Source: Odontesthes bonariensis
Lineage: Eukaryota > Chordata > Actinopteri > Atheriniformes > Atherinopsidae
Assembly: GCF_027942865.1 (NCBI RefSeq)
Contig: NC_134527.1
Span: 2,774,976 to 2,838,975 of the forward strand
Length of the DNA: 64,000 nucleotides
Direction of reading: 5' to 3'
Shown here in pieces: positions 1 to 64,000 of the stretch. The translations under genes and the position numbers were made by a program. Below the pieces are notes generated by a model. It made no database searches and was not told the DNA's origin. It saw nothing but the letters and a program-made list of their open reading frames with translations. Each line of letters starts with the position of its first letter. Positions within the stretch are counted from its first letter, which is position 1.

Positions 1-219
1 GATGTTTCGGCGTGTACAGTGTTAGAGCAGCAGCCATTGTTAGTTGAGCGCGAATAGTTCTGTCAACAGCTCTAGCGGGGGTCTTGAATGAACGTCTACA
101 GGTGCCGAGATGACCCTTAAGATAATTACCTTTGCTGTTAACATTCTCCAGACGTATAAAGAATCACTGCGATCAGAATCGAAAACGTTTGCAACCATAT
201 TCACTGAGATAAAATAATG

Positions 220-345
220 ATACACAACGCAAAACATAGGTTTGAATATTAAGAACGGCCTAATATTCGTTCGAACGTCTCTTTATTTTCATAACATTCG
301 AATTATGTTCGAATATCGAAGTTCGAGGTCGAAGCCCTACTCTGA
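220..345. mobile_element. Probable end of a DNA element ('ttcgaatatcgaagttcgag')
   Basis: A/T-rich stretch with repeated TTCGAA-type motifs ending 'gaagccctac', resembling the terminus of a hAT-like fish element. Only one end is visible. Confidence 0.4.
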
Positions 346-1152
346 ACTCTCTCCTCTACTGACTCCCCAAGCCTAACTCCCACCTTGCTCTAAAATCCAA
401 ACACCACCATCTATTATCTCCTTCTTCTTTCCTCACCTTTGCTTCCCGTTCGTTTTGTCTTTTTTGCTTGTTTTTATGTTACTGTTGCTATTTATGTTAT
501 TATTGTGTTGTTATTGTTTTGTTTTTTCTCTTTATATTATTGTTATGCGAATATTGCAGTTCTACGGTCAGCTTTGCTGTTTATTGTGGGTAAGGGGTGA
601 CGGGTGGGGGGATTTTTCATCTTACTTTTCCTCTGACATTGTATACAATCTCTTGAAAAAGAAAAAAAAAAAGACAGTTTGCTGCTTGTCCTGTAACAAA
701 TATGTTCAGCATGTTTGGTCTGGTTGTGGAAACACTACAGGCCTGCGGACATGTTTGCTCATGACTCCGTTTGGCTGTTGCTGTGCTATTAAAACCAGTT
801 TTACACTTGGAGACTGTGGACATGGAGTCTGTTTTTAAATGTCTTAACAAAGCTCTTTGGGCTCTGCTTGGGAGTTGGGATTTGATGTTGACAATATGTC
901 AGAGATCTGGAATTACCAACGAATTACAGCATAATTAGAGGTTTTGTCAGAACAAGCTCGTGCGTTCTTAAATAACCGGTTGGACCAGTAGTGTGACTGT
1001 ACCAGACTATCTCTCTTACCAAATAATACTTTGGAACGGGTATGTGCCCCTTTGGCTCTTTCTGCCCAAATTCCCCCTTTTTTCCCCCAGAACTATAGCT
1101 CTGGACGTAGTATCAAAGTATTCCTGTATGTATGGATTCTTTTTGTTTTTAT
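346..1152. other. No gene seen
   Basis: T-rich, low-complexity sequence; the open frame at 455-838 is rich in Leu/Phe/Cys from T-runs and has no recognisable domain. Confidence 0.5.
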
Positions 1153-1285
1153 TAGGGCTGGGCAACGATTAAAATGTTTAATATAATTAATCACATGATT
1201 TCCCTGATTAATCACGATTAATCGCATTTGTACGCAGAATCCAAAAATGAATCCAAAAGTAGCGTATAGCTTTTAGCATTTAGCT

Positions 1286-1591
1286 TTATTTTAAATGTGC
1301 TGCCATATGAATGAAAGTGCCATAACATTTGTTGTGCAAACACACTTTTAACATCAGCATCTTTCTGTAGTTTTTATGTAGAAGCCTCGCTCCACTGTCT
1401 GTTTCCTTGAATGACTTGCTGCTATCAGTTGTGTGTTTTGCCTTTAAGTGATATTTTAGACTGGAACTACTACGCTGAGAAGACAATTCAACTTGGCAGT
1501 GTTTACAGATGACTTTGGTTCTGTCGACTCCGCCGTCTGGAAGAACTTTAACATGAAAATGGCCGAGTAAAAGTTCCGTACCCTTCTCCAT
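1286..1591 (-). pseudogene. BED zinc-finger fragment carried by hAT copy 1
   Basis: A 101-residue open frame with 'VICKHCQVEL' and 'SLKYHLKAKH', giving the CxxC...HxxxxH pattern of a BED finger. It is the N-terminal DNA-binding remnant of a hAT transposase; the catalytic part is absent. The same frame recurs in the copy at 5768-6622. Confidence 0.7.
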
Positions 1592-1743
1592 GTTTGGTGG
1601 ATCCGCCGATTACTTTCTTTTCCTGTTCCACAGCAGACAGCAGCAGACTTTTACAGAATAAAAGCCTGTGAGCAGCAGACTTTTACAAAATAAAAGCCTG
1701 TGAGCAACAGACTTTTACAAAATAAAATAAATAATGAAACAGG

Positions 1744-1918
1744 GGTGGTCCGTGGCGTAGTGGGTTGAGCAGGCGCCCCATGTACAGAGGCTATAGTCCT
1801 CGCTGCAACTTGCCCACATTAGACGGCCCTTTGCTGCATGTCGTTCCCCCTCTCTCTGCCCCCTGCTTCCTGTCTCTCTGAACTTTCCATTAAAGGCACA
1901 AAAGCCCCAACAAAAATG
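1744..1918 (+). mobile_element. tRNA-derived SINE nested in hAT copy 1
   Basis: Begins GGGTGGTCCGTGGCGTAGTG, an A-box-like tRNA head, followed by 'gcaggcgccccatgtacaga', familiar from a common percomorph SINE. It ends 'ggcacaaaagccccaacaaa'. The region that should hold the B-box (GGTTCGAATCC) is lost, so it is transcriptionally dead. Confidence 0.75.
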
Positions 1919-2069
1919 TTTCTTTTAAAAATGCGTTAATGTGTATCGGCGTTAAATAACTAGCGAGTTAACAGCTGCATTGATTCACTGAAACATGTTC
2001 AAACATGAATATAAACACAGAATATGAGACAGAAACGGAGCTTTAAAGTGAATATTTGGCCTGAGCGCC

Positions 2070-2075
2070 TTTATT
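2070..2075 (-). terminator. Predicted poly(A) signal of the TRIM gene
   Basis: AATAAA on the minus strand, about 280 nt downstream of the TRIM stop codon. This is the first canonical hexamer I found there; it implies a short 3' UTR (about 2055-2352). Confidence 0.45.
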
Positions 2076-2352
2076 CTCAAACACAGCCTGAACAAATGAA
2101 CAAAACCAAAGTCAGCGTAACTCCAGGATTATTTTCCCATTTCCACAGTGATGAGATGTGAAAAGAGTCTGTGATAAAGGAAGGTCTGCTGACTCCTCTG
2201 TTGGGCTCCATGAAGTGGAAGAGAAACAACAACATACAGACACACCGACACCAGGATCCCACTGATGTTTAGAGCTCAGAGAAGTTTAGAGTTTAATATT
2301 TCTGTCAATCAAACATCACAGCAACAAGCTGACTAAATACATCTATTCCACT

Positions 2353-4008
2353 TTACACAAACTCTGCTGAGGCTCCAGAATAAATCCCGATCCCAGCACA
2401 GAGCGGCTGAGTGAATGTGGTCTGGACTCTGTGGAGGAGAGTCATGGTTCCAGAGACGCTGTAGAAGGACAGAATACCTGCTCTGTGATCCAGGTACACT
2501 CCCACTCTGGAGGCCCGAGGACCTGAGACGGAGGTTTGCTTCTTGTTGTACCTAAATGTATAACCGTCTGAGGAACAATCTAATACCCAAGATTTGTCAT
2601 TTAATCCAAATCCACATTCTCTCCATCCTGCTCTGCTGATGTTCTTGTATGCGACTGCTACATAAACTACTCCTCTCCCTCTCATCTCCACCTCCCAGTA
2701 ACAACGTCCAGTCAGACTCTCTCTGCTCAGGACCTGAGGCCACTCAGTGAATCTGTCTGGATGATCAGAATAAGACTGAGGATGTGTCATTACTGTCACT
2801 TTTCTGTTCCCCTCTGACAGTAACAGATATCTGTGTGCTGTGTTTGGATCCAGTGTGATTTCACAGGAATATCTTAAGAATCCAGCTCTGCTCGTTGGTT
2901 CTGACAGTAAAACATCCACTTCAGCGACTCTCAGTGAGATGTTGGTCCATTCCTCTCTCAGGATGTCCTGTAGTTTATCTCTGAGCTCTGACACAGCTGC
3001 TGTCACATCCTCAAAGTGCCTCAGAGGACGGATCTGGATGCTGGATGAGTGTGTAGCCCCCCTGAGTGCTGCCACTGAGGGCCAGCTGAGCAGAAACTGG
3101 CTGTGATCCTCTGTGTGTGAGAGCTGCTGCAGCTCAGCATCTTTCCTCTTCAGCTCAGTGATCTCCTGCTCCAGCTTCTCCTGAAGCTCTTTGACTCGCC
3201 TGCCTTCGGCTTCCTGCTGGGATCTGATCTGCTGCTTCACATCAGAGCTTCTTTTCTGGAGGAGATGGATCAGCTGGCTGAAGATCTTCTGGCTGTGCTC
3301 CTCTGTTTTATCAGCAGACTGATGGATGGCCTCCAGCTGCTGCTGAAGCAGCTTCACATCTTTCTCTGCGTCCTGGATTCTCTGCTGGATCTGCTGCCGA
3401 CTCCCCTCCAGCTCTCTCTGCCTCTCAGTCCTTTCTGCTGCAGCTGACACTGTGTCGTGGCCTTTATGATCATCCATTAAGCAGAGATAACAGATGCACT
3501 TCTGATCGGTACGGCAGAAAATCTTCATCACCTCACCGTGATCAGAGCAGATGTTCTCCTGGAGCTTGTTGGAGGGCTCCACCAGCTTGTGTTTCCTGAG
3601 TGGAGCTGAATCATAATGAGGCTGAAGGTGTTCCTCACAGTAAGAGGCCAGACAGGATAAACAGGACTTAACGGCTTTCAGCTTCCTCCCAGAGCAGACA
3701 TCACAGGCCACATCTTCAGCTCCAGCATAGCAGTGATCAGCAGGAGCAGCACGGAGTCCAGTCTTCTTCAGCTGCTCCACTAAACCAGCTAACATGGTGT
3801 TTTTCCCCAGGACAGGCCTGGATATGAAGGTTTTCCTGCACTGAGGGCAGCTGTGGATCCCCTTCTCATCCTCGCCATCCCAGTGGGCTTTAATACAGCT
3901 CATGCAGTAGCTGTGTCCACAGGGAATAGTCACCGGATCCTTCAGCAGATCCAGGCAGATCGAACAGGAGAAGCTTTCTCGGTCCAGCTGAACTCCTTTC
4001 TGCGCCAT
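2353..4008 (-). CDS. Single-exon TRIM E3 ubiquitin ligase (TRIM25/TRIM16-like fish family)
   Basis: Intact 551-residue protein in one exon. Domains in order: a C3HC4 RING at about residues 15-57 (C15, C18, C30, H32, C35, C38, C54, C57), two B-boxes at about 102-130 and 152-186, a coiled coil at about 190-300 rich in Gln, Glu and Lys, and a PRY/SPRY (B30.2) domain at about 380-551 beginning near 'ITLDPNTAHRYLLLSEGN'. In the family the RING recruits E2 enzymes, the coiled coil dimerises and B30.2 binds target; many fish members act in antiviral signalling, but the target of this copy cannot be read from sequence. The start Met lies about 14 residues before the first RING Cys, as is usual. The C-terminus stops right after 'SAEFV', a few residues shorter than typical B30.2 ends. 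The one-exon structure is normal for this fish subgroup. The family call is secure; the exact orthologue is not. Confidence 0.93.
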   Translation of the reverse strand: MAQKGVQLDRESFSCSICLDLLKDPVTIPCGHSYCMSCIKAHWDGEDEKGIHSCPQCRKTFISRPVLGKNTMLAGLVEQLKKTGLRAAPADHCYAGAEDVACDVCSGRKLKAVKSCLSCLASYCEEHLQPHYDSAPLRKHKLVEPSNKLQENICSDHGEVMKIFCRTDQKCICYLCLMDDHKGHDTVSAAAERTERQRELEGSRQQIQQRIQDAEKDVKLLQQQLEAIHQSADKTEEHSQKIFSQLIHLLQKRSSDVKQQIRSQQEAEGRRVKELQEKLEQEITELKRKDAELQQLSHTEDHSQFLLSWPSVAALRGATHSSSIQIRPLRHFEDVTAAVSELRDKLQDILREEWTNISLRVAEVDVLLSEPTSRAGFLRYSCEITLDPNTAHRYLLLSEGNRKVTVMTHPQSYSDHPDRFTEWPQVLSRESLTGRCYWEVEMRGRGVVYVAVAYKNISRAGWRECGFGLNDKSWVLDCSSDGYTFRYNKKQTSVSGPRASRVGVYLDHRAGILSFYSVSGTMTLLHRVQTTFTQPLCAGIGIYSGASAEFV

Positions 4009-4344
4009 TTCTCCTCTCAGATCAGCGACTGACTGAGTTTTACTTCCTGAAAGCCGAAACTTATCTGAGCTCTGAGCTATAAATCACGTGTCTGTGCAGA
4101 GAACAGAGCCGGTCGGTTCACATTCTGTTGGTCACACCCATCATGAGCTGCAGATCTGAGGGGAGGGAACAACAAGTGAGTCCGAGCTGATTCACAGCAG
4201 ACTTCATGGTTAAAACACGGGTCGATTCTTCTTTTAATCCCTTTGGAAAGAAGCTTCACTTTCACAGTAAATGCAGCAGAGTTTTGAGCCTGAAAAATCA
4301 GGAAGAACATTTAAAAACTAGAAAATTTCTGAAGAAATTTAGAA

Positions 4345-5764
4345 GGGGCCTGCCAAAGTGTGCGTATCGCTCAACCAATCACGGCTGCTCAGGAATGGTT
4401 CGCAAGGCCTAAAGAAGAAGCATTCAAGCCTAAACGGCATCAAAGCCGTTTAAATTTAAAATTTTAAAGCAGCGAACTGTCCCTTTAAAGAGGCGAACTG
4501 TCCCTTTAAAGCGGCGAACTTTCCCTTTAAATTAATGTGGACGGAAGAATAAATCTATAAAGAGACACGTTTTCAATGTTAAATTCCATAGACTGTCCCT
4601 TGAAAGAGGCGTACTGTCCCTTTAAAGAGGTGAACTGTCCCTTTAAAGAGGCGAACTGTCCCTTTAAAGCAGCAAACTGTCCCTTTAAAGAGGCTAACTG
4701 TCCCTTTAAAGAGGCGTACTGTCCCTTTAAATCGGCAAAGGACTGGCTGGGCCACTAATAGCCTTGTTTCTATGGTAACATTTAACTGACAGTTAAGCTG
4801 CCCCAGCTGCAGCTACACTAATTATATGAGACTGAGGCTTCTCAGAGCCAAAAAACCTCTACGAACAGATGCTTCCCATTCGGAAACCGTAAGAGCTACG
4901 GAAAAAATTCTCGCAGAATGAGCGAGGGACGCCTTTGGACTTCAATATTCCCGCGTTTCAGATCTGTAACAGATTCACAGTGAAAGCACGGATGAGAGAA
5001 AGAAGGGCTGCAGGAGCTGCTGAGATTCTGAGAACTGGATGAATTAAAATGGGGATTTGAGGTCTTTGAGCCCCGACATCGCTTTGCTCTGATGGGCTCT
5101 GAGAGCAAACGGTCAGCCCTAGATGAAATATGAAAACATTTTATGAATCCCAACATGCGTGCCTATATTATGACAGTACATAATGGCATTGGAGCGATAT
5201 TTGAAGGCGTGAGGGCGATTCGAAAATGAATCCGAGGTCAGAACTCTTGCTCTTCCCACACTCTAATGAAATGGCAGTTGTGCTCTAAAAATTCAAATTT
5301 TTCAGATTTTGGCCAAAACTTTGGGTCGCTTGGAGGCATGCTGTGGGAAATCCGTAGCAGGTATCGACATGGCGTCTTCACTTCCGAACACAGCACGGAC
5401 GTATCTACAAACTGAGATTTGAATGGTGTTTCTAGGTTAATGCATGATGACACAGTAACTGCTCAAAATTTAGGGTTTTTTATGATTTTTCCAGGTCATC
5501 CCCCTGTTTATTCCTAGGGGGGCTTGGGGGGGCTCTTTTTTGCTTATTACGTTGCCATGGTAACTCCAATCTTAAATAAAAGTAATAGCCCGCGTAAACT
5601 CATCGAGCCGGTCGTTTTGAGATATATTTATTGTTGGGATTAATGTGGATGGAAGAATAAATCTATAAATCTATAAAGAGACACGTTTTCAATGTTAAAT
5701 CCCATAGACTTTTGCCAACGGAATAGTAATAGGTGCCTTGCCTCGCAATGCTATGGCAGGCCCC
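4345..5764. mobile_element. DNA element bounded by GGGGCCTGCCA inverted ends, containing a 21-bp array
   Basis: GGGGCCTGCCAAAG at 4345 and CTATGGCAGGCCCC at 5751-5764 are inverted. A stretch near 4533-4595 is repeated near 5640-5712. No intact protein is seen; the boundaries are inferred from the ends only. Confidence 0.5.
4468..4735 (+). repeat. 21-bp tandem array made of a MITE terminus
   Basis: About a dozen units of GAACTGTCCCTTTAAAGAGGC, with gaps. The unit equals the terminal sequence of the TTAA MITEs in this window, joined head to tail through the TTTAAA site. Confidence 0.85.
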
Positions 5765-5888
5765 AACTAGTGCCGGGCAACGAGTAAAACTTTTAATCTA
5801 ATTAATCACATGATTTCCCTGATTAATCACGATTAATCACATTTGTACGCAGAATCCAAAAGTAGCGTATAGCTTTTAGCATTTAGCT

Positions 5889-6209
5889 TTATTTTAAATG
5901 TGCTGCCATATGAATGAAAGTGCCATAACATTTGTTGTGCAAACACACTTTTAACATCAGCATCTTTCTGTAGTTTTTATGTAGAAGCCTCGCTCCACTG
6001 TCTGTTTCCTTGAATGACTTGCTGCTATCAGTTGTGTGTTTTGCCTTTAAGTGATATTTTAGACTGGAACTACTACGCTGAGAAGACAATTCAACTTGGC
6101 AGTGTTTACAGATGACTTTGGTTCTGTCCACTCCGCCGTCTGGAAGAACTTTAACATGAAAATGGCCGAGTAAAAGTTCCGTACCCTTCTCCATGTTTGG
6201 TGGATCCAA
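5889..6209 (-). pseudogene. BED zinc-finger fragment carried by hAT copy 2
   Basis: A 106-residue open frame starting MDPPNMEKGTELL, nearly identical to the frame at 1286-1591 but five residues longer at the start. BED pattern 'CKHC...HLKAKH'. Likely transposase debris rather than a host gene. Confidence 0.7.
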
Positions 6210-6228
6210 AGATTACTTTCTTTTCCTG

Positions 6229-6520
6229 TTCCACAGCAGACAGCAACAGACTTTTACAGAATAAAAGCCTGTGAGCAACAGACTTTTACAAAATAAAAGC
6301 CTGTGAGCAGCAGACTTTTACAGAATAAAAGCCTGTGAGCAACAGACTTTTACAAAATAAAAGCCTGTGAGCAACAGACTTTTACAAAATAAAAGCCTGT
6401 GAGCAGCAGACTTTTACAAAATAAAAGCCTGTGAGCAGCAGACTTTTACAGAATAAAAGCCTGTGAGCAACAGACTTTTACAGAATAAAAGCCTGTGAGC
6501 AGCAGACTTTTACAAAATAA
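6229..6520 (+). repeat. 32-bp tandem repeat inside hAT copy 2
   Basis: About nine units of 'agcctgtgagcaacagac' plus 'ttttacaaaataaa'. Copy 1 has three units (about 1640-1725) and the inverted copy at 26358-27482 has about three, so the number varies between copies. Confidence 0.9.
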
Positions 6521-6622
6521 AATAAATAATAAAACCTGCGCTAATGCGCAATAAAATATGTATTGGCGTTAATTAATTAACAAGTTAACCCAATAATAAC
6601 GATAATAACTCGCCTAGCCCTA

Positions 6623-7284
6623 GTTTTGTTTCTTTTGTCATAAGCAAAGTACATCAGAGAGATGTTTAATTTTACTGTCAGTGAGTAGTTTGTTTTTCCT
6701 ACATGTATGTTTCTAGAGTAAAACTATGCACTGAACCCTACATGCTTATTCACATAATTCTGGACTATATTAGTATAAATACAACAACAATGACAATAAT
6801 AATTAGAAGAATTTTGATTTTGATTTTCTCAGCCTCTCAGCTCCTTATTATAACATTTGTATGCACACAAATTAAATATAATATGCATAAATATGAAATA
6901 TATAACTGTTATAACCTTGCTCTCTTCAAAGTGAACGCACAGCTTGAATTATGGCTTTGTGGATATCGGCTGTGCCTCCACCCCTCCTTTATTCTTGTGT
7001 TCCCATTAATGTCCCCCTTTCAGTTTAGGAATGAGCAACTTGTTTAGTTCAGTCAGCCACGGATTCTCCTCCAAACAATCAGCAGAATGGTAGGTCACAG
7101 GACGCCATTATTAATGTCAGTTTTCTTTCTATCTTGTCATGATTTTAGTTGCTTTTTAGTGTCTCCACTCTCAGATCAATGCAGCCCACCTCCAGCGACA
7201 TCATCATCACCAGCAGCCCCCCCACCGGCCCCCCCGACAGAAGCTGTTCAATGTACCCAACAGGTGAATATAGACTATAGACGT
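6623..7284. other. No clear gene
   Basis: A/T-rich. A Pro-rich frame at about 7170-7262 is preceded by an acceptor-like 'tctccactctcag' and followed by a donor-like 'caacaggtgaat', but no domain or neighbouring exon supports it. Confidence 0.4.
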
Positions 7285-7904
7285 GGGCTGTGTTCCATAC
7301 TTCCATACTGCATACTCATCGATCAGACAGTATGCAGAGCGTTTACCCACAATGCATTTCGCTCCTGCCCGAGCTGAAATCAGCCGGCCTGAAGCTGATT
7401 TCTCTTAAGCTCTAAACTCTGTAAACTTTAGCAACATTTGAAACATTTTCAGGTGAGAAAGTAGTCGTTTAGATCCCCAACGTGTTGAAAACCTGACAAA
7501 ATACCGCCTGTTTACAATTTTGTTCCCACGAATTCGGCGCTACTAAAGCTAGCCGCAGTGAGCAACGCACTTCCTGTTATTTTCACAAAATAAAATACCC
7601 GTTGCCTTTTATCATAGGGAAAGCCATTACCATACAATTGGTGCTTTTGTTTTGAAAACAGGAAGTGAACCTACCCTCGTTGTAGCTAGCTTGAAACTGC
7701 CGTTTTGACAGGAAATGACGATCGGCGACGTCACGTTACGTTGCATCTTGGGTAGTTTGAGTATGAGTAGTAACCTCATGATGCATACCCAACATTTAGG
7801 GGAATCTAGTATGCATCTGGGAACTTCTCGCTTACTCAAACTCGCTTACTAACTCAAAAAGTTAGTAGGAGTAGTAGGAGAAGTATGCGGTTTCGAACAC
7901 AGCC
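7285..7904. mobile_element. MITE with GGGCTGTGTTCGAA-type ends, copy 1
   Basis: Ends GGGCTGTGTTCCATAC and TTTCGAACACAGCC; the body matches copies at 21926, 47926 and 50187. Each copy contains the same roughly 70-codon open frame, which is part of the repeat. Confidence 0.8.
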
Positions 7905-8641
7905 ATGGACTACTTTTGCCCCCTGGACAATGATATGGTATGTTGTGATTCCATGTTATAGGGTCGCTTCAATTCAACCAGTTATATTATAAGGTGTTTC
8001 AAATTCGTGCTACAACATTTCCCCCCTTTGACTTTGAGCACCTGACCCCCCAAAGGTCTCTGCCCGGCCCTGCTTTTGAAACATTTCTGCTAAAGCTAAA
8101 TTACATATTACAGAATAATACATCTTTAAAAGATTAAATGAAGAATTACACGAAGAGCTCATAGTACACAAACGGGACACTTGTGAGAACAGAGGCTGGG
8201 AGTTTCACATTGGAAGTGGTTGTCAGGACAGCGATGGGAGGCCTGAGGCCCAACAGCAGCTCGTTCCTGGAAGTAAACTCAAAAGGAACATGAGAACCAA
8301 ACCCAAAGCAAATATGCAACACACACAGGAGGGTATTTCTGGCAAGGGGCCAGCGACGCTGTCCTTCTCTTTGATGTGATGAGGCTGAGTGGCACAATGA
8401 GGCAATTAAAGTAGAACGGGGGTTTCAGCGCAGAGACGTTCAAGTTCATCTGAAGCTTCTGAAAGAGCAAAAACTAAAGTGATTGTTCAGGCATCCTGTT
8501 TGTGTCGGGGGGAGGGGGGGCTATTGTTTAGAGCAGAAATGCACAGTGTGTTGCCAGAAAACGAGGAATAATCATCTTCTAGTGTTCAATGTGCTGGAGA
8601 AATCAAAGCGTACGATCCTCACAGAGAGTGGGCTCTCTCTG

Positions 8642-9298
8642 AAAGGGGAACTGCGGTATTTTCAACATTAAGCCTCTTTTCTGAGTCGTCTGCAATGTTT
8701 TAGAACCCCCCTCACCGCTTTTTTGATGTTTACTGCTGTCTCCGGTATTTGCCTAATTTTGATTCTTCTCAACCTGCTTCAGAAAGTCATGTGCATGTCC
8801 AAAAAGGTCCGTAAAAGCACCATAAACGTCCGTTTTCAAAATCATCAACTCACCGGAGTGGTTACTGGTGTGCACTGGTAATCCATATCAAACAATCGTG
8901 GCGAAAAGTTGCTTCTGTCGTGTTTTATTTGACATTTTGTACTGGATGTTCGTTGATATTACTCCGCCACCGCTAAGAAAATAGTGCGAGCATGAACGAG
9001 CTGCCAAATAAAACACGACAGAAGCAACTTTTCGCCACGAAATTTGATCTGGATTACCAGTGCACACCAGTAACCACTCCGGTGAGTTGATGATTTTGAA
9101 AACGGACGTTTATGGTGCTTTTACGGACCTTTTTGGACATGCGCATGACTTGCCGTTCTGAAGCAGGTTGAGAAGAATCAAAATTAGGCAAATACCGGAG
9201 ACAGCAGTAAACATCAAAAAAGCAGTGAGGGGGGTTCTAAAACATCGCAGACGACTCAGAAAAGAGGCTTAATGTTGAAAATACCGCAGTTCCCCTTT
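8642..9298. mobile_element. Foldback MITE (near-perfect 290-bp palindrome arms)
   Basis: Arms 8642-8931 and 9005-9298 are near-perfect reverse complements around a 73-nt loop. Ends AAAGGGGAACTGCGG and CCGCAGTTCCCCTTT. No gene inside. Confidence 0.9.
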
Positions 9299-9585
9299 AA
9301 GGTATCATCAGTTCCACTTATATTGAAATACTACTCACTTATTATCATAATCCATGGTATAGAATGTATTCTGGATTTTTAGCAAAAGTAATATCTATCC
9401 CGGCTGCCTCTTGTGTTGGGAGCATCCCTCGTGCACAGCCACAACAATTAGCGCTACGCGCTTGCAAAGCTCATTAAAACGGGTAAATTTCAGTTTTTTT
9501 TTTATTATGGATAGTAATTTAGAGCCCCCACAGGGGTCTCTAAATTAAACAAATTAACCTCGAATTTTTTATTTTTTTTTAAAGG

Positions 9586-9865
9586 TGCCACACTCAGTGG
9601 GGTCACATGGCACCGAAAGGATCGGATTATTGGCTAAATTACAATAAGAATGAGTTATTAAGGGTAATTCTCCTTGGATATATGGCGGTGAATGAATGGG
9701 ATCAGAGGCACAAAGCGTGTCATACCCCGGTATTATAGGTGGCGCTGTACCCATTCCAGCTGTTGCTAATAGAGCCACTTCCTGTTGTACAATTTGGATT
9801 TTTTTCCAGGAGATAAGGGGCCTTACACTGGCTCCACACAGGCGATTCAGCAACTTGTGTTCATG
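9586..9865. mobile_element. Fragment of the TCACTCAGTGGGG MITE family
   Basis: Starts CACTCAGTGGGGTCACATGG and shares the 'ggtggcgctgtacccattcc' stretch with the copy at 21026 in inverted form. Confidence 0.75.
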
Positions 9866-10328
9866 TGGAACTTCCCATTAGTACAGACTCTACATTTCTT
9901 CTCAGCCATAATGAGTTTCCTATTGATACAACACTGAATAAAGAAATATTAAAGCCATAAATTAGACCAAAACAGCAAGAATATGTGGGTCAAAAGCTAT
10001 AAACACAAAATGGAGGCATTATTTATATTTATAGACAAGCTTTTCTGAGCAAAAGGTTTGTTGTTGTTGTTCTGAATATGTGCTTATAACCACAAGGAGC
10101 TGGAGATTCTTGTCAGGGAGGGCAAAAAACTTTGCTTTGTTGCTTATTAATATTTATATATTTTTTCTAATTAATTTGGGAACACAGTAATGAACTCTTT
10201 TGACCACCAGGGGGGGCAATGCCCTCCCACAAACTGAACACAGGACAGTTTTATGTTGTGGAAACAGCAGAAAATAATCATTTCAGATGATAAACAGACG
10301 ACAAAGAGCTCCATCAGATTCCATTCTC
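9866..10328. other. Intergenic, no gene seen
   Basis: Sequence past the predicted ccni poly(A) signal; no motif recognised. The stretch 7905-8641 farther left is likewise empty. Confidence 0.5.
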
Positions 10329-10334
10329 TTTATT
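10329..10334 (-). terminator. ccni: Predicted poly(A) signal of ccni
   Basis: AATAAA on the minus strand about 1.15 kb past the ccni stop. The stretch 10335-11486 holds no gene and reads as 3' UTR. Confidence 0.4.
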
Positions 10335-11486
10335 CAGTGGAACCGCGGTGCGTTCAGGGACCTGAAGCAGCCCCCATTAGCTCCCTCAACAGGAACAACA
10401 GAGCTTTTTGGATGGGGGAAAAAAAAATATATATATATTATATATTAAACAGAACTTCAGGAGATGAACACTGTGCTGTTTTACCTTTAAACTTAAGTCA
10501 AGATTGTCATTTTTTTTCTCTAAATAAGCTCAGACACAAACTTAGCAAAAAAAAATAAATCAGACTGCAGCTTCGTCGTTGCTGTAGAGAAATAAAATGG
10601 AAATAAAATGGCCGCCCATGTTTGTATATTTGGATACGATTGAGCAAAAAACAGCCTTTAAATCCAAGTTAAAAAACTAAAAATTTGGCTCAGTTACAAA
10701 CGGCAACTAATCATTTGGCAGCCGGAGGAAAAGAAAGCGAGACCGAACTCTATCAAAGCCACAAGTCGATAATACTTCTTCGTGTTTATGTGTGAATGAA
10801 GCAACCTCAGCATCTATCATTCAACCTAGCATCACAACAAGCTGCGAGGTGGGGGGGGGGCTATATTAGCATCTTATTAACAATTTAGTCCAGATAGTCG
10901 TCTAGATCAGTTTAAACTCTTAGTGATGAAGTTCTAGAGGAAAAAAAAAAAAAAAATCGAGTATTTTCACTGACGAGAGAGCAGAGAGGACAGAAAACAC
11001 GGATAAAAGGAAAAAGAAAGAGTTTAAAGATGAGAACAACAAATATAAGTTAACAAACAATCACATTTCCAGTCGATGCTACTTTTTTTTTTTATGTAAC
11101 TTTATGTGTTTATAGTTTTTTTTTATCATTTTGTGTTCAACAAATAGAATTAGTGTGAGAGGAGCAGCTTTTTTTTGGTATTTTTGAGTATTTTCTTTTT
11201 TTGGGCTCTGTTCTTCCAGCTGAAGGCGGTGATGGGAGCCGACCTCGGGCCGGCCGAACGGCTCGGGTTCGAGCTGCAACCAGAACCACCTCAACAGCTG
11301 GCAGCATCTGTAAAACCGCTTCAAAAGTATTGAGACACCGAGACAATTCGCTCCGTCAGAACTGACGGGCGACATTCTGCCGTGAAGCTGCCACTACATC
11401 ATTTTTTGCGTTGCCTCGGCGTCGGATTGGCCATCTTTGATCTGCGGTGTTGAGGTGGTTTTGGTTAACTGCTTCCTGGTTGGTCT

Positions 11487-14400
11487 TCAGGACGAAGTGA
11501 CCGGCCGCAGAGGCGGGCAGGGGGAGGAGCTTCCTTCCTGTCGGGACGCCATGTTGCAGACGGCGAGGCTTCCCCCTCCTCCCCCCCCGGCTGTTGGCAT
11601 CTCCCCCGCTGCAGGTGGCGCCCCCTCCTGGATGGCAGTGCTGGGGTTGGCGACATCTTCGTTGTAGAGGCGTTTGATGCCGTCGTAGAAGTCGTCCACG
11701 TCCATCTGCTCCACCTGAACAGGCGAGAGGAGCTTAACTTTAGCCGCATTCGTACAGAGATGTTCTAAGAACGCAGTTCAAAGAACGCCGTTCTAGGAAC
11801 GCAGTTCAAAGAACGCAGTTCAAAGAACACCGTTCTAGGAACGCAGTCCTAAGAACGCAGTTCTAGGAACGCAGTCCAAAGAACGCCGTTCTAGGAACGC
11901 AGTCCTAAGAACGCCGTTCTAGGAACGCAGTTCTAGGAACGCAGTTCAAGGAACGCAGTTCTAGGAACGCAGTTCAAGGAACGCAGTTCAAAGAACGCCG
12001 TTCTAGGAACGCAGTTCAAAGAACGCAGTTCTAGGAACGCAGTTCAAAGAACGCAGTTCAAAGAACGCCGTTCTAGGAACGCAGTTCAAGGAACGCAGTT
12101 CAAAGAACGCAGTTCTAGGAACGCAGTTCAAAGAACGCAGTTCTAGGAACGCAGTTCAAAGAACGCCGTTCTAGGAACGCAGTCCTAAGAACGCCGTTCT
12201 AAGAACGCCGTTCTAGGAACGCAGTTCTAGGAACGCAGTTCAAGGAACGCAGTTCTAGGAACGCAGTTCAAAGAACGCAGTTCAAAGAACGCAGTTCTAG
12301 GAACGCAGTTCAAAGAACGCCGTTCTAGGAACGCAGTTCAAGGAACGCAGTTCAAAGAACGCAGTTCTAGGAACGCAGTTCAAGGAACGCAGTTCAAAGA
12401 ACGCCGTTCTAGGAACGCAGTTCAAGGAACGCAGTTCAAAGAACGCCGTTCTAGGAACGCAGTTCAAAGAACACCGTTCTAGGAACGCAGTCCTAGGAAC
12501 GCAGTTCAAAGAGCGCAGTTCTAGGAACGCAGTTCAAAGAACGCCGTTCTAGGAACGCAGTTCAAAGAACGCAGTTCAAAGAACACCGTTCTAGGAACGC
12601 AGTCCTAAGAACGCAGTTCTAGGAACGCAGTTCAAAGAACGCAGTTCAAAGAACGCAGTTCTAGGAACGCAGTTCAAAGAACACCGTTCTAGGAACGCAG
12701 TCCTAAGAACGCAGTTCTAGGAACGCAGTTCAAAGAACGCAGTTCTAGGAACGCAGTTCAAAGAACACCGTTCTAGGAACGCAGTCCTAAGAACGCAGTT
12801 CTAGGAACGCAGTTCAAGGAACGCAGTTCTAGGAACGCAGTTCAAAGAACGCAGTTCTAGGAACGCAGTTCAAAGAACGCAGTTCTAGGAACGCAGTTCT
12901 AGGAACGCAGTTCAAAGAACGCAGTTCTAGGAACGCAGTTCAAAGAACGCAGTTCAAAGAACGCAGTTCTAGGAACGCAGTTCAAAGAACGCCGTTCTAG
13001 GAACGCAGTTCAAGGAACGCAGTTCAAAGAACGCAGTTCAAAGAACGCAGTTCTAGGAACGCAGTTCAAAGAACGCAGTTCTAGGAACGCAGTTCAAAGA
13101 ACGCAGTTCAAGGAACGCAGTTCAAAGAACGCCGTTCTAGGAACGCAGTTCAAAGAACACCGTTCTAGGAACGCAGTCCTAAGAACGCAGTTCTAGGAAC
13201 GCAGTTCAAAGAACGCAGTTCTAGGAACGCCGTTCTAGGAACGCAGTTCAAAGAACGCAGTTCAAAGAACACCGTTCTAGGAACGCAGTCCTAAGAACGC
13301 AGTTCTAGGAACGCAGTTCAAAGAACGCAGTTCTAGGAACGCAGTTCAAAGAACACCGTTCTAGGAACGCAGTCCTAAGAACGCAGTTCTAGGAACGCAG
13401 TTCAAAGAACGCAGTTCTAGGAACGCAGTTCAAAGAACACCGTTCTAGGAACGCAGTCCTAAGAACGCAGTTCTAGGAACGCAGTTCAAAGAACGCAGTT
13501 CTAGGAACGCAGTTCAAAGAACACCGTTCTAGGAACGCAGTTCAAAGAAAACCGTTCTAGGAACGCAGTCCTAAGAACGCAGTTCTAGGAACGCAGTTCA
13601 AAGAACGCCGTTCTAGGAACGCAGTTCAAAGAACGCAGTTCAAAGAACACCGTTCTAGGAACGCAGTCCTAAGAACGCAGTTCTAGGAACGCAGTTCTAG
13701 GAACGCAGTTCAAAGAACACCGTTCTAGGAACGCAGTTCAAAGAACGCCGTTCTAGGAACGCAGTTCAAAGAACGCAGTTCAAAGAACACCGTTCTAGGA
13801 ACGCAGTCCTAAGAACGCAGTTCTAGGAACGCAGTTCAAAGAACACCGTTCTAGGAACGCAGTCCTAAGAACGCCGTTCTAGGAACGCAGTTCAAAGAAC
13901 GCCGTTCTAGGAACGCCGTCCTAGGAAAGCAGTTCAAAGAACGCAATTCTAGGAACGCAGTTCAAAGAACGCCGTTCTAGGAACGCAGTTCAAAGAACGC
14001 CGTTCTAGGAACGCAGTTCAAAGAACGCCGTTCTAGGAACGCAGTTCAAAGAACGCCGTTCTAGGAACGCAGTTCAAAGAACGCCGTTCTAGGAACGCAG
14101 TCCTAAGAACGCCGTTCTAGGAACGCAGTTCAAAGAACGCCGTTCTAGGAACGCAGTTCAAAGAACGCCGTTCTAGGAACGCAGTTCAAAGAACGCCGTT
14201 CTAGGAACGCAGTTCAAAGAACGCCGTTCTAGGAACGCAGTTCAAAGAACGCCGTTCTAGGAACGCAGTTCAAAGAACGCAGTTCTAGGAACGCAGTCCT
14301 AAGAACGCAGTTCTAGGAACGCCGTCCTAGGAACGCAGTTCAAAGAATGCCGTTCTAGGAAAGCAGTTCAAAGAACGCCGTTCTAGGAACGCAGTCCTAA

Positions 14401-17400
14401 GAACGCCGTTCTAGGAACGCAGTTCAAAGAACGCCGTTCTAGGAACGCAGTTCAAAGAACGCCGTTTTAGGAACGCAGTCCTAAGAACGCCGTCCTAGGA
14501 AAGCAGTTCAAAGAACGCCGTCCTAGGAACGCAGTTCAAAGAACGCCGTTCTAGGAAAGCAGTTCAAAGAACGCCGTTTTAGGAACGCAGTCCTAAGAAC
14601 GCCGTTCTAGGAACGCAGTTCAAAGAACGCCGTTCTAGGAACGCAGTTCAAAGAACGCCGTTCTAGGAACGCAGTTCAAAGAACGCCGTTCTAGGAACGC
14701 AGTTCAAAGAACGCCGTCCTAGGAAAGCAGTTCAAAGAACGCCGTCCTAGGAACGCAGTTCAAAGAACGCCGTTTTAGGAACGCAGTTCTAGGAACGCCG
14801 TTCTAGGAACGCAGTTCAAAGAACGCCGTTCTAGGAACGCAGTTCAAAGAACGCCGTTCTAGGAACGCAGTCCTAAGAACGCCGTTCTAGGAACGCAGTC
14901 CTAAGAACGCCGTTCTAGGAACGCAGTTCAAAGAACGCCGTTCTAGGAACGCAGTTCAAAGAACGCCGTTCTAGGAACGCAGTTCAAAGAACGCTGTTCT
15001 AGGAACGCCGTCCTAGGAAAGCAGTTCAAAGAACGCAGTTCTAGGAACGCAGTCCTAAGAACGCCGTTCTAGGAACGCCGTCCTAGGAACGCAGTTCAAA
15101 GAACGCCATTCTAGGAACGCAGTTCAAAGAACGCCGTTCTAGGAACGCAGTCCTAAGAACGCAGTCCTAAGAACGCCGTTCTAGGAACGCCGTTCTAGGA
15201 ACGCAGTTCAAAGAACGCCGTTCTAGGAACGCAGTTCAAAGAACGCCGTTCTAGGAACGCCGTCCTAGGAAAGCAGTTCAAAGAACGCAGTTCTAGGAAC
15301 GCAGTCCTAAGAACGCAGTTCTAGGAACGCCGTCCTAGGAACGCAGTTCAAAGAATGCCGTTCTAGGAAAGCAGTTCAAAGAACGCCGTTCTAGGAACGC
15401 AGTCCTAAGAACGCCGTTCTAGGAACGCAGTTCAAAGAACGCCGTTCTAGGAACGCAGTCCTAAGAACGCAGTCCTAAGAACGCCGTTCTAGGAACGCAG
15501 TTCAAAGAACGCCGTTCTAGGAACGCAGTCCTAAGAACGCAGTCCTAAGAACGCCGTTCTAGGAACGCAGTTCAAAGAACGCCGTTCTAGGAACGCAGTT
15601 CAAAGAACGCCGTTCTAGGAACGCCGTCCTAGGAACGCAGTCCAAAGAACACAGTTCTAGGAATGCGGCTCATGACTCGGGTCTGTTTGCGTGGCGGTGG
15701 AGCTCAGAGAGGCTCTTACCTTGCGCTTGGTGGAGGCCTTGCAGCGCAGCGTCACCTTGTGCAGCAGGTTCAGGCGGCCCAGGTGTTTCGGTGACAGAAG
15801 CAGAGCGGCGATTTTGCCGTCCGATGAGGAGGAGGAGGAGCTCCCATCCTCCCCACCAGCTGTTGTCTGTGGCAGGGTGGGTGTGAGCCAGTGGTCCCTG
15901 GAAGACTCAGCAGTGGAGGTGAAGGTCCCTGAGAAGAGTTCCACACACATACCTGATGTTACTCAGAGGTCTGGTGATGTTTCCACAGGTGGGTAGTAAC
16001 GAGTTACATTTACTTGAGTAAGTTTTTGAAAAAATTGTTTTAAATCTCTATACTTTTTCCTTTTACTTGAGTAGATGTGTGCAGCAGAAGCTGTCCTCTT
16101 ACTCCGCTACATTAGGCTACAATGAGCTGGTTACTTTTCTTCTTACCTCTTTGGTATTCTACGCCTCATTATTTTTATCCCCCCGCGTACGCCTCATTTT
16201 AATGTTTTATTCTGACAGAGAGAGAGACTTCCGCCAAAGGCTCTACCACCTGACTGTGTTCCACCAATCAGACGCAGCCGTGCAGTCTGGTCACGTGACC
16301 GTACTCGATCTCAGCGGCGGGACGGGTTAGCTTTAGCATTAGCAGTCGTAGCAAACAAACAAAGAAACGGATGAAAAATGTCAGAACCAACGGTGGGAAA
16401 TGAAGACGCAGACGAGGCCTCATACTGAAAGCATGTTTACCTTACAAAGAGTGAGAAACAGCAGCTACATTATGTGTCTTCTGTGGCAACCAAAACAAAC
16501 GCACATTTCAGCAGAAACTCAGCATCTAACTTGAGGAAACATGTAGCGCTAAGTTTCCTAAACTCGTTTTTCCCCCCATGGATAGGTGAATGTTTGTTTT
16601 TTAGGTTACATATGGGTTACACATGTTTTAAACATTTCCTAAGTCTCCTTTATTTTTTTATTGAAGTACTTGAATTTACCAGGATTATTTTAATTTAAGC
16701 TAGTTTGTAATTAACTAATTCATTTTAATTAATTTTATCAATTGGATGAACTCTTATTTGCCTAAAGATGATTATTTAGTATTTTTGTCTGTCTGATTGA
16801 ATGCTTGTGTTAACAAATAAATCAGACGTTACTCAACAGTTACTCAGTACTTGAGTAGTTTTTTCACCGAGCACTTTTTTACTCTTACTCAAGTAATTAT
16901 TTGGATGAATACTTTTTCCTTTTTTTTTTACATGTGAAGCCTACCCAGTGTGAATGAGGGCTCCTGGGCCGGAGGCTGCAGGGTGCTGTAGCCCTGCAGG
17001 GGGTGGTAGATGTAGACAGTGTTCGGAGGCAGGGAAGCTCTCGATGTGGACAGACTACGTGCCGCCAGCTCTCGACTGCGAATCAACTCAGAGCTGTCGA
17101 TCTAAGAGAGACGAAGAAGAAGAAGAAGAAGAGAGAAGTTCAGTTCTGAGTGAAACACAAAGTCAGCTAAAGAGCAAACTGCTCGAGAGATTCATCGAAA
17201 AGGGGAAACTTATTTTAAAGTGGAATAAAAACTGTCAGTAGTTCCCCTCAGGCTGTTAGGCGCCCCCTACTGGCCTCTCTGACTTTGTTTCTGTTTCCTA
17301 ATCCATTCTTTTCTTAAAACCAGTGATGCTCAGAGAGAAGAACGTCTTTCATTGGGGTGATAAACCACTCACACTAAACCTATATATCGTTCAAGCGTAA

Positions 17401-20400
17401 TAAAAGGGCTCCAACTCCAGGGAAAAACCAGTGTGTCTACACAAAAAAGACAATTTAGCGAAGAAGCTATTTTAATTTGTACTTTTAGACACGTAGTAAA
17501 AATGTAACAACAGATAAAAACAGGTTGACGAGACATAAAACATCATTTTGAAACCAAACAGATCAGATGACAGCTGGTGTTCCAGTCTTTATCCAACTGG
17601 GATTAATTACTTTGTTTGCTTGATTATAGTTTTGCTTTCTATATTTTGACACAAACTTAAGGCATTTTTTCTCTTATGTTGCAATCTTTCTTTTTTCCTA
17701 AAGCTTGCTAAAAACTACTTATATTATCACACAGTTTTTGTGTTTATTTAAGAAATGTTTTTCCGGTCATTGCAGAGCAAATTAAAGCATGTGATGCTGT
17801 TCCAGTCACTTCCGTGGCCACAGGTGTGTGAATCCAAGCAGCTCGGCATGCAGACTGCTTCTACCAACATCTGAACCCTGACAGGACGCCAGCTGTGCAA
17901 CGAGTCCAGCCGTGAAACTTCCTCGCTGCTAAATACTCCACAGTCAGCTGTCAGGGGTGTTATAACGGAGTGGAAGCGATGGGGAACGACAGCAGCTCAG
18001 CCAGGAAGTGGTCGGCCAGGTGAAATGACAGAGCGGGGTCAGAGGTCGCCGACTTTCTGCAGAGTCGGTCGCTGCAGACCTCCAACCTTCATGTTAGCTT
18101 CAGATTAGCTCAAGAACAGCGAATAGAGAGCTTCATGGAATGGGTTTCCATGGCAACTGCATCCAAGCCATACATCACCAAGTGCAATGCAAAGCGTCGG
18201 ATGCAGCGGTGTAAAGCACGCCGCCGCTGGACTCTAGAGCAGCGGAGACGCCTTCTCTGGAGGGACCAATCAGGCTGATGGAGGAGTCTGGGTTTGGTGG
18301 TTGCCAAGGCAACAGTGCTTGTCTGACTGCATTTTGCCAAGTGTAAAGTTTGGTGGAGGGGGGGGTTTCATGGTGTGGGGTTGTTGTTCAGGAGCTGGGC
18401 TTGGCCCCTTAGTTCCAGGGAAAGGAACTCTGAATGCTTTAGCAGACCAAGAGATTTTGACCATTTCATGCAACCAACTTTGTGGAAACGGTTGGGGGGA
18501 AACAAGTTGGGGGAAACAAGTTGGGGGAAACGCTTTGGGGGAAACTGTTGGGGGGAAACAAGTTGGGGGAAACGGTTGGGGGGAAACGGTTGGGGGGGAA
18601 AGGGTTGGGGGGAAACAAGTTGGGGGAAACAAGTTGGGGGAAACGGTTGGGGGGAAACGGTTGGGGGGGAAAGGGTTTGGGGGAAACGGTTTGGGGGAAA
18701 CGGTTGGGGGAAACGGTTGGGGGGAAACGGTTGGGGGGAAACGCTTTGGGGGAAACGGTTGGGGGGAAACGCTTTGGGGGAAACGCTTTGGGGGAAACGG
18801 TTGGGGGAAACGGTTGGGGGAAACGGTTGGGGGAAACGGTTGGGGGAAACGGTTGGGGGAAACGGTTGGGGGAAACGGTTGGGGGGAAACGCTTTTGGGG
18901 AAACGCTTTGGGGGGAAACTGTTGGGGGGAAACAAGTTGGGGGAAACGGTTTGGGGGAAAGGGTTGGGGGGAAACGGTTGGGGGGGGAAACGGTTTGGGG
19001 GAAACGGTTTGGGGGAAACGGTTGGGGGGAAACGGTTGGGGGGAAACGCTTTTGGGGAAACGCTTTTGGGGAAACGCTTTGGGGGGAAACGGTTGGGGGA
19101 AACGCTTTGGGGGAAACAGTTGGGGGAAACGGTTGGGGGGAAACGGTTGGGGGGAAACGGGTTGGGGGGAAACGGTTGGGGGGAAACGGTTGGGGGGAAA
19201 CGGTTGGGGGGAAACGGTTGGGGGGAAACGGTTGGGGGAAACAGTTGGGGGAAACGGTTGGGGGGAAACGAGTTGGGGGGAAACGGTTGGGGGAAACGGT
19301 TGGGGGGAAACGGTTGGGGGAAACGGTTGGGGGGAACGGTTGGGGGGAAACGGTTGGGGGAAACGGTTGGGGGGAAACGGTTGGGGGGAAACGCTTTGGG
19401 GGAAACGGTTGGGGGGAAACGGTTGGGGGAAACGGTTGGGGGGAAACGCTTTGGGGGAAACAGTTGGGGGAAACGGTTGGGGGGAAACGAGTTGGGGGGA
19501 AACGGTTGGGGGAAACGGTTGGGGGGAAACGGTTGGGGGGAAACGCTTTGGGGGAAACGGTTGGGGGAAACGGTTGGGGGGAAACGCTTTGGGGGAAACG
19601 GTTGGGGGAAACGCTTTGGGGGAAACGGTTGGGGGGAAACGGTTTGAGGACGGCCCCTTCCTGTTTCAACACAAAGCAAGCTCCATAAAGACCTGGATGA
19701 GCCAGAAGAACCTGACCGGCCTGCACAGAACACCTTTGGGATGAATCAGAGCAGAGACTGTGAGCCAGGCCTTCTGTCCAACATCAGAGATGAGCTTCTG
19801 GTCAAAAAACTCCCATAAACACTCCTAAAGCTTGTGGAAAGTTTGGCCAGCAGAGTTGAAGCTGTTGTAGCTGCAAAGGGTGGGCCGACGTCATGTTAAA
19901 CCATCTGGATTAAGAACGGGATGTTACTGAAGTTCATATGTGGGTAAAGAAAGATGAGAGAATACTTTGGTAATTGAGTGTAACTATTTTCAGCAGATAA
20001 ACAGTAGATGAAAGTGACGTCTTTAAGAAATAGGAAGGAGGTAAAGATGGAAATAAATAAATTGGACAAAGCTGACGCACCATCTGAGAGCTGCATCCGT
20101 CACTGAATGCGTCACCAGGGCCGTGATGGCAACAAAACAAGGAAGTGAAAGTGAAACCCAGAGTTTATGGGGCCAATTCATGGTGTGTGATCAACACAAC
20201 TCGTGATGAGACAAACCAACATGCTGTCCACGGTCCAAGTGGGTCATTAAGTACTAAACCGGGAGGCCCTGAGGAGATACGTACGATAATAAAGCAGCAG
20301 AATTCATGAGCTGTACTAAAAGCTGAGGATGTTAAAGGCAGACAGACCTGTGCCTTCCTCAGCAGGTCTATGGTCAGAGCCAGCCAGTCAGGGCAGCAGG

Positions 20401-22558
20401 TCTCCAGCTCCAGGGTGATGAGGGCCAAGGCCAGCATGGATCCTCTGAGCTGCAGAAACACGGGTACAGCACAGCTCAAACATGGCTTTATGTAGCCCGT
20501 TAGCCGTTAGCGAGGCAGAGTGCGTACCTGTGTGAGTGTGTGGTCAGCCAGGCAGTGGTACAGTCGCTGTGTGAGCAGGGCCAGGTGCTGGGAACGGTTC
20601 AGTCCCAGCACGGAGTCCAGAAACCCAGAGCGACAGGACAGCACCATGGCGTGGAACTGCGGGAGAGGCGGGAGGAGAGGTTGAGTTTGAGCCTGTTCGA
20701 GTAAAACGAGCCACAGGATGTTGAGCTGAGAGAACGAGCTTTATGCAGCAGGACCGGCGTTCCATATTTTGAACATACTGGCACCTAAAGGCTTAAAATT
20801 TGGGCAAAAAAGTTCAAATTGGCATGTAAAGGGTTAATTTTTTGAAAATAATTGAAGACTTGGTAGTTATGATCATGAACTCAAGTTGCTGAATCTCCTG
20901 TGTTTAAGGTCCCTTATCTCCTGAAAAAATCTAAATTTTAATCACACAGAAGCCTTGTTTTTGTCTAAGGAGATTAATCATTCAAGTTTCATTGTTTCAT
21001 TATCAGTCCGAGATAATTCAGGGAATCACTCAGTGGGGTCACATGGCTCTGAAAGGATCAGATTATTGGCTAAATTACAATCAGACTGAGTTATTAAGTG
21101 CATGTAGACACCTTAATCTGACTAAGAACTGGATCGGATCGGATTCAGACCCCGAGATAACTGGGTTGAAAGTCACTCTAAACCTGCTTGTAGACGCTGA
21201 AGCTCGTGGTGAATCAGACTTTGCGTTCTGCGCATGCTCCAGATGTTTTCCCGGGGTCGTGACCCGGAAGTCAAAGGAGACGATATTCCTGTTGTTGTCG
21301 CCGTCAGAAAGAAACAAACAACGCGATGGAGAATGCTCCGTTGGGTATCGAGTTTGTGCAACAAGCAGCTCATCACAGACCAAATGTAGAGGGACGTAGC
21401 TTCATCTGGCTCTGCGTTCTCCATCTTTCTCCAATGCCTGAGTTTGTTGTTGTTGTTGGTGGTGAAGAGGTCAACAGGAAGTGGCTCTGTTAGCAACAGC
21501 TGGAATGGGTACAGCGCCACCTATCATACCGGGGTATGACACGCTTTGTGCCTCTGATCCCATTCATTCACCGCCATATATCCCAGGAGAATTACCCTTA
21601 ATAACTCATTCTTATTGTAATTTAGCCAATAATCTGATCCTTTCAGGGCCATGTGACCCCACTGAGTGATTGTGTGTGTGTGTGTGTGTAATGCGTACAA
21701 TGTGCAGGAAGTCCAGGGCTGTGGCAGTGTGCAGGTCCCAGTTCAGTTTGTCCAGGACAATCCTCTCCATCCTCAGGATCTCTGACGGGGAGCAGCCACA
21801 GTCGCTGGACTCAGCCAGCTCTTTCAGAGGCGGCACACACTGAAACACACACACAGTTACCTCACCGATGCTGAGCCGCACACATCATGCATTACCATCA
21901 ATTAACTCTGAGGTTGCAGCTTAGTGGCTGCGTTCGAAACCGCATACTTCTCCTACTAACTTTCTGAGTTACTATGCGAGTTTGAGTTAGCGAGAAGTTC
22001 CCGGATGCATCCTAGATTCTCTGAAATGTTGGGTATGCATCATGAGGTTACTACTCATACTCAAACTACCCAAAATGCAACGTAACGTGACGTCGCCGAT
22101 CGTCATTTCCTGTCAAAACGGCAGTTTCAAGCTAGCTACAACGAGGGTAGGTTCACTTCCTGTTTTCAAAACAAAAGCACCAATTGTATGGTAATGGCTT
22201 TCCCTATGATAAAAGGCAACGGGTATTTTATTTTGTGAAAATAACAGGAAGTGCGTTGCTCACTGCGGCTAGCTTTAGTAGCGCCGAATTCGTGGGAACA
22301 AAATTGTAAACAGCCGGTATTTTGTCAGGTTTTCAACACGTTGGGGATCTAAACGACTACTTTCTCACCTGAAAATGTTTCAAATGTTGCTAAAGTTTAC
22401 AGAGTTTAGAGCTTAAGAGAAATCCGCTTCAGGCCGGCTGATTTCAGCTCAGACAGGAGCGAAATGCATTGTGGGTAAACGCTCTGCATACTGTCTGATC
22501 GATCAGTATGCAGTATGTAGTTTCGATTTCGAACACAGCCAAAGTCTTTCCTGTTGTT

Positions 22559-22593
<35 letters not shown>

Positions 22594-25500
22594 CACCTCA
22601 TCCTCCTCGCAGGTTTTGGCAGCCAGGAAGAAGCAGGCGATGGAGATGCAGCGCAGGTATTTTGGACGGGCCTGCCAACAATCAATCAGTTAATCAATCA
22701 AATGTTAATTTTTTGCACTGAATTCAACCAGACATCAGCAGCTCTTTACAATCCGTGCAAAGCTTCACTTCACACATGCTGCCAACAGATCCCAGTTAAG
22801 GTGAGCTGCCCTTTAGACTCTCTCCTGTTCATTTGACTCAGATGCTGTAATCAAAACATTCAGGTGCTGTAGCTGGTTAATGTTTGGAAGAACACGGAAT
22901 AGCACATTTATTTATCATTTATTATAAAAAGACTGATGAGCCGAGTTCCAGCCTCGTTTTGGTGCTGATGAAGGTAGTCCGGCTAGTTGGCTGGGGTTTA
23001 TAAAATAAAGCGTTTTGCTTCTCAAAAACATATGCGTTCAACAGAGTAATACATATGCATCAGAAAATCGTTCTCCAGGAAAAAGTCAGACCTCACAATC
23101 GCTTGGCCCTATTATCTCTCCGGATAGCGCCATGTATAAAATATATTTATGTATCAAATATATTTTTATAATATTTTATAAAATATTATATTTTAATACA
23201 TTAAAATATATTTTATAAAATATTATATATTTTATAAAAATATTATATTTTATAAGTTTATCAAATATATTATTTTAAAATATATTTATTCTAATAAAAT
23301 ATCATCATGATAAAAACAATTATTATTGTATTATTAAATAATAATTTTATATCATTTATTAAATTATAAAATATATTAAATAATAAATAAAAAATAAATA
23401 AACAATAAATAATTTATCAAATTCGTATCACTGCCTGCTGTGCAGACCGAGCAGTCCCCTGCTTCCGAGCAGCAAACAGCGTAACAGGCGCGGCTGTCGG
23501 CAGCAGGCAGTGATACGAAGGGAGAGAAAATAGGGCCAAGCGATTGTGAGGTCTGACTTTTTCCTGGAGAACCATTTTGTGATGCAAATGTATTACTCTG
23601 TTGAACGCATATTGTTTTGAGAAGCAAAACGCTTTATTTTTTAAACCCCAGCCAACTAGCCGGACTACCTTCATCAACACCAAAACGAGGCTGGAACTCT
23701 GCTCACAGGACGCAGCAGGGGGTAAGAAGATGTTCAGAAATGATGTTGCTGATATGGGATGTTACACAGCTTCATGTCAAAAGAGGCGAACTGTCCCTTT
23801 AAGAGCATCTTCCTCGGTCTGAGAACAGGATCTTCCCGTCTGTGTGGGGGAACGTGAACAAGACGTTCTGCTCTGACTGAGAAACGCAGGCTGCAAGTAT
23901 GCAAAGCCTACATATTTGTCTCATTGAGTATCAACTGCCTAAGAAGTACCATTTCAGCCAGATATAGGGACTTGTTTTAATACAATACATCTTGAATATC
24001 TTGTTAAGTGAAAAAGTCTTGAAAACATCTTGTTTCGAGTCATATTTCACATGAAACAAGCTATTTTTTTTCATTTGAAGAGGTTTTTAAGCTAATTTCA
24101 AGATCACTTTTATCTCAAAAGTCCCAAATATCACATTTTATTTCAAGAAATCTTGACAAGCCGATTTTCACTTTAATTCGATTGCTTTTGGACTCATTTC
24201 TCCTAATTTGCTCCTAACCAGTAAAGCCGGTCCTGTTGGTGTACCTTGATGGGAGCGAGGAAGCGGTCCAGAATGCTAACGGCTAACACCAGGGTCTCTG
24301 GGTAGAGCTGCAGCCTGCGGTGGAGCTCCGTCAGCCAGCGCACGGCCTCGTCCCGCTGGGCCGGGGAGACGTCTGTATCCTGCAGCAGCAGAAGAAGAAG
24401 AAGAAGAAGAAAACGGTATTATTGTTGTTAAAGGTTTATTTATTTTGCCACTTATTCGTTTATAGTTTTATAGTTTTAAGGACGTGTTATTAGTTGTTTA
24501 TCTACATTAACCCTAATAGGGGACATTTTTCTCCACTTGGGCTGTACTTTCTACTCTAATTTCACACTGAAAATAGTGATACTCATCATATTTGGTCCAG
24601 TTGTGCATTTTTGACTATTTTTTCAAATTTCAAACACACATCATATACAATGCAATTTTTCCATTGTGTAGAAAAAAAACTTCTTAATTTCTGAAAAGGG
24701 ACATTTTTGTCCCCTTTTAAAACGATCCCCAAAATATCATGTTAATATTTTTTTCCACTTTTTTTCACAAATCTTTTATTCCACTTCAGTTCTGATCATA
24801 ACCACCAAGTTTTCAATTATTTTAAAAAAATTAACCCTTTAGATGCCAATTTGAACTTTTTAGTCCAAATTTTAAGCCTTTAGGTGCCAATATTTTCAAA
24901 ATATGGAATGCAAAGTGGAATTATTGAGTAGGGATAATTATGGTCTGGGATATGTCAATGATTAGCAACAACATTGATTTTTAGGGATTTTTTATTTTTT
25001 TGTTATGCCTGATTTAATAAAAAATAAAAAACTCCTTAATTTCTGAAAAGGGACATTTTTGTCCCCTTCTAAAATGATCCCCAAAATACCATATGTTAAT
25101 ATTTTTTTCCACTTTTTTTTCATAAATCTTTTCTTCCACTTCAGTTCTGATCATAACCATCAATTATTTAAAAAAAATTAACCCTTTAAATACTAGTGTA
25201 TATGAGGTAAACACCAATTTCTGTGAAAACACACAAAAATTGCTGTATTTTCAATGTATGTAGTGCAAAGTGAAATATTCTATGGGGGATTATCAGGTCT
25301 GGGATATTTCATTGCTGAGCTACAACATCAGTTTTTACAGCTTTTTAGTTTTTCTAAAATGGCAGATTACAGAAACGGCTCCCATAGACATCCATTATAA
25401 TGAATACAGCTTTACAAAAATGTCCCTTTTTCAGAAATTAAGTTTTTTTTTTTTTTTTTTTTTTTAAAATCAGACAGCAAAAAAATTAAAAATCCCTAAG

Positions 25501-28500
25501 AAAAAAAAAAAATCAATGTTGTTGCTGATCATTGACATATCCCAGACCATAATTATCCCCGCTCAACAATTCCACTTTGCATTCTATATATTGAAAATAT
25601 AGCAGTTTTTTTTTTACATCATATAAACCAGTATTTAAAGGGTTTAATTTGTGAAAATAATTGAAAACTTGGTAGTTATGATCAGAACTGAAGTGGAATA
25701 AAGGATCTATGAAAAAAAAGCAGAAAAAAATATTAACATATGATATTTTTAGGTTATTTTAAAAAGGGGACAAAAATGTTTCCCCTTTCAGAAATTAAGT
25801 TGTTTTTAAATCAGGTATGAGGGTTAATCTTCCTCCCAGTTTGCACCAGTGGGACAAAAGGCACAAAGCTCCATCATCGGCTGAGCAAAGTAAGACTTCT
25901 TTCAGTTCTCCTTCCAGGAATGCGTGGCGTTCAGAGCGGCACGCTTTTTAAAGAGTTCGCTGCATACCACAGGCCGTCCCTGATCGTGTATCTCGGCTTT
26001 CTCAGAGCCTTTCATCCAGATATGGGCAAGGCCTCCATTTGGTCCCCTCGGTGAGTTCAGAAACTCAAAATGTTCCTTCCAACGTACAGCGACACCCGGA
26101 ATGTGCCGGCAGCACAAAGGGTCAAAGTTTAAACGCCGCCTAATACTGTAGAACTCCGACTGGTTCGTTTAAAAAATATACTAAGAAAACAAACACGAGT
26201 TTATTTTGGTGCCGATGCCAAACTTAGACGGTCAAATTCTTAAACGAAGTTCAGCTTCTCGTTTCTTTCCTGTAAATGTGGAGCGATGCAGGATTCCTCT
26301 GAGCTGAACCGGTCTGACGGGACCTCTTTTAGCCCGTTGCCAAAAATAAATAAATATTACGGCTGGGCAAGTTAACTCGTTGTTATCGCGCATTAACGCA
26401 GGTTTTATTATTTATTTATTATTTAAAAGTCTGTTGCTCACAGGCTTTTATTTGGGGTCCTAGCAGCGAAGCTGCAGGAACCCATTGTGTTAGTAGCTTT
26501 TCCTATTATTATTCATCCGTTTCCGCTGCAATTGAAGTCTATGGCAGCCCCATGAACGCTATGGTAAAAAGTTGTGAAATTTGGCACACGTAATCAGCCA
26601 AGTGCCAAATTAAAACTCAAGAATTTTCATGCCCCAAGAGCTTACTCTCTAGCGCCACCAACACGTCAAAGTTCAAAGTGCATTCAGCCTAATAACTTTT
26701 GACTACTTGGTCCAAATTTCACAAATGAGGCATCGTTGGAATCCTTGGATCATGACGAGTCCAATACTTAGATTTTCCGCCATTTTGAATTTAATCAAAA
26801 ACCTTAAAAAAGCATTTCAGGTCACACAGATTGTCAAATTTTCACGAAACTTGGCACATAGACTCCTAAGACCAAAAGTTATCATGTGGAATTTTTAAAT
26901 CAGGCTTCCGTTTTTCCATAAAAGCCAATCAAACTCGAGGTTGACGCCGCCAAACCAGAAGTGAGGCCATATCTTGGCAACCATTTGACGGTATGAAGTC
27001 AATCTTATAACACAGACTCATGACCAGGACGGTAAATGGTCAACGAAGTTTGGTGACGTTTGGCCAATAGGTGGCGCTATATGTAGCAAAAATGCATTCT
27101 TGCTCATATCTTTGGACCCCTTGGTCCAAATGTCACAAATGAGGTACCAGTGGAATCCCTGGATGCGGACGAGGTCAAAGCACTTAATGACGTCATCAGC
27201 GCCATCTTGGATTTTCTGCCATTTTGAATTTAATTGAAAACCTTAAAAAAGCATTTCAGGCCACAAGCCTTGCCTATTGTGCCATTCTGCTAGGACCCCC
27301 ACATCGCTGCTTGCAGCTATATTTATTGTAAAAGTGTTGCTCACAGGCTTTTATTCTGTAAAAGTCTGCTGCTCACAGGCTTTTATTCTGTAAAAGTCTG
27401 TTGCTGTGGAACAGGAAAAGAAAGTAATCAGGGAAATCATGTGATTAATTAGATTCAACATTTTAATCGTTGCCCAGCCCTAATAAATAAATAAATAAAT
27501 AAATAAATAAATGAAATAGCAGGCACCTCTTTGCCACAAAAACAGAAACGTTCTTCATGTGGAATGCGTTAAAAGAGTTTGTACTCAGTGAAAGCTCTTC
27601 CTCTTTGTTGTGAACACAGAATTACTGAGAGCCAAAAACAGAAAGGCACGAACATTTGGACACGAGCTGAGAGTGGATATTACCTGCCAACACTGCAGTT
27701 TTTAATCACCTTATGTGACAAACTGTCCTTCTTATCTCTTCCACCAATGTTCCATGTCTGCAAACAGGGAGAAACTAACAGAAATGTCACGACTGCCTCG
27801 GAGCAATCATTTACTCCCCGTTATAAGCAGAGGCGGGTAGTAACGAGTTACATTTACTCGAGTAAGGTTTAAAAAAAAATGGAGTAGTTTTAAATCTCTA
27901 TACTTTTTACTTTTACGGTGGGAAATGAAGACGCAGACGAGGCCTCATACTGAAAGCATGTTTACCTTACAAAGAGTGAGAAACAGCAGCTACATTATGT
28001 GTCTTCTGTGTCAACCAAAACAAACGCACATTTCAGCAGAAACACCTGGATAGGTGAATGTTTGTTTTTTAGGTTACATATGGGTTCTAGTACAACAAAA
28101 AGTGGTCCCATTACTTTTCATATGTGGGTTAAATGGCATCTCCAGCTCAAACTTAATTTGATGATCTGAATATACTGTAATGCTATAATTATTTAAATGT
28201 TTCTGTGGGTAGGGCAATTTTTATTTATTTATTTATTTATTTTTAAAGTTAATTCACATACGTAGATTTATGGTTAGCGGTAGATGATGTTATTTTAGTT
28301 TATTTTATTTAGTTATTATTATTATTATTATTAATAATTTTTTAAATATTTTTTTATTTACTCTTCCTTTTTAATAAGTAATTTTCTTTCTATTAAGTAA
28401 TCTTAAATATCGTATTGGCACATGCTATGTTGTGTATTCTTTCTTATGGAAAACTAATAAAGTACAAGTCATAAAAAAAAAGGTTATATATGGGTTCCAT

Positions 28501-31500
28501 ATATTTTAAACATTTCCTAAGTCTCTTTTATTTTTTATTGAAGTGCTTGAATTTACCTGGATTATTTTAATTTAAGCTATTTTTTAATTAATTAATTTTA
28601 ATTCTTTTTATCAATTGGATGAACTCTAATCTGCCTAAAGATGATTATTTAGTATTTTTGTCTGTCTGATTGAACGCTTGTGTTAACAAATAAATCAGAC
28701 GTTACTCAACAGTTACTCAGTACTTGAGTAGTTTTTTCACTAGGTAATTATTTGGATGACTACTTTTTACTTTTACTCGAGTACAGTTTTTGGCTTCTCT
28801 ACCCACCTCTGGTTATAAATCACTTTGGCAGCAACTGAATGCAGTTTATCAGGATGACTTTAAACATTCAAGTTTAACCCGAACAGTTTGACACCGAGGC
28901 CTCACAGCTGACGCCTGACATGCACTCGCTGCTCTGCATGTAAACACGGGCCGCAGAAACATGCCAGTCATTCGATGTATGCCATGTTATGTTACCATGA
29001 CTATCCCTGCTCTGCTCTCTGGTTTCGGCAGACAATGGGCTCCATTTACTTCTTTGCAGCAGGGAAACAGAGGCTGAAACCATGACACGAGGAAGAACAA
29101 CTACACCCCGAAAGGCAGATAAACGGATCCACTCTGATGCGTTTCACAGGGCGATCAGCGACCAGAAAGACGCCAAACTGAGGAAACATTCCAACATTTA
29201 GTGATAAACTAAAACAAAAAAGGATACATTACAAATATCTGACAGAAATAAATCAAACTGAGCTGACAGTAAGGCTCAGTTGAACTTTGGCTCCTGAAAA
29301 CAAACAAAGTCAGAGGGCTGACCTATTCTGAATCGATGGAAGTAGAACATCTGATAAGAGGAAGCTTTAAAAACCCTTCACAGTTATCCTACTGAGTCAG
29401 GCATGCCTGTGCATGGGTGCGTCCAGCTGAAGGTGGGATTAAACAACACCTGTGTGGGTGAGACCAGCTGTAAGCGGTGACGTCTGAGCAGTGACTCACC
29501 GTCATGTCTGAGCACAACACGCTGCAGGTTGAATTTCTGGCTTTGTTGACGCCACGAGTCGATCAACAGAAACCTAATGAGCTCTTTGGAATTCGAGTTT
29601 TACCTTTGAATAACCAAACATTCAGCAGAACTTGGCACTAGCTCACACTGAAAGTGATACCGAAACAGTTACAGTCGCGTGTACGCCTCAGCTCACATTT
29701 TACACAACAGCTGATGGGCCAGTAGTCCTCTGGAGTCTCATCTTAAAGGGATAGTTCGCCTCTTTTGACATGAAGCTGTATGACATCCCATATCAGCAAC
29801 ATCGTTTATGAACATTTTCTTACCCCCTGCTGCGTCCTGTGAGCAGAGTTCCCAGCTCCTTACGCACTTATTTGTTTCCTAAAATGTCTTTTTTCCCCAT
29901 TTGTCTCGGTACCCAACTCACCACACTTACTCTAGCACTAGTTATGCTCTTAGCTGTTCGGTTTTGGAAGGAAATGCACTTATGATTTCTTGTGACCTGA
30001 AGTTCTTTTGCCTACCGATGTGGAACACACTTATTTCAGCCTCGTTTTGGTGTTGATGAAGGTAGTCCGGCTAGTTGGCTGGGGTTTAAAAAATAAAGCG
30101 TTTAGCTTCTCAAAACAATATGCGTTCAAAAGAGTAATAATCACAAAATGGTTCTCCAGGAAAAAGTCAGACCTCACAATTGCTTGGCCCTATTTTCTCT
30201 CTGGCTAGCGCCATGTATAAAATATATTTTATAAAAATATTATATTTTTATAATATTTTATAAAATATTATAATATATTATATTTTATAAAATATTATAA
30301 TATATTATATTTTATAAAATATTAATTTTATAATAATTTTATATCTATTAAATTATAAAAATGTAATAAATAATTTATTAAATTCGTATCACTGCCTGCT
30401 GTGTGGACCGTGCAGTCCTGTTGGCAGCAGGCAGTGATACGAAGGGAGAGAAAATAGGGCCAAGAGATTGTGAGGTCTGACTTTTTTTTTTGCAGGTCGC
30501 TTACACGAGTAAAAATGTTTTATATTGTCTGCATTTACCAATGTTGAGCAAAAGTCTTCTCGTTTCTTTGGATTTTGCTTCCAGCGAGGTTTTTGTTATC
30601 TTATAAAGCGACCTTGAGCGATAGCTCTCTGAAGGTCTTTGGACGTTTTGTTTGGACATCAGCACCGAATCCAAGGGACGAAACAGTGTTGCGTCTACAC
30701 ATAACAGAGAATTTTACACTTTAAGTTGTATTTTTAGATACTTCTGTGTCGTTTGTTCCCATTTCTTTAGCTGCATCTGTGAAAAACAGCTTCATAGTTT
30801 CAACTTTGTTGAATATTTACGTTAAAACTGTTTTCAGTTACCAAAAGAGTCAAATTAATATATGAAATTCAGTTTAAAAAAAATCCTAATTCCAAAAAAA
30901 TTAACGTTATCACGTCTAAAAGTAGAAAAAAAACAGACAATAAGAATTATATTTTGTTCAACATCAAGAAAAAGTAAATAAGATTCAATTTAAAGCTTTA
31001 AAAAAAGGAATATAAGATAAAATCGAATGACTAATTATGGAACCAAAAATTCAACTTCCAAAAATTCAGTGGAAAAAGAACCAGACTCAACATGTTGAAT
31101 TTTTTTATACTGATTTTTCTTTTTAGAAATTGATTTTTTTTTTTTTTTACACTGTTGGGTTTTTCAAATTCAAAGTCTGATTTTGATGCTGTAAAAATTA
31201 AACATTAGAATTTTCAAACTCTGATGGCACAGAAAAACTTCCATACTTTATACTTGTGATTAAACGACGATTAAAACAGGAACTGTTTATGAGTACACGC
31301 CTGAAAGAGACGGGTTAAACTGGGACTGAAGATCAGCTCCTGTTAGGACTTCAGCTGTAAAGGTTCAGTACGTGAAGGTGGATCTTTACCTGTGAGGAGG
31401 GCTTCTTTGGCACGTAGACCTTCCACATCTTGGCTTCCCTAGAGGCGGCCTTTTCCAGAAGAAAACACAACCTCTGGTGTCCCCAGGGTTCGGTGAACTT

Positions 31501-31503
31501 CAT
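11487..31503 (-). CDS. ccni: Cyclin I, eight coding exons
   Basis: Coding exons, 5' to 3' on the minus strand: 31503-31390, 24379-24245, 22671-22597, 21839-21699, 20656-20528, 20449-20348, 17101-16945, 15928-15720, 11714-11487 (the first holds the ATG; nine blocks are listed because the hAT intron splits what may once have been a single exon). Phases join without a frameshift, giving 429 codons; human cyclin I is about 377. Diagnostic stretches are 'MKF..PW..QRL.FLLEKA' at the start, '[12 protein letters not shown]', '[13 protein letters not shown]', '[18 protein letters not shown]', '[13 protein letters not shown]' and the tail '[15 protein letters not shown]' followed by 'SPCPPL'. Cyclin I is an atypical cyclin with one clear cyclin fold (about residues 40-195) and links to CDK5 and cell survival in mammals. 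The least certain part is the acceptor at 15929/15928: a second acceptor of the same phase would start that exon at 15859 and shorten the protein by 23 residues. Confidence 0.93.
11762..15668. repeat. 14-bp satellite in the last ccni intron
   Basis: About 280 units of GAACGCAGTTCAAA, GAACGCAGTTCTAG, GAACGCCGTTCTAG, GAACGCAGTCCTAA and similar. Each unit contains the inverted repeat GAAC-NNN-GTTC, and each junction between units usually makes TTCNNNGAA. The array occupies all but about 98 nt of the intron 15719-11715. Confidence 0.97.
15984..16950. mobile_element. hAT-type remnant with BED-finger debris, in a ccni intron
   Basis: Ends resemble those of the copy at 27828-28811 (GGTGGGTAGTAACGAG at the left; CTACCCA at the right). 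Inside, a frame near 16468-16540 reads '[15 protein letters not shown]' and, after a frameshift, '[10 protein letters not shown]', a decayed BED zinc finger of a hAT transposase. The right end abuts a ccni exon. Confidence 0.8.
17990..19980 (+). pseudogene. Tc1/mariner-like transposase pseudogene split by a minisatellite
   Basis: Plus-strand translation in shifting frames shows the Tc1-type transposase order. '[16 protein letters not shown]' and 'WRDQS' occur near 18190-18280, where the family has a WSDES-like catalytic block. '[13 protein letters not shown]', then '[13 protein letters not shown]', follow at 18345-18440, and 'PTLWKR' at 18475. After the array come 'GPFLFQH' and 'SSIKTWMS' (19651-19700). 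Stops and frameshifts are frequent. The 3' flank to about 19980 resembles the end of such an element; I could not find the left terminus. It is antisense to ccni and sits wholly within an intron. Confidence 0.85.
18478..19650 (+). repeat. G-rich minisatellite inside a Tc1-like transposase pseudogene
   Basis: About 80 units of 14-15 bp, consensus GGAAACGGTTGGGGG with variants (AAACGCTTTGGGG, AAACAAGTTGGGG, AAACGGTTTGGGG). The plus strand carries runs of 4-7 G every 8-9 bases. It lies in the ccni intron between exons 20348 and 17101, C-rich in the sense direction. Confidence 0.95.
21026..21669. mobile_element. MITE with TCACTCAGTGGGG ends
   Basis: TCACTCAGTGGGGTCACATG at the left and its inverse at the right, with arms of about 75 bp. 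Related partial copies lie at about 9586-9865. In a ccni intron. Confidence 0.85.
21926..22540. mobile_element. MITE with GGGCTGTGTTCGAA-type ends, copy 2
   Basis: GGCTGCGTTCGAAACCGC to TTTCGAACACAGCC; between two ccni exons. Confidence 0.8.
22561..22591 (+). repeat. (TG)n microsatellite beside a ccni donor
   Basis: (TG) about 15 times, six bases from the ccni exon border at 22597; in the sense direction a (CA)n right after the donor. A shorter (TG)n at 21671-21689 sits beside the donor at 21699 in the same way. Confidence 0.95.
22940..23802. mobile_element. TTAA MITE, left end truncated
   Basis: Right end GAACTGTCCCTTTAA is intact; inverted arms ('ggtagtccggctagttggct') flank an A/T core. 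In a ccni intron. Confidence 0.8.
24507..25826. mobile_element. Complex foldback element with direct and inverted internal repeats
   Basis: ATTAACCCT and AGGGTTAAT ends. The stretch 'aatttctgaaaagggacatt' occurs twice in direct orientation (about 24690 and 25038) and inverted near 25430 and 25770. A fragment of the same family lies at 20763-20880. In a ccni intron. Confidence 0.65.
26358..27482. mobile_element. hAT-like element (TAGGGCTGGGC family), inverted copy, with a nested insertion
   Basis: Ends TACGGCTGGGCAAGTTAAC and CGTTGCCCAGCCCTA; flanking ATAAATAT and ATAAATAA may be the 8-bp target duplication, but the site is low complexity. An element of different origin is nested at 26454-27299. 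In a ccni intron. Confidence 0.75.
26454..27299. mobile_element. Repeat element with 13-bp perfect terminal inverted repeats, nested
   Basis: GGGGTCCTAGCAG at 26454-26466 and its exact reverse complement at 27287-27299. The body holds imperfect internal repeats about 400 bp apart ('ggtccaaat.tcacaaatgag' and 'ccttaaaaaagcatttcagg' occur twice). No coding capacity is seen; the family is not named. Confidence 0.65.
27828..28811. mobile_element. hAT-type MITE, same family, with 8-bp target duplication
   Basis: Terminal inverted repeats CAGAGGCGGGTAG and CTACCCACCTCTG, flanked by GTTATAAG and GTTATAAA (7/8). It shares its body with the copy at 15984-16950 and is interrupted by a retroposed insert at 28087-28480. 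In a ccni intron. Confidence 0.85.
28087..28480 (+). mobile_element. LINE-like 3' end retroposed into the hAT copy
   Basis: The insert ends in AATAAA (28456) and an A-run, and is flanked by 16-bp near-identical direct repeats (28071-28086 and 28481-28496, one mismatch). These are marks of target-primed retroposition of a 5'-truncated LINE. No protein remains; the family (possibly Tx1-like) is a guess. Confidence 0.7.
28820..29742. other. ccni intron, no further feature seen
   Basis: Unique-looking sequence without a convincing frame or repeat ends; 25827-26357 and 27483-27827 in the same intron are similar. Confidence 0.45.
29743..30492. mobile_element. TTAA MITE, right end truncated
   Basis: Left end TTAAAGGGATAGTTCGCC; the body matches the other copies; the right arm breaks off after 'gtgaggtctgac'. 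In the first long coding intron of ccni. Confidence 0.8.
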
Positions 31504-31549
31504 CGTGTCCTCCCCTGGTCGAGCCTACCTCCCCACTGGATACAGCTAC
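31504..31549 (-). other. ccni: ccni 5' UTR part of the ATG exon
   Basis: A consensus acceptor (CTCACAG followed by GTAGCT on the minus strand) lies 46 nt before the ATG, so the ATG exon probably runs 31549-31390. Confidence 0.5.
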
Positions 31550-32234
31550 CTGTGAGGCCAGCACATCACATCCTCAGACTCATTAAACACAGGTGAGGGC
31601 AATTTGCACGGCTTATATGACCAAAGAAAAGAGATTTTTTTTTTGTTTATAGTAAACTATATCTCTGGACTAAACAGGACATCAGAATCAGAATGCCTTT
31701 ATTGTCATTATACGTGGTACAACGAAATTTAAAGCCACCAAAAACAGTGCAAAGAGTGCGAATATATAAAAAAAATATAAAAAATATATAAAAAGTAATG
31801 TAAAAAAGGGAAGGATGTAAGATGCACAGTTTTTTTTACGGTAATAAAATAAATAAAATCAAATATGGTGTTAGTAGGTTCAAGTATGTGGATATATTGC
31901 ACACAACAGAGTTTGGACATAATTTTTGAATATTGCACAAGAATAGGGATTAAAGATGTTACTACTAAAGATAGAAACTTGGTCTTTAAATATTAAAGAG
32001 CCTTTTTCAATCTTAACACTTCCAAATGGACAAAAATGAAAGTACTGGCTGGTTGCAATGCTAAAAATGAACAAAACCATAAAGGTGTCATGTGTTTTTT
32101 GTGAGGTTTTATGAGTGTAAACAGTCACTGTTTATTTACTGACAAAGTGAAAGCGAACCAACATCTCCCTTCAAGGAAACTACCTTAAACATTTCAGGGG
32201 AAGTCCCAGTTTTACCGGGAACTTTGCGGTCCTT

Positions 32235-32705
32235 TAAAGTCAAGTGTATGGGAGTTTTTCTGTGCCATCAGGGTTTGAATACGAATTTCTAATAATGAAA
32301 TTCTACAGCATCAAAATCTGAGTTTTGAATTTGAAAAACCAACAGTGTAAAAAAAATAAAAAATTTCTAAAAACAAAAATTCAGTGAAAAAAAAATTCAA
32401 TGGATGATGAGTCTGGTTCTTTTTCCATTGAATTTTGTTAAGTAGAATTTTTTTCCATTTAATATTTTTAAGTTGAATTTTTTTTTAAATTTTTTTTTTT
32501 AAAGTTGATTTTTTTTTCACTGAATTTTTTTTAATGTTGAATTTTTTTTACACCAATTTTTGTTTTTAGAAATAGATTTTTTTTTTACACTGTTGGTTTT
32601 TCAAATTCAAAGTCTGATTTTGTTGCTGTAAAAATTAAATATTAGAAATTCGTATTCAAACTCTGATGGCACAGACAAACTTCCATAGATTACAAGTGTA
32701 TTACA
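32235..32705. mobile_element. Foldback MITE ('gtgccatcagagtttgaata' family)
   Basis: Inverted arms 32250-32350 and 32588-32700 around a T-rich core. Half copies lie at about 31050-31255 and 40785-41015. Confidence 0.7.
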
Positions 32706-32966
32706 AATGGTGTTATGAAAATGGACCCGGCTAATCTCTGGAACGGGGATAATTTGCAAACCGAGCGTCCCCTTCAGATTCGGACGCTATGGTCAAACCT
32801 AGACTTTTACTCGAAAACAGTTATTAAAAACGTAGCTAACCACTCTCTGTTGTCGTTAAATAAAGAATGGGGACCGTAGTGTTTATTAATACCAGGCTAA
32901 ATACCCCACAGGGGCATTTAAACGGCTGACTCGGATGCTGTAAGTAGACGGAGCCCGGAGTCTTAC

Positions 32967-33100
32967 CTCCCCTGCACAGTTGGGTTTCATCCGGTCGACT
33001 CAATTCAAGGAAAAAGAAAAGGGGGTTGAATTGAGTACCCGCTCTCCCGGTTTAGTCGTCCATTGTGGCTTCCATGGTGCAAGATTTGTTAGGGAGAAAG
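32967..33100 (-). other. ccni: Putative non-coding first exon of ccni
   Basis: A strong minus-strand donor, GGGGAG followed by GTAAGA, ends this stretch at 32967, in a GC-richer region with no sustained reading frame. It is the best candidate for the untranslated first exon feeding the acceptor at 31549. The upstream limit is a guess. Confidence 0.4.
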
Positions 33101-33139
33101 GGGATTATCATAAAAATATACAAAAATAAAAGAACGGAA

Positions 33140-33210
33140 GATAGACAGATCCGTCTACTTCCGAGGAGGGGCCCTGGGGAAGAGAGGAAACAGTCCCCGC
33201 CCACCTCCGC
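33140..33210 (-). promoter_or_regulatory. Candidate ccni promoter elements (ETS-like and Sp1-like)
   Basis: Just upstream of the putative first exon of ccni lie CCCCGCCC (33195-33202, an Sp1/KLF box on the minus strand) and ACTTCCG near 33157 (an ETS core on the minus strand). I see no TATA box, which fits a housekeeping-type promoter. The motifs are seen; their function is inferred. Confidence 0.35.
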
Positions 33211-33564
33211 GCAGAACGGGAGTCCAAAACAATCGGTCATACCCATAACATCGCATATTATGATGTTTTTTTTATTTATGATGTTTTTTTATTATGATGT
33301 TTTTATTTTTGGAAACATTAAAGAAGAACAAAAACAACGTAAAATGTATCGGCATTTATTCACATTTATCCCACAGACGTATACAAGTGCAGTAATCGGT
33401 AAACATTCTTTTAAGCAGGCTACTAAATAAAATAAAAAGTATGTGGAGATAGAGACAAATTACGCTTAATGTAGAGCTCTCTTTCTCTATTTCGTTTATT
33501 TTATTGGCGGTTGGCAAACAACTTAAAGAAGCATTACCGCCACCAACTGGTAAGGAGTGTGGAT

Positions 33565-33830
<266 letters not shown>

Positions 33831-34394
33831 TTTATAAATATTTTATATATATTTTATAGATATAATATATACACCCATACACTGTTTTAAATAATAAAAA
33901 ATAACCTGATATATCCAATTTCATTTTCATCCTACTAAGATTTCTAATTAAATTATTTCTCTGAGCCTGATAATTCCTACAATATAAAATAACATGTTCA
34001 ATTGTCTCATCTTCCCCACTTAACGTAGAGCTTGTTGAGGACTAGATATGAGACTGTCAAAAAGCACTACGTAATGTCTAGAATGCGTCACGATTCTGTG
34101 TATTCACGGGCCAATCAACGCATTCCATTTTGGGCGGACTATTTGAACGTGGCTGAATGCGGCCTGCTGATAGGCTAATACAAACGTCAGTTAATCGGGG
34201 GGCTTGTCTCATGTAACCTACATTCCGTATTTTCATTACGCCGACAACCATCGTCGAGTTTAGGCTCGATGGTCAATCTAAGGTCTTAGCGTCGATAGTA
34301 TTGTTAGAAATAAAGTTTTTTTTAAAAAGACACCGAAACGTTATTTGAAAAGCTTTAATTCGGACCGTTAAACCCGATAGCAGGCGATGGCTTC

Positions 34395-34480
34395 TACTTG
34401 GACCCGAGCCTGTGATTGGTTGCTAGGACCCGAGCCTTTGATTGGTTGCTAGGATCCGAGTCTGTGATTGGTTGCCACGG
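34395..34480 (+). promoter_or_regulatory. Three ATTGG (NF-Y) boxes with RFX-like half-sites, 26-bp tandem repeat, before ccng2
   Basis: ATTGG, the reverse of CCAAT, occurs at 34415, 34441 and 34467, exactly 26 bp apart. Each is followed by GTTGCTAGG or GTTGCCACGG, which resembles an RFX half-site. The repeat ends about 80-150 bp upstream of the putative ccng2 first-exon donor. Regularly spaced multiple CCAAT boxes are a known feature of cell-cycle promoters. Confidence 0.55.
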
Positions 34481-34499
34481 TCTGACGCCGAAATATGGG

Positions 34500-34625
34500 C
34501 GTGTCCGTTCTGAACATCAACAAAAGAGAGAAAAAGAGAAAGAGGAAAGACGAAAGAAGACGAGAAGGAACAGACGATACGGCTGAAAGAGGAGAAGATA
34601 TGTGGATATAGCTCGCAAAAAACAG
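34500..34625 (+). other. ccng2: Putative non-coding first exon of ccng2
   Basis: A purine-rich stretch without a sustained frame ends in the consensus donor AACAG followed by GTAAAG at 34625. A matching acceptor (TTGTTGCAG) at 36372 opens the ATG exon. The start is unknown; it lies shortly downstream of the triple ATTGG repeat. Confidence 0.45.
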
Positions 34626-36372
34626 GTAAAGCAAACCTTTTAAAATGCAATACAGCTGTACTAATACTGGACCGACTTAATTAACTCCGTGAATTTACTG
34701 AATTAAAGTCGCCTTTTCTTCTTCTTCTCTTTTTTTTTTACTGCAGTCTTATTCAAAAATGGGAAAAATAGTAAAAAAAATGGTAATAATTAGTAGGGTG
34801 TTAACTCGGCTGATTAATAAAAGTGAATGTTGTACTTCTTTTACGTATATTTTTAACTCCTACTTCTCAGGAATGTTTGAAATCCTTAATGAAGCGAATT
34901 CTCTGGGTCCAATGTCGACATATTTGGTCCATTTTACTCTAGTTTTCCTTCTTCTCACCTGATATTGTGAACAACAACAGAACTAGACATCGTTTTTTGC
35001 ACGTACACCTTGGCTCTGATGGCTCTAGCTGTTTGATCTTGTTGTTTTTCCTCTCATCACAACAGTATTCACCAGCTTAAATGGCTCCAGGCACATGCAA
35101 TCAGCGCAAAACACCAATATTGTGTTAATATCTTGCAGTGTGAGGTGTTAAATTGCACATTAGTGCCGTGCAGCATCGTTTTGTTTGTCTGAATCAGGAA
35201 CATCCCCTCCCCCCACTCCGAGACACAGAGGATTTAAACGGTAGCTCCAGGCTGGTAATGATAGCTGAACTACAACGTTAAAATGGAGCATTTCCGCCAT
35301 TCTGCTTTTTTTTTTTTTTTTATTTTGGTAAGTTTTTTTAGGTAGGTGCTTGACAAACAAAAGCCGTTGTTTTTTTTTTTCGGTGAGAGGACAGAGAAGG
35401 CGTCTACCGGAGGAAATGTGACACCGAAGCCCAGCTGGGGGAAGTGGGCTGGGCTTGGAGCTGTGGCCCCTGTCGGGGCTGAGAGCGACTGTAGGCCAGC
35501 CCTGTACAGTGCTCGCAACAGTTATTAATTAACTGTTATATACACGGCTAAAAAGTTCAGTTTTCACCCTTTTACTTTTTCAGGAATTCATTTCTATTGC
35601 GAGCCCAAGTTTCTGTTTTGTTGAGTTGTTCCAAATGGTGTATTTATGAGCTCTACTTGGTGTTAAAAGTGATTATTTTTTATTATATTCTGAGTGAAAT
35701 GAGTGGAAATATAGCTTAAGCTACAGATGTGACGAAGGGACACAAACAGGGACATCTCAAGCAGATTGTCCCGCTTTTTTTGTTGCTTTCTGTGACAATA
35801 ATCAGTATCAACCATTTGTTTTGGAATGTAAATCAGAGTACTCATGTTACGGCACGTTATGTCTTGTTCTGGTAGCTGCTGTACGGTGTCCTGTCCTAAG
35901 AATTTCAGATTTTATCTGACAATAAAAGACTTGAACTTGAAATGACACAAAAAGGAGAAAATCTCTCATCTCAGAGGTCTTGGATTAATTATGCATGCCG
36001 GTTATGGGTCCCCTGAGTGATATGCGTGGTTTTAATTAATGCTTAAATCAAATCAAATTTATTTGTATAGCACATTTCATGTACAAAACAATTCAAAGTG
36101 CTTCACATAAAATAAAAGCATTGCATCAGGGAGTGTAAGAAGCATTAAGAATACATAAAAGAATATTTAAACTAATTTAAAAACCAGTTTATGGGGGAAT
36201 TCATATGTAAACACAGACTTGAAATGGGGGAAACCAAAGTTCCTCTGCTGGGCTCTGTCAGAGCTGTATTTCATAACAACTAAAGGAAGTGTGTAAAATC
36301 CTGGAAGAAGAACCTGTCCCAACAAAGGCGTGATGTCCTTATGCAAACACGGGCTTTTTCCTTTTGTTGCAG
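34626..36372. other. ccng2: ccng2 intron 1 (putative)
   Basis: Between the putative non-coding exon and the ATG exon. Apart from the antisense LINE tail at 36040-36180 I see only short A/T runs. Confidence 0.45.
36040..36180 (-). mobile_element. LINE 3' tail, antisense
   Basis: 'aaatcaaatcaaatttattt' followed by 'gtatagcacatttcatgtac' is the reverse of the tail at 39905-40256. In ccng2 intron 1. Confidence 0.6.
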
Positions 36373-36425
36373 GCATCGTACTGCGGAAAAGAACCAAGAT
36401 AACCTCCTCCAGCGTCATCTGAGAC

Positions 36426-39400
36426 ATGGATGCTGTCAGGCTGATGAAAGAGCTGCGGGTGAATTATGAGCAGGAGGCTTATTTTCTCCCCAAAGAGGCG
36501 GGTCTGAGCCTCATCGAATCCACCGCGCAGGTGAGGACTCGTTTCTATCGCAGCTGCTGGGCGAAAAAATGTACATATCGCAACTTTACGTCATATCCAT
36601 GTCCAGAAAAAACAGAAAAACGCTGTTTTTGAAATCTCAAAATGTATCGTGTCTGTGCTAGCTAATGGTATGGTTAGCCCCTGGGTTGAATTGTATTGCT
36701 ACTGACACCACGGCCAATTCGGTAAACAGTATTTTGATACACGTTAAGAGCCTCAGGAAAGGTTAAAAGCTTGCCCGATAGAGCCCGCTTTCATGGAAAT
36801 CAGCGCAATCGGACAACTTTGCGCAGCGGGCATGAAAATTTCTCGCGTTTTTCCCTTTGGCCAACTTTCCTGGGTCTCCAACAGATGGGATATGTTTGTA
36901 AAATAGCCGGAATTCTCCTTTAAGTTATGTTAAGACCAGCCCACATTTGTGCTGTGTGGACATTTCAATTAATTTTGTAACTGTAAACTTTAGAAAATGC
37001 CTCTTTTTGACTCAGTTGAAATGAATGTCGGCTGCTGGACTGACTGACACAGACTGATGTGCATCGTTTATGGGAACGACTTTCATTCTAGAAGTTTATG
37101 ATTCAACTTGTTTGGTTTTTAAGGAGGAAAAGAAAATCGCAATTATCAAGAATCGTGACCAAAGCATATCGTCGCACCCCTACTACTTATCATAATTTCA
37201 TCTGTAAAAGGATCTTTGAAGAAGGGGGTAGACGACATAAGTTCGCTTCTTTCTGCCCCCTTTCATTCAGCATTTGCATTCTTTTTTTTGTTTTGTTTAA
37301 CTTTTGATGAATGAAATAAACTAAACTACTGGAGCAGATGACATAACAGCCGACTCTGCTTTACAGGGTGACAGTCGAATCTCGGCCAAGTGCAGAGACG
37401 CCAAAGTGGAGGACCTGTGGAGCCTTACCAGCTTCTTCGGTTACAGCACGCAGACCTTCGTCCTGGCTGTTAACCTGCTGGACAGATTCCTGGCCATGAT
37501 GAGGGTATGAGAAGCTCACATGTGTAGTTTATTTATTTCTTTTAAAAAAACACACAAAATTCATTCTCAAACTGCTACTCACGCGCCTCTCAGATCCAGC
37601 CGAAGCACCTGTCCTGCGTCAGCCTCAGCTGCCTCCACATGGCGGCCAAAGTGACGGAGGAGGAGTGCGACCTGACGCCCACCGACGAGCTCATCCGCAT
37701 CGGCCAGTGCAGGTTCACCGTGTCCGACCTCGGCCGCATGGAGAAGATCGTCGCCGAGAAGCTCGACTTCGAGCCCAAAGCCGTCACCGCCTTAACGTTT
37801 CTGCACTTGTACCACCAGATCGCACTTTCCCACTCCACCGACAGGTGAGGCGTAAACATGTTTCAGAGCGATTAGCTTCCTTTAAAGGGACAGTTCACCT
37901 CTTCTGACATGAAGCTGTGTAACATCCCATATCAGCAACATCATTTCTGAACATCTTCTTACCCCCTGCTGCGTCCTGTGAGCAGAGTTCCAGCCTCGTT
38001 TTGCTGTTGATGAAAGTAGTTCCGGCTAGTTGGCTGGGGTTTAAAAAAATAAAGCGTTTTGCTTCTCAAAACAATATGCGTTCAACAGAGTAATACATTT
38101 GCATCACAAAATGGTTCTCCAGGAAAAAGTCAGACCTCACAATCTCTTGGCCCTATTTTCTCTGTCTAGCGCCATGTATAAAATATATTTTATAAAAAAT
38201 TCTATTTTTATATTTGATAAAAATCTTATATTTTTATCATATTTTATAAAATATTATATTTGAATATATCATAATATATTATTTTAATAATATAATTAAA
38301 TAATAATTTATACAAAATATTATTTATTAAATTATTTAAAAAAATTGATTTAATAAATTAAATTCGTATCACTCACGCCAGTGATATGAAGGGAGAGAAA
38401 ATAGGGCCAAGCGATTGTGAGGTCTGACTTTTTCCTGGACAACATTTTGTGATGCAAATGTATTACTCTGTTGAACGCATATTGTTCTGAGAAGCAAAAC
38501 GCTTTATTTTTTAAACCCCAGCCAACTAGCCGGACTACCTTCATCAACACCAAAACGAGGCTGGAACTCTGCTCACAGGACGCAGCAGGGGGTAAGAAGA
38601 TGTTCAGAAATGATGCTGCTGATATGGGATGTTACACAGCTTCATGTCAAAAGAGGCGAACTGTCCCTTTAACTTTAAAAGCATCTCCTTGCTAATACAC
38701 AAACCAATCAGTCATTTTCCAGACATTGCATTTTCAAATGAACGCTGTGAGTTTGCAGCTTCTGAATGATCTAACACTGAAAAGCAGAATTCATGTTTTC
38801 ATGCGCTCTGATTGGCCGAGCCCCTTCTACCCCTGCCTGTTTGCCACAGTGTGAAATGTAGGGCAGCAGTCACCGTCTGACCGAAGTGCACCGATAAGAT
38901 TGGCTGGCACTGACTCCCCGGTGCTTATGTAACCCGGGTGTATTATTTTCAATCTGCTCGGCTGCACTTTGCTTCCAAGTTTCCCAAAGATGCTAAACAC
39001 GTTGTGAGTCGGCTGTTTTTCACACGTCTACATGAGCCGCTGTAGCTGCGATGCACGGCGAGAGGTTGTGTGGTTAAATGAGCCAAACTTGCATGAGAAA
39101 TAAGGTGAAACATGACCAGTTTGTACTGAACCTGAGTGTGTTTGTGTGGACAGGAAGGAGACTCTGAGCCTGGAGAAGCTGGAGGCTCAGCTGAAGGCCT
39201 GTCTGTGCCGGATCTCCTTCTCCAAAGCAAAGGTAGGACCCAACGTCGGGCCTTATTACAGCAGAAACTAGTTCTTTTTGTTATTTAAACTGCACAAAAT
39301 CCACATTAACGCCCCCTCCATCATGGTCTTCTGTCCCGTGCAGCCGTCCGTGCTGGCCTTGTCTCTCCTGAGGCAGGAGATCGAGGCCGTTCAGTCGGAG

Positions 39401-42400
39401 GACATGTTGGAGATAACCCATCACATCCAGAGACACCTGAAGGTAGGACACACTCTGCTGTGGCTTTATTACACAACAGCTGATCCGGGAAGGGAAATTA
39501 ACACGTGAAGAAACCCCAAAAGAACTCGTTTTTACATACGAGAGGCTCTTATAAGCTGCAGAGTAAAGTCATTTTAAAGGAAAGGAGAATCTAACTGTTC
39601 CATTTTACAGATTCAATTCAGTTTTATCTATTTATATAGCACCAAATACAACAAATATCATCTCCAGGCACTTAAATAATAAAGTCCAATTCAAGCCAAT
39701 TGGAATTCAATTCATTGTAATCATAATTATTTATAAAAATAATCCAATTCGTTCATATAGAGCCAATTCAAAAACAATTTCCCAGCTAAGGAAACCAACA
39801 GATTGCACCGAAACTCGTCTTCGAAGTTTGTTTACAACAAATGTAAACACGTCTAGCTGCTGCTGGAGTTTTAACCCGGACTAAGAGATCTGAACACATC
39901 ACAGCAGCTTTAAAATCTTTACTCTGGCTTCCAGACTAAACATGGAGAAGCAGCATTTAGCTGTTATGCTGCAAACAAGTGGAACAAACTGCCAGTGGAG
40001 ATTAAACTTTCACCAAATGGAGACATTTTTAAATCCAGGTTAAAGACATTTCTGTTCTCATGTGTCTGTGCATGAAATCTGCACGATATCTTTGAACTTA
40101 TCTGGACTGTTGCTGGTTTTTAAATTCATTTTAATTACTTTATTTGTTTCTCTTTATATTCTTTTATGTATTTTTAATGCTTTTATTTTATATAAAGCAC
40201 TTTGAATTGTTTTGGACATGAAATATGCTACAAATAAATCTGATTTGATTTACCTGGAGCAGCTACGAATGAGAGCTATTTTTCAGATGCGCGGCTTTAA
40301 AAACCAGCTGGGCAGTCTCTAAAGTTCAGGCATTACATGAGCAGCTGCTCGGGTTTCAGTGCAGATCCGAAGCTGCTCGACCCGGTTCCTCTTAACCTCC
40401 TAACCTGGAAAACAAACCAGCTTTCTGTTTACAGTTGAACTTTCAGGATGTTGAGTCAGGAGTAATTGGATTGTTTTAAATGCGCTGCTGTTGGTACAGG
40501 ACGGGGGGGGTCAAACAGCTTAACTGACCCGTTATCTGCTGGTTTTGCTTTTTCAGATCGCGGACTGCGAGCTGCTGCTGTGGAGCGAGCGGGTGGCCCG
40601 CTGCCTGTCGGACTACGCCTCGCCCGAATGCAGCAAGCCCGACCACCGGAGGCTGCAGTGGGTCGTGTCGCGGCGCACCGCCCAGAACCTGCACAGCCAC
40701 CGCAGCGTGCCCGAGCTGCCCACCATCCCAGAGGGCTGCTGGGACGAGAGCGAGAGGTCAGAGTCCCACTCACACCGGCGCGTTTATGGAAGGTTTTCTG
40801 TGCCGTCAGAGTTTGAATACGAATTTCTAATATTGAATTTTTACAGCATCAAAATCAGACTTTGAATTTGAAAAACATAAAAAAAAAAAAAATTCTAAAA
40901 TCAAATCAATGGAAAAAAAATCAACTTCAAAAAATTCAGTGGAAAAAAATTAAATGGAAAAAAATTAAATGGAAAAAAAATTCAACTTAAAAAAAATTCA
41001 GTGGAAAAAGAACCAGACTCAACATCCGGGTAAACAGGGAGAAGCAATCGATCCCTGTCTCAATTCAAAGAAACCTCTGGCAGAACCAGGACTCAGACGC
41101 ACCCCGTGTGTCACCATGGCAACACTACGATGTTTAAATGTGACCGGTGTTGGTTCATGTCTGAAAGAGTCGACAGATCGACCACAGACGGCTTCTTTTT
41201 CCTCATAAACAGGGACGTAAAGGAGGTTAAATGCTTGTAACGTGTCCCCGAGGCTACGAGCCGTGCGTCAACACTCAGATTTCATCAGTTCTGTAACACT
41301 GACACACTCGGCCCGTCACGGCCTCTCCTATCTTACATATGAGCCGAGTGTAAGTCAGCGAGCCCGTCCCTCTGACACATGCGCTTCCATTACGTCACAC
41401 AGCGCCTCGCCTTTATGCAACACGTCTTTATCTGAGGCAGCGTGTCGAAAGATAAAAGGAGGAACAAAACATTACAGTCTGACAACCTCTTGAAATTCAA
41501 GTCAGCTGAGTCGAACTGCAGCCGTCACATGATCAGCTGATCGGTCTGAGGCGGAAGAAGCTTTAAACCTGCTGCTGTTTGGCTTTCGTTCCCCATCTTT
41601 ATTCATAAATGTAGGAGGAGTAATTCGGTTAGTTTTCATGTAAATTTAAATGTGCTTTATTTCTACAGACAATCCTTACGGTGTAACTAAAGTGCTTTAG
41701 AGCAGGTAATAAATAAAGAGAAGAAGTAAAAACAAATAAAAGAACCGTGAAAGCAAGAAAATACAACAATTGATTAAGTTTAATCTAATTAATCACATGA
41801 TTTCCCTGATTAATCGCATTTGTACGCAAAATTCAAAAGTAGCGTATAGCTTTTAGCATTTAGCTTTATTTTAAATGTGCTGCCATATGAATGAAAGTGC
41901 CATAACATTTGTTGTGCAAACACACTTTTAACATCAGCATCTTTCTGTAGTTTTTATGTAGAATTATTTTATTTTATTTTAGGATTATTATTATTTTAAG
42001 TTGTATAGCTGTTTTATGTCTTTTAATTTATTCTTGTATTTTATTATTTTAATTTTTTATTTTTCTTCTACAGCACTTTGGTTGTAAAGTGCTTTAAAAA
42101 TAAAATTGGATTCTTTCCCGATCCTTCTTAATAAATGTAGGAGGGGTAATTCGGTGAGTTTTCATCTCAAAGTAAAGTTAAAAAAATGCAACAAATCCAG
42201 GAGAAACGTCCTGAAACGAGCTCTGTGGCAGCAGCTGGTCGGATCGGTTGCATCTTAACAACAAAAAAAAAGTTTCAGTGCAATCTGTTGGTTTCCTTAG
42301 CTGGGAAATTGTTTTTGAATTGGCTCTATATGAACGAATTGGATCATTTTATGAATAATTATGATTACAATGAATTGAATTCCAATTGGCTTGAATTGGA

Positions 42401-42635
42401 TTTTATTATCTAAGTGCCTTGAGATGCCATTTGTTGTATTTGGCGCTTTATAAATAAAAATTAATTGAAATGAACAACATTTGCTCCTCTGTGTCCCTGC
42501 AGTGACGACTCCTGTGAGGACGTGATGAGTTCGGGGGAGGAGTCTCTGAGCAGTTCTCTGGGCAGCGACGCCGAAGGCCCCTTCTTCCCGCTGCACCTCC
42601 GTCGCCAAAAGCACCGCCAACACCTCCACGCCTGA
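36426..42635 (+). CDS. ccng2: Cyclin G2, seven coding exons
   Basis: Coding exons 36426-36530, 37367-37504, 37594-37844, 39154-39232, 39344-39442, 40557-40756 and 42503-42635 all have GT/AG borders, and the phases join to 334 codons plus stop; human cyclin G2 is 344. The ATG exon probably begins at 36373 with 53 nt of leader. Recognisable pieces are 'EKGLSLIE'-like 'EAGLSLIESTAQ', the cyclin box 'FVLAVNLLDRFLAMM' through 'GRMEKIVAEKLDFE' (about residues 55-150), 'ISFSKAKPSVLAL', 'SPECSKPDHRRLQWVVSRR', 'AQNLH', 'SVPELPTIPEG' and the acidic tail 'DDSCEDVMSSGEESLSSS', which is PEST-like. Cyclin G2 is an unconventional cyclin that rises under growth-inhibitory and DNA-damage conditions, is a FOXO target in mammals and binds PP2A B' subunits. 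It is divergent from ccni and convergent with taf1c. A cyclin G1 assignment is unlikely because the C-terminal Ser/Glu tail matches G2. Confidence 0.96.
37882..38672. mobile_element. TTAA-flanked foldback MITE, full-length copy
   Basis: TTAA-AGGGACAGTTC at the left and GAACTGTCCCT-TTAA at the right, with long inverted arms around an A/T-rich core. The TTAA flanks suggest a piggyBac-type target. In ccng2 intron 3. Confidence 0.85.
39603..39790 (-). mobile_element. LINE 3' tail, antisense
   Basis: 'ttcaattcagttttatctat' and following is the reverse of the common fish tail ending in repeated AATTGAATTG; the matching sense copy is at about 42290-42475. Confidence 0.6.
39905..40256 (+). mobile_element. 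LINE (L2/CR1-like) ORF2 C-terminus and 3' tail
   Basis: Translates as 'WNKLPVEIKLSPNGDIFK' then 'SRLKTFLFS', the usual end of a reverse-transcriptase ORF in this clade, followed by a tail ending 'aaataaatctgatttgattt'. 5' truncated; ccng2 intron 5. Confidence 0.75.
40785..41015. mobile_element. Half copy of the foldback MITE in ccng2 intron 6
   Basis: Shares 'gagtttgaatacgaatttct' and 'aaattcagtggaaaaa' with 32235-32705; begins about 30 nt past the donor at 40756. Confidence 0.65.
41766..41962. mobile_element. hAT-like fragment (TAGGGCTGGGC family)
   Basis: Shares the 'ctaattaatcacatgatttc' end and the 'gtagcgtatagcttttagca' stretch with the other copies, then breaks off. In ccng2 intron 6. 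Confidence 0.75.
42290..42475 (+). mobile_element. LINE 3' tail, sense
   Basis: 'aagtgccttgagatgccatt' followed by 'ggcgctttataaataaaaat', a common teleost LINE tail. It ends about 25 nt before the last ccng2 exon. Confidence 0.65.
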
Positions 42636-43550
42636 AGCCGCCCCGTGCCTCGCCGCCCAACCCTCCTCCACTTCTTCTTCTTCTTCTTCAGCCGGCGCCT
42701 TTTTAATTTAACGATTTAAACAATCTGCTGCCGGTGGAGAAGCGCACAACTGGCAGCTGGTAGATTTATTTTAGTTCGTAGACTCGTTTGGTGCATGTCG
42801 AGGCGTCACATTCCCAGGATACGAGCTTTTTCTGGATGTTCGGCGGATAAAACGGAGGTCGGCGCCGGTCTTTTAGGCGCTGCCGTCTCAGAAAGTGGAG
42901 ATCCCCCTTTTTTGCCAAAATCTCTGGTGTTTATTTAATAGACTGTTTCTGACTGTTATGAATCGGATTGTTTTGTATTAAGCATGAAGATTTTATTTTT
43001 TTTGTGGTGAACAGAAGCCGAGCAGCGGTCAGAGCCGTGCGTTCTGATTGGATAACGGACCGCCGCTGCTTTCCTTCTCTGTTGCAAAGTTTAATTTGCA
43101 CTCACTCTTTGTTGTTTTAACGGTTTTAATTTGAAGTGTTAAGCGGTGGAAGTGGCGGCCGAAGGAAGAGCCGACGTCTCAGACACTTTTCCTTCGGCGC
43201 CGCCGACATCGCAGAGTGTGTATTCGTGAATGTGTGTGTGCGTATGATACCGGTTTCATTAGAAAGTTGCCAATTGTATGATGTAGCTGAAAACAAACAA
43301 ACAAAAAAAAAAAGCTGTAGAAAGATGTCGTATGGAACAAAAATAATGCTGAACGAGTGTCAAAAAAAATTTACAAAACGTGAAAAATGTTCATACAAAA
43401 ACATGTAAAACTGTAAATGATGTACAAAAAAAAATCTGTTAATAGTTCTTTTTGTAGATATTAAGTTATTTATTCCTTTTTTTTGTCACAAACTGAAAAA
43501 AGAAAATCTTATAAAAACAAATGACTATTTTTAAACTGTTGTCTTGGTTT
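42636..43550 (+). other. ccng2: ccng2 3' UTR region
   Basis: GC-rich sequence after the stop, with a (CTT)n run near 42670, fading into A/T-rich sequence. I found no canonical AATAAA here, so the 3' end is unresolved. Confidence 0.4.
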
Positions 43551-43918
43551 CTGGTTTTTCATCAAACGGAGGACTTCGTGACGGCTTTTAGAGATAAATT
43601 TACTTCCTTAAAGATGACGAAAAACACACAATTCTACACAAATGATGATTTTATGTGTTTCGGCCAATAACTGCCCCCCGCATATCTCTCACAGGAGTGA
43701 CTGTGGGACCAAATGATACTGGTTAAAGACACCCTGGTCCATAAGAATTTAGCAATTCTGGTTCCATTATCGGATCTCTTATCGAATTAAATTGATTAAA
43801 TCTGCTATCCATATATATATATATATAAATAACAAAATGGCTTTGGTTGCAGCAACTCTTTAATTTCAAGTATGCACCAACATTTTTTCACTCAACTTCC
43901 AACTAAATCAAAGCTGGC

Positions 43919-44232
43919 TTAAAGGGACAGTTCGCCTCTTTTGACATGAAGCTGTATGACATCCCATATTAGCAATATTTAAAAAACTTTTTCCTGGAGA
44001 ACCATTTTGTGATGCAAATGTATTACTCTGTTGAACGCATATTGTTTTGAGAAGCAAAACGCTTTATTTTTTAAACCCCAGCCAACTAGCCGGACTACCT
44101 TCATCAACACCAAAACGAGGCTGGAACTCTGCTCACAGGACGCAGCAGGGGGTAAGAAGATGTTCAGAAATGATGTTGCTGATATGGGATGTTACACAGC
44201 TTCATGTCAGAAGAGGCGAACTGTCCCTTTAA
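43919..44232. mobile_element. TTAA-flanked MITE, internally deleted copy
   Basis: The same TTAA-AGGGACAGTTCGCC ends as the copy at 37882, but only 314 bp long; lies between ccng2 and taf1c. Confidence 0.85.
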
Positions 44233-44990
44233 GGTGAAAAACAGCTTCCCACCAGGATCACATGTAGCTGAGGCCCTGCAGGACGCATGTTGTAAGCTGG
44301 AAACTCAAGAAAAGCATCGGGTTGCCATAACAACAGGAGGAACATCGTCACCAGTGGTCCTGTTATTGTTACTGTGAGTATTCAGATATTTTACTTATTT
44401 TCCTTTGTGCGTCTGTCTGCAGCTTTGTGATTTATAACAGCTCTCCGTTGAAAAATTAATCGTTAAATAGAAGTTAAACAAATTAATAAAACAGAAAAAT
44501 TACTTATAATACAGAATGTCAGATTTCAGAAACATATTTATTAGATATGAATTAGTGATGCATTGATGTGTTTAATGTTACAGCTGGTAAAAATGAGGTA
44601 ATTATGACTTTAAAAAGCCGGTTAGCATGTTGCTATCATCAAGGTAACAGACATTTAGCTATTATGATAGACTTTAGTCTTTTTTTCCATTCATGTTTAA
44701 CTGAAATAGCCGGTTTCTATAAAACTAATTGGCTTTGATTCAACTTTTGCTCTCACATTTTGCAGAAAAACTATCAGGATATATATCAACATTTAGCTGA
44801 TAAATATCTAGATATTAGTTTCGGTCCTTATCGCCCAGCCGTAGTGTTAAGTTTTAGGAGAATAAACTTCTTTATTCATTCTAAAGTTTCTATTAGAACC
44901 CGTTCGATCCTGCAGAATGAGACCCAAAAACAACCAAAGCTGGTTTCAGATCACTCTGTAAGGAGCACCAACGTTCTGTTTCCAGCGGTT

Positions 44991-44996
44991 TTTATT
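44991..44996 (-). terminator. taf1c: Predicted poly(A) signal of taf1c
   Basis: AATAAA on the minus strand about 575 nt past the taf1c stop; 44997-45571 would be its 3' UTR. Confidence 0.45.
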
Positions 44997-45571
44997 GATA
45001 TAACTTCAGTTTTGTTAGAAAAATAATTCACAACAGCGGAAAAGGTCCATCGACACACCGACTCTGAGTGTTTTAAACTAAATACGTCACAATCGAACAA
45101 AAGTAATGGCTGAATGGTGAAAATGGTGATTACCTGAGAAATGCTGCTCAAATGAATAATAAGGTTTTGTTCTGAAATCAGCCAGCTGACATGCTGTTAA
45201 ACACAGATCAAACAAATCCTTCCTCACCTCTGATAAACTGAACTTTTCCCGATTCCTTTGACTTTAAACGGATCTAAAATGATTCCGTAAAGCTTTCTTC
45301 GCCCACGAACACAACTTCCAACTGAACTCTACGTTCAATTTCAGTCCAATAAGGATGAATTCAAGCCGCCCAAAATCAGTCGCTCGGGCCTTTGATGCTT
45401 CTACCCAGACGGACAAATATCACAGCAAACAAAGACTTCGGTCCTACCACGCCGGCCGCTGGGGATCCTCTCCAACACCCGGCTGGATTCAGAGACGGAC
45501 GCAGGCCAAGGGTTCCATCCAGTTTACAAATCCAGGTAAAAGGTAAAATCCAAACAATACAATCCCCACGA

Positions 45572-48500
45572 TCAAAATCCCATGCGAGACTTCTTCTTGG
45601 GCTGCGACGTCTGCGAGAGCCCCGGCCGATCCTGCGAACTCTGGGAGGGGGTCTGGGAGAAGCCGCGGCCCGCCGACAGAGCCCCCCGGGGGGGTTTTAC
45701 GAGGAGAGACTGGGAGCTGCGGAGCCCGGAGGCAGGGGAAGGTGGAGGTGGCGGCTCCATCTGTGGCGGCTCCTCCTTTAAAGAGACACAGAGAGACATT
45801 TAAACTTTAGTCTAGAGATGCACCGGTTGCAAAATTCTTGGCCGATACCGATTTCCGTTTTTTTTAAGGAGGTCTGACCCGCCAAAACCGGTTTTTCCAA
45901 TCTAAGAAATCATTAGAATCATATAATAGACACTATATTTGTTTGGCTTGAGTACCCTTCTCCCAGACAACATTTTGCTTATATAACTGCAATTAAAACC
46001 ACAACTAGTGGTAGGCTATATGCTATCATAACCCCCCCTTTCAAGAATAAAACATCACAAATAAGAAATGGAGTTTCAACAGTGCCTCCTGAGCAGATTT
46101 ATTTTCAACGTTTGTGTATATGGCTTGGAACGCTCTCAAACTACTCTGGCCGCGCTGTCAGAAAAGTACCGCCTACTTGGTCATTTGTACCGTGGACTCG
46201 GGTGTTTCATCAGATTTACGAAGCCTTTATCCTGCACTACGCTAAACGGCTGCTCGTCCAGTGCCATGAACTCCATTATTTTCCTGGTGGACTTTTCGGT
46301 GGAGGGTGGCTGCGACTCTGCTGCATCCCTCCTCTTAGCAGTGTCCTCCTTATATCTGCTAAACAAACCCAGGTGCTTCTTTTCCAAGTGGCGTATTAAG
46401 TTTGTTGTTCCAAATGTCTCAGGCGTTGATCCTCCGCGGCTTACTTTTGACTTACAAGAATTACAAACGGCGTGTTTTGGCACAAAGTGAAATAAGTCCA
46501 GATCAGTGACGTGTTTACTTCCTGAGTCCTGCTAGGTTTTAGCAGCGTTGAGCTGCTACACACCGCGCATGCGGGTCAGTTTGAGCAGCCGAAAACCGGA
46601 AATTACGACAGTGACCGGCCGGTCACCGATTGGGGCCGATTGGATATAAAACTGGCTTATTTTTATTTATTTATTTATTTTAAATCGGCGGCCGATTGAT
46701 CGGTGCATCTCTACTTTAGTATGGAGTTTATTTTGTGTCAATAAGTTTAAAGAATACTTTTATAAGAGCAAGCAAAATATATCAATTCAAAAACTAAATT
46801 TAAAAAAGTCAAACAAAAAATACATGATTGCAATTTAAAAAAACTGAAATCGTGTAAAATATTTGCCTTCGCCTCCTTCTCAGTTTTGGTTGTTGTCGTT
46901 TTCTTTGATTACGTCTCCAGCTTTCTCGTTTGCGCTCCCTGACTTTTTGTTTGCGGTTTTGACACAAACGCAGCAGCTACTCTGCTTCTGATTGGTTCTA
47001 AAAACGAAAAGGAAACTTACAATTTTTTCCATAATAACCGGTCCCGGCTTACCTCAGACTGCATCCTGAAGAATCGAGAAGGGCTTCACGAAGGGCTGTG
47101 GTATAGTTATCTTCTGGTTTTGGCGGTAGTTCGGTCAGTGTGAGGGGGTTGGCGTTTTTAGAACCAATCAGAAGCAGAGTAGCTGCTGTGGCCAGAGCTG
47201 CTTCGTACGCTTGCTTAGCTGTCCGTCGAACACAAATAAGCCAATAGGAATGCCCCCGTCGAAAGCCCACCCACCAGGCACGTTTGTGTCAAAACCGTAA
47301 ACAAAAAGTCAGGGAGCGCAAACGAGAAAGCTGGAGACGTAATCAAAGAAAACGACAACAACCAACACTGAGAAGGAGGCGAAGGCAAATATTTTACACG
47401 ATTTCAGTTTTTTTTAAATTGCAATCATGTATTTTTTGTTTGAATTTGTTCTTTTTTTGTTTGACTTTTTTAAATTTAATTTTGAATTGAAATATTTTGC
47501 TTGCTCTTATAAAAGTCTTCTTTAAACTTATTGACACAAAATAAACTCCATACTTTAGTCAGCATTAAAATCATCCACTCAAATGTTGAAATGTGACGGG
47601 TTCAAAGCAGCAGACGTTTGCCGGCACATCATGTCTCGGCTCGAGTGAAGAGAGAGCGACGAGCTGCCGACTGCGCTGACAGCCGAGTGATGAGCGGCGG
47701 CGCTTTAATGGTTCCCATCTGCGACCGCCCGAGGAGCCGCTATCTGTGCGCGTTACGCTGGATTTATGCATCCGGGAACTTCTCGCTTACTCAAACTCGC
47801 ATACTAACTCAGAAAGTTAGTAGGAGAAGTAGGAGAAGTATGCGGTTTCAAACACAGCCTTCTATTTCATCAACACCGGTGTGACAGATGTTCAACGCAC
47901 AATCAGATGATGGCAGTGAAGAGCAGGGCTGTGTTCGAAACCGCATACTTCTCCTACTACTCCTACTAACTTTTTGAGTTAGTATGCTAGTTTGAGTAAG
48001 CGAGAAGTTCCTGGGTGCATACTAGATTCTCTGAAATGTTGGGTATGCATCATGAGGTTACTACTCATACTCAAACTACCCAAGATGCAACGTAACGTGA
48101 CGTCGCCGATCGTCATTTCCTGTCAAAACGGCAGTTTCAAGCTAGCTACAACGAGGGTAGGTTCACTTCCTGTTTTCAAAACAAAAGCACCAATTGTATC
48201 CTAATGGCTTTCCCTATGATAAAAGGCAACGGGTATTTTATTTTGTGAAAATAACAGGAAGTGCGTTGCTCACTGCGGCTAGCTTTAGTAGCGCCGAATT
48301 CGTGGGAACAAAATTGTAAACAGCCGGTATTTTGTCAGGTTTTCAACACGTTGGGGATCTAAACGACTACTTTCTCACCTGAAAATGTTTCAAATGTTGC
48401 TAAAGTTTACAGAGTTTAGAGCTTAAGAGAAATCAGCTTCAGGCCGGCTGATGTCGGCTCGGGCAGGAGCGAAATGCATTGTGGGTAAACACTCTGCATA

Positions 48501-51500
48501 CTGTCTGATCGATCAGTATGTAGTATGCAGTATGTAGTATGGAAGTATGTAGTATGTGGTAGTATGTGTTTCGAACACAGCCCAGGTGTTCTTTCACCTG
48601 CACTTTGCTCGGACCGAACAGATGTTTTTCTAAAAGCCGGATAAGTAACTGCGCCCTGCGTTCATCCCCCCAAACGGGACAGATGTGTGATTACTGTTAG
48701 CAACATCTGGAGCACTGCAGCCTTACCTGTGTTGAAAACAGAGAGCTGAGGTCGTCCTCCGCAGGACGCTTGGTCCTCCTCTGATTGGCTGCTGCGGCCC
48801 CAGGGCTTCGTGTCTGGGACAGCGAGACGTCGTGGCGCCCGCTGGGGGTCTGCGGATCGCCTTGCGTCTGGGACAGCGAGACGTCGTGGCGCCCGCTGGG
48901 GGTCTGCGGATCGCCTTGCGTCTGGGACAGCGACATGGCGTGGCGCCCGCTGGGGGTCTGCGGATCGCCTTGCGTCTGCGGATCGCCTCTTTTATTCGTC
49001 CGCGGCGTGCTGGCTTGGCTGGGAGAGTCCGATTGAACGGCGGAAGGCGACGCTGTTCTTCTAATATCCTTGGCCAGCTGGGCCAGCACCCCACACCCGT
49101 CCGAGTCTGACCACGCCCCCTGACTCGCCGCGGACGACCACCCCGTCGAGCTGGAGAAATCGTCCAGCGTCGACTGGTAGCTGAGCGACGAGGTGAAGCT
49201 GCCGCTCAGCTCCACCCGCTGGCCGGCGGCCCTCTTCGCCTCCTTCTGGCTCCGCCTCCTCCGCCTCAGAGCGTCCAGCTTGGCGTGCTGGTTCAGCCCC
49301 AGCTGCTCCTCCCACCACGCCTGCCACGCCTCCTCGCCCTGCCAGGAGAGCGTCAGCCGCTCGCTCAGAGGGTCCGTCCAGGCTTCCGTGTCCACCCGAT
49401 GGGGCACGGGCGCCACGTCTGAAGCCCCGAGCGCAGCGGAGACGGCGCCGTGCACCAGCAGCGAGCGCTCGGACATGCACGACCTCAGCGCTCGCCTCAG
49501 GGTCCCCACGCTCTGCTCCTCTGATGCGTCACCGGCAGACAGACGCAGCAGACCTTTAGTTCTGATGGTGAAATGCTGAAAGCTGCCGGACTCCTTCTTC
49601 TTCTTCTCCTTCTTCTTCTTCTCACTACTTTTCTGAATGAGTATCTGAAGCCAACGTTTCCACGTGGCCAAAGTGTCTTTGCTGAGCTTCGTCTGAGAGC
49701 GACACTCGGCGCCTTCTTCGCCGCTACGCTCCTCGCCATAGGAAGAAACGACAGATCTGTACAGCCTCGATTGATCTTTTTCTGGCGTCTCGACAACAAT
49801 CGTTGGCCCGATGGCGTCCTCGCAGCTCGACGCGTCCGATGCAACCGGCTCTGCGCCTCTTCTCGCTGGTCGCGGACGCTTTCTGGCTCTTTGTGGAGGT
49901 CCGTCCTCTGCAGCCGGAGGTCCAGATGTGTCGCCATCTGGCAGCTTGAGCTCGAGGATCTGGTAGAAAATGTCTCCTGCTTCTGTGAGCTGTAAGACAC
50001 ACATCGACTCCTCGCTGCTGGGTCGTCTTCCTACTTTCCTCTGGATACACGTCACCCCTGACAACACACAAAAAAACCTGTGAGCTGAGATATCTAACAG
50101 CAGAGACCATGTTCCTCAAGTTTTAGCTTCTCTAAGAGTTTCTAAAAGCAAAATGGGAGGCAGAGCCTTCGGTTATCAGGCTCAATACCGCATACTGATC
50201 TGTAAGACAGTATCCAGAGCGATTACCCACAATGCATTTCGCTCCTGCCCGAGCCGAAATCAGTCGGCCTGAAGCTGATTTCTCTTAAGCTCTAAACTCT
50301 GTAAACTTTAGCAACATTTGAAACATTTTCAGGTGAGAAAGTAGTCGTTTAGATCCCCAACGTGTTGAAAACCTGACAAAATACCGGCTGTTTACCATTT
50401 TGTTCCCACGAATTCGGCGCTACTAAAGCTAGCCGCAGTGAGCTAACGCACTTCCTGTTATTTTCACAAAATAAAATACCCGTTGCCTTTTATCATAGGG
50501 AAAGCCATTACCATACAATTGGTGCTTTTGTTTTGAAAACAGGAAGTGAACCTACCCTCGTTGTAGCTAGCTTGAAACTGCCGTTTTGACAGGAAATGAC
50601 GATCGGCGACGTCACGTTACGTTGCATCTTGGGTAGTTTGAGTATGAGTAGTAACCTCATGATGCATACCCAACATTTCGGAGAATCTGGTATGCATCCG
50701 GGAACTTCTCCCTTACTCAAACTCGCATACTAACTCAAAAAATTAGTATGAGTAGTAGGAGGAGTATGCGGTTTCTCTACCTTTAAGATCAGGACTAGCG
50801 AGTCGTCCATTAAGTTTTGTTGCTATAGATCTGATACATGTCTGCCATCTGGGTGAGACACAAAGAGATCCTTCCTGTTTGATAAACGACTAAAAAAAAC
50901 ACGATCTTAAATTCAAAAAGGACATATTTACATGAAATGGACAGAACTTCCCAATAGTAAAGTATCAAATGACAACAGGAAAGGCGTAATGTGGGCAGAA
51001 TTAGTGAAACTACAGCTTCCTTTCAGCTTTGCACGCCCTGTTCCAGCGTTTCGGCCCATTGTAAACACTCCCTTCTGGGTAATTCTCACTGCTTTTATCA
51101 TGTGGTTTGCAGACACAGCACGCTGCTGTTTCAGTGTGTGGCTTTAAAAACCTTTAGACATGACTCAAACCTTATCCACACACACTCCAAAGCTCCACGT
51201 TTTTACATTTTATCTCATAAAAACATGCGCTGGGGTTCCCAATAATAAATCAGCCCGTTAAAAAAAAGAATTTCTCGACTGTCGCATTGATAAAATCCTG
51301 ATTTTATTTAACTGCAGTGTCAGTAAATAAGATCACAATTCAAAGAGAAAAGATGACAGCACTCTGTGCAGTTAACTTCCACCAGTTCTGGTCTTTGGAG
51401 AGATTTCTGCTGGCGGAATCTGATCAGATATTTCAGAACTCCTGAGTTAAAATGTGAGCAGCCAGCAAGAAAGCTGTAACCCGGAAATGGCTGCAGGCTT

Positions 51501-54500
51501 CACCCCCCACAGAGACAGACCGGATAGATGTTGTGACAAATATTCAAAATATGGAAAGGATGAGCTTTTCGGTAAGTCTAAGGATCGATAAGTATTCGCA
51601 ATAATGGGAAAAATGGATTGTGTTTGTGGCCACAAGAGATGCTCACTGAGCCATTACTGTATGAACCGAGTTGTATCATCAGCATAATGTCTGTTTAAAT
51701 GTGTAGGTGACAAACTGTTTGTTCTACAACAGAAATAGAATAGAAAAATACTTTATTCATCCCCCAATGGGGGAAATTCAAATTAGTCAAGTAGCTAAAA
51801 AAAAATTACAAATATTTACAATGATTGTATATTAACAACAACAATAATAATAATACCAATTCTAGTAAAAATACTACTACTAACTAATAATAATAATAAA
51901 TGACGAAATAAATAAATAAAATTAATTAATTAATAAAATGAAATAAATGAAATAAAATAAAATAAATAAATAAAAAAATTTCTTTCTTTTTCTGTATATT
52001 TATTTATTTTATTTCTATAAAAATAAAGTACAAAAAACAAACAAACAGATAAGATGACAGCAGGGGAACGCAGCCAATGTTTCCTCACACAGTAGATAAT
52101 CTCCTTTAACTCAGTTTCCCTCCATGTTTACACATAAATGTACCGACTGTGTCATTTGTTACCTGCAGCAGGCGCAGACAGTCTGTCGGTCGTGGTTTCC
52201 AGCCGGTGAGGGATCTGAACCGGGAGATGTTTCAGGCTGCCTTTAGGTCTGAGGAGCGCCTGAGGAGGACCTCGACTGAAGCAGGCCTGCAGTCTGCCTC
52301 CTGAACCAGGTAGGGGTGTAATAATCAGTAACTGGCATTTAGCTGTTATGCAGCTAACAAGTGGAACAAACTGCCAGTGGAGATGAAACTTTCACCAAAT
52401 GGAGACATTTTTAAATCCAGGTTAAAGACATTTCTGTTCTCATGTGTCTATTCATGAAATCTGCACGATATCTTTGAACTTATCTGCTTGTTTTTAGAAA
52501 TAGAAAAATACTTTATTCATCCCCCAATGGGGGAAATTCAAATTAGTCAAGTAGCTCAAAAAAATTATAAATATTTACAATGATTGTATCTTAACAACAA
52601 TAATAATACCAATTTTATTTTAATTTTAGTAAAAATACTACTACTAATAATAATAAAAATGACTAAATAAACAAATTAAAATAAATTAATTAATATTTGT
52701 AATAATAAAATTTAATTTAAATTAAAAAAATTTAAATAAGTTTTATTTATTTTTTTAAATAAATCTATCAATCAATTTGAGAAGAACTCAGCAGTTGGAC
52801 TATCGCTGAATTTGTTTATATTTTTTTCTTTTTTTAAAGCATTTTGAATCGTTCTGGACATGAAATGTGCTATATTAATAAATTTGATTTGATTTGATTG
52901 GCACAAATCTGAATCTAAATTCATCAAACTCCGCCTGGATGCTGCCGTCCTCTCTCCACTGACCGGAGTACTGAAGCAGGGTGACTTCCTGAGAACTGTG
53001 GGAGCCCAGCAGGATCTTATTCGCCCTCGTTTCGCCCGGAATGACGTGAGAAAAAAGGGGCGGAGCCTCCATCATGTGATCGGACTTCAGCATGGGCACG
53101 CAGGGGAAACGCTCGTCCATGATGTAGGCCGAGTGCTGACGGGACAGACGGAGAGACGGTGTAAGAATACCTGAAAGGCTGCGACATCACCGGCCTGAAA
53201 CTGCGAGGATGCACCTGCGTGGTGACGAGGTGATGGAAGGGGTGGAGCTCTCCCAGATACCGGCACAGGATCAGTCGCTCTCCACTCCGGCACTCCGAGG
53301 AGCTGCTGATGCGAAACAGCGTGTGACCAGAACACGGACTCACCTGCAGGGACGGGAAGTAAAGGGAGTGAAGGAAGTAAAGGAAGTAAAGGAAGTAAAG
53401 GGAGTGAAGGAAGTAAAGGAAGTAAAGGAAGTAAAGGGAGTGAAGGAAGTGAAGGGAGTGAAGGAAGTAAAGGATGTAAAGGAAGCGAAGGATGTAAAGG
53501 ATGTAAAAGGAAGTGAAGGATGTAAAGGAAGGGAAGGAAGTAAAGGAAGTGAAGGAAGTGAAGGGAGTGAAGGAAGTAAAGGAAGTAAAGGAAGTAAAGG
53601 GAGTGAAGGAAGTGAAGGGAGTGAAGGAAGTAAAGGAAGTGAAGGGAGTGAAGGAAGTAAAGGAAGTAAAGGGAGTGAAGGAAGTGAAGGGAGTGAAGGA
53701 AGTAAAGGATGTAAAGGAAGCGAAGGATGTAAAGGATGTAAAAGGAAGTGAAGGAAGTAAAGGAAGTGAAGGAAGTGAAGGAAGTAAAGGAAGCAAAGGA
53801 AGCAAAGGAAGCAAAGGAAGCAAAGGAAGTAAAGGAAGTAAAGGGAGTGAGGGAAGTAAAGGAAGCGAAGGATGTAAAGGAAGGGAAGGAAGTAAAGGAA
53901 GTAAAAGGATGTAAAAGGAAGTGAAGAATGTAAAGGAAGGGAAGGAAGTAAAGGAAGTAAAAGGATGTAAAAGGAAGTGAAGGAAGTAAAGGAAGTGAAG
54001 GGAGTGAAGGAAGTAAAGGAAGTAAAGGGAGTGAAGGAAGTGAAGGGAGTGAAGGAAGTAAAGGATGTAAAGGAAGCGAAGGATGTAAAGGATGTAAAAG
54101 GAAGTGAAGGAAGTAAAGGAAGTGAAGGAAGTGAAGGAAGTAAAGGAAGCAAAGGAAGCAAAGGAAGCAAAGGAAGTAAAGGAAGTAAAGGGAGTGAGGG
54201 AAGTAAAGGAAGCGAAGGATGTAAAGGAAGGGAAGGAAGTAAAGGAAGTAAAAGGATGTAAAAGGAAGTGAAGAATGTAAAGGAAGGGAAGGAAGTAAAG
54301 GAAGTAAAAGGATGTAAAAGGAAGTGAAGGAAGTAAAGGAAGTGAAGGGAGTGAAGGAAGTAAAGGATGTAAAGGAAGCGAAGGATGTAAAGGATGTAAA
54401 AGGAAGTGAAGGATGTAAAGGAAGGGAAGGAAGTAAAGGAAGTAAAAGGATGTAAAAGGAAGTGAAGGAAGTAAAGGAAGTGAAGGGAGTGAAGGAAGTA

Positions 54501-57500
54501 AAGGAAGTGAAGGGAGTGAAGGAAGTAAAGGAAGTAAAGGAAGTAAAGGAAGTAAAGGGAGTGAAGGAAGTGAAGGGAGTGAAGGAAGTAAAGGAAGTGA
54601 AGGGAGTGAAGGAAGTAAAGGAAGTAAAGGGAGTGAAGGAAGTGAAGGGAGTGAAGGAAGTAAAGGATGTAAAGGAAGCGAAGGATGTAAAGGATGTAAA
54701 AGGAAGTGAAGGATGTAAAGGAAGGGAAGGAAGTAAAGGAAGTAAAAGGATGTAAAAGGAAGTGAAGGAAGTAAAGGAAGTGAAGGGAGTGAAGGAAGTA
54801 AAGGAAGTAAAGGAAGTAAAGGAAGTGAAGGAAGTAAAGGAAGTCAAGGAAGTAAAGGAAGTGAAGGAAGTGAAGGAAGTAAAGGAAGTGAAGGAAGTGA
54901 AGGAAGTAAAGGAAGTAAAGGAAGCGAAGGAAGCGAAGGAAGCAAAGGAAGCAAAGGAAGCAAAGGAAGCAAAGGAAGTAAAGGAAGTAAAGGGAGTGAA
55001 GGAAGTAAAGGAAGCGAAGGATGTAAAGGATGTAAAAGGAAGTGAAGAATGTAAAGGAAGGGAAGGAAGTAAAGGAAGTAAAAGGATGTAAAAGGAAGTG
55101 AAGGAAGTAAAGGAAGTGAAGGGAGTGTAGGAAGTAAAGGAAGTAAAGGAAGTGAAGGAAGTAAAGGAAGTGAAGGAAGTGAAGGAAGTAAAGGAAGTGA
55201 AGGAAGTGAAGGAAGTGAAGGAAGTAAAGGAAGTGAAGGAAGTAAAGGAAGTGAAGGAAGTGAAGGAAGTGAAGGAAGTAAAGGAAGTAAAGGAAGCGAA
55301 GGAAGCAAAGGAAGCAAAGGAAGCAAAGGAAGTAAAGGAAGCAAAGGAAGTAAAGGAAGTAAAGGGAGTGAAGGAAGTAAAGGAAGCGAAGGATGTAAAG
55401 GATGTAAAAGGAAGTGAAGAATGTAAAGGAAGGGAAGGAAGTAAAGGAAGTAAAAGGATGTAAAAGGAAGTGAAGGAAGTAAAGGAAGTGAAGGGAGTGA
55501 AGGAAGTAAAGGAAGTAAAGGAAGTGAAGGAAATGAAGGGAGTGAAGGAAGTAAAGGGAGTGAAGGAAGTAAAGGAAGTAAAGGGAGTGAAGGAAGTGAA
55601 GGGAGTGAAGGAAGTAAAGGATGTAAAGGAAGCGAAGGATGTAAAGGATGTAAAAGGAAGTGAAGGATGTAAAGGAAGGGAAGGAAGTAAAGGAAGTAAA
55701 AGGATGTAAAAGGAAGTGAAGGAAGTAAAGGAAGTGAAGGGAGTGAAGGAAGTAAAGGAAGTAAAGGAAGTGAAGGAAGTAAAGGAAGTGAAGGAAGTGA
55801 AGGAAGTAAAGGAAGTGAAGGAAGTAAAGGAAGTGAAGGAAGTAAAGGAAGTAAAGGAAGTGAAGGAAGTGAAGGAAGTAAAGGAAGTGAAGGAAGTGAA
55901 GGAAGTAAAGGAAGTAAAGGAAGCGAAGGAAGCAAAGGAAGCAAAGGAAGCAAAGGAAGTAAAGGAAGCAATGGAAGCAAAGGAAGTAAAGGAAGTAAAG
56001 GAAGCAAAGAAAGCAAAGGAAGTAAAGGAAGTAAAGGAAGCAAAGGAAGTAAAGGAAGCAAAGAAAGCAAAGGAAGTAAAGGAAGTAAAGGAAGCAAAGG
56101 AAGCGAAGGAAGTAAAGGAAGCAAAGAAAGCAAAGGAAGTAAAGGAAGTAAAGGAAGCAAAGAAAGCAAAGGAAGTAAAGGAAGTAAAGGAAGCAAAGGA
56201 AGCAAAGGAAGTAAAGGAAGTAAAGGAAGCAAAGGAAGCGAAGGAAGTAAAGGAAGTGAAGGAAGTGAAGGAAGTAAAGGAAGTAAAGGAAGTGAAGGAA
56301 GTAAAGGAAGTAAAGGAAGCGAAGGAAGCAAAGGAAGCAAAGGAAGCAAAGGAAGCAAAGGAAGCAAAGGAAGTAAAGGAAGCAAAGGAAGTAAAGGAAG
56401 TAAAGGGAGTGAAGGAAGTAAAGGAAGCGAAGGATGTAAAGGATGTAAAAGGAAGTGAAGAATGTAAAGGAAGGGAAGGAAGTAAAGGAAGTAAAAGGAT
56501 GTAAAAGGAAGTGAAGGAAGTAAAGGAAGTGAAGGGAGTGAAGGAAGTAAAGGAAGTAAAGGAAGTGAAGGAAGTAAAGGAAGTGAAGGAAGTAAAGGAA
56601 GTGAAGGAAGTAAAGGAAGTGAAGGAAGTGAAGGAAGTGAAGGAAGTAAAGGAAGTGAAGGAAGTAAAGGAAGTAAAGGAAGTGAAGGAAGTGAAGGAAG
56701 TAAAGGAAGTGAAGGAAGCGAAGGAAGTAAAGGAAGTAAAGGAAGCGAAGGAAGCAAAGGAAGCAAAGGAAGCAAAGGAAGCAAAGGAAGTAAAGGAAGC
56801 AAAGGAAGCAAAGGAAGTAAAGGAAGTAAAGGAAGTAAAGGAAGTAAAGGAAGTGAAGGAAGTGAAGGAAGTAAAGGAAGCAAAGAAAGCAAAGGAAGTA
56901 AAGGAAGCACAGGAAGCAAAGGAAGCAAAGGAAGTAAAGGAAGCAAAGGAAGCAAAGGAAGCAAAGGAAGTAAAGGAAGTAAAGGAAGTGAAGGAAGTAA
57001 AGGAAGTAAAGGAAGCAAAGAAAGCAAAGGAAGTAAAGGAAGCAATGGAAGCAAAGGAAGCAAAGGAAGCAAAGGAAGTAAAGGAAGCAAAGAAAGCAAA
57101 GGAAGTAAAGGAAGTAAAGGAAGCAAAGGAAGTAAAGGAAGCAAAGAAAGCAAAGGAAGTAAAGGAAGTAAAGGAAGCAAAGGAAGCGAAGGAAGCGAAG
57201 GAAGTAAAGGAAGCAAAGAAAGCAAAGGAAGTAAAGGAAGTAAAGGAAGCAAAGAAAGCAAAGGAAGTAAAGGAAGTAAAGGAAGCAAAGGAAGCAAAGG
57301 AAGTAAAGGAAGCAAAGGAAGCAAAGGAAGCAAAGGAAGTAAAGGAAGCAAAGGAAGCAAAGGAAGCAAAGGAAGTAAAGGAAGTAAAGGAAGTGAAGGA
57401 AGTAAAGGAAGTAAAGGAAGCAAAGAAAGCAAAGGAAGTAAAGGAAGCAAAGAAAGTAAAGGAAGCAAAGGAAGTAAAGGAAGCAAAGGAAGTAAAGGAA

Positions 57501-60500
57501 GCAAAGAAAGCAAAGGAAGTAAAGGAAGTAAAGGAAGCAAAGGAAGCGAAGGAAGTAAAGGAAGCAAAGAAAGCAAAGGAAGTAAAGGAAGTAAAGGAAG
57601 CAAAGAAAGCAAAGGAAGTAAAGGAAGTAAATGAAGCAAAGGAAGCAAAGGAAGCAAAGGAAGTAAAGGAAGTAAAGGAAGCAAAGGAAGCGAAGGAAGC
57701 GAAGGAAGTAAAGGAAGTAAAGGAAGCAAAGGAAGTAAAGGAAGTAAAGGAAGCAAAGGAAGTAAAGGAAGCAAAGAAAGCAAAGGAAGTAAAGGAAGTA
57801 AAGGAAGCAAAGGAAGCGAAGGAAGTAAAGGAAGCAAAGAAAGCAAAGGAAGTAAAGGAAGTAAAGGAAGCAAAGAAAGCAAAGGAAGTAAAGGAAGTAA
57901 AGGAAGCAAAGGAAGCAAAGGAAGCAAAGGAAGTAAAGGAAGTAAAGGAAGTAAAGGAAGCAAAGGAAGCAAAGGAAGTAAAGGAAGCAAAGAAAGCAAA
58001 GGAAGTAAAGGAAGTAAAGGAAGCAAAGGAAGCGAAGGAAGTAAAGGAAGCAAAGAAAGCAAAGGAAGTAAAGGAAGTAAAGGAAGCAAAGGAAGCAAAG
58101 GAAGCAAAGGAAGTAAAGGAAGTAAAGGAAGTATAGGGAGCAAAGGAAGCAAAGGAAGTAAAGGAAGCAAAGAAAGCAAAGGAAGTAAAGGAAGTAAAGG
58201 AAGCAAAGGAAGCGAAGGATGTAAAGGATGTAAAAGGAAGTGAAGAATGTAAAGGAAGGGAAGGAAGTAAAGGAAGTAAAAGGATGTAAAAGGAAGTGAA
58301 GGAAGTAAAGGAAGTGAAGGGAGTGAAGGAAGTAAAGGAAGTAAAGGAAGTGAAGGAAGTAAAGGAAGTGAAGGAAGTAAAGGAAGTGAAGGAAGTGAAG
58401 GAAGTGAAGGAAGTAAAGGAAGTGAAGGAAGTAAAGGAAGTAAAGGAAGTGAAGGAAGTGAAGGAAGTAAAGGAAGTGAAGGAAGCGAAGGAAGTAAAGG
58501 AAGTAAAGGAAGCGAAGGAAGCAAAGGAAGCAAAGGAAGCAAAGGAAGCAAAGGAAGCAAAGGAAGTAAAGGAAGTAAAGGAAGTAAAGGAAGTAAAGGA
58601 AGTGAAGGAAGTGAAGGAAGTAAAGGAAGCAAAGAAAGCAAAGGAAGTAAAGGAAGCACAGGAAGCAAAGGAAGCAAAGGAAGTAAAGGAAGCAAAGGAA
58701 GCAAAGGAAGCAAAGGAAGTAAAGGAAGTAAAGGAAGTGAAGGAAGTAAAGGAAGTAAAGGAAGCAAAGAAAGCAAAGGAAGTAAAGGAAGCAATGGAAG
58801 CAAAGGAAGCAAAGGAAGCAAAGGAAGTAAAGGAAGCAAAGAAAGCAAAGGAAGTAAAGGAAGTAAAGGAAGCAAAGGAAGTAAAGGAAGCAAAGAAAGC
58901 AAAGGAAGTAAAGGAAGTAAAGGAAGCAAAGGAAGCGAAGGAAGTAAAGGAAGCAAAGGAAGTAAAGGAAGTAAAGGAAGCAAAGAAAGCAAAGGAAGTA
59001 AAGGAAGTAAAGGAAGCAAAGGAAGCAAAGGAAGCAAAGGAAGTAAAGGAAGCAAAGGAAGCAAAGGAAGCAAAGGAAGTAAAGGAAGCAAAGGAAGCAA
59101 AGGAAGCAAAGGAAGTAAAGGAAGTAAAGGAAGTGAAGGAAGTAAAGGAAGTAAAGGAAGCAAAGAAAGCAAAGGAAGTAAAGGAAGCAAAGAAAGTAAA
59201 GGAAGTAAAGGAAGTAAAGGAAGCAAAGGAAGTAAAGGAAGCAAAGAAAGCAAAGGAAGTAAAGGAAGTAAAGGAAGCGAAGGAAGCAAAGGAAGCAAAG
59301 GAAGCAAAGGAAGCAAAGGAAGTAAAGGAAGTAAAGGGAGTGAAGGAAGTAAAGGAAGCGAAGGATGTAAAGGATGTAAAAGGAAGTGAAGAATGTAAAG
59401 GAAGGGAAGGAAGTAAAGGAAGTAAAAGGATGTAAAAGGAAGTGAAGGAAGTAAAGGAAGTGAAGGGAGTGAAGGAAGTAAAGGAAGTAAAGGAAGTGAA
59501 GGAAGTAAAGGAAGTGAAGGAAGTAAAGGAAGTGAAGGAAGTGAAGGAAGTAAAGGAAGTAAAGGAAGCGAAGGAAGCAAAGGAAGCAAAGGAAGCAAAG
59601 GAAGCAAAGGAAGCAAAGGAAGTAAAGGAAGCAAAGGAAGCAAAGGAAGTAAAGGAAGTAAAGGAAGTAAAGGGAGTGAAGGAAGTAAAGGAAGCGAAGG
59701 ATGTAAAGGATGTAAAAGGAAGTGAAGAATGTAAAGGAAGGGAAGGAAGTAAAGGAAGTAAAAGGATGTAAAAGGAAGTGAAGGAAGTAAAGGAAGTGAA
59801 GGGAGTGAAGGAAGTAAAGGAAGTGAAGGAAGTAAAGGAAGTGAAGGAAGTGAAGGAAGTAAAGGAAGTGAAGGAAGTGAAGGAAGTGAAGGAAGTAAAG
59901 GAAGTAAAGGAAGCAAAGAAAGCAAAGGAAGTAAAGGAAGTAAAGGAAGTAAAGGACGTAAAGGAAGTAAAGGAAGCAAAGAAAGCAAAGGAAGTAAAGG
60001 AAGTAAAGGAAGTAAAGGAAGTAAAGGAAGTAAAGGAAGCAAAGAAAGAAAAGGAAGTAAAGGAAGTAAAGGAAGCAATGGAAGCAAAGGAAGCAAAGGA
60101 AGTAAAGGAAGTAAAGGAAGCAAAGAAAGCAAAGGAAGTAAAGGAAGTAAAGGAAGCAAAGGAAGTAAAGGAAGTAAAGGAAGTAAAGGAAGTAAAGGAA
60201 GCAAAGAAAGCAAAGGAAGTAAAGGAAGCAAAGGAAGCAATGGAAGCAAAGGAAGCAAAGGAAGTAAAGGAAGTAAAGGAAGCAAAGAAAGCAAAGGAAG
60301 TAAAGGAAGTAAAGGAAGCAATGGAAGCAAAGGAAGCAAAGGAAGTAAAGGAAGTAAAGAAAGCAAAGAAAGCAAAGAAAGCAAAGGAAGTAAAGGAAGT
60401 AAAGGAAGCAAAGGAAGCAAAGGAAGTAAAGGAAGTAAAGGAAGCAAAGAAAGCAAAGGAAGTAAAGGAAGTAAAGGAAGCAATGGAAGCAAAGGAAGCA

Positions 60501-63500
60501 AAGGAAGTAAAGGAAGTAAAGGAAGTAAAGGAAGCAAAGAAAGCAAAGGAAGTAAAGGAAGTAAAGGAAGCAAAGGAAGTAAAGGAAGTAAAGGAAGCAA
60601 AGAAAGCAAAGGAAGTAAAGGAAGCAAAGGAAGAAAAGAAAGCAAAGGAAGTAAAGGAAGTAAAGGACGTAAAGGAAGCAAAGGAAGCAAAGGAAGCAAA
60701 GGAAGTAAAGGAAGTAAAGGAAGCAAAGAAAGCAAAGGAAGTAAAGGAAGTAAAGGAAGTAAAGGACGTAAAGGAAGTAAAGGAAGCAAAGAAAGCAAAG
60801 GAAGTAAAGGAAGTAAAGGAAGTAAAGGAAGCAAAGAAAGAAAAGGAAGTAAAGGAAGTAAAGGAAGCAAAGGAAGCAAAGGAAGTAAAGGAAGTAAAGG
60901 AAGCAAAGAAAGCAAAGGAAGCAAAGGAAGTAAAGGAAGCAAAGGAAGTAAAGGAAGTAAAGGAAGTAAAGGAAGTAAAGGAAGCAAAGAAAGCAAAGGA
61001 AGTAAAGGAAGCAATGGAAGCAAAGGAAGTAAAGGAAGCAAAGAAAGCAAAGGAAGTAAAGGAAGTAAAGGAAGCAATGGAAGCAAAGGAAGCAAAGGAA
61101 GTAAAGGAAGTAAAGAAAGCAAAGGAAGTAAAGGAAGTAAAGGACGTAAAGGAAGTAAAGGAAGCAAAGAAAGCAAAGGAAGCAAAGGAAGTAAAGGAAG
61201 TAAAGGAAGCAAAGAAAGCAAAGGAAGTAAAGGAAGTAAAGGAAGTAAAGGACGTAAAGGAAGTAAAGGAAGCAAAGAAAGCAAAGGAAGTAAAGGAAGT
61301 AAAGGAAGTAAAGGAAGTAAAGGAAGCAAAGAAAGAAAAGGAAGTAAAGGAAGTAAAGGAAGCAAAGGAAGCAAAGGAAGTAAAGGAAGTAAAGGAAGCA
61401 AAGAAAGCAAAGGAAGCAAAGGAAGTAAAGGAAGCAAAGGAAGTAAAGGAAGTAAAGGAAGTAAAGGAAGTAAAGGAAGCAAAGAAAGCAAAGGAAGTAA
61501 AGGAAGTAAAGGAAGCAAAGGAAGCAATGGAAGCAAAGGAAGTAAAGGAAGCAAAGAAAGCAAAGGAAGTAAAGGAAGTAAAGGAAGCAATGGAAGCAAA
61601 GGAAGCAAAGGAAGTAAAGGAAGTAAAGAAAGCAAAGGAAGTAAAGGAAGTAAAGGAAGCAATGGAAGCAAAGGAAGCAAAGGAAGTAAAGGAAGTAAAG
61701 GAAGCAAAGAAAGCAAAGGAAGCAAAGGAAGTAAAGGAAGCAAAGGAAGTAAAGGAAGCAAAGAAAGCAAAGGAAGTAAAGGAAGTAAAGGAAGCAAAGG
61801 AAGCGAAGGAAGTAAAGGAAGCAAAGAAAGCAAAGGAAGTAAAGGAAGTAAAGGAAGCAAAGGAAGTAAAGGAAGTAAAGGAAGTAAAGGAAGTAAAGGA
61901 AGCAAAGAAAGCAAAGGAAGTAAAGGAAGTAAAGGAAGCAAAGGAAGCAATGGAAGCAAAGGAAGTAAAGGAAGTAAAGGAAGCAAAGAAAGCAAAGGAA
62001 GTAAAGGAAGTAAAGGAAGCAATGGAAGCAAAGGAAGCAAAGGAAGTAAAGGAAGTAAAGAAAGCAAAGGAAGTAAAGGAAGTAAAGGAAGCAATGGAAG
62101 CAAAGGAAGCAAAGGAAGTAAAGGAAGTAAAGGAAGCAAAGAAAGCAAAGGAAGCAAAGGAAGTAAAGGAAGCAAAGGAAGTAAAGGAAGCAAAGAAAGC
62201 AAAGGAAGTAAAGGAAGTAAAGGAAGCAAAGGAAGCGAAGGAAGTAAAGGAAGCAAAGAAAGCAAAGGAAGTAAAGGAAGTAAAGGAAGCAAAGAAAGCA
62301 AAGGAAGTAAAGGAAGTAAAGGAAGCAAAGGAAGCAAAGGAAGCAAAGGAAGTAAAGGAAGCAAAGGAAGCAAAGGAAGTGAAGGAAGTGAAGGAAGCAA
62401 AGGAAGCAAAGGAAGTAAAGGAAGTGAAGGAAGTGAAGGAACTAATGGAAGTAAAGGAAGTGAAGGAACTAATGGAAGTAAAGGAAGACGGGCCAAAAAC
62501 AGCTCCACCTCTGGGACTCACCCTCACGTCTGTGAGCTCCACGCCCGTCCGGTCGGCGTACAGCATCACCCTCGGGTGGGCGGAGAACTCGCACCATCTC
62601 CATGACGACTTGGCGTTGAAGTACAGGTTGCTATGCTCCACCCGAACCGTCTGCATCCTGATGGGGAGGAATACGTTTTATCTAATTAATCACATGATTT
62701 CCCTGATTAATCGCGATTAATCGCATTTGTACACAGAATCCAAAAGTAGCGTATAGCTTTTAGCATTTAGCTTTATTTTAAATGTGCTGCCATATGAATG
62801 AAAGTGCCATAACATTTGTTGTGCAAACACACTTTTAACATCAGCATCTTTCTGTAGTTTTTATGTAGAAGCCTCGCTCCACTGTCTGTTTCCTTGAATG
62901 ACAGACTTTTACAAAATAGGCACAAAAGCCCCCAAAAATGTGGGAAAAAAAAATTCTATATTTTTTTAAATGTATTTTTTTATTAAAATGTTTTAATTTG
63001 TTTAATTTTTTTTTTAAATTTGTTATATAAAAAAATTTATTTTTAAAAAAAGGAAAAGAAAATTGTATTTTTTTTTGGACATTTTTTTTGTATTTTTGGG
63101 GGGAAAAATTGCATTTAAAAAATAATAATAATAATAAAACCTACGTCAATGCACGATAAAATATTTATCTTTGTTAAATAATTAACAGGTTAACGCGTCC
63201 AGCCCTAGTTTTTTTTATTCTCAGCCGTCTCCAGCTCCAGCAGAACGGCTTCCTCACCCTTTGCCCACAGTCCACAGGTTCGCTGCTCCGCTCTCACTCG
63301 CCACCAAAACTTCCCCCAAAACATGAGGGCTGAAATCACAAAGCAGAGAGACGGTAACTTTTTCTCCTCTTGTTCACCCGGAGGCCGCGGCCTTCCTCCT
63401 CCTGATGCTCGCTCACCTGACGGCGACGCAGGTCGCCACCTCGCTGGCGTTGATCACCTGCAGCAGACGCGGTTCCTTTGTTTCGCTGAACCTCCAAACT

Positions 63501-63748
63501 CCGCAGAAGTGATCCGACCGCACAGCGACACAGCCTGCACACAAACACAAACAGCTTTAAATGAATCCAGCTGTGAATCCAGCTGGGAAGTCACCTTTTT
63601 AACATCTTCTTACAGTCGTTGAAGAGCGCGGTGCAGCTGATCTGTCTGATGGGGGCTTTGAGCTGGAAGCTGGAGGGCTCGCTGCTGCTGGCATCCAGGA
63701 AGGAAGAACTCCCGCCGTGCTGGTGCTGCAGCGCCACTTTGTGGAAGT
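45572..63748 (-). CDS. taf1c: TAF1C, RNA polymerase I-specific TBP-associated factor (5' end outside the window)
   Basis: Coding exons, 5' to 3' on the minus strand: 63748-63614, 63534-63417, 63329-63258, 62657-62522, 53343-53215, 53135-52964, 52300-52163, 50057-48727, 45775-45572; all have GT/AG borders and all phases join (about 810 codons in the window). Matches to TAF1C: 'VAVRSDHFCGVWRF', 'EVLVASESGAANLW', 'SSWRWCEFSAHPRV', 'YADRTGVEL', 'MDERFPCVPMLKSDH', 'AGDIFYQ' and the C-terminus 'PKKKSRMGF'. TAF1C belongs to SL1/TIF-IB with TBP, TAF1A, TAF1B and TAF1D and helps place Pol I on the rDNA promoter. The N-terminal half is propeller-like. The large exon 50057-48727 carries a basic run (KKKKEKKKK) and a coding repeat. 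The intron 62521-53344 is almost wholly a tandem array. The exon starting at 63748 is mid-protein; earlier exons are beyond the right edge. Confidence 0.93.
45813..46713. mobile_element. hAT element remnant (TAGAGATGCACCG ends) in the last taf1c intron
   Basis: TAGAGATGCACCG at the left and CGGTGCATCTCTA at the right, flanked by CTTTAGTC and CTTTAGTA (7/8), an 8-bp hAT-type target duplication. It sits 38 nt from the 3' splice site of the terminal taf1c exon. Confidence 0.88.
46181..46483 (-). pseudogene. hAT transposase N-terminal fragment (BED finger)
   Basis: A 100-residue frame with 'AVCNSCKSKVSRGG' and 'NLIRHLEKKH' (BED finger), then 'MEFMALDEQPFSVVQDKGF', typical of the segment after the BED finger in ZBED/hAT proteins. 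The rest of the transposase is missing. Confidence 0.75.
46720..47552. repeat. Interrupted long inverted repeat in the last taf1c intron
   Basis: The left arm 46720-46970 pairs with 47281-47552; a second arm pair, 46971-47006 with 47153-47188, is nested inside. The right side has about 90 extra bases between its two arms. No coding capacity is evident. Confidence 0.85.
47926..48582. mobile_element. MITE with GGGCTGTGTTCGAA ends, copy 3
   Basis: GGGCTGTGTTCGAAACCG to TTTCGAACACAGCCC, the best-preserved ends of the four. A further fragment lies at about 47765-47870. In the last taf1c intron. Confidence 0.85.
48812..48973 (-). repeat. taf1c: Coding minisatellite in taf1c: three 54-bp units
   Basis: Three consecutive 54-bp copies encode 'QGDPQTPSGRHDVSLSQT' (the first one translated has 'AMSLS' in place of 'DVSLS'), followed by a partial unit. 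The length is a multiple of three, so copy number can change without breaking the frame. It lies in the low-complexity C-terminal region. Confidence 0.9.
50187..50776. mobile_element. MITE of the GGGCTGTGTTCGAA family, copy 4, ends eroded
   Basis: The body matches copies 1-3, but both terminal 15-20 bp are lost. In the taf1c intron upstream of exon 50057. Confidence 0.75.
50777..52162. other. taf1c: taf1c intron, low-complexity A/T-rich
   Basis: No frame of note; (TAA)n/(TAAA)n tracts at 51840-52030 follow the 'aaatactttattcatccccc' repeat. Confidence 0.5.
52330..52900 (+). mobile_element. LINE ORF2 C-terminus and tail, split by another insert
   Basis: 52340-52495 repeats the 'gtggaacaaactgccagtgg' stretch of the copy at 39905, and 52830-52900 its tail. 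The middle (about 52497-52820) is a second repeat starting 'aaatactttattcatccccc', which also occurs at 51740-51795. Confidence 0.65.
53357..62486 (-). repeat. Giant 9-bp minisatellite filling a taf1c intron
   Basis: About 1,000 copies of a 9-bp unit: plus strand GGAAGTAAA, GGAAGTGAA, GGAAGCAAA, GGAAGCGAA and lesser variants; taf1c sense strand TTTACTTCC, TTTGCTTCC and similar. It starts about 35 nt after the donor at 62521 and ends about 13 nt before the acceptor AG at 53345-53344. The left part is rich in GTAAA/GTGAA units and the right part in GCAAA units with one-base-changed GAAAGCAAA. Long open frames on both strands here (up to about 3,200 codons) are products of the repeat, not genes. 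Confidence 0.97.
62674..63207. mobile_element. hAT-like fragment (TAGGGCTGGGC family) in a taf1c intron
   Basis: Starts with 'ctaattaatcacatgatttc' only about 17 nt upstream of the taf1c exon that begins at 62657, and ends CCAGCCCTA at about 63207. At 62919-62940 it contains the tail 'ggcacaaaagcccccaaaaa' of the SINE seen at 1744-1918. Confidence 0.75.
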
Positions 63749-63885
63749 CTGAGGTACTGCGTTAAGAATCAGAACAGAGCAGGAAAAACAGGCCTCTGCT
63801 TCATATGAGAGTGTGAAACTGGCATATTTAGGGTTCACAACCAATTTGTTGTGAATTATTTCATACATAACTAAACTATTTCAGC

Positions 63886-64000
63886 TAGGGCTGGGCAGCG
63901 ATTAAAATGTTTAATCTAATTAATCACATGATTTCCCTGATTAATCACGATTAATCGCATTTGTACGCAGAATCCAAAAATGAATCCAAAAGTAGTGTAT
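63886..64000. mobile_element. hAT-like element (TAGGGCTGGGC family), cut by the window edge
   Basis: Starts TAGGGCTGGGCAGCGATTAA and continues to the edge. In the taf1c intron upstream of exon 63748. Confidence 0.8.

Follow-up and report, generated by a model that had tools for sequence, protein, structure and literature searches.

The window analysed is a 64,000-nucleotide stretch of contig NC_134527.1 of Odontesthes bonariensis, and part of the taf1c gene lies on its minus strand. We found an intron of 9178 nt in this gene (53344..62521, minus strand), identified by the continuity of the Pfam family TAF1C_beta-prop (PF20641) over the junction and by its sequence. The upstream exon (62522..62657, minus strand) matched positions 62-107 of the PF20641 profile (E=1.5e-23), and the downstream exon (53215..53343, minus strand) matched positions 110-138 (E=1e-07). 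The profile runs gapless over the 62522/53343 junction. The exon ending at 62522 stops at profile position 107, and two residues separate this from position 110, which is matched by the third residue of the exon starting at 53343; the two exons therefore join exactly. The intron ends, AGG/GTGAGT and CTGCAG/GTG (slash, exon border), are those of a U2-type GT-AG intron. The exact join rules out mis-called splice sites, and the intron boundaries given in the preliminary description were confirmed. The outer exon borders were placed by motif, with the 5' border of the upstream exon probably at CATCAG/G and the 3' border of the downstream exon probably at CAG/GTGCAT. One 344-bp query (53000-53343) found no other taf1c copy in the same assembly. 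A search for PDB relatives of the joined exon peptide gave 0 matches, and 0 Pfam families were found in a further reading frame at 52875-53186.

Almost the entire intron consists of one tandem repeat. Minisatellites are composed of units of about 6-100 bp arranged head to tail over long stretches. TRF detected such an array at 53355..62487 (minus strand), with a period of 9, 1010.6 copies and 88% matches, and this single 9-bp array accounts for 9133 nt of the 9178-nt intron (99.5%). The sense unit is TTTACTTCC, and the ~1010 copies fall into 26 unit types. Wraparound alignment resolved the array into 1011 units and 38 single-T insertions. Exact duplications of 404, 328 and 237 bp were found inside it. 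The non-array remainder comprises 34 nt on the donor side (62488..62521, minus strand; GTGAGTCCCAGAGGTGGAGCTGTTTTTGGCCCGT), which contain 4 AGs, and 11 nt on the acceptor side (53344..53354, minus strand; CGTCCCTGCAG). The array ends close to the exon, as had been described, at a distance of 11 nt instead of the earlier figure of about 13 nt. Two copies of the 6-mer CCCGTC, and no others, are present in the intron, one spanning each array border, and the 8-bp GTGAGTCC is common to the start of the intron and the start of the downstream exon.

H-DNA-forming polypyrimidine tracts of the PKD1 type contain long pure pyrimidine/purine tracts. These were not found in the taf1c intron, whose sense strand is 88% pyrimidine with a longest pure pyrimidine run of 17 nt. 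In PKD1 intron 21, a 2.5-kb polypyrimidine tract that contains repeats and H-DNA-forming sequences has been reported (Van Raay 1996, via PMC11696556), and this tract is reported to be lacking in mouse (Piontek and Germino, via PMC11696556). The two introns share kilobases of sense-strand pyrimidine. Unlike the PKD1 tract as described there, the taf1c sequence repeats regularly every 9 bp, nearly all of its units contain a purine, and it reaches to 11 nt from the exon.

We searched the 945-Mb assembly with a degenerate four-unit pattern and obtained 396 matches, all 396 of which were located in this array; the reverse strand gave none genome-wide. At four-unit stringency, the array is a single locus and not dispersed, as is typical of a minisatellite, and insertion of a dispersed satellite into the taf1c intron is ruled out at the same stringency. 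With no four-unit match anywhere else in the assembly, growth in place is the most likely origin of the array. This supports the earlier proposal of an origin at the array's own locus and not by the spread of a genomic satellite. The gigantic satellite-containing introns of Drosophila Y genes (PMC6508621) are similar in that a simple satellite has to be transcribed and spliced out. Those introns are described as megabase-sized and belonging to Y-linked testis genes (PMC6508621), whereas the taf1c intron is 9 kb long and belongs to a general transcription-factor gene. Among the literature matches listed, no title or abstract opening described this taf1c intron, and an earlier description is possible.

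We counted AG dinucleotides on the sense strand by script and found only 7 in the intron (53344-62521). One of these belongs to the acceptor (A at 53345), four lie in the 34 donor-side bases outside the array (A at 62518, 62512, 62510 and 62504), and the remaining two fall within ATTAGTTCC-type array units (A at 62470 and 62443). This leaves a sense-AG-free run of 9096 nt (53346..62441, minus strand). Across both strands of the 64-kb window, the second-longest stretch lacking AG measures 300 nt. The AG-free zone that had been seen by eye, from about 62440 to the acceptor, is real. In having such a stretch leading up to its acceptor, the taf1c intron resembles the AG-exclusion-zone exons with distant branch points (PMC1431707). 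In human tyrosine phosphatase sigma, an AG-free zone of 1126 nt in an intron of 1132 nt has been reported (Gooding et al. 2006, PMC1431707), and the taf1c stretch is ~8 times this example, which those authors called striking. Unlike the exons described there, the absence of AG in the 9096-nt taf1c run is explained by the repeat unit.

Both the array and its length are real and more than chance. One explanation is that purifying selection keeps the array AG-free and rich in branch-point adenines near the acceptor, as a working 9-kb exclusion zone with many interchangeable branch points. The length of the AG-free run agrees with this, as do the near absence of GT (8 in the zone) and the abundance of AG and donor-like sites on the other strand. 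However, the AG-bearing unit types are at their null expectation: among 22 derived unit types, 0.76 were expected and 1 was observed, with P(0)=0.46, so that there is no AG depletion beyond composition and repeat structure. AA and GG are equally absent from the zone (0 each), and GA occurs once. Since the unit-type null holds and AA and GG are likewise missing, AG-freeness is no evidence of selection, and selection against AG in the array is not needed to explain it. For an array of 9-bp units that fall into so few types, AG-freeness is not more than chance, and the "AG-exclusion zone" of the preliminary description does not stand in the sense of a selected feature. In addition, the donor-side kilobases would be expected to be irrelevant to a branch point near -26 or -35. 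We regard this selective explanation as improbable.

The two strands of the array are highly asymmetric, with 2 sense AGs versus 1938 antisense AGs and 603 donor-like sites of the GTRARG type on the opposite strand. This asymmetry is what would be expected if intronic arrays arose in both orientations and only those free of sense AG and GT reached kilobases, being filtered but not maintained. Such survivorship would be drawn from one case, and the probability that a random 9-mer unit lacks AG on a given strand is 0.54. We consider it unlikely. In a sample of arrays of at least 300 bp from 20 10-kb stretches (200 kb) of one contig, 2 out of 14 had an AG-free strand (L003:155-812 and L004:363-967), both of them much shorter at ~0.6 kb.

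We then analyzed branch-point-like motifs. The intron contains 645 yTnAy motifs, compared with 365 +/- 15 under an order-1 Markov model and 299 +/- 12 in base shuffles. In 644 out of 645, the base before the branch A is a pyrimidine, and the preferred yTrAy occurs once, which also argues against selection for working branch points. The "hundreds of redundant splice signals" suggested earlier are therefore an overstatement, holding for the lax motif but not for the preferred one. The candidate branch sites nearest to the acceptor, identified by motif match, are the units at 53355..53390 (minus strand), with branch-like adenines at -17, -26, -35 and -44 (53360, 53369, 53378 and 53387). Those at -26 and -35 are of the weaker yTyAy type. 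As the array stops 11 bases short of the exon, a branch point at the usual distance would have to be an array unit, which agrees with the earlier placement of the array in the expected branch-point and pyrimidine-tract region. We infer from the motifs that array units are used as branch points. With many branch-like motifs nearby, though of the weaker type, the intron probably does not call for a distant branch point, unlike the exons of PMC1431707.

Units with a branch A were more numerous toward the acceptor, as selection would predict and in favor of the first reading of this intron. Such units made up 0.49 of the 100 units closest to the donor, compared with 0.87 and 0.84 of the final two sets of 100, and all of the last 14 units carry a branch A. 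Selection acting close to the splice site is one possible cause of this enrichment. The share did not rise steadily, however, being 0.45 in units 505-606; the array has few domains, and branch-A runs of up to 27 units were found elsewhere in the array.

The RNA next to the acceptor was predicted to be nearly unstructured. The 601 nt adjoining the acceptor fold at only -2.4 kcal/mol, which rules out a structured RNA in this part; the z-score of -2.23, with 2 out of 20 shuffles folding as well, points the other way but has little meaning at such energies. An unstructured nascent (UUUACUUCC)n could serve as a putative platform that binds pyrimidine-tract proteins and tunes the splicing of taf1c or other transcripts. 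The intron has 925 CCUU and 80 UCUU, and a fly PTB homologue is reported to be needed to process the transcripts of a gene whose introns are filled with satellite (PMC6508621). UCUU-type sites are few, though, and no pure pyrimidine run exceeds 17 nt, and we consider a platform highly improbable.

We consider it probable that the array is an in situ minisatellite expansion which is splice-neutral in this orientation and whose AG-free run is passive. A short ancestral taf1c intron would have gained a 9-bp minisatellite through local duplication of a pyrimidine-rich sequence beside the acceptor, probably by slippage and unequal exchange with later block duplications, and growth to about 1010 units would have left the intron 99.5% array. 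The array may plausibly have grown out of the 3' splice-site tract. Splicing would persist for two reasons: the units closest to the acceptor may provide a pyrimidine tract together with a branch A that is ordinary and weak, and the unit, read in the sense direction, lacks AG as well as any usable GT. The long run without AG would then be a passive outcome of the unit and its homogenization, and not a maintained exclusion zone; the array itself is presumably nearly neutral. The array anatomy, the small number of unit types, the long exact internal duplications, the confinement of all four-unit matches to this array, the AG count at its null expectation, the 0.54 chance of an AG-free random unit, the two other arrays with an AG-free strand, the branch-like adenines in array units so close to the exon and the exact coding continuity over the junction support in situ expansion. 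The higher branch-A share toward the acceptor, the splice-safe orientation of the array and the far shorter length of the other AG-free arrays speak against it. More tentatively, the intron's own branch-point and pyrimidine-tract module might have been the seed, a 3' splice signal self-amplified about a thousandfold, with growth to kilobases confined to the orientation that lacks AG and GT. If this were true, how intron length evolves would hinge on which strand carried the seed.

The AG-free run of the taf1c intron is striking in length, yet it is what the repeat unit gives by chance. This is a warning that, in repetitive sequence, AG-free zones cannot be taken as signs of selection or of distant branch points. 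With almost only repeat remaining at the expected branch-point position, the taf1c intron provides an extreme case in nature for testing to what extent a simple repeat can replace an intron while splicing is kept.

The taf1c gene was supported by Pfam matches to TAF1C_HB within 48697-50115 and to TAF1C_beta-prop in each of the two exons flanking the 9178-nt intron (62521 down to 53344, minus strand). The upstream exon ends at TAF1C_beta-prop profile position 107 and the downstream exon reaches position 110 at its third residue, with two intervening residues filling positions 108 and 109. This makes the donor AGG/GTGAGT and the acceptor CTGCAG/GTG consistent with coding sequence, which they appear to fit exactly. 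A 344-bp query (53000-53343) containing the downstream exon had one match in the 945-Mb assembly. The first 8 intron bases, GTGAGTCC (62514-62521), were identical to the first 8 of the downstream exon (53336-53343, minus strand), so the donor sequence AGG/GTGAGTCC would reappear in the spliced mRNA; the shared 8-mer could be either chance or the trace of a duplication. The upstream exon's frame is open across the entire intron (ORF 53087-62677, minus strand, 3196 aa). Only four stop triplets occur in the intron's three sense frames, none of them in that frame, so a retained intron would yield a huge low-complexity F/T/S/A-rich tail, not an early stop. The open frame 48697-50115 also contains a 54-bp tandem repeat downstream of the TAF1C helical-bundle match (48812-48978, minus strand; 3.1 copies, 97%).

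TRF reported a single array at 53355-62487 (period 9, 1010.6 copies, 88% matches), outside which the intron retains 34 nt on the donor side and 11 nt on the acceptor side. Aligned by wraparound to TTTACTTCC, the sense unit, the array resolved into 1011 units of just 26 types, mainly TTTACTTCC (404), TTTGCTTCC (226), TTCACTTCC (122) and TTTGCTTTC (62), the others being rarer. Of the 38 single-T insertions in this alignment, the majority recur with spacings of 10 and 46 bases. The array also has long internal duplications that are exact, of 404 bp (lag 1749), 328 bp (lag 432) and 237 bp (lag 2931), indicating that blocks were duplicated repeatedly.

The preliminary description had counted by eye no sense AG from about 62440 to the acceptor, and this count was right: the sense strand is free of AG from 53346 to 62441 (9096 nt), and no other AG-free run on either strand of the 64-kb window exceeds 300 nt. 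The whole intron (53344-62521) contains seven sense AGs: one is the acceptor, the donor-side remainder has four, and the other two belong to array units ATTAGTTCC, at 62470 and 62443.

By four results, the AG-freeness of the array is not surprising. For a random cyclic 9-mer, the probability of having no AG on a given strand is 0.54. The 22 derived nine-letter unit types require 23 substitution steps, and random placement of these, simulated with the observed transition share (10/23) and assumed parsimonious parents and omitting a partial unit and the two types with insertions, gave 0.76 expected AG-bearing types (P(none) 0.46). One was observed, at the array's donor edge. The AG-free zone has no AA, no GG and one GA, so the deficit covers purine pairs generally and not AG specifically. 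Finally, sampling of the same contig in 20 stretches of 10 kb each gave 14 arrays (at least 300 bp, period at least 4, overlapping TRF rows merged), seven of which were period-200-211 pieces of one stretch and hence not independent. Two of the 14, in stretches L003 (155-812, period 18) and L004 (363-967, period 7), had an AG-free strand, each only about 0.6 kb long. The selective AG exclusion proposed earlier does not follow from the sequence.

The array had also been described as composed of branch-point-like modules. The intron has 645 yTnAy matches, against 365 +/- 15 expected under an order-1 Markov model, but 644 were yTyAy and only one yTrAy. A study in cattle gives nnyTrAy as the predicted branch heptamer, where position 5 is a purine in 69.89% of cases and TNA is present in 90.47%, and places the majority of branch points 18-37 nt from the acceptor (PMC8531310). 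The branch-like As of the array closest to the acceptor, as motif matches, were at -17, -26, -35 and -44. With only 11 bases between the array and the exon, a branch point at an ordinary distance from the acceptor, if any, would by deduction have to be an array unit. Units with a branch A made up a share of 0.49 among the first 100, and of 0.87 and 0.84 in the two final blocks of a hundred. The share dipped to 0.45 across units 505-606, and every one of the last 14 units had a branch A. This rise toward the acceptor is the result most favourable to the preliminary description, yet we do not take it as evidence of selection, because A-runs elsewhere in the array reach 27 units and the array has few independent domains.

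On its opposite strand, the array has 1938 AG and 603 GTRARG-type sites, so the reversed orientation would look hazardous to splicing. In the present orientation, the AG-free zone has eight GT and no GTRAG. The strand contrast fits tolerance of the array, if weakly, being a single case with a prior near one half. The 601 nt adjoining the acceptor had a predicted fold of -2.4 kcal/mol, and the array RNA is predicted to be unstructured.

A degenerate four-unit pattern had 396 forward and 0 reverse matches in the whole assembly, where the control, the pattern read backwards, had none. The window contains exactly 396 forward and 0 reverse, all in 53744-62402. At four-unit stringency the satellite is thus private to this intron, a result in favour of growth in place. 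Within the intron, the sense 6-mer CCCGTC has exactly two copies, one spanning each array border. Slippage models of minisatellites begin from short direct repeats of the TTCC-TTTAC-TTCC kind, and the seed may have been the functional 3' splice tract itself.

Other repeats were observed in the window and in the sampled stretches. A second long array (11762-15663, 3.9 kb, TRF periods 28 and 112) has a palindrome-like GTTCTAGGAACGCA unit, and 18484-19644 is 1.2 kb of GGAAACGGTTGGGG (period 14, plus-strand G runs). L003:155-9092 holds four different long arrays in 9 kb (periods 18, 16, 69 and 14), suggesting an abundance of minisatellites in this genome or in this region of the contig. A BED zinc finger ORF in the window (46181-46531, minus strand, E=3.6e-08) also matches a Hermes transposase domain, under the Pfam cut-off, and is perhaps a hAT-type element remnant.

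To our knowledge, the nearest known kilobase pyrimidine intron is the PKD1 intron 21 tract, and the nearest satellite-filled introns are those of Drosophila Y genes (PMC6508621). The PKD1 tract is reported, in titles cited by PMC11696556, to be of the H-DNA-forming kind, whereas the longest pure pyrimidine run in the taf1c intron is 17 nt. AG-exclusion zones were defined by Gooding et al. 2006, who called striking a human case in which 1126 nt of a 1132-nt intron form such a zone (PMC1431707). The taf1c AG-free run is about eight times as long, but nothing in the intron seems to demand a distant branch point. The observation itself stands: the taf1c intron is a real and extreme intronic minisatellite.
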